In this document: in pieces, positions 1 to 64,000 of the stretch
Numbering within the stretch: the first letter of the stretch is position 1
Layout: every line of letters begins with the position of its first letter
Assembly (NCBI GenBank): GCA_950295325.1
Contig: OX485806.1
Span: forward strand, 53,315,169 to 53,379,168
Direction: 5' to 3'
DNA length: 64,000 bases
Source of the DNA: Polytrichum commune
Lineage: Eukaryota > Streptophyta > Polytrichopsida > Polytrichales > Polytrichaceae
Notes under the pieces: model-generated
Seen by the model: only the letters and a program-made list of their open reading frames with translations
Database searches by the model: none
What the model was told of the DNA's origin: nothing
Program-made: the position numbers and the translations under genes

Positions 1-214
1 CATGGTTGGAGAAGCCGAACGAATCTTTCGATGCGAGCAGAAGGTGATGAAAGAGCTCTGATCTCAACGGGTTTATATTGCTTTGGCTTCTTCACCTCCG
101 GTGGTGGCTTCATTATAACATATTGGTGGTGATGAAGAGGGGATGGACTCTATTGCTAGCACGGAGGTTGGGGGCATGGTTAATGCCCCTTCCTCTCATT
201 AGCAATTAGAGTAT

Positions 215-1314
215 GTGCCAGCACTAGGTGGCTCTCTTCTAATGGAGAAGGAAACCACAGAGTTTGATGATTGGCCATTGGAATTGGGCCCTCATCTCAC
301 TGGTGCTGAGGCACGGAAAGTACGAGCATTTATTCGCTCGTACTGTAGGTGTTTTGCTTTTAGCCTTCAAGATCTTGAAGGTTATAAAAAAAAACCCACC
401 CACATTCGGTTGGAGGATAATCATCCCATTTTTTGGAGAGCTTAGAGGCTCAGTGTTTCCGAGCGGATTGGCATTCAGGCTCGTTGCCAAGAACTCTTGG
501 TAGCAAGGCTAATTAAACTCTCCAATGGGGTGTATGTTTGTGCTACGGTTATGCCATCAAAAAATGATATCTTTGACAATTGGATGGAGAATCGGATGTG
601 CGGGAATTACCGTCCAGTTAACCGGAAGACTAAGTCGGATCGGTATCCCATGCCAATCCCAGAGGAGTTGTTTGACGCCCTTGGATTTGCTCGAGTCTTT
701 AGCACGTTGGACTTGAGATCCAGCTATCACCAACCCCCATTACTTGTGGGAAACCGGGTGAAAACTGCATTATGCGGAGTTGATCAGGATGGGAAGGATC
801 AACTGTACCATTGGGAGTTTCTTCCATTTGGCCTCAAGAATGCACATGTTCAGTTTCAGAGACTAATGTTGATGTAATCATCTTCAGCAGGACACCACAT
901 GAGCATGTTAGGCACCTGCAAGCCGTTTTTAAATGCTTGCAACGCTGGGGATTGCGCTTACATCATGGCAAGTGCAAGTTTTTCCATGACCGACTGGCAT
1001 ACCTAGGTCATATGATTATTCCGGGAGGTCTTGGGGTGCAACAAGCTAAGGTGGATGCCTTGCAGAAGATCCCGGCACCAGTCGATGTACCAAGACTTCG
1101 TGCTTTCTTGGACTTGGCAAATTACTACCGACGATTCGTCAAGAACTTTAGCTTGATCACCAAGCCTCTCACCATTTTCACGAGCAAGGACCAATCTTGG
1201 ACTTGGGGTTGTGAGCAACGACATGCATTCGAAACGTTGAAGCAGAGACTGGGTACAGCTCCAGTGCTTCGACGTTCAGATTTTTCCAAATCTTTCCAGT
1301 TGCATACGGACTAG
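215..1314 (+). pseudogene. Gypsy reverse transcriptase region (fossil)
   Basis: Recognised by the RT segments CGNYRPVNRKTKSDRYPMPI, FARVFSTLDLRSSYHQ and WEFLPFGLKNA, then DVIIFSRTPHEHVRHLQAVF and GLRLHHGKCKFF (thumb and palm end), and finally the connection LRAFLDLANYYRRFVKNFS. This is the normal order of a Ty3/gypsy RT, which copies the element RNA into DNA in the cytoplasmic particle. The stretch just upstream (about 215-490) is the linker that normally joins protease to RT. It is a decayed copy, so no working enzyme is implied. Confidence 0.85.
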
Positions 1315-1320
1315 AGCTCA

Positions 1321-1812
1321 TTGTGTTTGGGAGCAATTCTCACTCAGAATGATGACTTCGGCCGGGAGTATGTTGTTGCTTATGCATCGCGAAGCAATTG
1401 TACGACGGAGGCCAATTATTCGTCTTATGAAGGAGAAGTATTGGCGACAGTGTGGGCTATTGCCCATTTCTGGCCATATTTTTATGGTCAATACTTTACT
1501 TTGGTAATTGACCATCAACCGTTACGGTGGCTCATGGAGTCCGATAAGCTTACTAGCAAGCTTGCTAGATGGTCTTTGTTGCTCCAAGAGTATGACTTTG
1601 AGATGGTGCACCGTGTTGGGATTACCAACCTGGATGCAGATGGACTTTCACGCAATCCAAGTCCTTCGGATGAGGACTTGACCGGGGCCAGGTGGCATGG
1701 AGATTGTGATCGGGAGGCGGTTCCAGGTTGGCACGCGGTTGCTTACCTCACTTTATTTTCTGGTGCGGCTATTGAGGTTCCGGTGCAGGGCTCGGATGAT
1801 GAGACTGATTAA
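1321..1812 (+). pseudogene. Gypsy RNase H region (fossil)
   Basis: RNase H follows the RT connection directly. Visible landmarks are the first strand LGAILTQ, then VVAYASRSN, the YSSYEGEVLATVWAI helix, the TDHQPL-like acidic site (here IDHQPLRWL), and the closing HRVGITNLDADGLSRNP. In the family this domain removes the RNA template strand during reverse transcription. The tail after DGLSRNP is the acidic, low-complexity linker that leads to integrase. Confidence 0.85.
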
Positions 1813-1949
1813 ACTCAAGCTATTGCGGATATATGGGAGCATCTTCCCGTATTGCAAAAGCTTCAGCAAAAGACCTTTCATTCGTCTACCTCGGCAATAG
1901 AAAGGAACATGATTGGACATCGAATAACAAGGTTCCGTTGTGAGAACAG

Positions 1950-3126
1950 TTTGTTATTTTGATTGTGGTGGGATGGGACAAGGCGTATTGTCCCTAGACC
2001 GGATCAGAGGGCCTCTTTGGTGCGACAAGTGCACGAGGAATTTGGCCATTTTGGCATACGCATGACACATTCGATGTTGCGTGGCCAATATTGATGGACT
2101 AGCATGTATCAGCAGGTGGATGCTTATATTGGGAAGTGTGAAATTTGTGACTGAGTCAAATCTAGCTTTAACACCTTGTCACCTCAATTACAACCCTTAC
2201 CTATCATGGGACTGGGCTACCGTTGGTCGCTAGACTTTGCGGGACCGTTGGTCGTCACGCCACGTGGAGCAAAGTAGGTGTTGGTGATGGTGGAGTATTT
2301 TAGCAAGTGGATTGAGCTTGTTGCTTTACCCCAAAACTCTGCAAAGTTGGCCGTGGCCGCCTTTTTGGATCGTGCGCTAGCACGTTTTGGAGCATTGGCT
2401 GAGGTATTTACGGTCCAAGGGAGGGAGTTCCTCGATGCTTTTAAGGAGTTGTGCACTAAGGCGCTCATAGATCACTGCACCACCTCTTGGGATCATCCGG
2501 AGGCGGATGGCTTGGCTGAACGGATTGTATAGACAACCAAGCGTGGCTTGAGGAAGTATGGATTACTTCGGGGGAGCCACCGGGATTGAGACCTTACGTT
2601 GCCTTGGATTGCTATGGGCTATCGCTTTAATAGGTAGGCCTCTTTGGCATCCTACAGCCCGTATCAGTTGTCGTATGGACGTGAACCCATACTCCCGAGT
2701 TTTATTCAGGAAAAGCTAGCTCCTGTTGTGGACTTAGATGACCCAAACCTTTGGGTAAAGTGTTTGCACAAGCGGGCTCAATTTTTCCAGAGGGCCATGC
2801 CTATGGCCATGGAGAATTTGTCCATTGCTCAGCACCGTGACACTTTGCATTATGCACGCATTCGCAATGGTGCTTACCAACCTCAGTTGCGGAGATTCCA
2901 GCAGGGGGGTTATGTTTATCTCCAACGTGAGGCGCCTACGACCTTGGATGTCAGGGCAGGGCGTACTATCCTTCGGGTGAAGGAGGTGTTGCCGAGTGGT
3001 TTGTTGTTGTTGGAACGCATGGATGGCAGGGAATGTCGCGAGCATTCCAAAAACTGTGCTCCATGTCATCTACCCATTGAGGGTACAATTCATCCTGAAT
3101 TGGCCGTCGTACGAGAGGGTCTTCCA
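1950..3126 (+). pseudogene. Gypsy integrase region (fossil)
   Basis: Around 1981-2155 the HHCC zinc domain is visible (VRQVHEEFGHFGIR then CEICD). Around 2215-2640 is the catalytic core, with LQPLPIMGLGYRWSLDFAGP, VMVEYFSKWIELVALP, VQGREFL and HPEADGLAERIV. The C-terminal part (2644-3126) holds SPYQLSYGREPILPS, RRFQQGGYVYLQR and a GPY-like strand region (RTILRVKEVLPSGLLLLE). Integrases of this kind insert the DNA copy and make a 5-bp target duplication. Decayed copy. Confidence 0.8.
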
Positions 3127-3261
3127 TGTTTTGTGTGTGGAGAAAAGAAATGAGCGGCTACTATGCTCTTGTGTGATCAGTGTCAACATGGTTGGCACAT
3201 GGCATGCTTGAGGCCACCCTTGACTTTTCTACCATCTTGCCGATGGAATTGTCCTCGCTGT
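3127..3261 (+). pseudogene. PHD-type C4HC3 finger at the end of the gypsy polyprotein
   Basis: Cys/His ligands in PHD order can be read directly: CFVC at 3127-3138, CDQC at 3172-3183, then H with C two residues further (HMAC, 3196-3207), and a final WNCPRC at 3244-3261 with the hallmark Trp two residues before the penultimate Cys. PHD fingers usually read histone H3 tails. In this position the finger could steer integration the way chromodomains do in chromoviruses; that function is inference. It could instead be a zinc finger used for folding only. It lies immediately after the integrase C-terminal region, in the same direction. Confidence 0.75.
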
Positions 3262-3579
3262 CGAGGATCTTTGATACTTGGAGCTTCTACCAATCATACT
3301 CAATGATTATGTGTGGTTTTCATTATCTTGTGCCTGCCCAAATGGAAAATGAGGAGTTATGGCTTAGAGACGCAATCAACATGAGGCGGTGGATTTAATT
3401 CCTTGGAATCTGATTGCCAAACATCAGAGGCGATTAAGGATGGGGCTCACATTGCACCCAGCCTAGAGTTCCTCGGAATGACGTTTACCACACTAGTTAA
3501 TTGCAGAACAATCTTTCATTATCCATGCCCTTTGGATTGGCATTGGTCCTAGCTGTTTGGCTGGACTCCATAATCAACT

Positions 3580-3589
3580 GAGGGGGGGC
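3580..3589 (+). other. Polypurine tract
   Basis: A G-run (GAGGGGGGGC) directly precedes the TG that opens the LTR at 3591. This is the standard place for the plus-strand primer of LTR retrotransposons. Confidence 0.75.
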
Positions 3590-3590
3590 A

Positions 3591-3900
3591 TGTCGAGGTG
3601 TGTTATTTATGTGTGACTTTGCTATGTTTTAGTGTTATTTGTTAGTGGTGGTTGGTACTCGAGCTGCTGTGAGCGCCAATCACCCCCACCCTTCGATTGC
3701 GTCCTAGTCCGGGTGAGGGGTCATGAGCTACATTTAAATATGCAAGTCCCAAGTGCAACAAAGAAAAGATTTGGAGAGTGGTGTATATAACACCCTTATC
3801 ATTTAAAAAACTTCAAGCATTCACAAATGCTCTTGTAACTCAGTACAATTTCAGGAATCCTACCCATTATCAAATAAATCCTAACATGATTGTTCAACCA
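3591..3900 (+). repeat. 3' LTR of the PHD-bearing element (right end uncertain)
   Basis: Starts TGTCGAGGTG right after the polypurine tract. It holds a TATA-like GTGTATATAAC near 3780 and an AATAAA-type signal near 3873. No second copy lies in the window, so the right end is set only by a plausible CA near 3900. Confidence 0.55.
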
Positions 3901-4851
3901 TCACTTCCTACCATCTACCTAAGTAGTTTCTACTCACTGCCACCTTAATTCGCCACCGCCACCGCACCGGTGGCCCTAGTGAAACTACTTCAGCAACAAC
4001 TAGAGAATTGCCAGTACCATAATCCGTGACGCTCCCGTAAACCGACCACTGCTCCGTCCACCCAGTGGAATTAATACCTCCTTCCCTGGAGTAAGGGTCA
4101 CCTCACAGCCTGCAGAGACTCCATAGTGCCCCCCAACAACTTCCCAGTCTGTCTCCGGCCCTTCCCTTGCAGCAATAGGGTTGGGATTCCCACAGTATTG
4201 CACAGAATTCATGCAGCTGCAGAGTTATCCGCCTCCGCAACAGTCAATATCCAAACATTCATCCTTGTGCCCCGAACTCCCTACACTGCAACCACTCCTC
4301 GTCTTCTTTCTTTGCCTCGCGTCTGGTTCATTTCGATTGCCACTGCTCCCCTCTCAGTTGTCTCGTCTTTCCCACAATTCCTTCCCCCTGACTGCACGTT
4401 GGTTTCGAGAGAATCCCAACGCCATTCCTTCCGGCCTCACGTCATTCCTCTGTCAATCATCCTTCCCACAGTTCCAACTTGCCACCGAAATTATCTCAAC
4501 CATACCATATTCTTTTGGAAACAATAAGCTCAATCAAAAAGAACCAGCAAGGAAAAACAAGGAAAATTGAAATATGCGGAGTGCTCTTTTCACAAGAACA
4601 TGTAGCAGATAAGGGTACCGCCTTGTCTCTTCTCCCGCACGACTTCAATTTCCCCCCCGTCGCGATTCACGCCTCCATGGAACTCCCACTGCGAATGCCC
4701 AGTTCTGGCCGCCTCCCACCTTGTGCTTCGACGCACCCAGGACTGATGCCTCTACAGGCATTCTCCAAAGATGATCCCTCTCCAGCTCCGAATCCCGGGT
4801 TAAGATCTGTGTCGAGGACAACTACAGTTACCGTGCATTCCTCATAGCCTC
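3901..4851. other. Unassigned stretch
   Basis: No recognised gene. Two minus-strand frames (4000-4212 and 4667-4876) have protein-like composition and could be decayed exons or the flank of an element, but I recognise neither. The plus strand here is C/T-rich and gives low-complexity Pro/Ser frames. Confidence 0.4.
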
Positions 4852-6138
4852 TGTGGGAACACGCGAACACCAACATATCCGGATTGGCGGTTTTAAGTGC
4901 CTAATCCGGTCTGTCCGGATGACCCTAGTATCGTCCAGGGATTCTGTGAAGTGTAGGAGGTTTAGAACTCTCCGTACCTGCTTATTTCCTCTTCCTTAGC
5001 CAATTTTCCGGAAACCTTAATTTCCGGACTTTAGGTCTTTGGGGACACTCTTAGCCTTTTTCCGGAGTGTGCCTTTCCGGATGGTACCTTTAGGTCCTAA
5101 TTATAATGCTCACCCACCCCTCTACGTCTACCCTCTAGAATAGGTGGTTTCTTCAGGTGAAGCCGTCCTTGATAAGATTACAATCCGGAAACTCCCTCAC
5201 AACCAATCCGGATTGATCAGATCCGTCTTGGCAGGTCACACAGAGAGATCCGGATTGTTTCTTGGGACCATAGTGACCAGAGGAGTTCGGATTCCGATCG
5301 GAGATCTGACTCAACGGGATGATTGGATGACCCGTACCACTCTCCGGATTGTCCCGTCCACCGGTGATGAGACCTCTTCGGAAGATCAGGTAAGTCCGGA
5401 TCCCTTCCGGACCTTTGCCTAATCTTCCCCACGGCTGTCTCACCGGGACGTTACCTTGACATCCGGAACAATGAGGATCTCTTCCTACTACACTCCGGAG
5501 GTGGCCTCCAACCCGGAACCCTTACTGATCCGGACCTTCCCTTCTCCTTCTGACGGATCTGTCCGGCTACCTCTACCTTGGAATCTACTCAATCTGAGCT
5601 AACTGGGCGATCCGTACCACCATCCGGATGGGTCCGTCTAAGGGCGGTGGGACCTCTTCAGAAGATCAGATTGGCGTAAGTCCGGACCCCTTCCGGATCT
5701 CACCCAATCTTCCCAGCGGCTATCCCACCTAGACGTTACTCAACCCACCGGATTAGTGAGGTTTCCCTCCCACTACACCTAGAGATGATCTACAAGGCAA
5801 TAACCGGATCTGATCCGGGTCTCCTCTCTCATGTCCTATCCGGAACTCCTATCCCTCATGCTCTCTCTCTCCTCCGCTAACGATCTCCGGATCATTCACA
5901 CAAACATCAATAAAGGAAAGTCAAGGAGTGAGAAGCCAAGGCATTTATTTAGAGTAGGAGTAATCACAATACAACAATGGAGAAGGAACCCTTCCCCAAC
6001 TCCTTATTCAGCCTTAAGTAGAGGCCCAAAATCCCTAAACTGAGGGCGGCGGCCCAAGCGGCCGCCGCTAAGGAAAATCCTAACTACACTCGTTCTCCCG
6101 GATTTCCCGGATCAAGATCCGGATTTCCCGTTGACACA
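4852..6138 (-). repeat. CCGG-rich LTR-like repeat
   Basis: Opens with TGTG and closes with CACA on the plus strand. Read on the minus strand it starts TGTGTCAACGGGAAATCC, has an AAATAAA signal near 5944-5950 and ends TTCCCACA. It lies just downstream of the two accessory frames at 6221-8282, as a 3' LTR would. It is strikingly dense in TCCGGA/ATCCGG words. No partner LTR lies in the window and no clear target duplication or purine tract was found, so the LTR call rests on ends, signal and position only. Confidence 0.4.
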
Positions 6139-6220
6139 CCCAAGGGAGAATTTTATTCCTCATTTACAAAAACTCCTAAGTTCTACCTTTCTACCTCACT
6201 AATCTAGATGCCTTTCTAAG

Positions 6221-6778
6221 CTAAGAAGAGCGGTGCTTCTTCTGAGCCGATCCTTCCTTCGAATGACTGCCGAGTCCGTTGACGGCGAATGAGCCTCCAC
6301 CCGGCGATGCCTTCTGGAGCCGTGTGAGCATCCTCCTCATGTTTGGAGACGGGGCAATCTCGTCCTCCGAGTCCGCTACTCCCTCGGTCCGGGGTGTCCC
6401 GGTCCTTGGTGTTCCGGAGACTGTCCCTGGGGTTCCGGAAACTGTCCCTTTCCGGATGCTCCGGACCGGAGAAGGATCGCTTCCGGTGCCCTGTTCCGGA
6501 TTCCGCCCGCCCGACATCGAGGCAGTCCGCGGATCCCTGTTGGAGGCCGCTCTTGAGGGTGGCGGAGGAAAGGGGCTAACCATTTGGCAGTCCGGAGGAG
6601 ACGACGGGGAGGCGTGGGCCATAGGGGCCTTGCCCCTACTCGGAGTTGCCTCTCGATCCGACGTCTGATGCCGGATCGGTGTCCTAGCCATGTCCGGAGT
6701 TCGGGACCGATCCGAGTTCCGTGGAATAGGGGACTGGCCTCTTCCGGATCTGACCGACCCGGTACTCTTCCTCCTCAC
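6221..6778 (-). CDS. Disordered Ser/Pro/Arg-rich accessory frame (185 codons)
   Basis: An open frame overlapping the end of the 532-codon frame by about 95 bases, in a different phase. It is rich in Ser, Pro, Arg and Gly, with a repeated VSGTP/TPRT block and a short acidic patch (DSEDEIAPS). No domain is recognised. It could be a second product of the same element or a non-coding overlap. It sits between the long accessory frame and the LTR-like repeat, and shares their high CCGG content. Confidence 0.4.
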   Translation of the reverse strand: MRRKSTGSVRSGRGQSPIPRNSDRSRTPDMARTPIRHQTSDREATPSRGKAPMAHASPSSPPDCQMVSPFPPPPSRAASNRDPRTASMSGGRNPEQGTGSDPSPVRSIRKGTVSGTPGTVSGTPRTGTPRTEGVADSEDEIAPSPNMRRMLTRLQKASPGGGSFAVNGLGSHSKEGSAQKKHRSS

Positions 6779-8282
6779 CTGGGGAGAACGGACCCCTCCC
6801 GGAACTAGCCGGCCGAGAGCCTCCTCCCTGCTGGCTGGGTCCTGCAGACGTTGGCGGGTTCTGAACTAGAGCGACCTTGCCAACTACCTCGTACAGGGTT
6901 CCGGTAGGGGACCCAGGCGGACCCGGATAGAGTACCCGCCGGGGTGTTCCGCTTGGCGGAACCACCCTCTGGATTTCCGCCAGGAGGTCCTTCATCGTCC
7001 GTGAGTACTTCACGAGGATGGGAAGGATCTGCGTGGCGGAAGCAGGCTCTCCGGACTCCATCATCCGGTCGTAGAGATGCGCCTTGTTGATTATCTCTGC
7101 CGGATGCCCCACCAGCTCCCGGATCCGGCTGAAGAGCACTGCCTGCTCTGCGTGGTACTTCCGGATCTCTTCGCTCTTCTGACTAGGCTCCTGAGTCATG
7201 GCCGCTACCTGCGCGGTGAGATGGGCGTTCTCCGTCTTGGCCTGCTCCAGCTCCTTCCTGTCCGCCCTCTTTGCCAACTCTCGAAGAATATTTCCGGGCC
7301 CGCAGTCGTCCAGAGCCTGGTTCGCCCCTCGGACGATGTGTTCCATCCGGTAGTACTGGTTCTGCAGGTCCTCCATCCCTTCCTGGACCCGTTTGAAGGG
7401 ATTCTCCGGAAAGTCCCAAGCGGATAGATCCACATTCCGCCATGTGGTCTCCCGGCTGGGTCCGGGTTCCGGATGATGATGAGGAAGAGGAGGAGAGAGT
7501 GGCCTCGAGATGGTGGGCGGCGGGCTCCCGGGTGAGGAGGGAGGTGCTTCCAGAATGATTGGGTCGCTGGAAGTCTCCGTCTCGAGGTCTCCGGGTTCCG
7601 GGAGTAGCTTGTAGGTGACCTCGTCCGCCGCTATCGTTAGCAGGTCCTCCTCCTCCGCCAAGATGCAGTCGAAATGCTGGTAGAGGTGCAAAATGAAGGA
7701 GGAGAGAAAGGAGGGCTTCAGGCCAATGTGGGGGAGGGCCCGCCCGACTATCTCCTGGATGATCAAACCCCAGTTCACGGGCCGGACTCCGGACATGGCA
7801 CCAAACAGGGTGTTAGCCATGGTGAGGCTAATCCGCTTCGGCTTGTCCGAATTGAGGATGGGCAGGAGAAATTCGAGTACCCTCCTCTCCCTCAGGTTCC
7901 GGCAGTTCCCGGGATGGAAGCCGTCTTTTGGATCCGCGTCCCCTCTGAACTTTCCGGCGAACAGGCCGTCACGGCGGCCTGCCCACCCCTCTGCAATCCC
8001 CCTAGGAAACCCGTAGACCCTGTTCCAAGTATCCGGAGTCCAATTTTCTGGATCCCTCCTCTTTGTTCCTAGCCACTGATTTCCTCTCTCGAATTTGAAC
8101 TCACGTAGGTTGTCTTCCGCCCTGAGGTTCCAGGGTTTGGAGAGCAATCCCGCGCAGCCCATAACCCGGAGATCTTCCGCGAGCTCTTGCAGCTCCCTAT
8201 CCTCCCTCGGAATTGCAAGGGTGAGGGCTTTGAGCGGAATCGGAATGGGTTCCCGCTGATCCTCTTCCCGTGCTTCCGGCAT
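6684..8282 (-). CDS. 3'-proximal accessory protein of an LTR element (532 codons, looks whole)
   Basis: Open frame from an ATG at 8282. The N-terminal 230 or so residues look globular, with RRVLEFLLPILNSDKPKRIS, then VRPVNWGLIIQEIV and SSFILHLYQHFDCI. A Pro-rich hinge (about residues 245-285, SPPLPHHHPEP) follows, then a long charged helix-forming stretch (about 310-440, ADRKELEQAKTENAHLTAQV) predicted to be coiled coil, and a Pro/Gly/Ser tail. This layout (globular, disordered, coiled coil) matches the accessory frames of the element ending at 26439 and of element D. I recall similar plant retroelement proteins of unknown role. A capsid- or particle-associated or localisation role is possible but unsupported. 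No RT or gag of this element is in the window. Confidence 0.6.
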   Translation of the reverse strand: MPEAREEDQREPIPIPLKALTLAIPREDRELQELAEDLRVMGCAGLLSKPWNLRAEDNLREFKFERGNQWLGTKRRDPENWTPDTWNRVYGFPRGIAEGWAGRRDGLFAGKFRGDADPKDGFHPGNCRNLRERRVLEFLLPILNSDKPKRISLTMANTLFGAMSGVRPVNWGLIIQEIVGRALPHIGLKPSFLSSFILHLYQHFDCILAEEEDLLTIAADEVTYKLLPEPGDLETETSSDPIILEAPPSSPGSPPPTISRPLSPPLPHHHPEPGPSRETTWRNVDLSAWDFPENPFKRVQEGMEDLQNQYYRMEHIVRGANQALDDCGPGNILRELAKRADRKELEQAKTENAHLTAQVAAMTQEPSQKSEEIRKYHAEQAVLFSRIRELVGHPAEIINKAHLYDRMMESGEPASATQILPILVKYSRTMKDLLAEIQRVVPPSGTPRRVLYPGPPGSPTGTLYEVVGKVALVQNPPTSAGPSQQGGGSRPASSGRGPFSPGEEEEYRVGQIRKRPVPYSTELGSVPNSGHG

Positions 8283-8539
8283 TTTCCTCTCCTTTCTAAC
8301 TTTCCGGCTTGAAAACTCTCTCCCTCTTCCGGATCCCTTTCTTCCGTCTAACTGCTACAGAATCCCGGCAAGCCAACTGCCGGTGACTGAAAAAAATGCG
8401 GGGCCCCAGCAATCCAACTGCTGGCGGCTCGAAAGGAGTACAGTCTCACCACTCGTTCTCTCAACAAATTTGTCTTTTGTGAATCAGAAAAAAAAAGTGG
8501 GGAGGAGAAGGGAGAGACCCTCAAATACCTTTCCCCTTC
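8283..8539 (-). other. Leader-like stretch upstream of the accessory frame
   Basis: No frame of note. It holds a purine-rich run near 8487-8516 (A9 then GTGGGGAGGAGAAGGGAGAG). On the minus strand this is a pyrimidine-rich leader for the ATG at 8282. No splice site can be assigned with confidence. Confidence 0.3.
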
Positions 8540-8720
8540 TTCCTTCCCCTGTTACCGTTGGGGTTAACGGAAGACGGTTGCAACCGTTTTCCGACGGTTT
8601 GCCCTTAACCGTCATAAACCCGTTGTAACCGCTACTTCCGGTCCGTTGGGTAATCTTGGCGCGTCCGTTACTTGGTCCGGACCAGCGGTTCGGACCATGA
8701 TTAAACGGTCCGCCAATCCA
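8540..8720. promoter_or_regulatory. Cluster of AACGG/CCGTT words with an E2F-like site
   Basis: More than ten AACGG, CCGTT or ACCGT words lie within 180 bp, including a perfect 14-bp palindrome ACGGTTGCAACCGT at 8574-8587. AACGG is the core of the plant mitosis-specific MSA element bound by three-repeat MYBs. TTGGCGCG at 8656-8663 fits the E2F consensus TTSSCGCS. Placed upstream of the minus-strand accessory frame, it may be its promoter; that is inference. Confidence 0.35.
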
Positions 8721-8864
8721 TTTTGACGGACCGGTCATAATACTCATTTTAATTCGTTTTATCGCACTAGGCGGATTAAGAATGCCCTATTTCCTAGTAC
8801 AATTAATTTAGCCTAAGGGACCTTATTATCCTCATACAAGCAGGGTAAAATACGGAAATTGAAT

Positions 8865-8892
8865 CCGTATTTCCGTATTTCCGTATTTCCGT
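8865..8892. repeat. Short tandem repeat, unit CCGTATTT
   Basis: Three and a half copies of an 8-bp unit, preceded at about 8848 by the inverse AAATACGG, so the stretch can also fold as a small hairpin. Confidence 0.7.
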
Positions 8893-9094
8893 CGAATTTG
8901 GACTCCCACAGCCTCCATCCTTCTTCATACGCATGAACACCTCTGCTAATCTCGTCTGATGCCAGAACAGCCGATTTAACCCTCTCAGGCGACGTCACGC
9001 TCCCGGTTTTTGAGTTTTTAAAACACCCTTCCCTTCTTGAGGTGGCTTCCTTGCTCCACTTAGAATTTGATCAAGATCCACAACCGGAACGACA

Positions 9095-9310
9095 ATGTCA
9101 CCGCCTGTGCTTACTCACGTAAGTCCACTCCCAGCATCAATTGCTGCTCACCACTGCAAGTGTATCATAGGTTGCCGGAACAACATGACGAAGGCCCAAG
9201 AGAGGCGGTGGCAGCGATCTCAGTATGTCATTGATCCCAATCAAAACTTCAAGTTGCCAAGGGATTGCCTGAGGGACTGTTCCCAGGATACCGCAAAGTA
9301 TCTGTAATCC
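9095..9310 (+). other. Possible 5' exon or gene remnant (small frame)
   Basis: A 70-codon frame starting at an ATG. About 70 bp upstream is a TATA-like TTTTTAAAACACC, with an ACGT-core site (GACGTCAC) further up. Eight codons in, the sequence CAC|GTAAGT fits a strong plant 5' splice site. The rest (NNMTKAQERRWQRSQYVI) looks coding-like but matches nothing I recognise. It may be the first exon of a decayed host gene, or chance. Confidence 0.25.
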
Positions 9311-9845
9311 TCTTGCACAAGCCCTCCCCCCGCTAAAACAATCCTGTTAACTGGCTCTTATCAGGTCATGAAACCTCTCGCAAAGCCATGCCCTTCGTCG
9401 CCTGGTATCCCGACTACTCCTACGCCGTTCCTTCAACGGCCTTGTTGTAACTACTCTCCTCTAGGTATTGCGCTCGTCGAATTTCACAAGGTCTTCGGCG
9501 CCCTTTTATTTTCTTGACTCCACACACTGAGACATTCCTACACTGAGAAGTTCCTACATAGACAAAGCTTCTCTAATCTATCCCTTTTGCCTTCCTCTTC
9601 TCTTGCCGCCCTTACATGCATCGATCCTCAATGAGGCAGGGCTTTGCCCCCTCTCCCCCTCTCCTTCTTCCTCTCTCCTCTAAACATGCATAATGAGCTC
9701 TCTACCTCCTACCTCCCGAGACCCCTCCAACCTCTACCTTTTTTCCCGGGTTGCCCGGCATCTTTCGGGCCGCCCGAGAGAAAAAAAACGGGTTAAGACC
9801 TTTTCTTTTTGGCCTCTCCCCCTTTCAAACCCACTTTCTGGGTTA
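9311..9845. other. Unassigned pyrimidine-rich stretch
   Basis: C/T-rich, no recognised gene. Read on the minus strand it has an AATAAAAG signal near 9508 and resembles LTR U5/R sequence, but no paired copy is present. Confidence 0.3.
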
Positions 9846-10524
9846 GCGCCCTGGTACAGCAGTGCCTGGGAGTGATTCCCGGGACTGCCAAGGTTCAAAC
9901 AGACATAACTTCCCCAAGACTTGCCCGAATGGGGCTAGTGAGGAGTCCATTGGCATCTACGTGAAGCGTAAATGAGGATGGAGTGGTTTATTGTTAGCAT
10001 CTAACATCATACAAGGAAGTTATGATGGTTTGAAGCTGCTGGGGGCTTCTAGGCCCAGCATTAAGGGAAAATGTCTACTCGGCCCCAACTCTTGGTGGAG
10101 AGACAAGAGGTTGGTTGACGGTGGGGTACAGGCCCCGCGTAGAGTCCTAGAGGCTTATATGGGTGAGGTGGTGTGGCCTCACCCACCCGAGGCCGAACGG
10201 CACGGCCTCCATGGGCTTTGGCCCATTGTGAGGCCATAGTTGCCTAGTACGGTTCGGGTTGTTGTAGTGTTGCTTCGGCAATGCGATGATCAACATGGGA
10301 TTGGACTTCTATGGATGGAAGTCCACATCAAAAAGACGGGTTACCAATTAAAGGGTGAGTCCCAAAAGCAAAGTAGGAGGGTTGGTTCCCTCCTATGAAC
10401 TATATGGTCCGGGGTAGGAGGAGCTAACCATTAGCATGGCGGTATGCGAAGGGTTAGCGCTCGTAACCTTTGCTAGAATTGAAAATTGGCAAGATTGCTA
10501 AGGGGGCTACCAAGGGTTGCGACA
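9846..10524 (+). repeat. Partial chromovirus LTR (family B), plus sense
   Basis: About 680 bp matching the family-B LTRs of B1 and B2 in reverse. The right end GGGTTGCGACA is the B terminus, and the words around CTGGTACAGCAGTGCC, TACGTGAAGCG and the palindrome near GGACTTC are shared. The left part of the LTR is not recognisable before 9846. Its right end abuts methyltransferase-like copy 1. Confidence 0.75.
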
Positions 10525-11215
10525 GATGAGAAGAGCTAGGCGATACGCTTTTATGGCATACCTTGGAGAGTTGCTCGTAAAAAACATCATGTTTTCTTCT
10601 TTATCCTTCTCGCTACTCTCACCGACAATAATGATGTTATTATGGATTGGCAGTGTGGTGTAGGTACACCTTCTTCTTTAGCATCATCCTTACTTTGAAT
10701 TTTTCGTTATTTTTGCTTCACTAGTTTCCATACTAACATTTTACTTCTCTTTGTTTTAGGTGGTTCGATTACAGCATGTTGCTCCCTTGAGCAGCATATT
10801 GTGGCTCTTGAGAGTGATCCCATTATTTTCAATGCACTCCTACTCCCCATGCGCGATCCCCAGCCTGCGCGTACATCTCGTTCAGTTGCCCCACCGTCTA
10901 CATCTATTTTTGATCCGCCTCAGAAGATAACCAAACGGGCATTCGGTTTTCTTTGTGCATAAGTTTCCTTTCTGTGTTTTGTCATGTTTGCGTTGATGTC
11001 ATTTTCCCATCTTCCTGTGTCATCTTGTTTCTAATCTTTTTGCTTGGGGGTTCAGAGAGCCAGTGGAAAACGCAGGTCTTTGTTGAGGCATGTTTTCGAG
11101 TCCTTCGAAGCCATTTGAACTTCCCCCGTATGCTAGTGCCATTGCAGATTGCTTTGCTAAGGCAGAGTTCCCACCTCCTCATCGCGTTCGTTATTTCTCG
11201 CGTGGGATGTAAAAT
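10525..11215 (+). pseudogene. Methyltransferase-like gene remnant, copy 1 (exons with introns)
   Basis: Three exon-like blocks align with copy 2 at 30872-32221. Block 1 (10525-10659) ends FILLATLTDNNDVIMDWQCG before a GTAGGT donor. Block 2 (10760-10962, after TTGTTTTAG) reads ACCSLEQHIVALESD and FNALLLPMRDPQPARTSRS, then a stop. Block 3 (11056-11209, after GGTTCAG) reads FELPPYASAIADCFAKAE and ends at a stop. A D-x-W-x-x-G-x-G pattern followed by a helix and LESD resembles motif I, the AdoMet site of beta-class N6/N4 DNA methyltransferases, where it sits near the C-terminus. That class is inference. Early exons are missing, block 1 carries an in-frame stop, and the donor after block 2 has become AT, so the copy is dead. 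Confidence 0.5.
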
Positions 11216-12101
11216 TTTTTTTTGTAAGAAGCAAAGGGGGGTGAGGAGAGTGATAGGGAATGTTGTCCAAGCCCTTAGTTTGCTCCTTTCTTTTGTTGTT
11301 TTCCGGATTCAATTAGAGTTGTGTGTTGGTTTTATTTTTGAGTTCCGGCGCAAGTCTCATTGTTGCAACCCTTGCTAGTTTTCCTTCACTTAGCTTGACC
11401 ACATTTCCAACCTAGCAAGTGCCACAAGCGCTAACCTGCACATCCCACGCACATGCATGGTTAGCTCCCAAAACCGTAGACCTTCAAGCTCATGGCTTGG
11501 TCACCAAACCCTCCTACACATGCATTCGGGACTCTCCCCTTAGTAGGAAGCCAATGGCTAAGGTGGACTTCCATCCATGGAAGTCCACTCTTGAGTTGAT
11601 CATCGTGTTGCCAAAACAACACTACAACTACCCGGAGCACATTGCCCCAGGGTCCCAGGGTGCTGTCCCGGGACAGCGCCCCACTCAAATGGCCATATCT
11701 CCTAGCTAGCACCTCCGATTGAGGTGTTCCTTAGCATTCTAGAATTCCACCGCCATAAGCTACTCATCACTTATGGCCTTACCCTCATGACTCTTAGTCC
11801 CCGTGGTTGAGAGGCGTTCTCAACGCCCGGGGCCCTCACCCACACTAAAAGTACTTGGGCCCTCTCACCAATGGCGCCACAAGTCCCGGGTGTCACTCTG
11901 TGAACCCTTTGAGTGGTCCACCACTCTGCGGGATCACTTTTAGTTAGAATGTTAGCATTAAAAGTTAGAATTGATAGGGAATTTAGGAAAAATTAGTTCA
12001 TTTAGCATTTAGCCTAGAAGAAGGAAGGTCAAAATGAAACTAAGTAGTGCTAGAAGATAGCAAAGTAGAAAAAATGTGCTAGCTAGTAAAAACAACTAGC
12101 T

Positions 12102-12213
12102 AAGCAAATATTAGTAGATGCTAGTTATTAAGCAAATATTAGTAGATGCTAGTTATTAAGCAAATATTAGTAGATGCTAGTTATTAAGCAAATGTTAGTA
12201 GATGCTAGCTAAG
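12102..12213. repeat. Four 28-bp tandem repeats in LTR A
   Basis: Unit begins AAGCAAATATTAGTAGATGC, at 12102, 12130, 12158 and 12186. The same block lies at 19572-19683 in the 3' LTR, and degenerate copies are seen in the diverged family-A LTR near 30500-30610. Confidence 0.9.
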
Positions 12214-13864
12214 CAAGTGTTAGTTTATTAGTTAGTATGAGGCACACAAGACTATTGGAGGTGTTTTACGTAAGAATATAAAATCGGCGTGAAGAATTTT
12301 GAAGACAAAAAAGAAAGAGAGCAAGGGGGATACTTGCCCACTTGCCCCCTTGCCAACTCGATGGCGGAAAAATTAGAAAGATTTCTAAAGGTTTTTTGTC
12401 GGAGCCACCTCGGCGAGAGGGTGGCAACCTCAACCGGGAAAACCCCCGAGCCAAAATTTCGGGAAAGGGTTTGAAAAATGGATCCGGTGGAGGAAGGGTC
12501 CAACCCTTTTGTGAGAGGGTTTAAAAACCCCTCCTTCCACCTTGTAGCGCTCTCTCTTTCTCTAGTTTTTGGGCGAAGCCCTGCTTCAATGTAGTTAGGA
12601 AAAAATCCTTTAGCATGTATTCTCAATGGTCTAAAAGAAAGGCTTGAGAACCTCCTCTACTCTCTCTCTCCTAGTTAGGTTGTGTGTTTATTAACACACC
12701 AACAAAATTATTCCTTCTTTTGTAGAGGTAGGTTGGATGGTAGAATTTTGAGTAGAGGCATTATAGACCTCATCTGCCAATGCCCTGAAGGCTTAGTTCA
12801 AAAGCTAGAACAAGATACTTATCATTTTTCTCTTAGAGAGATTTCATATAGCTATCCATAGCCGTTTCCCATTTGTGATTTGGTTGAGATGACAATTAGT
12901 TATGGATTTTCAAAGATGGAGTAGAAAAACTGGGTGGTCTTGTGGGTAGCGGCTGCTGGATCAAACCTGCGAGCCCAATAGGAATTTTAATTCCAAGAAA
13001 TTATATTTTTTCCAAGTAGAACTTTTGTGTAGCTTTCCAAAATGGCTTAGAACATTTGATTTGAGCATGATTTGAATTAGATATGAATTGTGCAAGATGG
13101 GACACATAGTTTGAGAACTTTTGGTTGACTGCTGCATTACAGAGGACCTGCTGGGTTCACTTCGGCTTACCTTTCTAATCACATATTTTTATCAAATACA
13201 TATTTTTAATATCTCTCCAGGGTCATATAGAACGTTTGATTTGACTAAGATTTGAATTAGATATGAATTGTTGAAGGCGAGATACATAGTTTAAGCCTTC
13301 TTGATTGACTGCTGTGTTACAAGGAGTCCGCTGAATTTCTATTAGCTTAACCTGCTGATGTCATAATTTTTCTAGTTAGAGCTTGTTCATAGCTTTCCAA
13401 TGGTATAAGAAAAGCCTAGATCCAAGTAGTAAGGAATGTGCTATGAATTTTTGAAGTTAGAAGGTAGATAGGTGGGTTGGAAGGGTCGGTTGAATCGACC
13501 TCACACTTCCAACCCTCATAACTTTTGCATTTCTTATCCGATTAGAGTGATTTTTAGATCATTGGAAAGATAATTTGGTGCACTAAGTATAAATATTATG
13601 CTTAGGATTAAATTACAGGGCAGAATAACACTTTATATTTTAATTGTTAACTAAGGTACGCTTACTACCAAACTAGTTACAAAGAAGGAGGCAAGGTCGA
13701 CGCTCGGAAAGTGGAGCAAGGAAGGAGGTAGCGGCTCGGCCTACATCAAGCCCAAATCAACCGAGGAAAATTGAGGTAAATTAACTAACCTTAAGCCTTC
13801 CATTTAGGATTGGAGGGAGCACGGCTAAGGTACGCATCTCTAAACCCACTCACCTATCTCGTAA

Positions 13865-13889
13865 GGTCAAGTGGTCAAGCCACTTGACC
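13865..13889. repeat. Perfect hairpin in LTR A
   Basis: Arms GGTCAAGTGG and CCACTTGACC around the loop TCAAG. The same sequence is at 21335-21359 in the 3' LTR. Confidence 0.85.
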
Positions 13890-14797
13890 GCCAAGGGAGT
13901 ACCCAATTCCATTGTTTTCGGGGCCCTTGGTATGTTTTGTGGTAGTAGCTTCATTTATTAGCAAGTTTCGTGTGTGGTAAGTCGGATTAATCACCGACAC
14001 GACCACTCTGAATGTTGTTGGTGGAAAGGTGGGGTTAATGACCCGCGAATCCACTATTATGTTGTTGGCCCCATAGATTGGGAGTAATGGCCCCAATTTA
14101 TGAAGATTGCGCAACAGGTTGAACCTACAGGTCGCCCGTCACCCTGGTCCCATTGAGTTGCATTTCGTGGTCTATCCAGTGTAAACACATTTAACAATCA
14201 AAACATACAAAATAAATCGTAAACCCTTGTTGGCAAGAGACCCGAGGTAAGGGGTGATGCCTAATATGTTAATGTAGTAAGTTAGGACGTGCAAACAAAA
14301 GTAAGTAATTAAGAAGGAATTTGTGTGAAGGGTGGGACTTAGGCCAAGTTCCCCCGCTTAGAAAACTAAATAGAACTAAATAAAGAAATAGGAAGAATTG
14401 AATGGTCCATCAAATTGTCGTTATTCCGTTCGTTGAGTTAGGGTGGTATGAGTCACACCCGGTTGGGTGTATCAGAACCATCCCAATTCACAAATTAGGA
14501 TTGCCTTGGTTTCAAGGCTGGTGCGTCTGCGCGTAGAATAGGTTGTAGGTTAAGGTTAGAACTAGATATGAAATTGGTTAGTGGAGTTTAAAGCCACACT
14601 AGTAAAAAACTAAGGCCTAACCTCCGGAGGTACTACGACGCATATTTAATCTCCCTTAAAAATCTAACTACTCACGTTATACACCTATCATCCGGGTTCG
14701 GCTTGGGCGCCTGCAAATGCAGGCCACCTTCACCGAAGGGCTTGTGTGATACTTTTAGGCTCCCTCGAAAGGGGGTGGCCCAAAAGTACCACATAAT

Positions 14798-14815
14798 TGG
14801 TGCGTCTGCCGGGAG
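14798..14815 (+). other. Primer-binding site, tRNA-Gly
   Basis: TGGTGCGTCTGCCGGGAG begins five bases after the LTR. It is the exact complement of the 3' end (CTCCCGGCAGACGCA plus CCA) of a plant tRNA-Gly as I remember it. Confidence 0.75.
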
Positions 14816-14931
14816 GGTGGATGCCCCTGCCATGCTCGAATGATATTTCTTTGAGTACTTATACGTTTAGACTAAGAGAAGAAGAGTTTAGTCCAATAGA
14901 AATTAGTCATACGTCATGGGCCACTTGTGCT

Positions 14932-17900
14932 ATGGTTAGTACTAGGGGACGATCGTACGACACCCCAACAACAACAACCGCATTTGCATCGGAGGCAACA
15001 CCAGGTAAGAGGTCGAAGAACGAACCACCAAAACCCGGAAAGACTAAGGAAAATAAATATCAAGGTCTAGGTCCAGAGTCCGAGCGCGAGAGGGAGAAAT
15101 CCCCCACCCCACAAAGTCCGGTTAGGGTGGCACGACCCCAACTCATGGCGAATCCTTTGGATGCAATGATGGCTCCTAGAGGGCCTCCCATTGTAATGCC
15201 ACAAGCATTAGCGCCAAGGGCGATGCCGAGTTATTTTCTGAAGTTCGGTGGCCTCCCGCATGAGGATCCTTCAACCCACATTGAACGATATATTGAGGTA
15301 ATGTTGGCCAACGTGATAGCCGAAGACACGTACAAACTCGTTTGGTTTTCTACTACGCTAGAGGGTATAGCGTATGAGTGGTACCGATCCCACGATGAGG
15401 GGACATTTAGGGACTGGCGAGCATTGCAGACGGCATTCCTTAGACAATTTAGACCGGAAATGGGCCAACAAAGCGCACTCGTGGCGTTAACGAACATGCG
15501 GCAAGGCCCATCCGAGGGTATTACATCATACATCCGACGGTTCGAGACGGTGGTAACTCGTTATGTAGGAACCCTTCTCACAAATGACACGATTAAATTC
15601 TACTTCATACAAGGGTTCAACAAACAAGGTACAATCCGAGAAATTCTTAACTCCAACCCTCAGGATTTGGAAGAAGCTAAAGCCGAGGCTAGGAGGATCG
15701 AAGGTGTAGACAAACAAAATGAGCGGATGTGGAATTGCACTATTGCACCTGTGCCAGCCTTCCTACCCACAACCTACATTCCTCCCGAGCAGAGTAAGCC
15801 TCCTCAGCTGGAGCCATCCCGACCGGATGCATACGCAGTCCACCGAGCGGCCCCGGTTCCTTTGGCTACGAGGCCACCCCCTGAGCTCTTAGCACTCCCT
15901 AGCCCTCCGAGCCACACCACGATCGAGGAGCTAGAACTTAGAGTTAAGAAGGCCAACGACGAGTTGAGGAGCGATGTCATGCAGTCGCTCAAGACCCTCA
16001 CAGAGCAGCTAACAATGGCAATCACGTCTAGGCCCTTAGCACAACCAGTTCCGCCGGCCTCGGAGGCAGGTAATTATGGCACCAACATTTGGTGTCGTAA
16101 TTGCAACAAACCTGGCCACAGTAATCAATTTTGCACAGAGCCTAGGTTCACAGGTAACCTAGTAGCCCCACCCCCCCGTCCACAACAAGGCCACTCCCAG
16201 ACTCAAGCCCGGAACAACGGTAAAGGAGTTTGTCCCACTTGCGGCAAGGTTCACATTTTGGGGCCAGGTAAGTGTTGGATCGAGACGGGGGTGGTCTGCA
16301 ACCATTGTGGGGGTAATCACCCGGTCGATAATTGTCGTAGGATTCTCGCGGAGCGACCCTCCCATTACTCTCAGCTGAATCAACAACTTCCGGCATTCTT
16401 CTATGATAGGAATCAACAGAACCAAGGAGGAATGTCGGTTAATTATCACCAAGGTAACCCTCAAAGCAATGGCCAACAAAACTACGGTCCACCCAACCAC
16501 CAAAACCAAGGTAATAGGGGGAACAACTATCAAGGTCCACAAAATTTGTACCCTCAAAACCCCCCAGCCGGTGGTAGGCAAGCCGACTCGAACTTGGTAG
16601 GAATGGTAAGCCAACAGTATGTCCCTCAGATGGGCCGGAACCAACCAAATAGGTTCAACAATGGACCCCAAGTTGCACAACAAGGTAATACCTTCAATAA
16701 CTCCCCTAATGAAGGCAACCCATTCTATGGGTACCAAATGAACCAAGGTCAGGCTTATGGTCTTAACGGTCAGTATACCGACAACCCTCCTCAACATCTT
16801 ATGGGGAGTGGACAGGATACTAACCAACAATGGGCGCAAAACATGAATGGGCCTCCAACATCCCAAGGTCCCCTTAACCTTGGTCATGCACAAACCCAAG
16901 ACGCGAGGTTCATTGATAACAATAGGGCGAGCACAAGTTGTTCAGCTCCATTCCTTCCTATCCCAAATGATAGTCATAGCAACTTCATCTCTCACGAGCT
17001 AGCCGATTCTTCTTTACGGGCTATCCTGGTTCCCCCTAAAAAACTAAAGCAGAAAATAGACGTGGCAGTGGTCACTAGGGCTCAGAAGAGGGCACAAACC
17101 GTGATGGGTGAAGGTTCCGAGAAGCCCAATGAGTCTGAAGAGTCACCAAAATTCGCAGAACTTCCAGAGTTTTTGCAGAACGCAGCCCTTAAGGCTAAGG
17201 TTCCCACAACTTCCCTAGGGCCTAACCCGGATGACGAACCGGTAGAAGAGCCATTTCTGGAGGAAGAGGAAGACCTCTTCCGATTTGTGGATAGACGAGA
17301 CGCATGGGGCAATGGCCTGCCCGCTAACTTCCCACCGAAACCCCGGCCTAGTCGCGCCTTTAACCCGGCCGAGGACTACGACCTTTGGTCAGACCTTTGT
17401 AGCCTACGAGCCAACATTTCTTTGGCACAACTAATTCAAGTAGCTCCCGCCCTAAGAAATGAATTCAAGGAAGGAGCCACCCAGGTTAGGAAGGCTAAAA
17501 TCCCAACGATGGCAGTTGAGGTCCGAAGAACCCCCCTAGGGGACGAAGGACCAATCGAGGTGGAGGTTGAGATTATGGACAAAATAATCCCGCACACCCT
17601 GGTTGATGGGGGTAGTGGGATCAATATTATGCCACTCTCAACGTTGGAAAAACTTGGCCTCGAGCTCACTGGCCCTTCACCCTTTGTTATCAATGTCGCG
17701 GACCAAAGACAAGTCACCCCCCTTGGACAAGTAAAGGATTGCTTGATGAAAGTCGGGGGAGAAGTCTATACGATCACGTTTCAAGTTTTGAGGCTCCCTG
17801 TAACATCCAAAAGTTATCCGATACTTTTAGGTAGAGACTGGCTTCGGAGAGCAAATGCCACAACCGAGTGGTCTACGGGTACCTCCCAAATAACATTTGG

Positions 17901-18837
17901 GCCCCCTCACAACAGAACAACGACAAGAATTGCACTCCGTAAGCCTTCGACAGAATTCACGGAATCCGACCTACCCAAATCGAAGCCAGAACCCAACATA
18001 GTTTCGGTAGACTTAGCCAACCAAACATTGGGCACTAAGACCCATTTAGGTCCAGTGAAGGACATGGGTCCCGGCCTCTATGGCTGGGAGGACACGGGCG
18101 AGTTTACGGCGTGGATGGAACTCAACCCCGAAGAAACAAGTACCCACACCCAGGTGTACACTATTTCCGCCACCTGGGACACATCGCTGGGTTATCCGGG
18201 ATTCACTTTGTTAGCAGATGATCTATCCATCGAATCAGTCTACGCCCTCGAGATAGACGGCACCCAACCAATGACGCTAGAGGATCTCTTACTCGAGGAA
18301 GATATCATGCCATCATTACACTTCAGGAACACCTCTACCGGAATTCAGGTAGGCCATGATTTCGCGTCATATCCTTCGGTGCCAAACGATTGGTATAAAG
18401 GTCCAACCAACCAAATGCCGTTTGCCCTTGTATATGGGATTGAAGCAGTGCTCCCAATTGAGTTGGAGATCCCCTCTTTGCGAATTGCAGTTGATTCACG
18501 ACTTACGGTAGCCGAGTCACTAGCAGATAGGTTGCTAATGTTAGAGAGTCTTAGCGAGCGACGACGAGCTAGTGTGCAACATCTCGAGGCAATGCAACAG
18601 AGGCGCAAGGCCGTCTTCGACAAACGACACAAGGTAAGAACTTTGCAACCCGGGACGTTGGTGATGCTCCAAGATGCGAGGAAACTGGAGTTCCCAGGTA
18701 AGTTTGACGCCTTGTGGTTGGGCCCCTTTTGGATCACGAATGTGTATGACAATAATTCGGTTCAATTGGCTACACTTGATGGCACATATTTCCCTACGCG
18801 AACTAACGGGGGTCGGTGTAAGTTGTATAATGTGTGA
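14932..18837 (+). CDS. Element A gag-protease protein with integrase C-terminal segment
   Basis: The open frame runs upstream to 14797, but the likely start is the ATG at 14932 (MVSTRGRSYDTP, a common gag opening); an ATG at 14821 is the alternative. In order: retrotransposon gag capsid (about nt 15220-15710, WYRSHDEGTFRDW, LRQFRPEMGQ); CCHC knuckle CRNCNKPGHSNQFC near 16093, with two further Cys clusters (CPTC, CNHC); a long Gln/Asn/Gly-rich stretch (16380-16900); aspartic protease with LVDGGSGINIM at about 17600 and ILLGRDWL at about 17827; and an integrase C-terminal segment (about 18410-18830, FALVYGIEAVLPIE, LGPFWITNVY). RT, RNase H and the integrase core are not seen. The frame looks whole as it stands, and may supply particle proteins while borrowing RT and integrase. 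Confidence 0.85.
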   Translation: MVSTRGRSYDTPTTTTAFASEATPGKRSKNEPPKPGKTKENKYQGLGPESEREREKSPTPQSPVRVARPQLMANPLDAMMAPRGPPIVMPQALAPRAMPSYFLKFGGLPHEDPSTHIERYIEVMLANVIAEDTYKLVWFSTTLEGIAYEWYRSHDEGTFRDWRALQTAFLRQFRPEMGQQSALVALTNMRQGPSEGITSYIRRFETVVTRYVGTLLTNDTIKFYFIQGFNKQGTIREILNSNPQDLEEAKAEARRIEGVDKQNERMWNCTIAPVPAFLPTTYIPPEQSKPPQLEPSRPDAYAVHRAAPVPLATRPPPELLALPSPPSHTTIEELELRVKKANDELRSDVMQSLKTLTEQLTMAITSRPLAQPVPPASEAGNYGTNIWCRNCNKPGHSNQFCTEPRFTGNLVAPPPRPQQGHSQTQARNNGKGVCPTCGKVHILGPGKCWIETGVVCNHCGGNHPVDNCRRILAERPSHYSQLNQQLPAFFYDRNQQNQGGMSVNYHQGNPQSNGQQNYGPPNHQNQGNRGNNYQGPQNLYPQNPPAGGRQADSNLVGMVSQQYVPQMGRNQPNRFNNGPQVAQQGNTFNNSPNEGNPFYGYQMNQGQAYGLNGQYTDNPPQHLMGSGQDTNQQWAQNMNGPPTSQGPLNLGHAQTQDARFIDNNRASTSCSAPFLPIPNDSHSNFISHELADSSLRAILVPPKKLKQKIDVAVVTRAQKRAQTVMGEGSEKPNESEESPKFAELPEFLQNAALKAKVPTTSLGPNPDDEPVEEPFLEEEEDLFRFVDRRDAWGNGLPANFPPKPRPSRAFNPAEDYDLWSDLCSLRANISLAQLIQVAPALRNEFKEGATQVRKAKIPTMAVEVRRTPLGDEGPIEVEVEIMDKIIPHTLVDGGSGINIMPLSTLEKLGLELTGPSPFVINVADQRQVTPLGQVKDCLMKVGGEVYTITFQVLRLPVTSKSYPILLGRDWLRRANATTEWSTGTSQITFGPPHNRTTTRIALRKPSTEFTESDLPKSKPEPNIVSVDLANQTLGTKTHLGPVKDMGPGLYGWEDTGEFTAWMELNPEETSTHTQVYTISATWDTSLGYPGFTLLADDLSIESVYALEIDGTQPMTLEDLLLEEDIMPSLHFRNTSTGIQVGHDFASYPSVPNDWYKGPTNQMPFALVYGIEAVLPIELEIPSLRIAVDSRLTVAESLADRLLMLESLSERRRASVQHLEAMQQRRKAVFDKRHKVRTLQPGTLVMLQDARKLEFPGKFDALWLGPFWITNVYDNNSVQLATLDGTYFPTRTNGGRCKLYNV

Positions 18838-19123
18838 CAGGTGCAACTAGCGGATTAAATACGATGTGATACCTTCAGACCCAAGGCAAAGGCGGAGGGT
18901 TTCCAATTCCTGCAATAGGTGCTAGGTTAGAGGTCGGCCCTCTGTGGTCATTGTTTGAAGGAAACCAGTAGGGGGACCTTCTTTCTTCAGCGCCTGGGAA
19001 TTGCTCTTGTAGTCCGAACTCTCTCCGAAGAGGAAGGAAGCGGGTTGAAAGTTTTTTCTTCTATAGCTCCAAGTTGCTCCCGCAAGGCGGAGGGGGTGTC
19101 CTAGATAGACACAAACCCAGTCC
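18838..19123 (+). other. Element A 3' untranslated stretch
   Basis: No frame of note between the stop codon and the purine tract. G/A-rich, with several AAGGCGGAGGG-like words. Confidence 0.5.
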
Positions 19124-19133
19124 GGTGGGGGAG
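19124..19133 (+). other. Purine tract GGTGGGGGAG in element A
   Basis: A typical plus-strand primer sequence followed by TG, but it lies 235 bp before the start of the 3' LTR instead of touching it. Confidence 0.5.
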
Positions 19134-19368
19134 TGTGGCGGCTTTGAAGTGTTTTTTGGCTTTAGTATAGTACTATCTTTTTTTTCTCTCATCTTCACAA
19201 CTTTGAAAGGATAAGATGCAAGTAATGATAAGAAAAAACAAAAATAAAACAAAAATATATGTGTAAGTGGTTGTGTGCATGCAGGTGACCGTGTACCCAG
19301 GATTGGCGTGCGAGCAAGAGCTGGTGTTCGTAGCGCTCGAACGAGCAGCTCCCCTGATGGCCGACATA
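19134..19368 (+). other. Extra segment between purine tract and 3' LTR of element A
   Basis: The first half is A/T-rich. Around 19274-19284 a TGTGTGCATGCAG resembles a 3' splice site. After it, a GC-richer run of about 85 bp stays open and reads VTVYPGLACEQELVFVALER and on toward the LTR, looking like an exon. This may be a captured host fragment. No purine tract touches the LTR here, which is unusual for an element that has recently moved. Confidence 0.35.
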
Positions 19369-22263
19369 TGTGAACCCTTTGAGTGGTCCACCACTCTGCG
19401 GGATCACTTTTAGTTAGAATGTTAGCATTAAAAGTTAGAATTGATAGGGAATTTAGGAAAAATTAGTTCATTTAGCATTTAGCCTAGAAGAAGGAAGGTC
19501 AAAATGAAACTAAGTAGTGCTAGAAGATAGCAAAGTAGAAAAAATGTGCTAGCTAGTAAAAACAACTAGCTAAGCAAATATTAGTAGATGCTAGTTATTA
19601 AGCAAATATTAGTAGATGCTAGTTATTAAGCAAATATTAGTAGATGCTAGTTATTAAGCAAATGTTAGTAGATGCTAGCTAAGCAAGTGTTAGTTTATTA
19701 GTTAGTATGAGGCACACAAGACTATTGGAGGTGTTTTACGTAAGAAGATAAAATCGGCGTGAAGAATTTTGAAGACAAAAAAGAAAGAGAGCAAGGGGGA
19801 TACTTGCCCACTTGCCCCCTTGCCAACTCGATGGCGGAAAAATTAGAAAGATTTCTAAAGGTTTTTTGTCGGAGCCACCTCGGCGAGAGGGTGGCAACCT
19901 CAACCGGGAAAACCCCCGAGCCAAAATTTCGGGAAAGGGTTTGAAAAATGGATCCGGTGGAGGAAGGGTCCAACCCTTTTGTGAGAGGGTTTAAAAACCC
20001 CTCCTTCCACCTTGTAGCGCTCTCTCTTTCTCTAGTTTTTGGGCGAAGCCCTGCTTCAATGTAGTTAGGAAAAAATCCTTTAGCATGTATTCTCAATGGT
20101 CTAAAAGAAAGGCTTGAGAACCTCCTCTACTCTCTCTCTCCTAGTTAGGTTGTGTGTTTATTAACACACCAACAAAATTATTCCTTCTTTTGTAGAGGTA
20201 GGTTGGATGGTAGAATTTTGAGTAGAGGCATTATAGACCTCATCTGCCAATGCCCTGAAGGCTTAGTTCAAAAGCTAGAACAAGATACTTATCATTTTTC
20301 TCTTAGAGAGATTTCATATAGCTATCCATAGCCGTTTCCCATTTGTGATTTGGTTGAGATGACAATTAGTTATGGATTTTCAAAGATGGAGTAGAAAAAC
20401 TGGGTGGTCTTGTGGGTAGCGGCTGCTGGATCAAACCTGCGAGCCCAATAGGAATTTTAATTCCAAGAAATTATATTTTTTCCAAGTAGAACTTTTGTGT
20501 AGCTTTCCAAAATGGCTTAGAACATTTGATTTGAGCATGATTTGAATTAGATATGAATTGTGCAAGATGGGACACATAGTTTGAGAACTTTTGGTTGACT
20601 GCTGCATTACAGAGGACCTGCTGGGTTCACTTCGGCTTACCTTTCTAATCACATATTTTTATCAAATACATATTTTTAATATCTCTCCAGGGTCATATAG
20701 AACGTTTGATTTGACTAAGATTTGAATTAGATATGAATTGTTGAAGGCGAGATACATAGTTTAAGCCTTCTTGATTGACTGCTGTGTTACAAGGAGTCCG
20801 CTGAATTTCTATTAGCTTAACCTGCTGATGTCATAATTTTTCTAGTTAGAGCTTGTTCATAGCTTTCCAATGGTATAAGAAAAGCCTAGATCCAAGTAGT
20901 AAGGAATGTGCTATGAATTTTTGAAGTTAGAAGGTAGATAGGTGGGTTGGAAGGGTCGGTTGAATCGACCTCACACTTCCAACCCTCATAACTTTTGCAT
21001 TTCTTATCCGATTAGAGTGATTTTTAGATCATTGGAAAGATAATTTGGTGCACTAAGTATAAATATTATGCTTAGGATTAAATTACAGGGCAGAATAACA
21101 CTTTATATTTTAATTGTTAACTAAGGTACGCTTACTACCAAACTAGTTACAAAGAAGGAGGCAAGGTCGACGCTCGGAAAGTGGAGCAAGGAAGGAGGTA
21201 GCGGCTCGGCCTACATCAAGCCCAAATCAACCGAGGAAAATTGAGGTAAATTAACTAACCTTAAGCCTTCCATTTAGGATTGGAGGGAGCACGGCTAAGG
21301 TACGCATCTCTAAACCCACTCACCTATCTCGTAAGGTCAAGTGGTCAAGCCACTTGACCGCCAAGGGAGTACCCAATTCCATTGTTTTCGGGGCCCTTGG
21401 TATGTTTTGTGGTAGTAGCTTCATTTATTAGCAAGTTTCGTGTGTGGTAAGTCGGATTAATCACCGACACGACCACTCTGAATGTTGTTGGTGGAAAGGT
21501 GGGGTTAATGACCCGCGAATCCACTATTATGTTGTTGGCCCCATAGATTGGGAGTAATGGCCCCAATTTATGAAGATTGCGCAACAGGTTGAACCTACAG
21601 GTCGCCCGTCACCCTGGTCCCATTGAGTTGCATTTCGTGGTCTATCCAGTGTAAACACATTTAACAATCAAAACATACAAAATAAATCGTAAACCCTTGT
21701 TGGCAAGAGACCCGAGGTAAGGGGTGATGCCTAATATGTTAATGTAGTAAGTTAGGACGTGCAAACAAAAGTAAGTAATTAAGAAGGAATTTGTGTGAAG
21801 GGTGGGACTTAGGCCAAGTTCCCCCGCTTAGAAAACTAAATAGAACTAAATAAAGAAATAGGAAGAATTGAATGGTCCATCAAATTGTCGTTATTCCGTT
21901 CGTTGAGTTAGGGTGGTATGAGTCACACCCGGTTGGGTGTATCAGAACCATCCCAATTCACAAATTAGGATTGCCTTGGTTTCAAGGCTGGTGCGTCTGC
22001 GCGTAGAATAGGTTGTAGGTTAAGGTTAGAACTAGATATGAAATTGGTTAGTGGAGTTTAAAGCCACACTAGTAAAAAACTAAGGCCTAACCTCCGGAGG
22101 TACTACGACGCATATTTAATCTCCCTTAAAAATCTAACTACTCACGTTATACACCTATCATCCGGGTTCGGCTTGGGCGCCTGCAAATGCAGGCCACCTT
22201 CACCGAAGGGCTTGTGTGATACTTTTAGGCTCCCTCGAAAGGGGGTGGCCCAAAAGTACCACA
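19369..22263 (+). repeat. Element A 3' LTR
   Basis: Same length as the 5' LTR and the same sequence except one base found. Followed by the CACTC target duplication and the remainder of the split family-B LTR. Confidence 0.95.
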
Positions 22264-22326
22264 CACTCCGGGGTCCCCCTTGTGCCCATGGTGTTGCGGG
22301 CACTCCTCATGGAGAGGTGCGCAACA

Positions 22327-23699
22327 CTCATACTTTCTCTTCATTATTTCATATTCATATTCATATTTCATATTAACCGCTAGTCACAAAACAATGTAGC
22401 ATCCACCCATTCCATTAAAAAGTTGGTGCCTCACACACCTCCTCCTTGTTTCATTAAATCATAAGTATTCAGGAATACTTAAGTTGCACACCACACAATA
22501 CACTCCAATTCCTACTACCCACAAGGCTCTCATGCTACTCACTGCCATTTCCTATTATACCTAATTCTAATTGATTCACTATTTGGCTAAGCCTCACATG
22601 ATTTAACAATTAATTTAACCCCACCCAAGTCCAAACTCATTGGCCTAATGTACTCTGACAATCTAAATAAAATAACTCAATCTTTTAAATTTTTTACCCT
22701 TTACATAACCTTTTTTCGCATCTACAAGAGTAGTACTAAATTAGATAAAAATGTGTCAAAGCTCTAATGTTTCCTGCATATTATTACGTTTACATTTCAA
22801 ACACCACAACCACCAAGGTTTTTATAAGTTTTAATGTTAAAAATGCTTGTGGGCACGATATTGGGCTCACATAGTGTTGATGTCAGCCCTAATTTTTGTT
22901 TATTTCAACGGAATTGGGCTCCCTTTTCAACAAATGTTTCTCCTAATACCCCTTAAACCCACGGTAATACCCTCACTTTCTGTAAAAAATTATTCCAAAA
23001 ATCCCAAATCTCCGCTCTCCACTCTCCGCTCTACGCTCACATACTCAAGTTTCCCCCACCTACTACTTATTGAACCCACCGTACAAAAAATCAAACCGGT
23101 TGCCGCTCTCGGCCACCTTGGTCTTGGAATCAATCGGCCTAATCCGGACCTCTTCACATGGACTTGAATGTTTCCGACTCCACTCAACTCTCGATGACCC
23201 CCCCATCTTGAGAGCCAAGAGGATTATTTTTTTCTTGCGCCAACTTTCTTTGGAGACACCAAACTCACAATCAGAGACATTGTTGGTTGAGGGAGGAGGA
23301 GTGCGGAGTAGAGATGACGATTGGGAGTGGTGGAGCGATTTGAATGCGGTGAGGACGAGGACGATTCTAGATGTGGAGGACGTGGTGAGGATAAGGACAA
23401 TGTTGGATGTGGAGGACGTTATACGGACATGGAAAGGTAGAAAAGTACAATAGTAGCTTCAACAAAGTCTGGACATATTGTTCACCACAACTTGAGACAA
23501 ACTGGTCATTTGGTTCTCCTCTCAACCATTTTCAGAGGTTTCTTACCTCAATTATTAACAGTAGTCTATAACTTTCTATACCAAATGTTCTTTGTACTTT
23601 CATGCATATCAGATCCCGTCTAATTCACCCTAGAAAGAATAAGGACGGATTGTCGTGCTCATTCGCAGACGAGAGCTAATCTACACCGCCGAAAACATC
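22327..23699. other. Unassigned AT-rich stretch
   Basis: Continues the 3' flank of methyltransferase-like copy 1 after the solo LTR. It contains a short CATATT-type repeat near 22345-22375 and, at 23330-23430, a small degenerate GTGGAGGACGTG repeat. The frames at 22847-23167 and 23070-23453 are low-complexity and not recognised. Confidence 0.4.
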
Positions 23700-25862
23700 G
23701 CGTAGATTCTCAGGTTTCCTCAAATCTCCCCTGATGTTATTCCTACACCTATGGTTAACCTCTCGCACCATGAATGGGACATAAAAATTTCTGAATATTT
23801 TTCACCAGACGAGTGGAATGAAGATCAGTCCGGGTATCTAGTTAGGGACGATCCTGGACGTTGCTCATCCAAGTTTAGAGCAATTAATGAGGTGATCCGA
23901 ATGCATAAAAAACACCCCTACATTGGGCGTCAACTCCTTGCAAAAACATTGACGTCGCATTACAAACCACCCTTCAATTGGGCGGCAACATTGTTAGCAT
24001 ATATTGAAAAAAATTAAACAATATTAAAAAAAACGCATAAAATATTCTTTTAGATGGCAATGGATTGAACTCTTGCTCCGCGATGTTTTTCCACCAACTG
24101 AAGATGATGATGACGATGAACTAGCGGACGTCTCTAACCAGGGACGTCCGTCCAATGCCGCCGCATCTGATCAGCCTTGAGATGAGGACGCTCAGTCCAG
24201 TGCCGATACGTAGCATGTGTCAATGATACAGAGGGCTCGACGACATAGAGATCCAAAAAAGGCACAAGAGGATGGAGAAGTGCGGTCGCAACCACCCAAG
24301 CGACGCAGGTTGGTGCAACTTAGCCTACTACCCATCCACCTCCAAGTACCACATCGGATGTTCACGCGTCAAATAGCTCGTTCGGAGATCCCACAGAGGC
24401 CACGATCCATTATCTTATGTCTTCACCATCGTTGGAGCATTCCGATGAACAAGCCGTAGCAATGCGAACAAGAGTAGTACGTACTACCTCAAGTATGGTC
24501 CTTCCAACCAGCCCACTAGAGGTCGAAATGGCCCCATCCTCTTTTAGCCAACCTAATGCGCAACAAGATGATGATGGATTTATAGTTCAATCTAGTCAAT
24601 ATAGGACATGGATAGCTCCAGACCCTCACATAGATTGGACTATATCACCGTCTCACGATGTAGAGGCAAGATCCGGGATTATTCGTCTAGGGTCGGGCAG
24701 TCCCCAACCAGTTGCACCAGATGACCCAGTGGTTGGACAGAGCTCATGCTATAGTAGCAACCCAATGGACGAATCGATATTGCACAGCTCTCCACCAAAA
24801 ATATTCAACCCTTGGCCACATCCGACGTACAATTTGTAAGCCTTACTTGCTGCAATGTCACAAGTTGCAGGTGACACAGAGCAAAATCTTGGATGGCCAA
24901 TCAATGGAAATGGCATTTTGACCTCACTCAACAAGAACTTACTAGGTCGAAATCAAGAGCAGAATGTTTGCGGCGAGAAAGAGACGCGATGCAAAAAGAA
25001 ATTAGGCCCTGCAGACGGCCTAAGTAGGGATCGGCCAACAAGGCCAGAGAGGAGAAGTTCAAGGTCGAGCAGGAGGTTCAGGCATTACGGAAAACATTTG
25101 CCAAATTAGCCTATGACCTCGAGCACTTACGAGCAGAACTGGTTTTAAACCAAACACGGACCGGTCCAACTCAAGATGCTAAAAATAATTTAGCTTTGAC
25201 GGAGCAGATTGCATCCTTAACTTTAGAGTTGAATGTAAAAAAATTGGATGTCCAAGTTGCTCTTAATGAAGGGGACGCACTCCGTAGCCAACTTCAAGTG
25301 GCATATTATACTGCATGGGCTAGGGAGAGCGAGTGGACAATAAAAAAAACTGAACTCTTGGGACAGTTACTAAATGTCCGTCAACAACTTGCGACGGAAA
25401 CTAGCCAAGCACGTCCGCCAAGTCAATCCGACGTCCACAACGAAGTTGTTAATATCAAGGGAGAATTGGACAAGGTTATCAAGAAACGAGATGAAACCAT
25501 GGTTGTAGCTACAACTCAAGCCCGGAACAAAGCACGATTGGCTGACTATGAGGCAATGATTGCTAACAGGTAGTCCGTCCTCACCTACCAGGTACTCCGA
25601 ACTCCCATCGGCAATCCGCAAACAGTCCTTCCACTCGAATTCAACTCCCTGGTAGCCCGTCTTCACGATTACGACCAACAAGTAGTCCGACGTCACAACA
25701 TCTACTAGTTCATGATTTTACACCACAGGATGGCCAACCTCAACGGACGTCACAAGACCTAATGACGGCAATCGCATCCATCTCCCTTTCAGACCCCCAC
25801 GGCAAACGGCCAGTAAACTAGCTGGTAGAGATCAAAATGTTTGTCACGAGGACGCGACAAAG
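23700..25862 (+). pseudogene. 3' accessory region of an LTR element (fossil, family H)
   Basis: Three protein-like zones in order. First, 23751-24017, a globular piece with FRAINEVIRMHKKHPYIGRQ and KPPFNWAATLLAYI. Second, 24220-24840, a Ser/Pro-rich stretch. Third, 25100-25573, a charged coiled-coil stretch (EQIASLTLELNVKKLDVQV, NIKGELDKVIKKRDETM). The order matches the 532-codon accessory protein at 6684-8282, and the FNW motif aligns with its VNW. It lies just before a purine tract and LTR, so this is the 3' end of an element whose gag-pol is absent here. It is broken, with a handful of interruptions. Confidence 0.55.
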
Positions 25863-25880
25863 AATTGAAAGGGGGGATAA
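25863..25880 (+). other. Polypurine tract of family H
   Basis: GAAAGGGGGGATAA directly precedes the LTR start TGTTAAGG at 25881. Confidence 0.75.
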
Positions 25881-26439
25881 TGTTAAGGTAGAATTTAGCA
25901 CTATGTTTTAAGTTGTCAAAAATTGACTAGTTGGTTACAAATTGTCAAAAGGGCAAAAAATGATAGTTTATTAGTTGACGTCAAATTTGCCCTTTATGCA
26001 ATAAATTGTTAGAACGTCCACTATTTGGTTTTTAGTATCTTACTACTGAATTGTCTATTCAGTAGTAGTAAGTATTTGGGGTTAGTAACTTAGGTGATTA
26101 GAAAATGACTTGTAGGTCCAAAGTTAATAAAATGGCATTGGGAGTTTTTTACTAGTTTATTGTTTTTTATGACCTCAGTGTGCCAGCTGGTAGTTGTTTT
26201 GAAGTATATAAGGATTATCCTAGAGCCTTTTGGCTCTCTTAGTACACATATGCGGAGAGGACTTAGACCCTTAGAGAATATATGTATGCTTGTGAGTTCT
26301 TAGATCTGGACGGGTGGCAATCTGGAAGTGTATTGCAGTCCAAACAAAACCACAGTCCTGGAAAAACAAGCAATAAAGTTTTGGAGGGATTTGAAGAGTG
26401 GGTTCATTGTTGGTGTTCTACCCTTCTTGGAAGCTAACA
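25881..26439 (+). repeat. 3' LTR of family H (559 bp)
   Basis: Starts TGTTAAGG and ends AGCTAACA (inverted tips TGTTA/TAACA). It has a TATA box TATATAA at 26205-26211 and AATAAA at 26372-26377, in the order and spacing expected of U3-R-U5. Confidence 0.75.
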
Positions 26440-27024
26440 TAGTCTTAGTGTTGACAAGACAAAGGAGTTGAATGTGTTATTGAAAATGTGCATCGGACAA
26501 CTTGTGATGTAGTACCAAGGAATGCATTCGAAAGTAGAATGGGTGGGGACGCACGGACGTGACGCTTATGGGAGGACGTCCAGAGCAAGTAGTTAGGATG
26601 ACCTAAAAAATGTACCATAAGTTGGTAGAAGGTTAAAGAGGTCAGATCCGGACTCGGTTTGCGAAAACCACCTCTAGAAGTTGCCGGATCTGACTAAAAG
26701 CGTGAGTTGGTCGAAAATATGAAAGGGGTCAGAATGGCCCGAAAATTATATTGTAGGTTGGTAGGAGGTTAGAGATGGCAGATCTAAGCTTATATTGTGG
26801 AAACGACCTCCGTAAGTTGGCTAATTGGGCCAAAAACGTGAGATGGTAGGTAATGTCCAGGGCATGTTTCAAGCCTTAAACAAAAATTGTAGGGGATTGT
26901 ACATCAAAGGAGATGTCTAGGGATAAGGAACTAGCTTGGGTGGTGTTTACGCAAGGCTTGGACGTGACTAGCGGCGAACTAGTTAATGGAGCAAGCAAGG
27001 AGTGCAAAAATACAACCTATCTAT
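26440..27024. other. Unassigned flank with a degenerate 138-bp duplication
   Basis: No gene seen. Two diverged copies start about 26617 and 26755, sharing TTGGTAG(A/G)AGGTTA, a CAGATC word, AAACGACCTC-like and AACGTGAG-like ends. Confidence 0.5.
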
Positions 27025-28330
27025 ACAAGCAAAATGTGGTGTGGTAGCCCCAACCCGTGGACCCTCTCAGACCCGAGAGGGTCCCTATCCACTCAACCCC
27101 TTAACTTGAAAATTATCCACCCAACCTAACTAACCTAGAACCTGGCCTCATCATACCACCAGCAAAGATTAAACACACCTATCTCAGCAAGCAAAATTTG
27201 GTGGGAAATTCCAACCCCTTGGACCCTCTCGGTTCCGAGAGGGTCCCTACATGTTCAACCCCTTAACTTGAAAATTATCCACCCAACCTAACCAACCTAG
27301 AACCTGGCCTCATCATACAACCAACAAAGATTAAACACATACAAACAACATATCTATACAAGAAAAATCTAGTGTGATACCCCCAACCCTTGGACCCTCT
27401 CGAAAACCGAGAGGGTCCATATCCACTCAACCCTTAACTTGAAAATTATCCACCCAATCGAGAACTTGGCCTCATCATACAACCAACAAAGATTAAACAC
27501 ATACAAGCAACCTATCTATACAAGAAAAATCTAGTGTGATATCCCCAACCCCTGGACCCTTCGGAACCGAGAGGGTCCTTATCCTCTCAACCCCTTAACT
27601 TGAAAATTATCCACCCAACCTAATTAACCTAGAGTGTGGCCTCATCATACAACCAACAAAAATTAAACACATACAAGAAACCTATCTATACAAACAAAAT
27701 TCGGTGTGATACCCCCAACCCCTGGACCCTCTCGAAACCGAGAGGGTCCATATCCACTCAACCCTTAACTTGAAAATTATCCACCCAACCTAATTAACCT
27801 AGAATGTGGCCTCATCATACAACCAACAAAAATTAAACACATACAAACAACCTATCTATACAAACAAAATTCGGTGTGATACCCCCAACCCCTGGACCCT
27901 CTCGAAACCGAGAGGGTCCATATCCACTCAACCCTTAACTTGAAAATTATCCACCTAACCTAATTAACCTAGAATGTGGCCTCATCATACAACCAACAAA
28001 AATTAAACACATACAAACAACCTATCTATACAAACAAAATTCGGTGTGATACCCCCAACCCCTGGACCCTCTCGAAACCGAGAGGGTCCATATCCACTCA
28101 ACCCTTAACTTGAAAATTATCCACCCAACCTAACTAATCTTGAACCTGGCCTCATCATACTACCAACAAAGATTAAACACATATAAACAACCTATCTAAA
28201 CAATCAAAATCTGGTGTGGATGTTGTACCTCTACACCCTCTCGGAACCGAAAGGGTCACGCAACCCCCGAACTTGAAAAATTTGTCAACCCAACCTAACT
28301 AACCTACATCAGGCCTCCTTATACTGGCTT
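27025..28330. repeat. Tandem satellite, eight units of about 160-173 bp, each with a hairpin
   Basis: Units share AACTTGAAAATTATCCACCC, GGCCTCATCATAC and CCTATCTATACAA. Each carries an inverted repeat with arms GGACCCTCTCG / CGAGAGGGTCC and a 2-6 base loop, at 27059, 27221, 27392, 27554, 27724, 27894, 28064 and (decayed) about 28234. Units 5 to 7 are nearly identical with a 170-bp period, so the array has been homogenised recently in the middle and is older at its edges. Confidence 0.9.
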
Positions 28331-28539
28331 CCTCCATTTTGTAAAATATTTTCAACCTGCGGACGAGACAATTATAACTAGGATTACCTTACATACTGCA
28401 AGACATCTAGTTAGAGCCATGTCCGTGAGGAGTCGCGGTCATTAATGCGTCCTTCTTGATTATGAAACCTAAGTGGGTTTTTATTTGTGGGTTTTTTCCT
28501 TTGTGCTACGTACAAGGTCTGTGGCAGATTAGTGGGTTT

Positions 28540-28965
28540 CAAACGGACAAGACAGACAAAACGAGATGGACAAAGTTTTCATTTTCAAGATGTCGGAGGT
28601 CGGCCCTGGTAGTGGGGTCGACTTGGTTAAGTGTATGCAACCTGGCGGGGATCTCGAGCATGCTTGGATCATGTCCGACCATGTCAAACGCGTTGCCAAG
28701 TGGACCACCATGGCCTCCACGTATACGACGGAACCTACCAGCGCATCATGACCATCACTTGCTGCGACTTCCAATCTGAAGACAAGGATGCTCAAGTGTT
28801 TTTCAAGCATAACTTCAACCACTTCATGGCTTGCCATGAATCCCCAAGCCTCACTTCAAAGGCTTCATGGTGGACAGTTAGCAAGCCAATTGGAATGCCA
28901 TGAGGATTGTTTACGGGTGCGGAGATCCAAAGGATCCCATCGATTGGGCATGAGTCTAAATTATG
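28540..28965 (+). pseudogene. MULE-transposase-like gene remnant
   Basis: Two adjoining stretches look like one decayed coding exon. The first is FIFKMSEVGPGSGVDLVKCM with HAWIMSDHVKRVAKWTTMA. The second is HVYDGTYQRIMTITCCDFQS with EDKDAQVFFKHNFNHFMA, then ANWNAMRIVYGCGDPKDPID. The pattern (a conserved Trp-Thr, a CCDF strand with following acidic residues, then ANWNAMRIVYG) recalls a plant protein family with a MULE-type transposase core that I remember from algae and land plants. The frame changes partway and a stop lies in the second half, so it is not functional. Whether it derives from a DNA transposon or a domesticated host gene cannot be told here. Confidence 0.45.
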
Positions 28966-29169
28966 TCTTCATATATATTCAGCTCAAAATAATACTTTCG
29001 ACCACAAAAAATAATTGTTGGAGTCCAAGCTCTAGGGTTAACTCACACATAGGACAAAGACAAAAGTGATGGAATAAAAACAAAGCAAATTGGTCACCCT
29101 TTCTATTTTGATTGACTCATTCTTCAATTATACCAATCTCAAAAAATAAATTTTCATTTATTCTTTCTT
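28966..29169. other. Unassigned
   Basis: A/T-rich, nothing recognised. Possibly the decayed end of the family-A LTR that follows. Confidence 0.3.
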
Positions 29170-30871
29170 GGGATCATTATTTCATCTCAGGGTTGGGGTG
29201 AGAATTTACCTTTTCCGCGCTCCCTCCATTCCCAAATTGAAGGGTGTAGGGTTAAAAAGCTTACCGATTGACTCCCATCTTGGTTTGGTGATGGTTGGTG
29301 CGGAACCCCTACTCCAACGCTCGGTCGCCCCAACACCAATTCGTACCGGCCAACCTTGGATGGACGAACCTCTTCACTTAAACGGCCACAATTTTTTCTC
29401 ACAAGCTTCAATTGGAAAAAATATTAGTAATCTGGAAAGCTAACAACACGAGCTATCACTCATCCTATTATCAAAGAAACTGCATGTATCTTCTTAAAGA
29501 TATGAGCTTACAAAGTCAACTCTTAGAATTCAAGAGGAAGCTAGGATACCTTCATTCAAACATCCATAACTTTTGCTTATTAACTTAGATTCCAGCAAAC
29601 TTAGACTTTCTAGTAACCTTAACATCAGATCTCCAACTACGCCAAATATCAAAACAATTGCATGTTTTTTCTTTGCGGGTATGAGCTTATAAAGTTAGCT
29701 CTTATATTTAAGGAGGCAGCTGGGATACCTTCATTCAAACATTCATAACTCTCACTCCTTAAATCTGACTGTGACAAATTTATCTTTATAAAAAACCAAC
29801 AACAAGAACTATAATATGTTGAAATACTAAAGCAACAACATCATTTATCTTTTAGTTAAGCACTTGCAAAGTCAATACTTGTAATTTAAGAGGCAGCTGA
29901 GACATCTTCATTCAAACACTCATAACTTTTGCTCCTTAAGTGTTATTCTAACAATCTTAAGCTTTTTGGAAAGCTAACATCAAGGGCTAAATTCTTTTAA
30001 AATTTGAAGGCTAAATTATACTTTTCCTTACCACTACACTCGCTTGAAAGTAGCACAGCTACTTAGGGGTGTGTTAAAAAATACACTACCTTCTTTCAAG
30101 AATTCTAACCTATGGCTATATTGAATGAATGAGGATATTTCCTCCTTCTAACTACAATTCTTGAGGGCTTCGCCATACAAAAATGAAATTATGGAGAGAG
30201 ATTGAAAGGTGAAGAGGGGGTTTTTTAAACCCTCTCAAAAAAAGATTGGACCCCTCCACCACCGGCTCCATTCTCCAAACCCTTTCCCGAAATTTCGGCT
30301 GGGGGTTTTTCCTGGTTGAGGTTGCCACCCTTTCGCCGAGGTGGATCCGACGGGGAACCTTAGAACATTTCTAATTTTTCGCCATGGAGTTGGTAAGGGG
30401 GCAAGTAGCCCTTTGTTCTCTTTCTATTTTTTCTTCAAAAGTCTTCAAGCCGATTTCGTCTTCTTACGCCAAACACCTCCAATAGTCTTGTGTAACCCCT
30501 ATTAACTAATCAACTAATATTTTCTTAGCAAGCTTAAACTAATATTTATTTAGCAAGCATCAACTAATATTTACTTAGCTAGCATCTACTAACATTTATT
30601 TAGCTAGCACTTTTTACTAGCTAACATATTTTTTTCTACTTCGCTATTTTCTAGCACTATTTACTTTTCATTTTAACCAACCTTACCCTTCACTAGAATT
30701 TTGTTGCTTTCGGTTGAAGGCCCGAAGTCCTTCGTAGTCCACCTTCATTCTCCTCGGCTAACTACTAATTGAACTAATTTTCCCTAAATTCCCTATCATT
30801 TCTAATTTTTAATGCTAACATCCTAACTAAAAGTGATCCCGCGGAGTGGTGAACCACTCTAAGGGTTCACA
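29170..30871 (-). repeat. Diverged solo LTR of family A, reverse orientation
   Basis: The right end GGTGAACCACTCTAAGGGTTCACA is the reverse of element A's LTR start. Matching blocks include the CCGAAATTTCGG and TTGCCACCC region (30290-30330), the TTAGCAAGC/ACTAATATT tandem block (30500-30610) and the GCTCCCTCCA word near 29220. It is clearly older than element A. The left end is too diverged to fix. Confidence 0.7.
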
Positions 30872-32221
30872 GAGAGCTCATGGAGGATCTCATGAAGACC
30901 AAGGTTCCCCCTCCAGTGTACTGCCGTATACAAGAAATTCTTACAAAGGTTTGTGTGTCGTTTTTTTATTTTTTCCATTGCATATTTTTCCATATAATTC
31001 GATTTTGATTTTACTTTACAGGTTGGAGCGAGCCGTACTTGATCTGCTCTTTGCAGATGTGCCCGAGAACCTGCGTGTGTTGAGGATCTCGGCCTCATCC
31101 TTGGATGTTCTTGTATAAAACAAACGATCTTCCACATACTTTGACTTTTTGTTTGCCTTCACAAACGCTAACCTCCATGACGATGGCGTCATTGTCTTTG
31201 CGCATTGCACTGATCATAATGTCTCTAGATCAATTCATAATTGGACGCACACTGAGGACTTCTACGTTGCCGAAGATTGGTTTTGCATGAATGACCTTGA
31301 TCTCGAGTCTCTTACAAATCCTTCTGAATTGGTAAATTCTGGTAAACCTCATCCAATTTTTTGAATTTTTTTGTCTTTTGCATGCATGTATTCCCAACTC
31401 TCCCTTGCACATTCTTCATCTCGCAAGTTCTTCATCAAGGTCCTCGTGCGTAATGAATCCATTTTGAATGTCCGTACCTCATATTTTGAGGATATAGGTT
31501 ACAATCTCAAGAGAGATGGTTGGCTCAACAACTTCACTGATGAGAAGATTCAAGCAATGAGGGAGGTTGGGTGCCTTGGATTCAAGGTGCTCGTGAAAAA
31601 CGCCATGAGTTTTTCTCCATCATTTTCTTCGCCCTCACGAACAAGGACGACATTATCATGGAATGACAACGTGGCGTCGGTTTGTTCTTTATCTCTTTGA
31701 ATTTCATCTCTGTGTTCTTTTTTCCTCTAGTTTTTAATTTTCTTATCGCATTTCCTTATTTATTTATTAATTTATTTTGATGTTTTAAAGGGTTTCGTCA
31801 TTATTTGCCATTCCATTCAACGCCATATTGTGTCACTTGAATCGGACATCAACATCGTCAAGTCTCTCCTCTTCCCCATGCGTGAGCACATTTCTCGGCA
31901 AATTGCCCCACAATGGGGTTCCGTTTTTGCTCCTCCTCCCCCCCGCGAAGCGGAATTTTGATTAGCTCTGTACGTAAGTTCGATGTTGGATTCTAATTTG
32001 TTTGTTTGCATTTCTATATTTTTGGATCATAGTTTTTTTGCATATGCTCATGTTTATTTTTTTCTGCTTGTATGTCCAGAGTTCCAAAGGAGAGCCTGAT
32101 CCATGTCCTCACTGCGGACGTGTTTGCAACCCTTTCAACAACGTTTGACCTCCCTTCGTATGCTGCTAAGCTTGCCAATCATTTTGCGGAGGCATCGTCC
32201 TCACCTCTTTCTCGCACTTGA
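30872..32221 (+). pseudogene. Methyltransferase-like gene remnant, copy 2 (multi-exon)
   Basis: Exon-like blocks separated by AT-rich introns: 30872-30948 (MKTKVPPPVYCRIQEILTK, donor GT at 30949), 31022 onward (acceptor TTTACAG; LERAVLDLLFADVPENLRVL), 31149-31332 (NLHDDGVIVFAHCTDHNVS, HTEDFYVAEDWFCMNDLDL), 31421-31680 (VRTSYFEDIGYNLKRDGWLN, DEKIQAMREVGCLGFKVL, then FALTNKDDIIME), 31793-31965 (QRHIVSLESDINIVKSLLF) and 32080-32221 (FDLPSYAAKLANHFAEA). The order strand-DDGVIVF first and the AdoMet-loop-like block last fits a beta-class N6/N4 methyltransferase. A DPPY motif was not found, so the class is tentative. Broken by a stop and phase changes. A family-A LTR sits on its left and element D on its right. 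Confidence 0.5.
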
Positions 32222-32235
32222 CGTTTCAACAAACT

Positions 32236-34180
32236 TGTCGAGGCCACCTTCAACCCTCAGCCTGAGACGGTGTAACCCACTGTTGAACCGGTTTACATGG
32301 AAGTCACTCCCACCAAAATTAGACCTTTCTAGGTTTCCATTTCTATGAAGGTGGTTGTATACTATTATTTCTATGAAGGTGGTTGTATGAAGGTGGTTTA
32401 TATAATATTATTTAGATTCGTGACATTTTGCTTCCGTGCTCTTTTGAACTCTCAAGGAGCATATGACCTAGGTTTGCAAGTTTATGTTCCCCTAAATCCT
32501 AATGTCAAGGTTAAGTGTATTTAAAGGAACTTCATTTTTGTATACAATATCTTTCATGGTTTGAATGCTTAAGACCATTTATATTCTTCCAAATATTCCA
32601 AGAATGTTATATTAAGAGAGAATGTAGCTTTGATAGGTCTCAAGCATACTTCTTCACTAATGCAAGTTCATTCACTTAGATAGTATTCAAGTATAAGAAT
32701 TTCCCTATTCATTCATCAAGAATTCTTTCATCAAAGAGTTTGTTCCAGTTCCTATTCAAATTCTCATTCCTCTAAATCTTTTTGCCCTCATTTAGAATTC
32801 CATTATCCTTAATCAAGTTTACAATCTTTTACTTTTGAGTGTTTACTAATCATATTTAACAATCCATCTAGACTGGTATGATGTAATAACTTCAATGTAA
32901 GATTTGACTACTTGATGGTTTTCGAATTCTCTTATTCTGAAAATCTTCTTAGTCTTCGGTCTTCAAAGTGTCTTCATTCTTGTGACCTCCGGTCTTGGAC
33001 ACACGGGCCTCCAATCTTGATTTCGTGGGCCTTCAGTCTCAGTCCTTCAAAAAGTCTTCAAGTCTTCTCGCCTTGCGGTTGAAGCCTTCCGGTCTTCGAT
33101 TTCTTCAAAAGGTCTTTGAATCTTCGAGTCTTCCCGCATTCGGTCTCGCCGTACCTCAGTCCCGCGGACCTTCAGTCTCGAAGCTCTCCGGACTTCGAGT
33201 CCTTCAAAAGTCCTCAAGTCTTCTCGCCTTGCGGTCCTTAGGTTTCGAGGCCTTCCAATCTTCAAGTTCTTCAAAAGGTTCTTCAAGTCTTCGATTTCGC
33301 TCCCGATAAACTCCAATGACGCTCACGTTGAATAGTCGTATTTGAGAATGAGGTGCTTTAGGGCCTCTTAGTGCCCCTTTATATAGGACCTAAGATCTAT
33401 TATTTCCCTAATTAGGCGGTTAGGCCCTATTCCCCTATTGCCACATGTAGGAATCGGCTATTTTTATCTATGTATTTACTTGTAGTCTAATTTTAGCACA
33501 TGCATATCTATTTTCAGTAATAAGTACATGCTCTAATTAAATGTACATGTGGCATGCATATAAGGTAATTCTACTCTTTCCTAGATGTGCCTAGGAAATT
33601 CGGTTACATCCATGGCCTTAGTTCATCCAAAATGTTCCCCATTCATTGATGGTGGTTGAGGTAGTTATATTCATCCAAGGGATTCTCATCCCTTGGCCAT
33701 GTCCTTTCATCTACTTCCATTAAAGACATCATCGTTAGTAACTAAGCTACACTACCTTAATGGGTGACTAGGTATTCACTGGTTACCACCTAATCTTAGT
33801 TCACTAATAACTATGTCCGTTCCCGCCGGCCTAAAATCCGTTCCCGGCTGCCTAACTACGTTCCCGGCCCACGTGGCACTTTCTCGTTGGATCTGCTCCC
33901 TTTCAAAAACTCAGTCCCCGCTCATCATCCTTCAGTTGCCCGGTCGGCTCCTCCCCAGTTACCCGGGTTGTCAGTCCCGGGTCTTAACCTGTCTCCTTGC
34001 TTTCGCCATTGCCAGATACCCGGTTCCCAGTCCCCTCTCCGGTCCCCGCTCTCGTCTCCTCCCCTCCGGCTGCTTGTCGTCTCTCCTCAACTCGCCCTCT
34101 CACCCTCGTCTTCGGCACTCTGTACCCGCAGCTGGCTGGCTGCCTCTTGTTGCTACCTTGTTGGGTGCACAGGGTGTACA
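32236..34180 (-). repeat. Element D 3' LTR (right boundary approximate)
   Basis: Its left end TGTCGAGGCCACC and the following AACCCTCAGCC, ACGGTGTAACCC and GGTTTACATGGAAGT match the solo LTR at 49215-51348 (read in reverse) and the LTR start at 63955. The right end near 34180 (GGGTGTACA) is chosen by analogy with the solo LTR's TGTAGAGG end. It entered just past the stop codon of methyltransferase-like copy 2. Confidence 0.65.
32940..33310. repeat. Degenerate GTCTTC/CTTCAAG repeat inside the D LTR
   Basis: Some 25 interrupted copies of a 10-16 bp TCTTC-based word (for example CGGTCTTC, CTTCAAGTCTTC, TTCAAAAGG). Frames across it are artefacts of the repeat. Confidence 0.7.
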
Positions 34181-34261
34181 TTTCGGAAAGAAGCATGTCC
34201 TCATGCTTGGTCGCTTCGGCGAGGGTGTTGGATCTGGAACCCGCATTCGAGGAATCGTTCC

Positions 34262-34882
34262 CTAGTTAATGATGCCGAAACGGCCTTTGGTAATGGTGAT
34301 TTGTTGTTCTTCCAAAGTTTGAGTTACGTATTCTTTGATTTGGGGAATGGTTAAGGGAGATGAACGATCTGGATAATACTCAAGGAGCCATTGATGCCGT
34401 CTTGTAGCCTCGAAACAAATTGTTGTGTCCTCCCCTCGCAGAGTCTCCACTGTTTTTTGGAAGATTGCTTTGTGTTGATGTTGAAGCTTGGTAATTTCGA
34501 GTTTCTGGCTATGGGTGTAAGGGCACAATGAGGGTAATGTATGTCTGATGGTATGTCCCCTGCCTTGAGTGGCTTGGTGTTGTCCCAACATGGCTATGTT
34601 TCGCAGTACGTATCTTCGGATAAAAAAAGGGGGAGATCCCGCGATCACTTCAATGCTGCCCAGTGGTAATTTGAGGTCACTCACAGCCCACATGAATGCT
34701 AAAGTATCCTTGGCTCTAGAGTTGGCTTGTTCCCATAATGCTTTGAATTGTGTTTGGGTTAATGTGATACCTGCTTCTAGTATGGGCAAGTTGTTGGTGA
34801 GCAAGTTGATTGCTCCATACGCATGGTAACACTGCATGATCGATCTGAGGGGTTCTGTATGTTTGAGTAGCTTTTGATACAC
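34262..34882 (-). CDS. Element D accessory ORF, 3' part
   Basis: A 206-codon open stretch next to the D 3' LTR, helix-rich and without recognised catalytic motifs (EPLRSIMQCYHAYGAINLL, FKALWEQANSRAKDTLAFM, HTLPSLCPYTHSQKLEITKL). It belongs to the same 3' accessory region as the pieces at 35226-35877 and 52055-52719, separated from the latter by B1. Function unknown. Confidence 0.5.
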   Translation of the reverse strand: MYQKLLKHTEPLRSIMQCYHAYGAINLLTNNLPILEAGITLTQTQFKALWEQANSRAKDTLAFMWAVSDLKLPLGSIEVIAGSPPFFIRRYVLRNIAMLGQHQATQGRGHTIRHTLPSLCPYTHSQKLEITKLQHQHKAIFQKTVETLRGEDTTICFEATRRHQWLLEYYPDRSSPLTIPQIKEYVTQTLEEQQITITKGRFGIIN

Positions 34883-35225
34883 CTCGGATTCTGGGTGAAT
34901 GCAAGATTGGGGTAGTCCCAGGTGACCTACTGGTGTCCCTTGTTGAAGTTGGTGTTGCAGGTCTTCCTTCTCTTGTTTGATGACTTGAAGTTCATGTTGT
35001 AGGTCACTAAGTAGTTGATCCGCAGCTCCTTCGGCTAGGGCCTGGCGTTCCGTTCGGTCGTTTGGTCGTTTTGGGTTGTGGCTGGATTATGGATCTGGGG
35101 TGGGAACCTGGTTTTCTGCCGCCATGGTGGTCTTTAACCTTCGGTTTTTTGTTCGTAACTGGGTAAATTCCGTCTTTTCTTGTTGCTGCTGGGTTTGGTG
35201 TTTTGCTGTTGCCTCTTCCTCGAGT

Positions 35226-35877
35226 TTATGAATTTGTGCTTGCAATGTCGTAACATCTGCGTCTTTGGCCTGAAGTTGCAGTTGGGTTGCTTCCTAATTG
35301 CGGAGTTTGGTCGATTCCGCTTGATCCCTGACAATCTGAATTTTTTTTTAACCCTTCCACCTCTTCTTCTTTTTCCGCTAGTTGAGTTTGAGTCTCAAAA
35401 GAATTTTCAATGTAGAGATCAATCAATTCCTCTTTGTTTGCCAGCTTTTCTTCCGGCCTTCCGATTTGAGAGACAAAAGAACTAGTCATGTCTATTTGTG
35501 GGGCCTCGGGTTGGCTCTTTCCTGGTTTCGATCCTTCTTGCAGAATCGCTTCCCTCTGTACTTTGTGAAACTGGTGACTTACATTCCGCATTAGCCTAGG
35601 TGGTGCCCTGCTCGTGAGGGTTGTAAGTAAATTCTCCAGCCGCCTATGGGTTTGAATAATCTGTTGTACGAGGTTGGGTACGTCTTTCGGGACCTGCCAG
35701 GGCTCCCTGGTCTCAAACACCGTTGAATAAGGTGTGTCTGTTGGTCCAGAAGGTAGGGTTGGGTTAGCTTGGCCTTCCTGTGGATTCGCGATCCGAGGTT
35801 CCACCACCCTAAAGGTGCTTTGAAGGTTTGGAAGCGGCCTCGGTGCCTCTGCGCACTTCCTCTTCTTGGGCTTATCG
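35226..35877 (-). CDS. Element D accessory ORF, middle part (Pro-rich and coiled coil)
   Basis: Begins at the B1 insertion point with a basic patch (DKPKKRKCAEAPR), followed by a Pro/Thr-rich hinge, a helical stretch (LVQQIIQTHRRLENLLTTL) and a Glu/Lys-rich coiled coil (EEKLANKEELIDLYIENSF, AEKEEEVEGLKK). The layout parallels the C-terminal half of the 532-codon accessory protein at 6684-8282. The basic patch could be a nuclear signal; this is inference. Confidence 0.5.
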
Positions 35878-36849
35878 TGTCGCACCCATTGCTAGGTCCC
35901 TTAACAATCTTGCCAATTTTCAATTCTAGCAAAGGTTACGAGCGCTAACCATTCACATTCCACCATGCTAATGGTTAGCTCCTCCTACCCCGGACCATAT
36001 AACTCATAGGAGGGAACCAACCCTCCTACTTTGCTTTCGGGACTCACCCCTTAATCGGTAGCCCATTCCTAGATGTGGACTTCCATCCATGGAAGTCCAA
36101 TCCCATGTTGATCATCGCGTTGCTGGAGCAGCACTACAACAACCCGAACCATACTAGGCAACTATGGCCTCACATTGGCCAATGCCCATGCAGGCCGTGC
36201 CGTTCGGCCTCGGGTGGGTGGGGCCACACCACCTCACCCATATAAGCCTCTAGGACTCTACACGGGGCCCCTACCCCACCGTCAACCAACCTCTTGTCTC
36301 TCTACCAAGAGTTGGGGCCAAGTGGACATTTTCCTTTAGCTGCTGGGCCTAGAACCCCCCCAACAGCTTCAGACCATCATAACTTCCTTGTACGATGTCT
36401 GATCATAACAACCAACCAATCCATCTTCATCTACGCTTCACGTAGATACCGATGGATTCCTCACTTGCCCCATTCGGGAAAGTCTTGATGAAGTTATTCG
36501 TGTTTGAACCTTGGCAGCCCCGGGAATCACTCCCAGGCACTGCTGTACCAGGGCGCTGTCCCGGGACAGCGCCCCACTCAAATGGCCATAACTCCTAGCT
36601 CCCACCTCCCGTTGAGGTGTTCTTGAGCGTTCTGGAATCAACACGCCATGAGCTACGCATAGCTCTTGGCCTTACCCTCATGCCTCCCAGTCTCCGTGAG
36701 TGGGAGGCGTTCCCAACGCCCGGGGCCCTTACCCACACTAGGATCACTTGGGTCCTCTCACCAACGGCGCCACAAGTCCCTGGTGTCACTCCGGGGTCCC
36801 CCTTGTCCCAATGGTGTTTCGGGCACTCCTCATGGAGAGGTGCGCGACA
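35878..36849 (-). repeat. B1 3' LTR
   Basis: 972 bp, TGTCGCACCC to GTGCGCGACA. It contains an inverted repeat with arms GGACTTCCAT/ATGGAAGTCC (36077-36098) and a perfect 24-bp palindrome centred on CCCGGG (36551-36574). The partner LTR is at 48939-52049. Confidence 0.93.
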
Positions 36850-36868
36850 CTCACCCCCACCAAACGGA
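36850..36868 (-). other. B1 polypurine tract
   Basis: On the minus strand TTTGGTGGGGGTGAG abuts the LTR start. The same sequence lies at 41222-41240 in B2. Confidence 0.75.
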
Positions 36869-37679
36869 GTAGATGCCCTCATCGACTATACTCGTAGTCG
36901 GCACACCAATTCTCAAGTTGCCATCCTCTATGATGCCGCATTGTGTTTACCTTAGGGCGCGACCCCCACAATGCATCTTCAAATTTGGCATGGTCCCAAA
37001 GGTGTCGTTCCTAGGTGGTCCGTTAGCGACCTTGGATCTCTCCTCCAAGGACCTAACTTACACTAGACCCACCTACTTTGGGACTCACTTGGGTTGCCCC
37101 TCCTTTGGGGCCTCCCCCCGTTAGGCTCCACTAGCCTAACATGACACATCTAGGCGAGACCTCAACGCTTCCACTAAGTTGTCTCGGTTGCAACTCCGAG
37201 ATGGCTTTCCATTGTTAAGCCACGCCTCGATCGCACGGGGGTGATGCCAAGTCCCGCCCGATTCGGTTCACACTTTGCTCTTTCGAGACATGGGTTCATG
37301 ACTCCCATGCGCCAATTCTCGTTAGCTCGCGGGTAGCACTTTTATGAGCACGCGCCATCACCTTGTCCCCGCCCGGACAAGCCCACAACTAAGAAGTTTC
37401 TTGGTTTTATCCAAGGCCCCTCCAAGCCATGGCCCCCAATTACTCGGCTTACCCAACCTAGTTTGGCATATCTATTCCCCCTCTTCCATTAACCAAGCAC
37501 AAGTACAAGACTAGGACCTCATCTCATATTTTTCTCTTTGCACCACTAAAGTTTGGACTTTATTCCCTCAAGCCAAAGAACAAGTTCATGTTGTGGAGTA
37601 ATTAACCTCGAAGCTAAGTGTGCTACTAGCGTCTCTCCCCCACTAAAGGAGATTGATGTCCTCATCAATGCCTACGCTT
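36869..37679. other. B1 3' non-coding stretch
   Basis: Between the chromodomain end and the purine tract. No gene; the matching stretch in B2 is 41241-42050. Confidence 0.5.
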
Positions 37680-39480
37680 CATTTCATTGGAGTGTCTAGC
37701 CTTAGTTTCTTCAAAATGCTTTACCAATTCCTTGGCGTTCATCATGTCTCTTGCCGCTACCCAAACGTCTTCTTTCTCATGGTATCCTCACCATTTCACC
37801 AACTACTCGTTTGTACATTTTCTTTCCTTTTCACTTGGGCTTCCTACACTTGAGGATGCCCTCCTACCTCATGTTCCAAATGACCTCCACAAGGTCGGGA
37901 CGTGGCCTAATCACTTGCTTGTGATCGGGCCACAAGGTGTTGTCCTTAAATGGCTTTAGGAATGAGACATGAAATGTCGGATGCACTTTGATATCGGGCG
38001 GTAATTCCAACTTATACATGTCCTTGAACATTTGTTCCACAACGGGAAGCGGAGTTCCAATTTTGGACATGAACTTTGGAGTGAGACCTTTCGGCTAAGT
38101 GAAGTTGTTTACATTCAACAACACCTTTTGGCCCACCTCATTCTCCACTTCGCGTCTTCCGGCATTGATTTGCACTCCGTAGCACCTTCGGGCTCTCCAC
38201 CAACAACTTGGTCATCTCCAAGACTTGTTTACCATCCTTGGCCAAGTCCTCACCATCTAGGTTGAACTCTAGTGTTCACTGTGCCCCCTCGAGAGCTAGG
38301 TTAATAGGTTGGAGCGCATCCACTCCATAAGCCACCACCAAAGACCACCCCTTGGTAGCCAAGTGCGTGGCTACATTGCAATTACACTCCGCTCGACCCA
38401 CATAGTCCGCCCAATCTCCTTGGTCCGCCCCCACCAAGTTCCTCAAGTATTGCTTCAAGACTCCATTCACACGCTCCGCTTTCCCATCCATTTGGGAATG
38501 CAAGGCCGTGCTAAACCTTAGTTTCATTCCGACCTCCTTAGAGAAATGCATTGAAAATGCATTTGTGAACTTTGGATCTTGATCCCACACAATCACTCTT
38601 GGCAACCCGTGGTGCCTCAACCATCCTTTGAAAAAAGGCTATGCGGTCTCCAACGCGGTGGCGGTTCCCACAATCGGCACCATGTGTGCCAACTTGGCAA
38701 ACCACTCTACCATCAACAAGATGGCATCATACCCATGTGACTCCGGCAAACTTGTGATCAAGTCCATGCACATACTATGTCATGGCCCCGGCGGGATAGG
38801 CAACGGTTCCAAGAAACCGCCTTGCTTTTGGTAAGAGGCTCGGTTTAGTTGGCACTTTATTCACGCCTTCACAAAGTGGGCTATATCCTCCTTTATGCAC
38901 CACCAACGGTACCTCTTTGACACCATTCTATGGCGGTTGTTTCTTTCTCCTTTATGGCCGGGAATAGGACTATCATATTCCTCCTTCAAAACCGATAGCC
39001 TCAACTTGCCTTGTGGCACATACATCCAACTTTGCTTGCACTTGAACAATCCGTCCACCAACTTAACCTCTTTGAGCACCTTGCTCTTGCGAAGCTCACC
39101 TAAAAGCTTTTGTGCTTTGGGGTAGTTAATTTACCCCTCCCGTATCTTGCATCACAAGTTTCCTTCGCCGGCACACATTAGCCACAAGGTTTGGATGGTT
39201 CTCATTGCTTGGAACTCTTCCGGTCTACTTCGCGCATCCGGCACCACATTTCCACGGTCCAGTTTGTGGATCAAATCCACCTTCATAAGCGCCAAACTAT
39301 CATGCCACCGCAATGACTTGGCGCTCACTTGCGCTTGAATGTCAAAATTCTTTTAGGACACGTTGTCCATGTAGACCTTTGCTTTGTTTGACCCCAAATA
39401 GTGTCGCCACATCTTCAAGCAATGTACTACGGCAAAGAAGTTCTTTGTCATGAGTTGGTTGTCTTCTTTGACAACCATCA
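37680..39480 (-). pseudogene. B1 integrase with chromodomain (fossil)
   Basis: Reading on the minus strand: zinc-domain remains (38861-39079, KLVDGLFKCKQSWMYVPQGK), catalytic core (38276-38840, VIVWDQDPKFTNAFSMHF, MDGKAERVNGVLKQYLRNLV), C-terminal LPPDIKVHPTFHVSFLKPF (37864-38070), and a chromodomain-like stretch around 37690-37870 ending VAARDMMNAKELVKHFEE. Chromodomains in this clade bind methylated histone H3 and direct insertion to heterochromatin. Decayed. Confidence 0.75.
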
Positions 39481-40250
39481 AGCTTCATGCTCCCATATGC
39501 AATGGCCATCCAATTACACATAATCCACCATTGGCAAAGTCACTCATCCCCGTATGCACCTCAAAAGGTTTGTCAAGCTCCGCGAACTTGAGCACGGGCG
39601 TCTAAGAACACTTGCTCTCAAGCTCCCCAAAGACTTGGTGGCAAGGCTCATCCCACTCTTGGGATAGCCATTTCTTCCACAAATCGGATAAGGTCGGATA
39701 ACCATCAAGCTTAACGCTCTCATATGCAATGGCCATCCATCTTACGTTAACCATCCGCCAATGGCAAAGTCACTCGCCCCCCCCCCCCGTATGCACCTCA
39801 AAAGGTTTGTCAAACTCTGCGAACTTGAACACGGGTGGCAAAGACAACTTTGTATTAAGCTCCCCAAAGACTTTTGGGGCAAGGCTCATCCCACTCTTGA
39901 GATAGCCATTTCTTTCACAAGTAGCACAAGGTTTGACAACTTTTAAGCTTAATGCTCCCATATGCAATGGGCATCCATCTTGGATCAACATCCGTCAATG
40001 GTAAAGTTACTCGCCCCCGTATGCACCTCAAAAGGTTTGTCAAATTTCACAAACTTGAGCACGGCGGCGAAGAGAACTTGGTCTTAAGCTCCTTAAAGAC
40101 TTGGTGGCAAGGCTCATCCCACTTTTGGGATAGCCATTTCTTGCATATGTTGGACAAGGTCGGACAACCATCGAGCTTCATGCTCTTATATGCAATGGCC
40201 ATTCATTTTGCCTCAACATCCGCCAATGCTAAAGTCACTCGCCCCCGTAT
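39480..40250 (-). repeat. Tandem repeats of the RT-RNase H junction in B1
   Basis: Copies of a 228-237 bp unit, landmark CGTATGCACCTCAAAA at 39551, 39788, 40018 and 40246, the last resuming at 47299 beyond B2. Each unit covers the end of RT and the first strand of RNase H (minus-strand words FGELNTKLSLPPVFKFAEFD, PFEVHTG). B2 entered exactly at one landmark (CGTAT). Confidence 0.85.
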
Positions 40251-41221
40251 TGTCGTAACCCTTGCTAGGTCCCTTAACAATCTTGCCAATTTTCGTTTCT
40301 AGCAAAGGTTACGAGCGCTAACCATTCGCATTCCGCCATGCTAATGGATAGCTCCTCTTACCCCGGACCAATAGTTCATAAGAGGGAACCAACCCTCCTA
40401 CTTTGCTTTCGGGACTCACCCCTTAATCGGTAACCCATTCCTAGATGTGGACTTCCATCCATGGAAGTCCAATCCTATGTTGATCATCGCGTTGCCGGAG
40501 CAACACTACAACAACCCGAAGCATACTAGGCAACTATGGCCTCACAATAGGCCAAAGCCCATGGAGGCCTTGCCGTTCGGCCTCGGGTGGGTGAGGCCAC
40601 ACCACCTCACCCATATAAGCCTCTAGGACTTTACACGGGGCCCCTACCCCACCGTCAACCAACCTCTTGTCTCTCTACCAAGAGTTGGGGCCAAGTGGAC
40701 ATTTTCCTTTAGCTGCTGGGCCTAGAACCCCCCAGCAGCTTCAGACCATCATAACTTCCTTGTATGATGTCTGATCATAACAACCAACCACTTCATCTTC
40801 ATCTACGCTTCACGTAGATGCCGATGGACTCCTCACTTGCCCCATTCGGGCAAGTATTGAGGAAGTAATGCCTGTTTGAACCTTGGCAGTCCCGGGAATC
40901 ACTCCCAGGCACTGCTGTACCAGGGCGCTGTCCCGGGACAGCGCCCCACTCAAATGGCCATAACTCCTAGCTCACACCTCGGATTGAGGTGTTCTTGAGC
41001 ATTCTAGAATCACCACGCCATGAGCTACGCATAGCTCATGGCCTTACCCTTGTGCCTCCTAGTCTTCGTGGGTGGGAGGCGTTCCCAACGCCCGGGACCC
41101 TCACCCACACTAGGATCACTTGGGCCCTCTCACCAACGGCGCCACAAGTCCCGGGTGTCACTCCGGGGTCCCCCTTGTGCCCATGGTGTTTCGGGCACTC
41201 CTCATGGAGAGGTGCGCGACA
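40251..41221 (-). repeat. B2 3' LTR
   Basis: 971 bp, TGTCGTAACC to GTGCGCGACA; it carries the same two palindromes as B1 (40449-40470 and 40923-40946). Confidence 0.95.
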
Positions 41222-41240
41222 CTCACCCCCACCAAACGGA
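41222..41240 (-). other. B2 polypurine tract
   Basis: GGTGGGGGTGAG on the minus strand, touching the 3' LTR. Confidence 0.8.
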
Positions 41241-42050
41241 GTAGATGCCCTCATCGACTATACTCGTAGTCGGCACACCAATTCTCAAGTTGCCATCCTC
41301 TATGGTGCGGCATTGTGTTTACCTTAGGGCGCGACCCCCACAATGCATCTTCAAATTTGGCATAGTCCCAAAGGTGTCGTTCCTAGGTGGTCCGTTAGCG
41401 ACCTTGGATCTCTCCTCCAAGGACCCAACCTACACTAGACCCACCTACTTTGGGACTCACTTGGGTTGCCCCTCCTTTGGGGCCTCCCCCGTTAGGCTCC
41501 ACTAGCCTAACGTGACACATCTAGGCGAGACCTCAACGCTTCCACTAAGTTGTCTCGGTTGCAACTCCGAGATGGCTTTCCATTGTTAAGCCACGCCTCG
41601 ATCGCACGGGGGTGATGCCAAGTCCCGCCCGACTCGGTTCCCACTTTGCTCTTTCGAGACATGGGTTCATGACTCCCATGCGCCAATTCTCGTTAGCTCG
41701 CGGGTAGCACTTTTATGAGCACGCGCCATCACCTTGTCCCCGCCCGGACAAGCCCACAATTAAGAAGTTTCTTGGTTTTATCCAAGGCCCCTCCAAGCCA
41801 TGGCCCCTAATTACTTGGCTTACCCAACCTAGTTTGGCATGTCTATTCCCCCTCTTCCATTAACCAAGCACAACTACAAGACTAGGACCTCATCTCATAC
41901 TTTTCTCTTTGCACCACTAAAGTTTGGATTTTATTCCCTCAAGCCAAAGAACAAGTTCATGTCGTGGAGCAATTAACCTCGAAGCTAAGTGTGCTACTAG
42001 CGTCTCTCCCCCACTAAAGGAGATTGATGTCCTCATCAATGCCTACGCTT
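41241..42050. other. B2 3' non-coding stretch
   Basis: No gene seen. Closely matches 36869-37679 in B1. Confidence 0.5.
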
Positions 42051-43460
42051 CATTTTATTGGAATCCTTAGCCTTAGTTTCTTCAAAGTGCTTCACCAATT
42101 CATTGGTGTTCACCATGTCTCTTGCCGCCACCCAAGCGGTTTCTTTCTCATGGTATCCTCACCATTTCACCAAATACTCATTTGTACATTTTTTTTTTCA
42201 TTTTCACTTGGGCTTCCTACACTTGAGGATGCCCTCCTACCTCATGTTCCAAGTGACCTCCACAAGGTCGGGACGTGGCCTAATCACTTGCTTGTGATCG
42301 GGCCACAAGGTGTCGTCCTAAAATGACTTTCGTAATGAGACATGAAATGTCGGATGCACTTTGATGTCCGGCGGTAATTCCAACTTATACATGTCCTTGA
42401 ACACTTGTTGCACAATGGAAAACGAAGTTCCAATTTTGGACATGAACTTTTGAAGTAAGGCCTTTGGGCAAGGTGAAGTTGTCCACATTCAACAACACCT
42501 TATTGGCCCACCTCATACTCCACTTCGCGTCTTCCGGCATTGATTTGCACTCCGTAGCACCTTCGGGCTTTCTCCACCAACAACTTGGTCATCTCCAAGA
42601 CTTGTTTACCATCCTTGGCCAAGTCCTCACCATCTTGGTTGAACTCTAGTGTTGAATGTGCCCCCTCGAGAGCTAGGTTAATAGGTTGGAGCGCATCCAC
42701 TCCATAAGCCACCACCAAAGACCACCCCTTGGTAGCCAAGTGCGTGGCTACATTGCAATTACACTCCGCTCGACCCACATAGTCCGCCCAATCTCCTTGG
42801 TCCGCCCCCACCAAGTTCCTCAAGTATTGCTTCAAGACTCCATTCACACGCTCCGTTTTCCCAAATATTTGGGAATGCAAGGCCGTGCTAAACCTTAGTT
42901 TCATTGCGACCTCCTTAGAGAAATGCATTGAAAATGCACTTGTGAACTTTGGATCTTGATCCCACACAATCACTCTTGGCAACCCGTGGTGCCTCAACCA
43001 TCCTTTGAGAAAAGGCTATGCGGTCTCCAACGCGGTGGCGGTTCCCACAATCAGCACCATGTGTGCCAACTTGGCAAACCGCTCTACCATCAACAAGATG
43101 GCATCATACCCATGTGACTCCGGCAAACTTGTGATCAAGTCCATGCACATACTATGCCATGGCGCCGACGGGATAAGCAACGGTTGCAAGAAACCGCCTT
43201 GCTTTTGGTAAGAGGCTCGGTTCACTTGGCACTTTATTCACGCCTTCACAAAGTGGGTTATATCCTCCTTTATGCACCGCCAATGGTACCTCCATGACAC
43301 CATTCTATGGCGGTTTTTCCTTTCTCCTCTATGGCCGGCAATAGGACTATCACATTTTTCCTTCAAAACCGATAGCCTCAACTTGCCTTGAGGCACATAC
43401 ACCCGACTTTGCTTGCACTTGAACAATCCGTCCACCAACTTAACCTCTTTGAGCACCTTG
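42051..43460 (-). pseudogene. B2 integrase with chromodomain (fossil)
   Basis: Minus-strand order: zinc-domain remains (43238-43456), the first catalytic strand region WHSMCMDLITSLPESHGYDA (43016-43225), the rest of the core with VIVWDQDPKFTSAFSMHF and ERVNGVLKQYLRNLVGADQG (42500-42997), then C-terminal VHPTFHVS-type sequence and a chromodomain-like stretch around 42060-42240. It is very close in sequence to B1's integrase, so the two are sister copies. Confidence 0.8.
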
Positions 43461-43854
43461 CTCTTGCGAAGCTCACCTAAAAGCTTTTGTGCCTCGGGGT
43501 AGTTAATTTACCCCTCCCGTATCTTGCATCACAAGTTTCCTTCGCCGGCACACATTAGCCACAAGGTTTGGATGGTTCTCATTGCTTGGAACTCATCCGG
43601 TCTACTTAGCGCATCCGGCACCACATTTTCATGGTCCGGTTTGTGGATCAAATCCACCTTCATAAGCGCCAAACTATCATGCCACCGCAATGAGTTGGCG
43701 CTCACTTGCGCTTGTATATGTTAAAATACTTTTAGGACACATTGTCCATGTAGACCTTTGCTTTGTGCGACCCCAAATAATGTCGCCACATCTTCAAGCA
43801 ATGCACTACGGCAAAGAAGTTCTTTGTCATGAGTTGGTTGTCTTCTTTGACAAC

Positions 43855-44400
43855 CATCGAGCCTCAAGCCCCCATATGCAAAGGCCATCCATCTTACATT
43901 AACAATCCGCCATTGGCAAAGTCATTCACCTCCGTATGCACCTCAAAAGGTATGTCAAGCTCCGCGAACTTGAGCACAGGCGGCGAAGAGAACTTGCTCT
44001 TAAGCTCCCCAAAGACTTGGTGACAAGGTTAGTCCCACTCTTGGGATAGCCATTTCTTTCACAAGTCGGACAACCATCGAGCTTCATGCTCCCATATGCA
44101 ATGGCCATCCATCTTATATCAACAATCCGCCATTGGCAAAGTCATTCACCCCCGTATGCACCTCAAAAGGTTTGTCAACCTCCGCGAACTTGAGCACGGG
44201 CGTCAAAGACAATTTTGTATTAAGCTCCCCAAAGACTTTGGGGCAAGGCTCATCCCACTCTTGAGATAGCCATTTCTTTCATAGGTCGCACAAGGTTTGA
44301 CAACCTTTAAGCTTAATACTCCCATATGCAATGGGCATCCATCTTGGATCAACATCCGCCAATGGTAAAGTCACTCGCCTCCATGTGCACCTCAAAATGC
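43855..44400 (-). repeat. Tandem repeats of the RT-RNase H junction in B2
   Basis: Three copies of a 220-229 bp unit with landmarks at 43933, 44153 and 44382. Same unit as in B1, but a different copy number. Confidence 0.85.
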
Positions 44401-44860
44401 TTATGAAAACCCGGAAACTTAACCACATCTTGTGAAGGGAACTTGCTCTTGAGCTTCCCAAAGGCTTGGTGACAAGGCTCATCCCACTCTTGGGATAGCC
44501 ATTTTTTCAACAAATTGACTAAGGTCCTAGCAACCTTAGAAAAACCTCGAATGAAGTGGTGGTAGTAGTTGGCTAGGCCAACAAATGACCTAAGCCATTT
44601 TCTTGAGTCAAGGACCAATTCTCCTTTTGGATGGCCTTGATATTCTTCATGTTTGTCACCAACTTCCTTTGTCACCACATACCTCTAGAACTCAATATGT
44701 TGTTGAGCAAAGTTATTTTCATTTCTTGGCGGTAACTTTTGGGCAACACATTGGTGAATACATCATTGTATCTCCCCAACATCCCACCAAAGTGGTTTAG
44801 GGGAGGCCCATCTTTCCTAGCCTCCCCATAAGTTCTATCGAGTTGCTCCAATTGAACCAC
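44349..44860 (-). pseudogene. B2 reverse transcriptase remains (fossil)
   Basis: Visible parts are the RT N-terminal lead-in (GMLGRYNDVFTNVLPKSY) and the connection LRSFVGLANYYHHFIRGFSK followed by CHQAFGKLKSKF. The central palm motifs of the enzyme are not seen, so this is a reduced RT. Confidence 0.7.
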
Positions 44861-46290
44861 GACTATTATGCTTTCTATTTTTCATTTGGTCCATTAAGAC
44901 CAAATTCAACTTAGATCCTCCTACCATAGGAGTCCTTGTCAATTTGAACTTCAATTCTTTGCCATTATGACACATCATAATGCACCGCAAGCACACCGGC
45001 TTGCACCTCACATCTATCATGTGAGTTTCAAAGTAGGCGGCCTTCACAATGACATGCATTTCATCTATTTCACTTGGTGTGAAATTTTGACAAAAATCCA
45101 ATGTCCCACATTGAAAGGTTACATGCATCGCGGCCTCCTTTGTCTCATTCGGTTTGCCCTTTCCAAACCGCACCTTGGTGGGCTTGCCCGCTCTACCAAT
45201 CGGCAAGCCCCAACTCCCTTATGAGTTTTGGGCTCAAGAAGGCATGGCTTGCCTCTTTGTCAACCCATTAGACGTTTGTCCCATTCATTTGAGCCTCAAG
45301 ATATAAAATAGTTGGCCTTGGCTTAAGGCTACTAGCCTTGGCCACAATGCCATCGTCTTACATTTGGTCCTCGGCAACTTGGCTTGGCTTGGTCCGCAAA
45401 GCCAACTTTAAACATTTCGTCCGCGGGACAAATTGGTTTGGTGCCACAAAACCAATTTCTAATAGTTTGTCCGCAAAACAAACATGTTTTGCCTTGGTAG
45501 CACAAACCCACCTTCCCACACTCCGTCCACGGCACGAACATGAATTGCCTTGGTAGGACAAACCCACCTCCCAACATTCCGTCCGCGGCACAAGTATGAT
45601 TTACTTTGGAAGCATAAAGCCACCTTTCAACATTCTGTCCGCGGCACCAACATGTTTTGCCTAAGTAAAATGGACCAAACAATTTGCACTCATTTCTTTG
45701 GGACCTAATTTGGCTAAAGCCACTTGTGGTGATGCGCCGCCAAACTTCTCTTTGGGACCATCGGCTTCAATGCTCTTGCAAATTTGATGGTCCCCACCAT
45801 GTCCTCAAGAAGCCTTGGGGACTTAAACAAGGCATCCACCACCCGCTTTTAAAACCCCACCTAAAAGGATGCATTTCTTAGAAAGCTCGTCCGTTTTAGG
45901 TGTATCCTTCATTTGTGCGTTTGAATAGCACACATAGGCCTTAAGAAGCCCCGGGTGCCTCATTAGCACCAAATTCATTCCAACATCAATACCTTCCAAG
46001 CATTTCGAATTGGAATTTCAATCCAACATTAATGCCCTCCAAGGTTTTGGGTCCTTTCGGTATTCTAGGCCCCAAATGTTTTTTTGAGGTTTGAGGGAGC
46101 CTTTTTCAAAGCACTCCTCCATTTTCCTTACCAAATCCACCCTCATGCCCACCATTGTCATTAGAACCAATGGTATGGTCAAATTCCACTTGCACATGAT
46201 CCTTGTTCCAATTTGAGCCTCACAACCTTTTGGAAACCCCGGGCTCACCATCATAACCCTCACGTTTGATAGCCATGTCTCCCTCAAAGT
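44861..46290 (-). pseudogene. B2 gag/protease region (fossil)
   Basis: The minus-strand frame at 46018-46287 opens near the primer site. The stretch at 44835-45206 has protease-like strands (DFCQNFTPSEIDEMHVIV, HNGKELKFKLTRTPMVGG). Between them lies a Cys-rich tandem block (45366-45660). The matching B1 region is 47737-48898. Confidence 0.6.
45366..45660 (-). repeat. Six Cys-rich tandem repeats of about 50-57 bp in B2 gag
   Basis: Landmark GTCCGCGGCAC-like words at 45366, 45418, 45468, 45524, 45580 and 45637. On the minus strand each unit gives a short Cys-containing peptide with aromatic and Gly residues, as expected from multiplied zinc-knuckle-like sequence of the nucleocapsid. B1 shows only about one unit near 48275-48305. 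Confidence 0.7.
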
Positions 46291-46313
46291 GCTAGCTCAA
46301 ATATTGGAACCCT

Positions 46314-46325
46314 GCTCTGATACCA
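46314..46325 (-). other. B2 primer-binding site, initiator tRNA-Met
   Basis: TGGTATCAGAGC on the minus strand, two bases from the 5' LTR; it complements the 3' end of plant initiator tRNA-Met. Confidence 0.85.
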
Positions 46326-46327
46326 AG

Positions 46328-47298
46328 TGTCGTAACCCTTGCTAGGTCCCTTAACAATCTTGCCAATTTTCGTTTCTAGCAAAGGTTACGAGCGCTAACC
46401 ATTCGCATTCCGCCATGCTAATGGATAGCTCCTCTTACCCCGGACCAATAGTTCATAAGAGGGAACCAACCCTCCTACTTTGCTTTCGGGACTCACCCCT
46501 TAATCGGTAACCCATTCCTAGATGTGGACTTCCATCCATGGAAGTCCAATCCTATGTTGATCATCGCGTTGCCGGAGCAACACTACAACAACCCGAAGCA
46601 TACTAGGCAACTATGGCCTCACAATAGGCCAAAGCCCATGGAGGCCTTGCCGTTCGGCCTCGGGTGGGTGAGGCCACACCACCTCACCCATATAAGCCTC
46701 TAGGACTTTACACGGGGCCCCTACCCCACCGTCAACCAACCTCTTGTCTCTCTACCAAGAGTTGGGGCCAAGTGGACATTTTCCTTTAGCTGCTGGGCCT
46801 AGAACCCCCCAGCAGCTTCAGACCATCATAACTTCCTTGTATGATGTCTGATCATAACAACCAACCACTTCATCTTCATCTACGCTTCACGTAGATGCCG
46901 ATGGACTCCTCACTTGCCCCATTCGGGCAAGTATTGAGGAAGTAATGCCTGTTTGAACCTTGGCAGTCCCGGGAATCACTCCCAGGCACTGCTGTACCAG
47001 GGCGCTGTCCCGGGACAGCGCCCCACTCAAATGGCCATAACTCCTAGCTCACACCTCGGATTGAGGTGTTCTTGAGCATTCTAGAATCACCACGCCATGA
47101 GCTACGCATAGCTCATGGCCTTACCCTTGTGCCTCCTAGTCTTCGTGGGTGGGAGGCGTTCCCAACGCCCGGGACCCTCACCCACACTAGGATCACTTGG
47201 GCCCTCTCACCAACGGCGCCACAAGTCCCGGGTGTCACTCCGGGGTCCCCCTTGTGCCCATGGTGTTTCGGGCACTCCTCATGGAGAGGTGCGCGACA
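46328..47298 (-). repeat. B2 5' LTR
   Basis: 971 bp, identical by eye to 40251-41221. Confidence 0.95.
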
Positions 47299-47303
47299 CG
47301 TAT

Positions 47304-48938
47304 GCACCTCAAAATGTTTGTCAAAATCCGCGAACTTAAGCACGGGCGGCGAAGAGAACTTGTTTTTGAGCTCCCCAAAGGCTTGGTGACAAGGCTCATC
47401 CCACTCTTGGGATAGCCATTTTCCTCAATAAGTTGAATAAAGTCCTAGCAACCTTAGAAAACTCTCGAATGAAGTTGTGGTACTAATTGGCTAGGCCAAC
47501 AAATGACCTAAGTCCTTTTTGAATCAAGGGCCAATTCTCCTTTTGGATTGCCTTGACATTCTTCATGTTCGTCCACCAACTTCCTTTGTCACCACATACC
47601 TCAAGAACTCAATCTCTCGTTGAGCAAAGTTATTTTTCACTCCTTGGCGGTAATTTTTTTGGGCAACACATTGGTGAATACATCCTTGTATCTCACCAAC
47701 ATCATACCAATGTTGTTTGGGGGAGGCCCATCTTTCCTAGCCTCCCAATACGTTCCTTGGAGTTGCTCCAATTGAACCACGACCATTATGTTTTCTATTT
47801 TTCATTCGGTCCATTAAGACCAAATTCAACTTAGGTCCTCCTACCATAGGAGTCATTGTTAATTTGAACTTCAATTCTTTGCCATTATGACACATCATAA
47901 TGCACCGCAAGCACACCGGCTTGCACCTCACATCTATCATGTGAGTTTCAAAGAAGGCGGCCTTTACAATGACATGCATTTCATCTATTTCACTTGGTGT
48001 GAAATTTTGACAAAAATCCAATGTCCCACATTGAAAGGTTACATGCATCGCGGCCTCCTTTGTCTCATGCGGTTCGCCCTTTCCAAACCGCACCTTGGTG
48101 GGCTTGCCCGCTCTACCAATCGCCAAGCCCCAACTCCCTTATGAGTTTTGGGCTCAAGAAGGAGTGGTAGCCTCTTTGTCAATACATGAGACATTTCTCC
48201 CATTCATTTGAGCCTCAAGGTACAAAAGACTTGGCCTCGGCTTAAGGCTACTAGCCTTGGCCACAATGCCATCGTCTTACATTCGGTTCGCGGCACAAGT
48301 ATTATTTGGCGGGGTACCTATCTCCCCTCAACGTCCATTGTTGTAACGCACCGCCAAATTGCTTAATGGGGTCATCGGCCTTGATGCTCATGGCAATTTT
48401 GATGATCCCCGCCACAACCTCAATAAACTTTGGAAATTTGAATTTGGTATTCACCACCCGCTTTTGAAACCCACTTGAAACGATGCATTTCTTAGAAAGC
48501 TCGTTCGTCTAAGATGTACAATTCATTTGGGTGTGAAATGCGCGCATATACGCCTTAAGAGGCCCGGACGCCTCATTTCCACCAAATTCATTCCAACATC
48601 AATACCTTCCAAGCATTTGGAATTAGAATTTCAATCCAACATTAATGCCTTCCAAGGTTTTGGGTGCATTCGGTATTCTAGGCCCCAAATGTTTTTTGAG
48701 GTGTGCGGGAGCCCTTTCAAAGGACTCCACCATTTTCCTTACTGAATCCACCATCATGCCCACCATTGTCATTAGAACTAATGGTATGGTCAAATTCCAT
48801 TTACACATGATCTTTGTTCCAATTTGAGCCTCACAACCTTTTGGAAACCCCGGGCTCACCATAATAACCCTCAGGTTTGATAGCCATGTCTCCCTCAAAG
48901 TGCTAGCTCAAATATTGGAACCCTGCTCTGATACCAAA
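47304..48938 (-). pseudogene. B1 RT and gag/protease remains (fossil)
   Basis: The rest of B1 beyond B2: the RT lead-in and connection (47310-47780), the protease-like strands (47737-48126, as in B2), gag-like frame 48623-48898, and the initiator-tRNA-Met primer site at 48926-48936 (CTCTGATACCA on the plus strand). Confidence 0.65.
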
Positions 48939-51900
48939 TGTCGCAACCATTGCTAGGTCCCTTAACAATCTTGCCAATTTTCAATTCTAGCAAAGGTTAC
49001 GAGCGCTAACCATTCGCATTCCGCCATGCTAATGGTTAGCTCCTCCTACCCCGGACCATATAGCTCATAGGAGGGAACCAACCCTCCTACTTTGCTTTCG
49101 GGACTCACCCCTTAATCGGTAGCCCATTCCTAGATGTGGACTTCCATCCATGGAAGTCCAATCCCATGTTGATCATCGCGTTGCCGGAGCAACACTACAA
49201 CAACCCGAACCATATGTAGAGGCACCCTCCCTTCACCAGCAAGAATCGGAAGAAAGACAAGGGAATTGCAAAACCTGTTGCGGAAGCTGAGGGACCGGTG
49301 CTGGAGTGAGGAGCTAGGGCGGAAGCTGGGAGACCAGCGAAGGAGCGTGAGCGGTCACAAGGACAAGGGTAGCCGACTGGTAAGGTGAAGGCCCGGACTA
49401 CGTGGAAGGCCGAGAGAGCGCTGGTGACACTAGGCGACCCCGGGGAACGAGGGAACAATCTACGTGGAGGCCGAGAGCGCGAGGAGACCCTGGGAACGTG
49501 AACGGCTACCGGAGGACGGGAGCAGCTACTGGGGACTGGAACGGCCGAACAGAAGTAGGGCCGGTTCCAACAGGGAACGGAAGTAGGGCCGGTTCCAATT
49601 AGGCACGAGTGCTCCGTTTTAGGAGCACATGTCGATTAAGTAGTTGAGGAGATAGGAAGAGATATGTAGGTAGGGGTTACATATTGAACTTTTTAGATTT
49701 AAATTCTATGAGTTAAGACATTTAAACTCTGCTATCATTAGATACAGTGCTATATTTAGCCGAGCTAACATTTACAAAAATCCTAGGAAAATATAGATTT
49801 GTGAGACTATATAAGGAGGCCACTAGAGGACCCTAATACACTTCATTTCATCTTGAATATTATACATGAGTGTCCGGACCTCGGACTTTGTTGAGACGTG
49901 AGGCACCTATGGTGATTAATTAGCTTAGGAATTAGAGAATTAATCCGAGACGGGAGGCACCGAAGGGCATTCGGACTTAAGAACGCTCGTGGAAACAATA
50001 CAATCAACCGCGGCAACGAATCGAACTCGCCAAGTATTATTACTCAAGCGGGCGAGGTTGGGATTTCCGTGCCGACGCGGGACGATTAAAGACTTAGAAA
50101 ATAAACTAAAATTACCGAGGAGGCCACATGATTTTGGAGTTGCGGGAACTTCAAGGACCTTAGGAAAGTGGACACAAATTCACCGAAGGAAACGATTAAG
50201 AGAAGTAACTTATATGTAACATGATTGGAATTGATTGATGAATGTAATTACACTTAAGCTTAAAAAGGATCTCACATTGTCTACATACTTAACCATCATT
50301 TGAACTTGAGTTATTAGAATCATATCACCGCATGACGTAAAAACGTAATCATAAGCGGTAGAGGATTCGTCAATTAGGCAAATCAATGTACCGCCACATC
50401 ATACCTTTATATCAAGACCTCATATCAAACTTTTACCGCATATCAAATCTAAAAATAACTTAAGGGGCAATGAGTAAGGAATTGAGGGATACATGAAGGG
50501 ATTACTTAAGCCATATCTTTGTGAGATGCCCTAAGGAATTTGAGAGATATTATTCTTCCTTGAGGTTAGATTTTGAACATGAGAAAGGGAATTTGAGGTG
50601 GATGAACTAAGGATTTAATTCAAGGCCGTAAACCTAACCAAATAGGCACCCGAGAGATCTAATTTCGCAAGGGTATATGCTTGCGTAAATTGGATAGCGT
50701 GACTCGGATTTGAGATAATTGAATGGACATTCGAACCATGAAATAATGGGGAGTGATCCTAGAAGTTATTAGACTTACGGGAATGATAAAATATTCTAAG
50801 AGAGTAAATGAGGAACATTCTATGAATTAGGTTGTTTTGACTTAGCGAGGGAGTATGCTTGCCTTATAGAGAAGTTGGGCAAGATGCTTGAAGACTTGAA
50901 AGGAACGAGAGATATGTTATAAGAACTTGAATGGATAAATAGGATTGTGAATGTTTTCAACCATGAAAGATATTGTATAGGAGCGTTTTCCCTCGTAACA
51001 CTTAACCGTGACATTACACTTTTGAGGAAACATTATCTTGAGTTCTAAAGGCACTTACACATTAAGAATTCATTAGAAATTTATTAAGAGATATTGAGAA
51101 TGCATTTACGTGTTTCTGGTTAAGGACGCTTTCGGGGAACATAAACTTGTGAACTTAGATCAACTACTCTTAGAGAATTTATAAGTACATTGGAACTATA
51201 TGTTACGGGATTGAGACACAGAAGAATGCAAACACCTTCACGAGACTTAGAGAGAAGATCTAATTTTGGTGGGAGTAACTTCCATGTAAACCGGTTCAGC
51301 AGCGGGTTACACCGTCTGAGGCTGGAAGGTTGAAGGTGGCCCTCCACACCATACTAGGCAACTATGGCCTCACATTGGGCCAATGCCCATGCAGGCCGTG
51401 CCGTTCGGCCTCGGGTGGGTGAGGCCACACCACCTCACCCATATAAGCCTCTAGGACTCTACACGGGGCCCCTACCCCACCGTCAACCAACCTCTTGTCT
51501 CTCTACCAAGAGTTGGGGCCAAGTGGACATTTTCCTTTAGCTGCTGGGCCTAGAACCCCCCCAACAGCTTCAGACCATCATAACTTCCTTGAACGATGTC
51601 TGATCATAACATTCAACCACTCCATCTTCATCTACGCTTCACGTAGATACCGATGGATTCCTCACTTGCCCCATTCGGGCAAGTATTGATGAAGTTATTC
51701 GTGTTTGAACCTTGGCAGCTCCGGGAATCACTCCCAGGCACTGCTGTACCAGGGCGCTGTCCCGGGACATCGCTCCACTCAAATGGCCATAACTCCTAGC
51801 TCACACCTCCGATTGAGGTGTTCTTGAGCATTCTAGAATCACCACGCCATGGGCTACGCATAGCTGATGGCCTTACCCTTGTGCCTCCTAGTCTCCGTGG

Positions 51901-52049
51901 GTGGGAGGCATTCCCAACGCCCGGGCCCTCACCCACACTAGGATCACTTGGGCCCTCTCACCAATGGCGCCACAAGTCCCGGGTGTCACTCCGGGGTCCC
52001 CCTTGTGCCCATGGTGTTTTAGGCACTCCTCATGGAGAGGTGCGCGACA
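48939..52049 (-). repeat. B1 5' LTR, split by a solo LTR
   Basis: The LTR runs 48939-49214 and resumes 51354-52049 (972 bp together, equal to the 3' LTR). It ends CGACA at 52049, followed by the TATCG target duplication. Confidence 0.93.
49215..51348 (+). repeat. Solo LTR related to element D (2,134 bp)
   Basis: Starts TGTAGAGGCACC, ends GGCCCTCCACA, and is flanked by CCATA at 49210-49214 and 51349-51353. Its last 100 bp in reverse match the LTR starts at 32236 and 63955. Strand here is only the reading direction: as placed, it is opposite to D's LTRs. No internal sequence remains, the usual result of recombination between two LTRs. Confidence 0.88.
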
Positions 52050-52054
52050 TATCG

Positions 52055-52719
52055 GCACTGGAAGAATTGACTGCATGAAACCCTACTTCTGTCTCATGTC
52101 AGACATTCATAACCCCGGCTGCTTTTAGGATCTGAGTAAGGTGAGGTCCAATGGCGGTTTGTTTGACCTTCACTGAGCTTTGTGAGTGCTTTTGGTGGAG
52201 CTTCACAATCGCGTTACGAAGTTCTTGATGAAATTCTTCTACCCAATCAATGGCATGACCATTTAGAGCTGCGAGGATCAATTCTGCAAATGGTATGGAA
52301 ACATGGTTGTGACCCGTGGTATTAAGACAAAATAAAAAGCTGAGGATTCTGAGAGGTTTCTTTGCACCTAGATATGTGCAATCAGTCACCTTTACTGCCT
52401 CTTGTCCATCTGCTGCTGTCATGAGTGATGGAAATAACTCTGTAAACTCCCATTGCTTGGTTGAGACTCTTTTGCGGTTTGTGAATTCAAAAGTGTCCCG
52501 TAGTTGGGTTCTCCAGTCGAATGCCAACAATGGAAATGTTTTGCTTTGTACTGTAGTCATCATGGTGGATACTTCAAGATTGGATACTGCCTCTCGAATC
52601 AAAGCCTCATGTAATACTCTCCATGTGACCCGGGTCACAAAGCCATCAAAATTGATTTGCTTGAGGAACTCAGTTTCCTCCAAGGTGAACTGATGGTGCT
52701 GGAAAACTACATCTACCAC
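52055..52719 (-). CDS. Element D accessory ORF, N-terminal part
   Basis: A 206-codon open frame starting at the ATG at 52719: FTLEETEFLKQINFDGFVTR, WRVLHEALIREAVSNLEV, KQWEFTELFPSL, then KKPLRILSFLFCLNTTGHNH, AALNGHAIDWVEEFHQELR. The hydrophobic block followed by IDW matches VNW in the 532-codon accessory protein and FNW in family H, so this is the globular half of the same kind of protein. It sits after integrase, the place of the third ORF in Athila-type elements, which that group is known to reach by splicing. Function unknown; an envelope-like role is not supported, as no signal peptide or membrane span is seen. B1 lies just beyond its end. Confidence 0.55.
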
Positions 52720-54335
52720 AAAAATGTATCTTTCTGGCTACTCCTCTCCCTGTTTCCTCTTCATGGCTACACAATCAACTTCCTTAATTTTGATCACCGC
52801 TCTGCACAATAACCCTTGGTAAATATGAAACTTGCACAACTGCGGGTACCACTAGAACTCACTCGTGCTCCAGCGGACTGAGGTAAAACCTTGCAGACAC
52901 TTGGTTTGCAAATTCTTCCAGAATATTCCCTACTCATGCAGCTGCGGCTAATCTCATATAAGGTCTCCATCTCCGCTTCCCTTTTAGCTCTCACTGAACA
53001 ATCTGGTAGTTTCTCTAACTTCCTCAATTCGGGTGCCCATGGGGCAATTGTTGCGCGTGGTTTTGAGCGTTGGTTCCTCCGTTTGCAACTCACTTGTGTA
53101 TTCAGCTGAAATTTGGCGGTTGGAGTTCTTGATTCGGGTTTTACAAACTCCAGCTGGCTTGCTTTCTCTACCTGTGGGTGGTGGGTCCCGTTCCTTGCTG
53201 GACTCCTCGACCTTTCTCGAGGTATTACCCTTCAACCTGATTTTTACTGTGCAAGTTGTGTTTTCACTTCACTTACTGACTTTGTGTAAGTGGTTCATTC
53301 GCAGGTACCGTAAGTCCTCCTCTTTTGTGGGATTCCCCACTTTGGTGGGTTGAATCCCCATTTCTTTGGGGCTCACCTTGTGTGGGCCCCTCCAATAAAA
53401 TCAAAATCGGAATTAACTTCTTCATTCCCTTGGATTTCTGATGTTTGTGTTGGTGTGTGTTATTGAATGTTTGACTCTGATGGTAACTTGAAATTCAATG
53501 TGGATCCCCTTTGTTGTGCGATGTGTTCACTCTTGCCTACTGGCTTGGAAGTGGGAATTTCTGGTTTATATTACTGTGTCATGGGGACTTGCACGCTCAA
53601 ATTCATTCCAAGGATCTACTTACCCATAGTGCAAACAACTTCATTATTCCACCAAGGCTTCTTCAACACCCTAGTACTTATTTAAGTGTTCTGAAATCTA
53701 TTTCGTGGGATTTGGTCTTCCACAAGAAAAATAGCTCACAGGTTAAGCCCTCAAAGCTTTCTATCTATCCTTAACAAAATTTCTGACTTTCGCCATCAGA
53801 TAAAGCTTCTTCTTCATCCTGTTGCTTCAAGATTCTATCCAAACTTCAACCCAAAATTCAATTCCCCTTCAAACAGATTGTCATCCAATCATCTAACTTT
53901 CCCAGGTTAACCCTTTTAATTAAAAGTAAAAAATCCAAGCTTTCTTCATCCATCTAAGGTGATGTGAAAATTCAGAATACTCAAAAATCTTCACCCTTCT
54001 CAAGTTGTAAGTTGACTCTTCCGTGGTGCTAATTCCCGAAATTGCGTGTTTTCCTTAATAATTGAATCTTCACTTATTGGGGTACGATGTAATTCATCCA
54101 TGTATCCTACTTGTTTGCAATCTCTTCCATCCTTACAAACTACTCCTACTTAGCCTTTTGGTAATTCTTGGTAAAATGTTTATTTTGGCTATGTTTCCTC
54201 CGTGTCGGCTTAGGTACTAGTGACTTCTCTCTTAATCCTCTCATCCTTTAATTGCGATGGAGGGCTCTCACTGGGTTACTATTCCAGTTGGTGGCCCCCG
54301 GTGAGTCTTTACCTGGGGGTGGTTGCTCTCAACTC
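52720..54335 (-). other. Element D spacer between integrase and accessory ORF
   Basis: About 1.6 kb, mostly without clear coding signal. A charged minus-strand stretch at 52794-53235 (TRIEEVRETTRLFSES) may be part of an untranslated or decayed leader. Such spacers are normal in front of the third ORF in Tat/Athila elements. Confidence 0.4.
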
Positions 54336-55880
54336 TCATTCGGGAGGTCGTTCGACCCTATAATGCCCTAATGTTAGTAGGGTGGTGGATGGGGAATTGG
54401 TCCTAATGGGTTTTGATTTGAAATTTTCTCTCATAACTTGTTTTGGTGCCACTAAGGTCAAGGTTCTCTGGTGAATGTTTATGGGGACATTATCCTCTTG
54501 TGGTGGGTTGCTCCCCTTCTCTATCGGGTGGTTAATCATATCACTCTCATATTTTGATGGTTGTATGTAGTAGCTTTCTAGCATGATTTGATGTGCTTCC
54601 AAGTCCTCCGCCTCTAGGATTTCTTGATCTTGATAAGGGGTAGATCCAGTGTGTGAGATGGTGTCCTCCTTTGCTTGAGAAGATGTGATAATGGGGAAAT
54701 GTGTGTGACTACTCTCCTTGTGTAAATGGTTTTGGTCTGCTCTAATTTCCGCTTCCAAGATGTGGCATGCTAGAATTTGTAAGGCATAGGCTTGGGTTGT
54801 TTTTGGCTCTTGGTATGGTTTTAATTTGTTCATGTTGACTCGTCCCAAGCTATCTCCTTGTAGGGTGGTAACATCCATTGACCCATTTTTGTATACTTGC
54901 TTTATCAGGTAGGGTCCTGCCCACCGGATTTTGAATTTACCCGGCCTGGGTATTTTATGGCGTAAGTGCCACAAGATTCTTTGGCCGGGATAGAAACGGG
55001 TCTTGGTTATAGGGGTTTGTTCCACCTTTTTGGAAGAGGATTGGATTGCCTCTATCGCTTGTATGGTATCATGTTTATTGGCCTCCTTTTTTGGGGGCTT
55101 GGTTATCCCATGACCACATTGTTTACATGGCGTCTTCACCTTTGACTTGTCGTGCCTTTCCTTCCGTAATAACTGCATGTGTTTCATGTTCTCCTCAGCT
55201 TCATGTCGAGTGAGATCCATCACCTTGAGTTGTTCCATCCTCTTCTCTAGAACGGGGTGAATCTTTTGACTCCAGTTTTTATAAACATGGGGGTGAAGAT
55301 AAGCCATAGGTAACAAGGCTTCTGTCCCGAACACTAATGAAAATGGAGTGTGCTTGGTTGTGACCTTATAGGCTGTCCTATAGGCCCAAAATGCTGCATG
55401 TAATTTGGTATCCCAATCCGTTCGATTGGCGTTGACCATCTTGGTTAAGGCAATTTTTATTACCTTGTTGGTACTTTCGGCTTGCCCGTTAGCTTGTGGG
55501 TAGTACGTGGTTGACTTCCGGTGTAAAATCATAAATTCTTGAGTGAGCACCTTGATAGTGTCGTTGATAAAATGACTTCCTTGGTCGTTCACAAACTCTA
55601 ATGGACATCCAAATTTTGTAATTATTTCTTCAAAAAAGAATTTGGTTGTTGACTTAGCCGGGTTATCCTTTAAAGCTTTGGCTTCTACCCACTTGGTGGT
55701 GTAGTCCGTAGCTGTGATAATGTACCGATTCTTGGTACCTTTAGCCGGTGGGTTGACCGGTCCAATGAAATCCAAACCCCACTTTTGAAAGACCTCCGTG
55801 GGCATTGTGGGATGTAGGGGTTGGAGGTTGGTTGAGATTTCGGGGCCAACTCGTTGACAGATGTCACATTGAATGCAATA
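54336..55880 (-). CDS. Element D integrase core and C-terminus
   Basis: On the minus strand: CIQCDICQRVGPEIS (end of the last zinc module), the catalytic core with KWGLDFIGPVNPPAKGTKNR, FVNDQGSHFINDTIKVL and TTYYPQANGQAESTNKVIK (DDE residues in place), WAYRTAYKVTTKHTPFSLVF and GTEALLPM. The C-terminal domain contains an additional CKQCGHG motif, RFYPGQRILWHLRHK and KIRWAGPYLIKQVYK (GPY-type). A long tail of about 140 polar residues follows. The core looks well preserved. The CxxC in the C-terminal domain is not a usual part of gypsy integrases. Confidence 0.85.
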   Translation of the reverse strand, partial: YCIQCDICQRVGPEISTNLQPLHPTMPTEVFQKWGLDFIGPVNPPAKGTKNRYIITATDYTTKWVEAKALKDNPAKSTTKFFFEEIITKFGCPLEFVNDQGSHFINDTIKVLTQEFMILHRKSTTYYPQANGQAESTNKVIKIALTKMVNANRTDWDTKLHAAFWAYRTAYKVTTKHTPFSLVFGTEALLPMAYLHPHVYKNWSQKIHPVLEKRMEQLKVMDLTRHEAEENMKHMQLLRKERHDKSKVKTPCKQCGHGITKPPKKEANKHDTIQAIEAIQSSSKKVEQTPITKTRFYPGQRILWHLRHKIPRPGKFKIRWAGPYLIKQVYKNGSMDVTTLQGDSLGRVNMNKLKPYQEPKTTQAYALQILACHILEAEIRADQNHLHKESSHTHFPIITSSQAKEDTISHTGSTPYQDQEILEAEDLEAHQIMLESYYIQPSKYESDMINHPIEKGSNPPQEDNVPINIHQRTLTLVAPKQVMRENFKSKPIRTNSPSTTLLTLGHYRVERPPE

Positions 55881-58800
55881 GAGATGAACATCCTTCTTCA
55901 TAGTGGGCCACCAATACAAGGCAGTTAAGACTTTGTGTAAGGTGATTGGCTGAAAAGTGCCCGCCAACTATTCCTTCATGAGTTTCTGCGATAATGGTTG
56001 TAGTTATCGGTCCGGCTACGCACGTTCGCCGTATGCCATCTGGTCCTTCTTTGATCAAAGTGCCATTATGGTTTAGCATATACGGGCGGCTTCGTATGGC
56101 TATTTGTTGCCGCTGCGTGGTTGACGCTTCTGTGGTTAATTGACCATGTGTTAGGTAGTCAATGAAAGGTGTACTCCAATCCTGTTCTTCTTTGTCTTTA
56201 ATTGTGACAATCTTGCAGTCAACAAAACGCTCCGGGGATTGATTGGGCCAACAAATCCTACATTTCTTGCATAGGTGGTCAATGTCCGGAGGAATTGTGG
56301 GCCACCAATAAGGTCCTATGGTGACTTGTAAAATCATTTCATCCATCGAAAGATGTGGGTACCGTTGATTGTGAATGGTTGTCAACCATTCGATTCCCTT
56401 TTCTTCTGCGATGCAAAGTTTGATATCACCATTTGCAAATCTTCGCTTCAATTCCCCAACTTTTAGGAAATAGCTGGGTAATTCTTCTTGTGACACCCCC
56501 AATTCTTGATGGAAGGCAAAACTGCTTAGTTCCATTGGGTCTTTGAGGTGTTGGATGATTGGTTCTCTCTAATCATGTGCTTTCTCGTCTTGGAAAACGA
56601 TGGTCCCATAACTATGGGTGTTGGGGTCCGATCTTATGGTGATTTGACAAGTTTTGCATCCGTCGGTTACCTGCTCCTTTGTCGTCAAAATGGTTGGCCA
56701 CCAATATGGGCCTTTGTGCACTTGTGTGAGTATCTCTTCTTCCGTCAAGTGTGGTATTTGGTATTCATGTATCCGTTTTAGCCAATCCAACGCGTCCTCT
56801 TTTGTTACGCACATTTCTACTTCCTCATTTGGTAATCGGTATTTCAAACCATCCTCGGTTATGAAATAAGTATCGGTGTCGGGGCTAAGTAATTCCAACT
56901 CTTCTTGTGGGCCAACATGATTCAACTTTTCCAAGCTTTGTAGTTGTTGGGTGATCGGTTGTCTCCAATCAGGCTCAGGTGTTGTTCTTGTTGGAGATGA
57001 GTTTTGACTTTTCTTTAGGTGTTTCTCCCAGGTCTTCGCTCCTCTGCAGGTTTTGCAGTATCGTAAATGGTTCCACACGTCATTTCCCCATGTCGGCCAC
57101 CAGTGTGGTCCTGTGGCCACGGCCTTCCATGTTTCTATGGCGGCCAAGTGGGGCTTGCTTTCTCCATGAGTCTCGGTTAGGTACCTGAATACTTGAGTCT
57201 TGGGTATACAAATCTGGTTACTCTTTCCTCCTTTGCGTATTCGTTGTAAAGTACCGTTGATGAACACAAAATACTTATGGCTCTGCATTACCGCCCTTCT
57301 AACCTCGGGTGGTAAGGTTTGGTTGAAGATCTTCTTGCATGTCAGGTACTCCATGTAAGGACGCCTCCAATCTGTGGTAATTGAATTTTGTAGGTCCTTG
57401 TTACTTAGAAATGTTCATGTTTCCTTATCTTTCGCAAACCATATGTGATTGTTGCAGACCGGACATTCCCAATTGGATAATCTTTTAATGTCCGCTTGGC
57501 ATGTAGGCCACCAGTACGGTCCAAACATGAGAAGGTGCCATGTTAGCTCTACACTAAGGTGTTTCCCTGATTCAGTAACATGTAAGTCTTGCAAGTATTT
57601 GTTAGCTTCGGGTCCGGGAATACATATCTTAATGTCTCCATTCAAAAATATCCTTTTCAGTTTTCCTTCTTCAAAGAAGTATTCCCTACTTTGTCGAGCC
57701 GTTTTCTTGTGTTGCTTTTTGGAGATGGAGGCCCTTTTTAGGTACTCGTATGTGAGGTATTCTATTAATAACCTCCCCCAATCCTTGTTGTCATGTGATT
57801 GTACGGTGATGGACACGCAAATTATATTACGGGGCTTGTTTTGAAATAATTCCCGACATGACGGACAATCATACATGATGTAATGTTGTATCTCACAAAT
57901 CCCCATCGTGGGCCACCATCGATTTCCTTTCGAACACCGAAACCAAGTTTGATCAGCGTTCAAATGCATTTGTTGGTATATGTGCATTTCCCCTATCCAT
58001 TGTTTGATTTGATCTTTTGCAATGCATTCCTTGGTCTTTCCATTCTTCTCTAATATTTTTAGTTTCCCTTCTTCCATCGTGAAAAACTCGCTTCTTCGTA
58101 TGATTTCTCTGTGTTCCATTCTCGTAATTGTCGCCACTTTGATTTCTCCGTGGGTCAGATATTGAATTAGCGGCGTTCTCCAATCGTTGTAGGTTTCCTT
58201 ATAAGGTATTGCACTTTCCGAGGTACTAGGTTCGTGGGGGCCTCCCTCTGTGGGCAGCTCGTCCCTTTTCTACCACAATCTGTACACAATGTAATGAACG
58301 ACGAGAGATCTTCTGCTATGGTGGGCCACCAATATGGCTCTTGTAAGATTAGTTGCAGGGTGGCATTGACTGAGTAATGTCGATTCTCTCGGATGTGAAA
58401 AGCCTTTATATAACTTCTCACGTACTTCCCGGGCATGCATCTTTTGATGACATTATTGTGGAAGATGCGATGTAATTCCCCTTCCTTAAGTATAAAGAAT
58501 TGGCTGCGATAAGCTATCAATTGTTTTTCTTCTGTAGGTAAGTCACTTTCCCATTGAGTTCCATGGGTCAGGTATTGGACATAGGAAGTTGTCCAATCGG
58601 GATCTGGTCCTCCTGTCAAATTTTCTCCTGCTTTCAAAGGCTCGATTGGTAGTAAGTCATCGTGGTCTTCGGTATCGGGTGGAGAGAAGGTGTCATGCAT
58701 CTCTCCATTGTTCACCATCTTACATACTGGGCATTCTTGGCAATAAGCCAAAACATCCTTCCTACGAGTAGGCCACCAGTAGGGTGTGCTTAGGATATAC

Positions 58801-59050
58801 TGCCATGTGGTAGTAAGATTGAAATGTGTACCTTCATGTTCATGGGCTTCACTTATAATTTCTTCGATGATGTCCCCGGCTACGCACTCATGTATTTTGC
58901 CGGAGATACTGATCCGCTTGAGCTTTTTGTTGTCTAGAACAAATGGTTTGCTTAGCTGTCAAATCATGTCTTGTTCTTGTGGTGTAGCTAGAGCTGACAA
59001 CAACCTTCCGTGGGTAAGGTATTCCATGAAAGGTGCTCGCCAATCTTCGA
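55860..59050 (-). CDS. Eight-fold tandem array of RNase H-integrase linker plus HHCC zinc modules
   Basis: Normally one HHCC zinc domain precedes the integrase core. Here the unit recurs eight times. Each unit has a linker of the type DWRxPxxxYLTHG, a strand-rich part with GxLxR and an xCI/xCM site, then H-x4/5-H, the YWWPT signature, and C-x2-C. The YWWPT codons (GGCCACCA on the plus strand) lie at 58771, 58324, 57911, 57506, 57095, 56696, 56300 and 55906, mean period 409 bp. All eight keep two His and two Cys (for example HIRENRH/CTDC, HVTESGKH/CPVC, HEYQIPH/CKTC, HNQRYPH/CRIC), though overall they are diverged from one another. Only the last borders the integrase core. The region is broken in a few places. 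Role of the extra modules unknown; extra nucleic-acid or protein contacts are the obvious guess. Confidence 0.88.
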
Positions 59051-59538
59051 AGGGTTGCACCTGCACCATGAAAAGGTTGGCGTCCGGAAACTGATCTTGT
59101 ACCCCCGAGGGGTCTTCTCTGCTTTCTATTCTTGATAGGTGGTCAGCCATTACATGGCTTCTACCAGGTTTGTAAACTACTTCAAAATCGTATTCTTGAA
59201 GTAAAAACATCCATCTCGCAATTCGCCCGGATACGACTGGTCGATTGACCAAGTATATCAGGGCTTGATGGTCCACGTAGAAAACAAAATGGTTGGCTAG
59301 TAAATAGTGTCTGAATTTGCCCACTGAGTAGATCATTGCTAGGGCTTTACGCTCCGTTGTATTGTAGTTTTTTTTCTGCATTGTTTAGGAGTCGACTCGC
59401 GTAATGAATTGGAGGATCTCTATCTCCATGTATGTTTTGGGCCAAAACGGCTCCAATCGCTATGTTTGACGCATCGCAGTGTACGTGAAACTCCATTGTC
59501 CAATTGGGAATTACCAAAATGGGTGTGGTTGTTAACAT
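58985..59538 (-). CDS. Element D RNase H
   Basis: FHVHCDASNIAIGAVLAQ opens the domain. PPIHYASRLLNNAEKK, the TTERKALAMIYSVGKFRHYL helix, VDHQALIYLVNRP and the terminal GRSHVMADHLSRIE follow. The LSRIE ending and the order are those of Tat/Athila elements. The domain runs straight into the first linker of the zinc-module array (DWRAPFMEYLTHG at about 59005-59044). Confidence 0.85.
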
Positions 59539-59543
59539 TTTCT

Positions 59544-60377
59544 TTACTTCTTCAAAGGCCGAGTGATTTCAGCGTACATCCATATGAATTTCCGATGGTA
59601 GGTAGCTTGTCCCAGGAAACTCCGGATCCCTCGTACGGTGGTTGGTGGAGGTAATCCCTTTATAACTTCCACCTTTTTAGGATCCACTAGCAATCCTTCT
59701 TTAGAAACCACATACCCTAAGAGTCTCTTTGAATTAACACAGAAAAAACATTTCTCTAGGTTCAGGCTGACTCCATTCTCGCGGCATTTAACGAGACATT
59801 TTTCCAAATGTTCAATGTGGTCTTCCTTGGCTCCATATACTGTGAAATCATCTAGAAACACCTTCATGAATTTGTTGAGGTAATCGGCAAATATCTTCAT
59901 CATGCCTCTTTGGAAGGTGGCTGGTGCACACATCAATCCAAAGGGCATTATCTTGTACGCAAATACTCCGTACTCGGTAATGAAAGAAGTCTTCAGCTGA
60001 TCTTCTAAGGCGATCATGATTTGGTTGTAGCCACTGTACCCGTCCATTAACGTGTACATTTCGTGTCCTGCAACTGCTTCCAAGATTGATTCCGTAAAAG
60101 GTAGAGGAAAATGGTCCACCTTGGTGACTGCATTCAATTTTTGGTAGTCGATGCACACTCGCAATTTCTCATTCTTCTTGGGTTCAATTACGATTGGTGA
60201 CAACCATTCGGTTTTATCCACGGGATATATGAATCCCGCTTCCAAGTACTTGTCTATTTCTTCTTTCACCTTGGCTGCGTAATTGGGGTTCATCCTATAA
60301 CGCATTTGTCGTACCGGCTTGGCTTCCGACTGTAGCTCAATCTTATGCTCGCACACATGAGGGGGTATTCTCTTCAT
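59544..60377 (-). CDS. Element D reverse transcriptase
   Basis: A 277-codon open frame: IPPHVCEHKIELQSEAKPVR, KYLEAGFIYPVDKTEWLSPI, LRVCIDYQKLNAVTKVDHFP, YTLMDGYSGYNQIMIALEDQ, FAYKIMPFGLMCAPATFQRG, FMKVFLDDFTVYG (the catalytic FLDD variant of YxDD), GVSLNLEKCFFCVNSKRLLG and the connection GIRSFLGQATYHRKFIWMYA. All seven RT blocks are present. DGYSGYNQI and APATFQR are typical of the Tat/Athila group. Confidence 0.92.
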   Translation of the reverse strand: MKRIPPHVCEHKIELQSEAKPVRQMRYRMNPNYAAKVKEEIDKYLEAGFIYPVDKTEWLSPIVIEPKKNEKLRVCIDYQKLNAVTKVDHFPLPFTESILEAVAGHEMYTLMDGYSGYNQIMIALEDQLKTSFITEYGVFAYKIMPFGLMCAPATFQRGMMKIFADYLNKFMKVFLDDFTVYGAKEDHIEHLEKCLVKCRENGVSLNLEKCFFCVNSKRLLGYVVSKEGLLVDPKKVEVIKGLPPPTTVRGIRSFLGQATYHRKFIWMYAEITRPLKK

Positions 60378-60412
60378 GTCTTTGTATGTGAAAGCAAATA
60401 CATCCTTGAATT

Positions 60413-62242
60413 TTAGGAGTTGCAGCTTGGTTCTCGTAGCGTCTTCAGACTTTTTAAGTCAAAATCTCCCATGGGTAATAGCTCTGGAAATGCTTCATAG
60501 ACTACCGCTTCTTCTTCATCGGACAGTTTCATTTCCCAGTTGTAGTCCTCCCAATGTAAGGGTCTTTTGGCCGGTGATAGTGCTGGAATTTTTTGGGTGC
60601 TTATCTCCACCTTGTTTCCTCCTTGCATTAGGGTTAATTTGTTGAGGGGCCAATCATGCCGTGCTTGAGTCTCCTTCAACCATGGTCTTCCCAATAATAG
60701 GGAGTAGCTATCTTCAGAACTCACCATGTCTATGACAGTGAGTGTCGTCCGGATTATAATTCCGCCAACATCAAGGCGTACATCCCGAATAATTCCCTTG
60801 GGCGTGACCTTCCTCTGGTCAGCCATCTTAATGGTAAATGGTGTGGGCTCTATCTTCTTGAGTCCCAATTTCTTCCTCAATGCGTCTGTGATAATGTTCA
60901 CTCCCGATCCACCATCGATCAATGCGTTCGGTACTCGTTTGTTTTTCACAATTACGGAAATCATAGGCATTTCTTCATTGAATGCCTTTGCCGTCACTTG
61001 ATAGGTTTGAGTTGGTTCTTCCGATTTTTCATCATTTGCTAATGCCGCCATTATTTGCTTCTTGCAATAAGGGGCCATTTCTAGCAACTGTCCTATTGAT
61101 ATGTTTGCTTTTGTGTGGTTCATCACATTCTCCAATATCTTATCTACCCTTGCATGGGTAGTTGTTCGGACGCCTCTTTTCTCGGGGCTCCGTTCTTTAG
61201 GCTTCCCTGCCTCTTCTTCTTCTGGGTACCAAGGTGCGAACTCCTCTAGCGTGGGTAGAGCTTCGCCCTCTTCCTCCTGTATGTCCTTGATAGTTTTACT
61301 CACCTCCCGGTGGACTTCCCTATCAGCTTTCCATTCATCGTTGTTGGCTCCTATTGGCCTCTCTTCACTTTTCCTATCATCATCCAGGTGTGCATCTTGT
61401 TCGCACACATCATCCTTCTCTTCATCAAAGTTATCTTCTCTTTGCTGGTGGTCTTCCCGCTCCTCAGAGCTGCCATTACTTGAATCATCATCATCATCAC
61501 TATCATCACTTTCATTATTTTCCTTGCCTTCCTCGGCTGCAACCCGCTGGAATCTCGTCATAACACACACAGCAGGGGACACCGCATTGGCTCCCACAAC
61601 TAGCTTAGTGTTTCTAAACCCATTCAACTCCTGTTGATGTTTAATAAAATGCGGACAATCCGGCTTCCGGTGCCCCTTCTGATGACAATAAAAACACTCG
61701 TTAGGGTTGCCATCTCGCTGTGGTCCTCCAGTGAACCCAGTTCTCGGCGCTGCTTTGGTGTTGTTATTATCCATCAGGCTTCTGGTATACTCATACCTGT
61801 CATGGTTGATAGGTCCTCTGTGGCCTCCTCGGTAGGGGTATCCATCTTCCCTTCGGTAGTCTTGGTTTTTGTAGGGGTAATAACCTTCCCTCCTAAATTC
61901 ATCTTTGTAGTTGTCGTTGGGCCTATAGTATGGCCGTTCTTCTCTGCGATATTCATTTCCCCGATAGGGGCCTCCTGCCTCCTGCCGGTAATCGCCTTCC
62001 CTATATGGGGATTTGTTATCTCTTCTAAATTCTGTTCTTGGTTCGAACCGGACTCTTCTCTCATTCATTTCTCGCCTAGGAGTTATTGCTCCTGGCCTTC
62101 GATTTGATTGGGGTTGTATTTGGTTTACCCCATATCTTCTATCTTGGGGCCTCCGAGATTCATGCCTCTCATAAACACATTCGCTTGTGTTGTGGGTTAG
62201 GCTATTGCAATTTGTGCATTGCTTCATTTGACATTCTTGCAC
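60413..62242 (-). CDS. Element D nucleocapsid and aspartic protease
   Basis: A 609-codon frame. N-terminal Cys cluster CTNCNSLTHNTSEC; then an Arg/Tyr/Glu/Gly-rich stretch with repeated YRREDGYPYR-like words (about residues 30-150); a CCHC knuckle CFYCHQKGHRKPDC; a very acidic region (about residues 235-330, ESDDSDDDDDSS); a VDKILENVMNHTKANISIG helix; then the protease with NALIDGGSGVNIITDALRKK and SYSLLLGRPWL. The active site reads DGGS instead of DTGA, as is usual in this branch and as seen in element A. Confidence 0.85.
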   Translation of the reverse strand: MQECQMKQCTNCNSLTHNTSECVYERHESRRPQDRRYGVNQIQPQSNRRPGAITPRREMNERRVRFEPRTEFRRDNKSPYREGDYRQEAGGPYRGNEYRREERPYYRPNDNYKDEFRREGYYPYKNQDYRREDGYPYRGGHRGPINHDRYEYTRSLMDNNNTKAAPRTGFTGGPQRDGNPNECFYCHQKGHRKPDCPHFIKHQQELNGFRNTKLVVGANAVSPAVCVMTRFQRVAAEEGKENNESDDSDDDDDSSNGSSEEREDHQQREDNFDEEKDDVCEQDAHLDDDRKSEERPIGANNDEWKADREVHREVSKTIKDIQEEEGEALPTLEEFAPWYPEEEEAGKPKERSPEKRGVRTTTHARVDKILENVMNHTKANISIGQLLEMAPYCKKQIMAALANDEKSEEPTQTYQVTAKAFNEEMPMISVIVKNKRVPNALIDGGSGVNIITDALRKKLGLKKIEPTPFTIKMADQRKVTPKGIIRDVRLDVGGIIIRTTLTVIDMVSSEDSYSLLLGRPWLKETQARHDWPLNKLTLMQGGNKVEISTQKIPALSPAKRPLHWEDYNWEMKLSDEEEAVVYEAFPELLPMGDFDLKSLKTLREPSCNS

Positions 62243-62248
62243 ATAATG

Positions 62249-62971
62249 TCATTCATTTCGGCATCGCCGACAAATTATACCCGTTCTGAACATCCGGCTT
62301 CCCAAAGCCAACCCTCCTATCTCTTCTCTGAGAGTCTTGATGTCATCCTTAGTCAAGTTAGTCTTCTTTTTCTTCTTCCGCCGATCTTTTTCTGAGTCAT
62401 CACTTGACTCTTCACTATCACTTTTATCGAGGAATATTTCTTTCCTTATTTGTCCTAATTCCAACTTTCGTGCCGATGCTTTTGCTTCATCCAAGTCATC
62501 AGTCGGCATTAAGTCAAGGTGTTTAGCATATTCTTTTTTCAACCCATTAAGGAACCATGCTTTCTTGAATTGATTACTCGGTTGAGGGTTGATTTTTGAT
62601 GATTCCACCATAACCCTGTCATAAAATTCTTCGACTCTCTCGTTTTTCTTTTGTTTGAGGGAACCTAAGCTTTCAATGACTTCCCCCTCCGATTTCTTTG
62701 ATTTGAATCTCATAAGAAAAGCAAGTCCCAAGGCTGGCCAATCTGGAAAATGATTCGGGCCAAATTGGGAGTACCATTCTAATGCTCGCTTCTTCAAGGT
62801 AACTGGAAATAATTGCATCTGTGTCTTCCTGGTTGGCAAGACAAACATTGTTAAATTCTTGCATGTAAGTATCTGGATCAGTCTTACCTTTATAGGTCGG
62901 TAAGGGAACCTTTGTTCTCCGAGGTTACAAGGCCATGTTGGCCGGGTTGGGTGGGTTGTTTCCAACACCAA
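62249..62971 (-). CDS. Element D gag capsid region
   Basis: Retrotransposon-gag capsid signature: LKKRALEWYSQFGPNHFPDW, FLMRFKSKKSEGEVIESLGS, LKQKKNERVEEFYDRVMVES, FKKAWFLNGLKKEYAKHLDL. A Ser/Asp-rich then Lys-rich tail follows and leads to the first Cys cluster of the nucleocapsid. Confidence 0.85.
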   Translation of the reverse strand: MVLETTHPTRPTWPCNLGEQRFPYRPIKVRLIQILTCKNLTMFVLPTRKTQMQLFPVTLKKRALEWYSQFGPNHFPDWPALGLAFLMRFKSKKSEGEVIESLGSLKQKKNERVEEFYDRVMVESSKINPQPSNQFKKAWFLNGLKKEYAKHLDLMPTDDLDEAKASARKLELGQIRKEIFLDKSDSEESSDDSEKDRRKKKKKTNLTKDDIKTLREEIGGLALGSRMFRTGIICRRCRNE

Positions 62972-63952
62972 GTGAATTGACTTTGATATTCACGTTATTT
63001 CCAAAGTTTTGAAATTGCTTAAGTCTTTCTTCAAATTTCCTTCCTAATTCATCAAATTCCTCTTGATTGATGGGCTTTTTGACTTCTTGGTCCGTTTGGT
63101 TCTGAGTGCTCCCTTCTGAAAAGCCGGAATCCTCGTAGCTCAATTGTTCTTCAAAATTCCTTTTCAGTTTTTCCCCCAACTCCTTTGGTTGAAAATATTT
63201 TCCTCGGCCGTGTTTCCTTGATGGGTTTTGTCATGCGCTTTATCTACTGGGGTATGCGTAATCGTGTTTCTACCTGTACCTTTTGTTCTCAAAACATAGG
63301 TTCCAAGAGGGGTACCTATTATCAGATCATCCTCATCTTCCTCGCTTACTTCCTGAGCTAAGTTTTCTTCGTTCAAGTCTTCATGTCCTTTGCTTGTCTC
63401 ACCATTACCTCCTCCTTCACTTTGACTTCTATGTCTTTGATGTCTGGTTGTTCCTAGGACGTGAGCTCTGATTCCCTCCTTTCCGTCATTCCATACCTTG
63501 GAGAAGATTATTGCTTGCAGCTCTTCTGGTAATTCATCGATGTCTCTTTCGAATTGTGATCGATATATAAAACCTATCTCTCTCTCCTTGTATACTTGCC
63601 ACACATTATCCTCATAAATCTTTTGCATGTCCCATATGAGATCGTGGAATTTCCTGGTGCCTTCCCATTTCCTTAGAGTTGTCTAACTCGAATCATATCT
63701 TGGATAATCCCATGGCCACTTACCCAAAGCTGAGATTCCTTGATGTTTTACTCTTTCCTCTCCTCCTTCTCTATCAACCTGCACATAAAACCCTCGAAGG
63801 TTAAATTGCTCCAATCTTCGCTGCACCGCCCTTTCTACACGGTTCTGTCTTCGCGGTCCACATGTTTCTGCCCACTCGCGTTCTTCATCTATGTCATGTT
63901 GGAGTTTTCCAGCCCATGTGGTACATATTCTCCATTTATTTCTGCCATCCAA
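62925..63952 (-). CDS. Element D N-terminal gag/leader frames
   Basis: Charged, mostly disordered frames just inside the 5' LTR. The first opens with an ATG at 63952 (WAGKLQHDIDEEREWAETCG). Next come a helical piece (RDIDELPEELQAIIFSKVW), an acidic patch (EEDEDDLIIGTPLGTYVL) and a Lys/Glu/Gln-rich piece ahead of capsid. No domain recognised beyond its position as the matrix-like N-terminus of gag. No tRNA primer site could be recognised next to the LTR. Confidence 0.55.
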
Positions 63953-63954
63953 CT

Positions 63955-64000
63955 TGCAAAGGCCACCTACAACCCTCAGCCTTAGACGGTGTAACCCGCT
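63955..64000 (-). repeat. Start of element D 5' LTR (cut by window end)
   Basis: TGCAAAGGCCACC, then AACCCTCAGCC and ACGGTGTAACCC, pair with the LTR start at 32236. About six differences in 46 bp indicate an older insertion, though the sample is short. Confidence 0.7.

Follow-up and report, generated by a model that had tools for sequence, protein, structure and literature searches.

The N-terminal domain of an integrase is usually treated as occurring once per protein. In retroviral intasomes, N-terminal domains (NTDs) contact both DNA and protein. The integrases of yeast Ty3 (7q5b) and foamy virus (PFV) have one N-terminal extension domain (NED) joined to one HHCC-type NTD. Analysis of a window of 64,000 nucleotides from the moss Polytrichum commune (GCA_950295325.1, contig OX485806.1, positions 53,315,169 to 53,379,168) revealed a retroelement, element D, with eight diverged modules of this kind between RNase H and the integrase core. 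The modules were located on the minus strand at 55.83-59.05 kb in a three-frame reading of 55.7-59.5 kb (Table 1). The spacings between the eight module starts (447, 413, 402, 411, 402, 396, and 393 bp) reproduced the eight tandem modules with a mean period of 409 bp claimed in the initial annotation. Modules U1 to U7, a single block of about 950 residues, separate U8 from RNase H.

Table 1. Features of element D in the window; the start of each minus-strand module is its higher coordinate.
Feature	Position	Strand	Evidence
gag and protease region, broken into several frames	60416..62989	-	PF03732 9e-9 (62252-62989); PF13650 5.6e-5, 24.2 bits versus cut-off 24.3 (60416-62248)
Reverse transcriptase	59547..60458	-	PF00078 3.1e-26
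RNase H domain and upstream pol-frame linker, same frame as U1	59041..59384	-	PF17917 1.3e-16 on ORF 58959-59384
U1 (NED+NTD, HHCC); one in-frame stop, 58959-58961	58698..59045	-	PF17921 50.3 bits (part after the stop); outside HMM 70.9 bits
U2	58251..58598	-	PF17921 33.7 bits; outside HMM 69.2 bits
U3; preceded by a frame change near 58.2 kb	57832..58185	-	no PF17921 match; outside HMM 40.6 bits, shuffles at most 7.7; HHCC present
U4; in-frame stop right after the module, 57415-57417	57430..57783	-	PF17921 25.5 bits, at cut-off; outside HMM 49.4 bits
U5	57022..57372	-	PF17921 23.1 bits, below cut-off; outside HMM 44.5 bits
U6	56623..56970	-	PF17921 18.9 bits, below cut-off; outside HMM 43.7 bits
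U7; in-frame stop at conserved W, 56569-56571	56227..56574	-	PF17921 19.4 bits, below cut-off; outside HMM 41.0 bits
U8, adjacent to the core; in two pieces owing to a frame change near 55.93 kb	55833..56181	-	PF17921 matches the second piece only (39.5 bits); outside HMM 57.6 and 37.0 bits (two pieces)
Integrase catalytic core (rve) and C-terminal extension	54339..55832	-	PF00665 4.4e-9 on ORF 54339-55967

The array in the window is interrupted by three in-frame stops and two frame changes. Since gag and pol of element D are broken as well, this damage looks like the general decay of one copy. Pfam matches to protease, reverse transcriptase (RT), RNase H, and integrase on the minus strand follow the order of Ty3/gypsy pol, with the protease 0.1 bit under the cut-off, and this order places the family among the Ty3/gypsy LTR retrotransposons (Metaviridae). 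Both HHCC and rve are present in the window copy itself. No Pfam chromodomain was detected on the 543-aa ORF after the core at E values up to 0.1, a search that a diverged chromodomain could escape, and no Tat-type additional RNase H (aRH; PF13456 or PF00075) was detected on the ORF pieces scanned, which cover part of the broken regions only. No LTR pair was found for element D; the 9 kb past the window end is occupied by other elements.

Each module starts with an extension that contains DW or its remnant, two helices, a beta hairpin, and a conserved Cys, and continues with the HHCC part. The extension corresponds to the NED of Ty3 and foamy virus integrases. The initial annotation had defined the unit as a linker plus a zinc domain; its linker is therefore a domain. 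Each repeat unit is an NED+NTD and not a zinc domain alone. H-x(5-6)-H and C-x2-C were present in all eight modules, as had been claimed. The other motifs attributed to all units were recovered in part: WWPT occurs in 8/8 modules, YWWPT in 6/8, and DW in 7/8 (it is missing in U7 because the stop sits at the W), and YLTHG is confined to U1, U2, U3, and U8. Pairwise identity among the modules is 14 to 40% for nearly all pairs and 48% between U1 and the second U8 piece.

To build an HMM, 14 NED+NTD sequences were taken from proteins that do not belong to the family; most of these proteins have a single module, and one of them, P0078, is probably from the two-module group described below. This outside HMM gave 37 to 71 bits for the window modules, U8 being scored as two pieces, whereas shuffled versions (200 per sequence) never exceeded 8.1 bits, which rules out a chance or compositional artefact. 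The best scores were those of U1, U2, and U8. U8 is also near the canonical single module. The prediction of eight PF17921 matches failed: U1, U2, U4 (barely), and the second U8 piece reach the cut-off, U5, U6, and U7 stay below it, and U3 has no match. Pfam PF17921 alone is too narrow for these modules. In the open relative P0030, the Pfam H2C2 domain was found in five separate stretches. An AlphaFold model of U3-U4 was of low confidence (mean pLDDT, 40) and was used for the order of secondary structure alone; a model of the relative P0016 had a pTM of 0.33, with U7 and U8 locally better.

A search of the window's own assembly (408 Mb in 64 contigs, seven of them large) with U3-U4 as the query gave 180 matches. 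The best-scoring 20 of at least about 40 loci (counted by eye; not a random sample) were fetched at 10 kb each. U1 to U8 were found in order at 19 of the 20, and these loci lie on all seven large contigs. The exception, L035, has U1-U6 followed by RNase H and the core of another element. A gap of about 2.7 kb divides U1 at L029, several copies change frame, and the arrays of most of the 20 loci contain one or more stops or frame changes. In L026, L027, and L031, the region from RNase H through the core is free of stops and the modules are in frame with the core; L030 has one stop, located in the core. Near-identical pairs were found on different contigs (L030 and L032, 99.1%; L020 and L021, 99.1% over 10 kb) and suggest that eight-module elements have spread recently or that segments were recently copied. 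From the weaker matches, three loci of a sister family (L040-L042) were chosen, and five modules were found at 3/3. The first module of this family resembles U1 (55-56%) and its last module resembles U8 of the public protein P0023 (88-95%); each locus has one stop, in RNase H at two loci and immediately upstream of the first module at the third, and the five-module stretch is open at every locus. The observation thus extends beyond what the initial annotation described: the array is multi-copy, and the count of eight, correct for the window copy, is not fixed but is 5, 8, or 11 within one genome.

The eleven-module arrays were found at three of the 19 loci (L026, L034, and L036), in the order U1-U2-U3-U1-U2-U3-U4-U5-U6-U7-U8. 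Their signature was present at at least eight loci among the matches listed, and the three that were fetched had eleven modules (3/3). For these arrays, U1-U3 alone were placed in a tree, and the second block of L036, in which U2 is incomplete, was omitted. All three first blocks grouped with the window copy and L020-L022 (subfamily A), and the scorable second blocks (L026 and L034) grouped with other eight-module copies (subfamily B); the split between A and B was supported at 100/100. From U4 on, L026 showed 95.2% DNA identity to the subfamily B copy L027. Because the blocks fall in two subfamilies, recombination is inferred, and the tree points to a junction of U3 of A with U1 of B as the explanation of the eleven-module arrays.

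Searching public proteins with U3-U4 revealed 13 proteins, 12 of which have at least two consecutive modules in the window order. P0011 has U3 and then U1, the same order as at the proposed A/B junction. P0030 contains, in one open protein, part of U3, U4 to U8, and the core in frame. A search with U8 and the core gave 221 proteins, of which the best 120 were examined, and a two-module profile gave 2158 matches, of which the best 120 were taken, for a total set of 235 proteins. In P0023 and P0028, the module upstream of the U8-type module is not closest to U7 (42-46% to U6 or U1). At least two modules were scored in 51 of the 235 proteins, at least three of the 51 not being tandem arrays: Tanacetum P0178 and P0179 and Tarenaya P0229 score two or three modules that lie hundreds of residues apart. 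Twenty-eight relatives were scored as single, with one module each. Named relatives include Adiantum, Riccia, and Fagus proteins, and the prefix PITA stands for Pinus taeda; these names point to a land plant as the probable source of the family. No relative was found in viral and bacterial/archaeal contig collections. The initial annotation had allowed that the array might occur in this copy alone. Its presence at 19 of 20 other loci and in public proteins rules out a single broken copy.

In a module tree, modules of one position grouped together across copies, and the modules at one position are, on this sequence grouping, orthologous between copies. The tree has few columns, the program warned of long branches joining U2 and U5, and the U8 group was weak (54/56). 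When U1-U7 and U8 were analyzed later with fern and single modules, the U8 group split, and U1-U7 with U8 formed one clade (100/100) separate from those modules. This separation suggests that the expansion took place within the lineage of the array family. In the core tree, the array family (99/97) grouped with the single-module proteins P0050, P0053, and P0061 (95/78). The two-module proteins (14 rows, 7 of them named Adiantum) formed one clade (100/100) beside, not inside, the array family. A first duplication shared by the array family and this clade was not rejected (p-AU, 0.204 and 0.122). An independent duplication in the two-module clade is favoured over a shared one.

Selection on the modules was studied by simple Nei-Gojobori dN/dS for pairs with dS of 0.1 to 1.5; the pairs are not independent, and modules containing stops were kept. 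Median values (number of pairs) were 0.09 (83) for U1, 0.18 (69) for U2, 0.12 (49) for U3, 0.15 (149) for U4, 0.14 (174) for U5, 0.19 (130) for U6, 0.14 (62) for U7, and 0.07 (55) for U8, compared with 0.04 (66) for RNase H and 0.03 (129) for the core. No module pair in this range reached a dN/dS of 1. The first and second blocks of the eleven-module arrays gave 0.06-0.20 with one or two pairs per set, second-block U3 having no pair in range. The comparison of ligands with other positions proposed in the initial annotation revealed that the zinc ligands of U1-U7 were kept in 576/587 cells, versus 634/750 for other His/Cys positions and 13624/16217 matches to the majority in other columns. For U3-U7 of the public proteins, the corresponding values were 112/114, 125/163, and 2418/3013. 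When 617 open codons were evolved neutrally to 85% identity, 0/300 runs remained without a stop; P0030, the comparison protein of this simulation, was itself listed because it is open. The dN/dS values, the ligand retention, and the stops gained in the simulation indicate that the extra modules U1-U7 are under purifying selection that is less strict than that on the core. The earlier view that the modules were selected and do not result from a recent slip duplication is supported by the clustering by position, by dN/dS of 0.09-0.19 in U1-U7, and by the retained ligands. A functionless array, produced by neutral tandem duplication or by misassembly, would fit the stops and frame changes of the window copy and the damage in many others. 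This explanation is highly improbable, because the same module order recurs at 19/20 other loci on all seven large contigs and in public proteins, dN/dS is low, and 300/300 neutral simulations gained stops.

The dN/dS values for U1-U7 are two to six times those for RNase H or the core, and the role of U1-U7 may be less constrained. The extra modules might not remain on the integrase after polyprotein processing. Cut from the polyprotein, they would be a separate multi-finger protein, e.g., a nucleic acid chaperone or an RNA-packaging factor in the particle. Such a protein would be consistent with one long block that has diverged from U8, with dN/dS above that of the core, and with the 23 to 41 residues that separate the last Cys of one module from the DW of the next. 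We consider it unlikely, because every module keeps the integrase-type NED+NTD layout and the modules are in frame with the core in P0030, L026, L027, and L031.

On balance, the reading to which we incline is that the N-terminal module (extension and HHCC domain) of a Ty3/gypsy integrase was serially duplicated, the extra modules serving the integrase as a multivalent nucleic acid-binding arm. U8, beside the core, would keep the ancestral role, and U1 to U7 would have been added upstream and have diverged into position-specific modules, each under purifying selection. By analogy with the single NED in the Ty3 intasome, each NED+NTD would contact the DNA ends of the element, which would let the integrase hold a longer stretch of the LTR ends, or else a larger synaptic complex. 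This analogy suggests that the most likely activity of the extra modules is binding to nucleic acid at several places at once, most simply at the element's own ends. If the extra modules served only as a scaffold, a very unlikely reading, added protein-protein contacts would give a larger integrase multimer. The protein contacts of NTDs in retroviral intasomes would fit; the retention of a distinct sequence at each position is not accounted for by scaffolding alone.

A bolder and more doubtful version of the binding arm is that it is modular and recombinable: seven or more position-specific modules would read a defined nucleic acid stretch, be it the LTR ends or genomic RNA of the element or a target in the host. 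By exchanging blocks, as in the eleven-module recombinants, subfamilies would change specificity. If true, this would be a kind of integrase for which no description was found in the open-licence literature accessible in PMC. A rather improbable alternative is a targeting device comparable to the chromodomains of chromoviruses, with modules that would recognise either a target DNA site or a host protein. Module sets that differ among subfamilies and blocks combined across them would suit changing targets, and the NED of Ty3 has been reported to touch TFIIIC (PMC8632968); a fast change of specificity is hard to square with the low dN/dS and the almost complete retention of ligands.

The open-licence part of the PMC literature yielded no published description of repeated integrase N-terminal domains. 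The plant non-chromovirus clades (OTA, comprising Athila and Tat; Phygy; and Selgy) are Ty3/gypsy elements without a detected chromodomain and have RT, RNase H, and integrase in the order found here (PMC6317226). No duplicated integrase zinc domain was found described in this 2019 survey, whose main text does not contain the terms "zinc," "H2C2," and "HHCC." The "zinc finger arrays" presented in PMC2774666 are CCHC motifs in nucleocapsid. The Tat-like proteins P0121 and P0116 (Fagus sylvatica) have a second, upstream NED+NTD-like module, as in the array family, but this module is degenerate, with a ligand (P0121) or the middle (P0116) lost. In the two-module gypsy elements, RNase H, two adjacent NED+NTD modules, and the core follow one another within a single open protein (P0135, 1113 aa). 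This group has 28 proteins (including P0042, P0043, P0049, and many of P0134-P0158), 11 of them named Adiantum nelumboides, and has two modules only, versus five, eight, or eleven in the array family, whose core lies outside the two-module fern clade.

Array lengths of 5, 8, and 11 in one genome, with relatives at 1 and 2, constitute a natural dosage series useful for the contributions of NED and NTD to synapsis, RNA binding, or targeting. The conserved repeat array also illustrates how an enzyme of a retroelement can evolve by modules. The domain order at U8 and the core is that of the Ty3 integrase, which is of the NED-NTD-CCD-CTD type, and of the PFV integrase. P0030 matches PFV integrase at 2.7e-17 and Ty3 at 3.5e-7, and the P0016 model aligns to PFV residues 8-272; the NED-NTD-CCD layout (N-terminal extension, HHCC domain, DDE core) was found for U8 with the core by sequence in P0030 and by fold in P0016. 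Ty3 and PFV have a single NED+NTD, whereas the array family has eight in the window, eight or eleven at 19/20 loci, and five at 3/3 sister loci.

The LTR element at 11899-22263 is very young. A domain search of the open frame between its two LTRs revealed gag and protease matches and no match to reverse transcriptase (RT) or integrase, and the element is therefore probably non-autonomous. A distinct LTR family, which also occurs in the fetched locus L009, has terminal repeats of approximately 972 bp and carries 220-228-bp tandem arrays inside its elements. The terminal repeats were 100% identical within the window copy at 40251-47299 and within the L009 copy.

Features located in the window and in L009
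Feature	Position	Strand	Description
LTR pair	11899-14793 and 19369-22263		2.9 kb each; 99.97% identity between them
ORF	14797-18834	+	single open 1346-aa frame between the two LTRs
Tandem array	27012-28218		170-bp unit; ~7 copies; 88% matches
Family with ~972-bp repeats	35878-40139; 40251-47299; L009:262-7301		
Open frame	52102-52737	-	212 aa; same strand as element D integrase, ~1.6 kb downstream
Integrase tail with long extension	54339-55300	-	between core and C-terminal part

The long extension in the integrase tail of element D, the damaged Ty3/gypsy copy, contains a CxxCxxG-like motif, and both are shared by the related public proteins P0016 and P0025. Comparison of the 212-aa frame with Pfam revealed nothing above the cut-off; this frame may be an additional ORF belonging to element D or to a neighbor.

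Among the related public proteins, P0215 is a fern-like integrase fragment with Enterobacter cloacae complex sp. GF14B as its database source, most likely plant DNA contaminating a bacterial assembly. Fern-type elements seem to encode an aspartic-protease-like domain C-terminal to the integrase, as placed by Pfam labels for P0042 and P0168 and by eye for P0044. Such a gene order is unusual.
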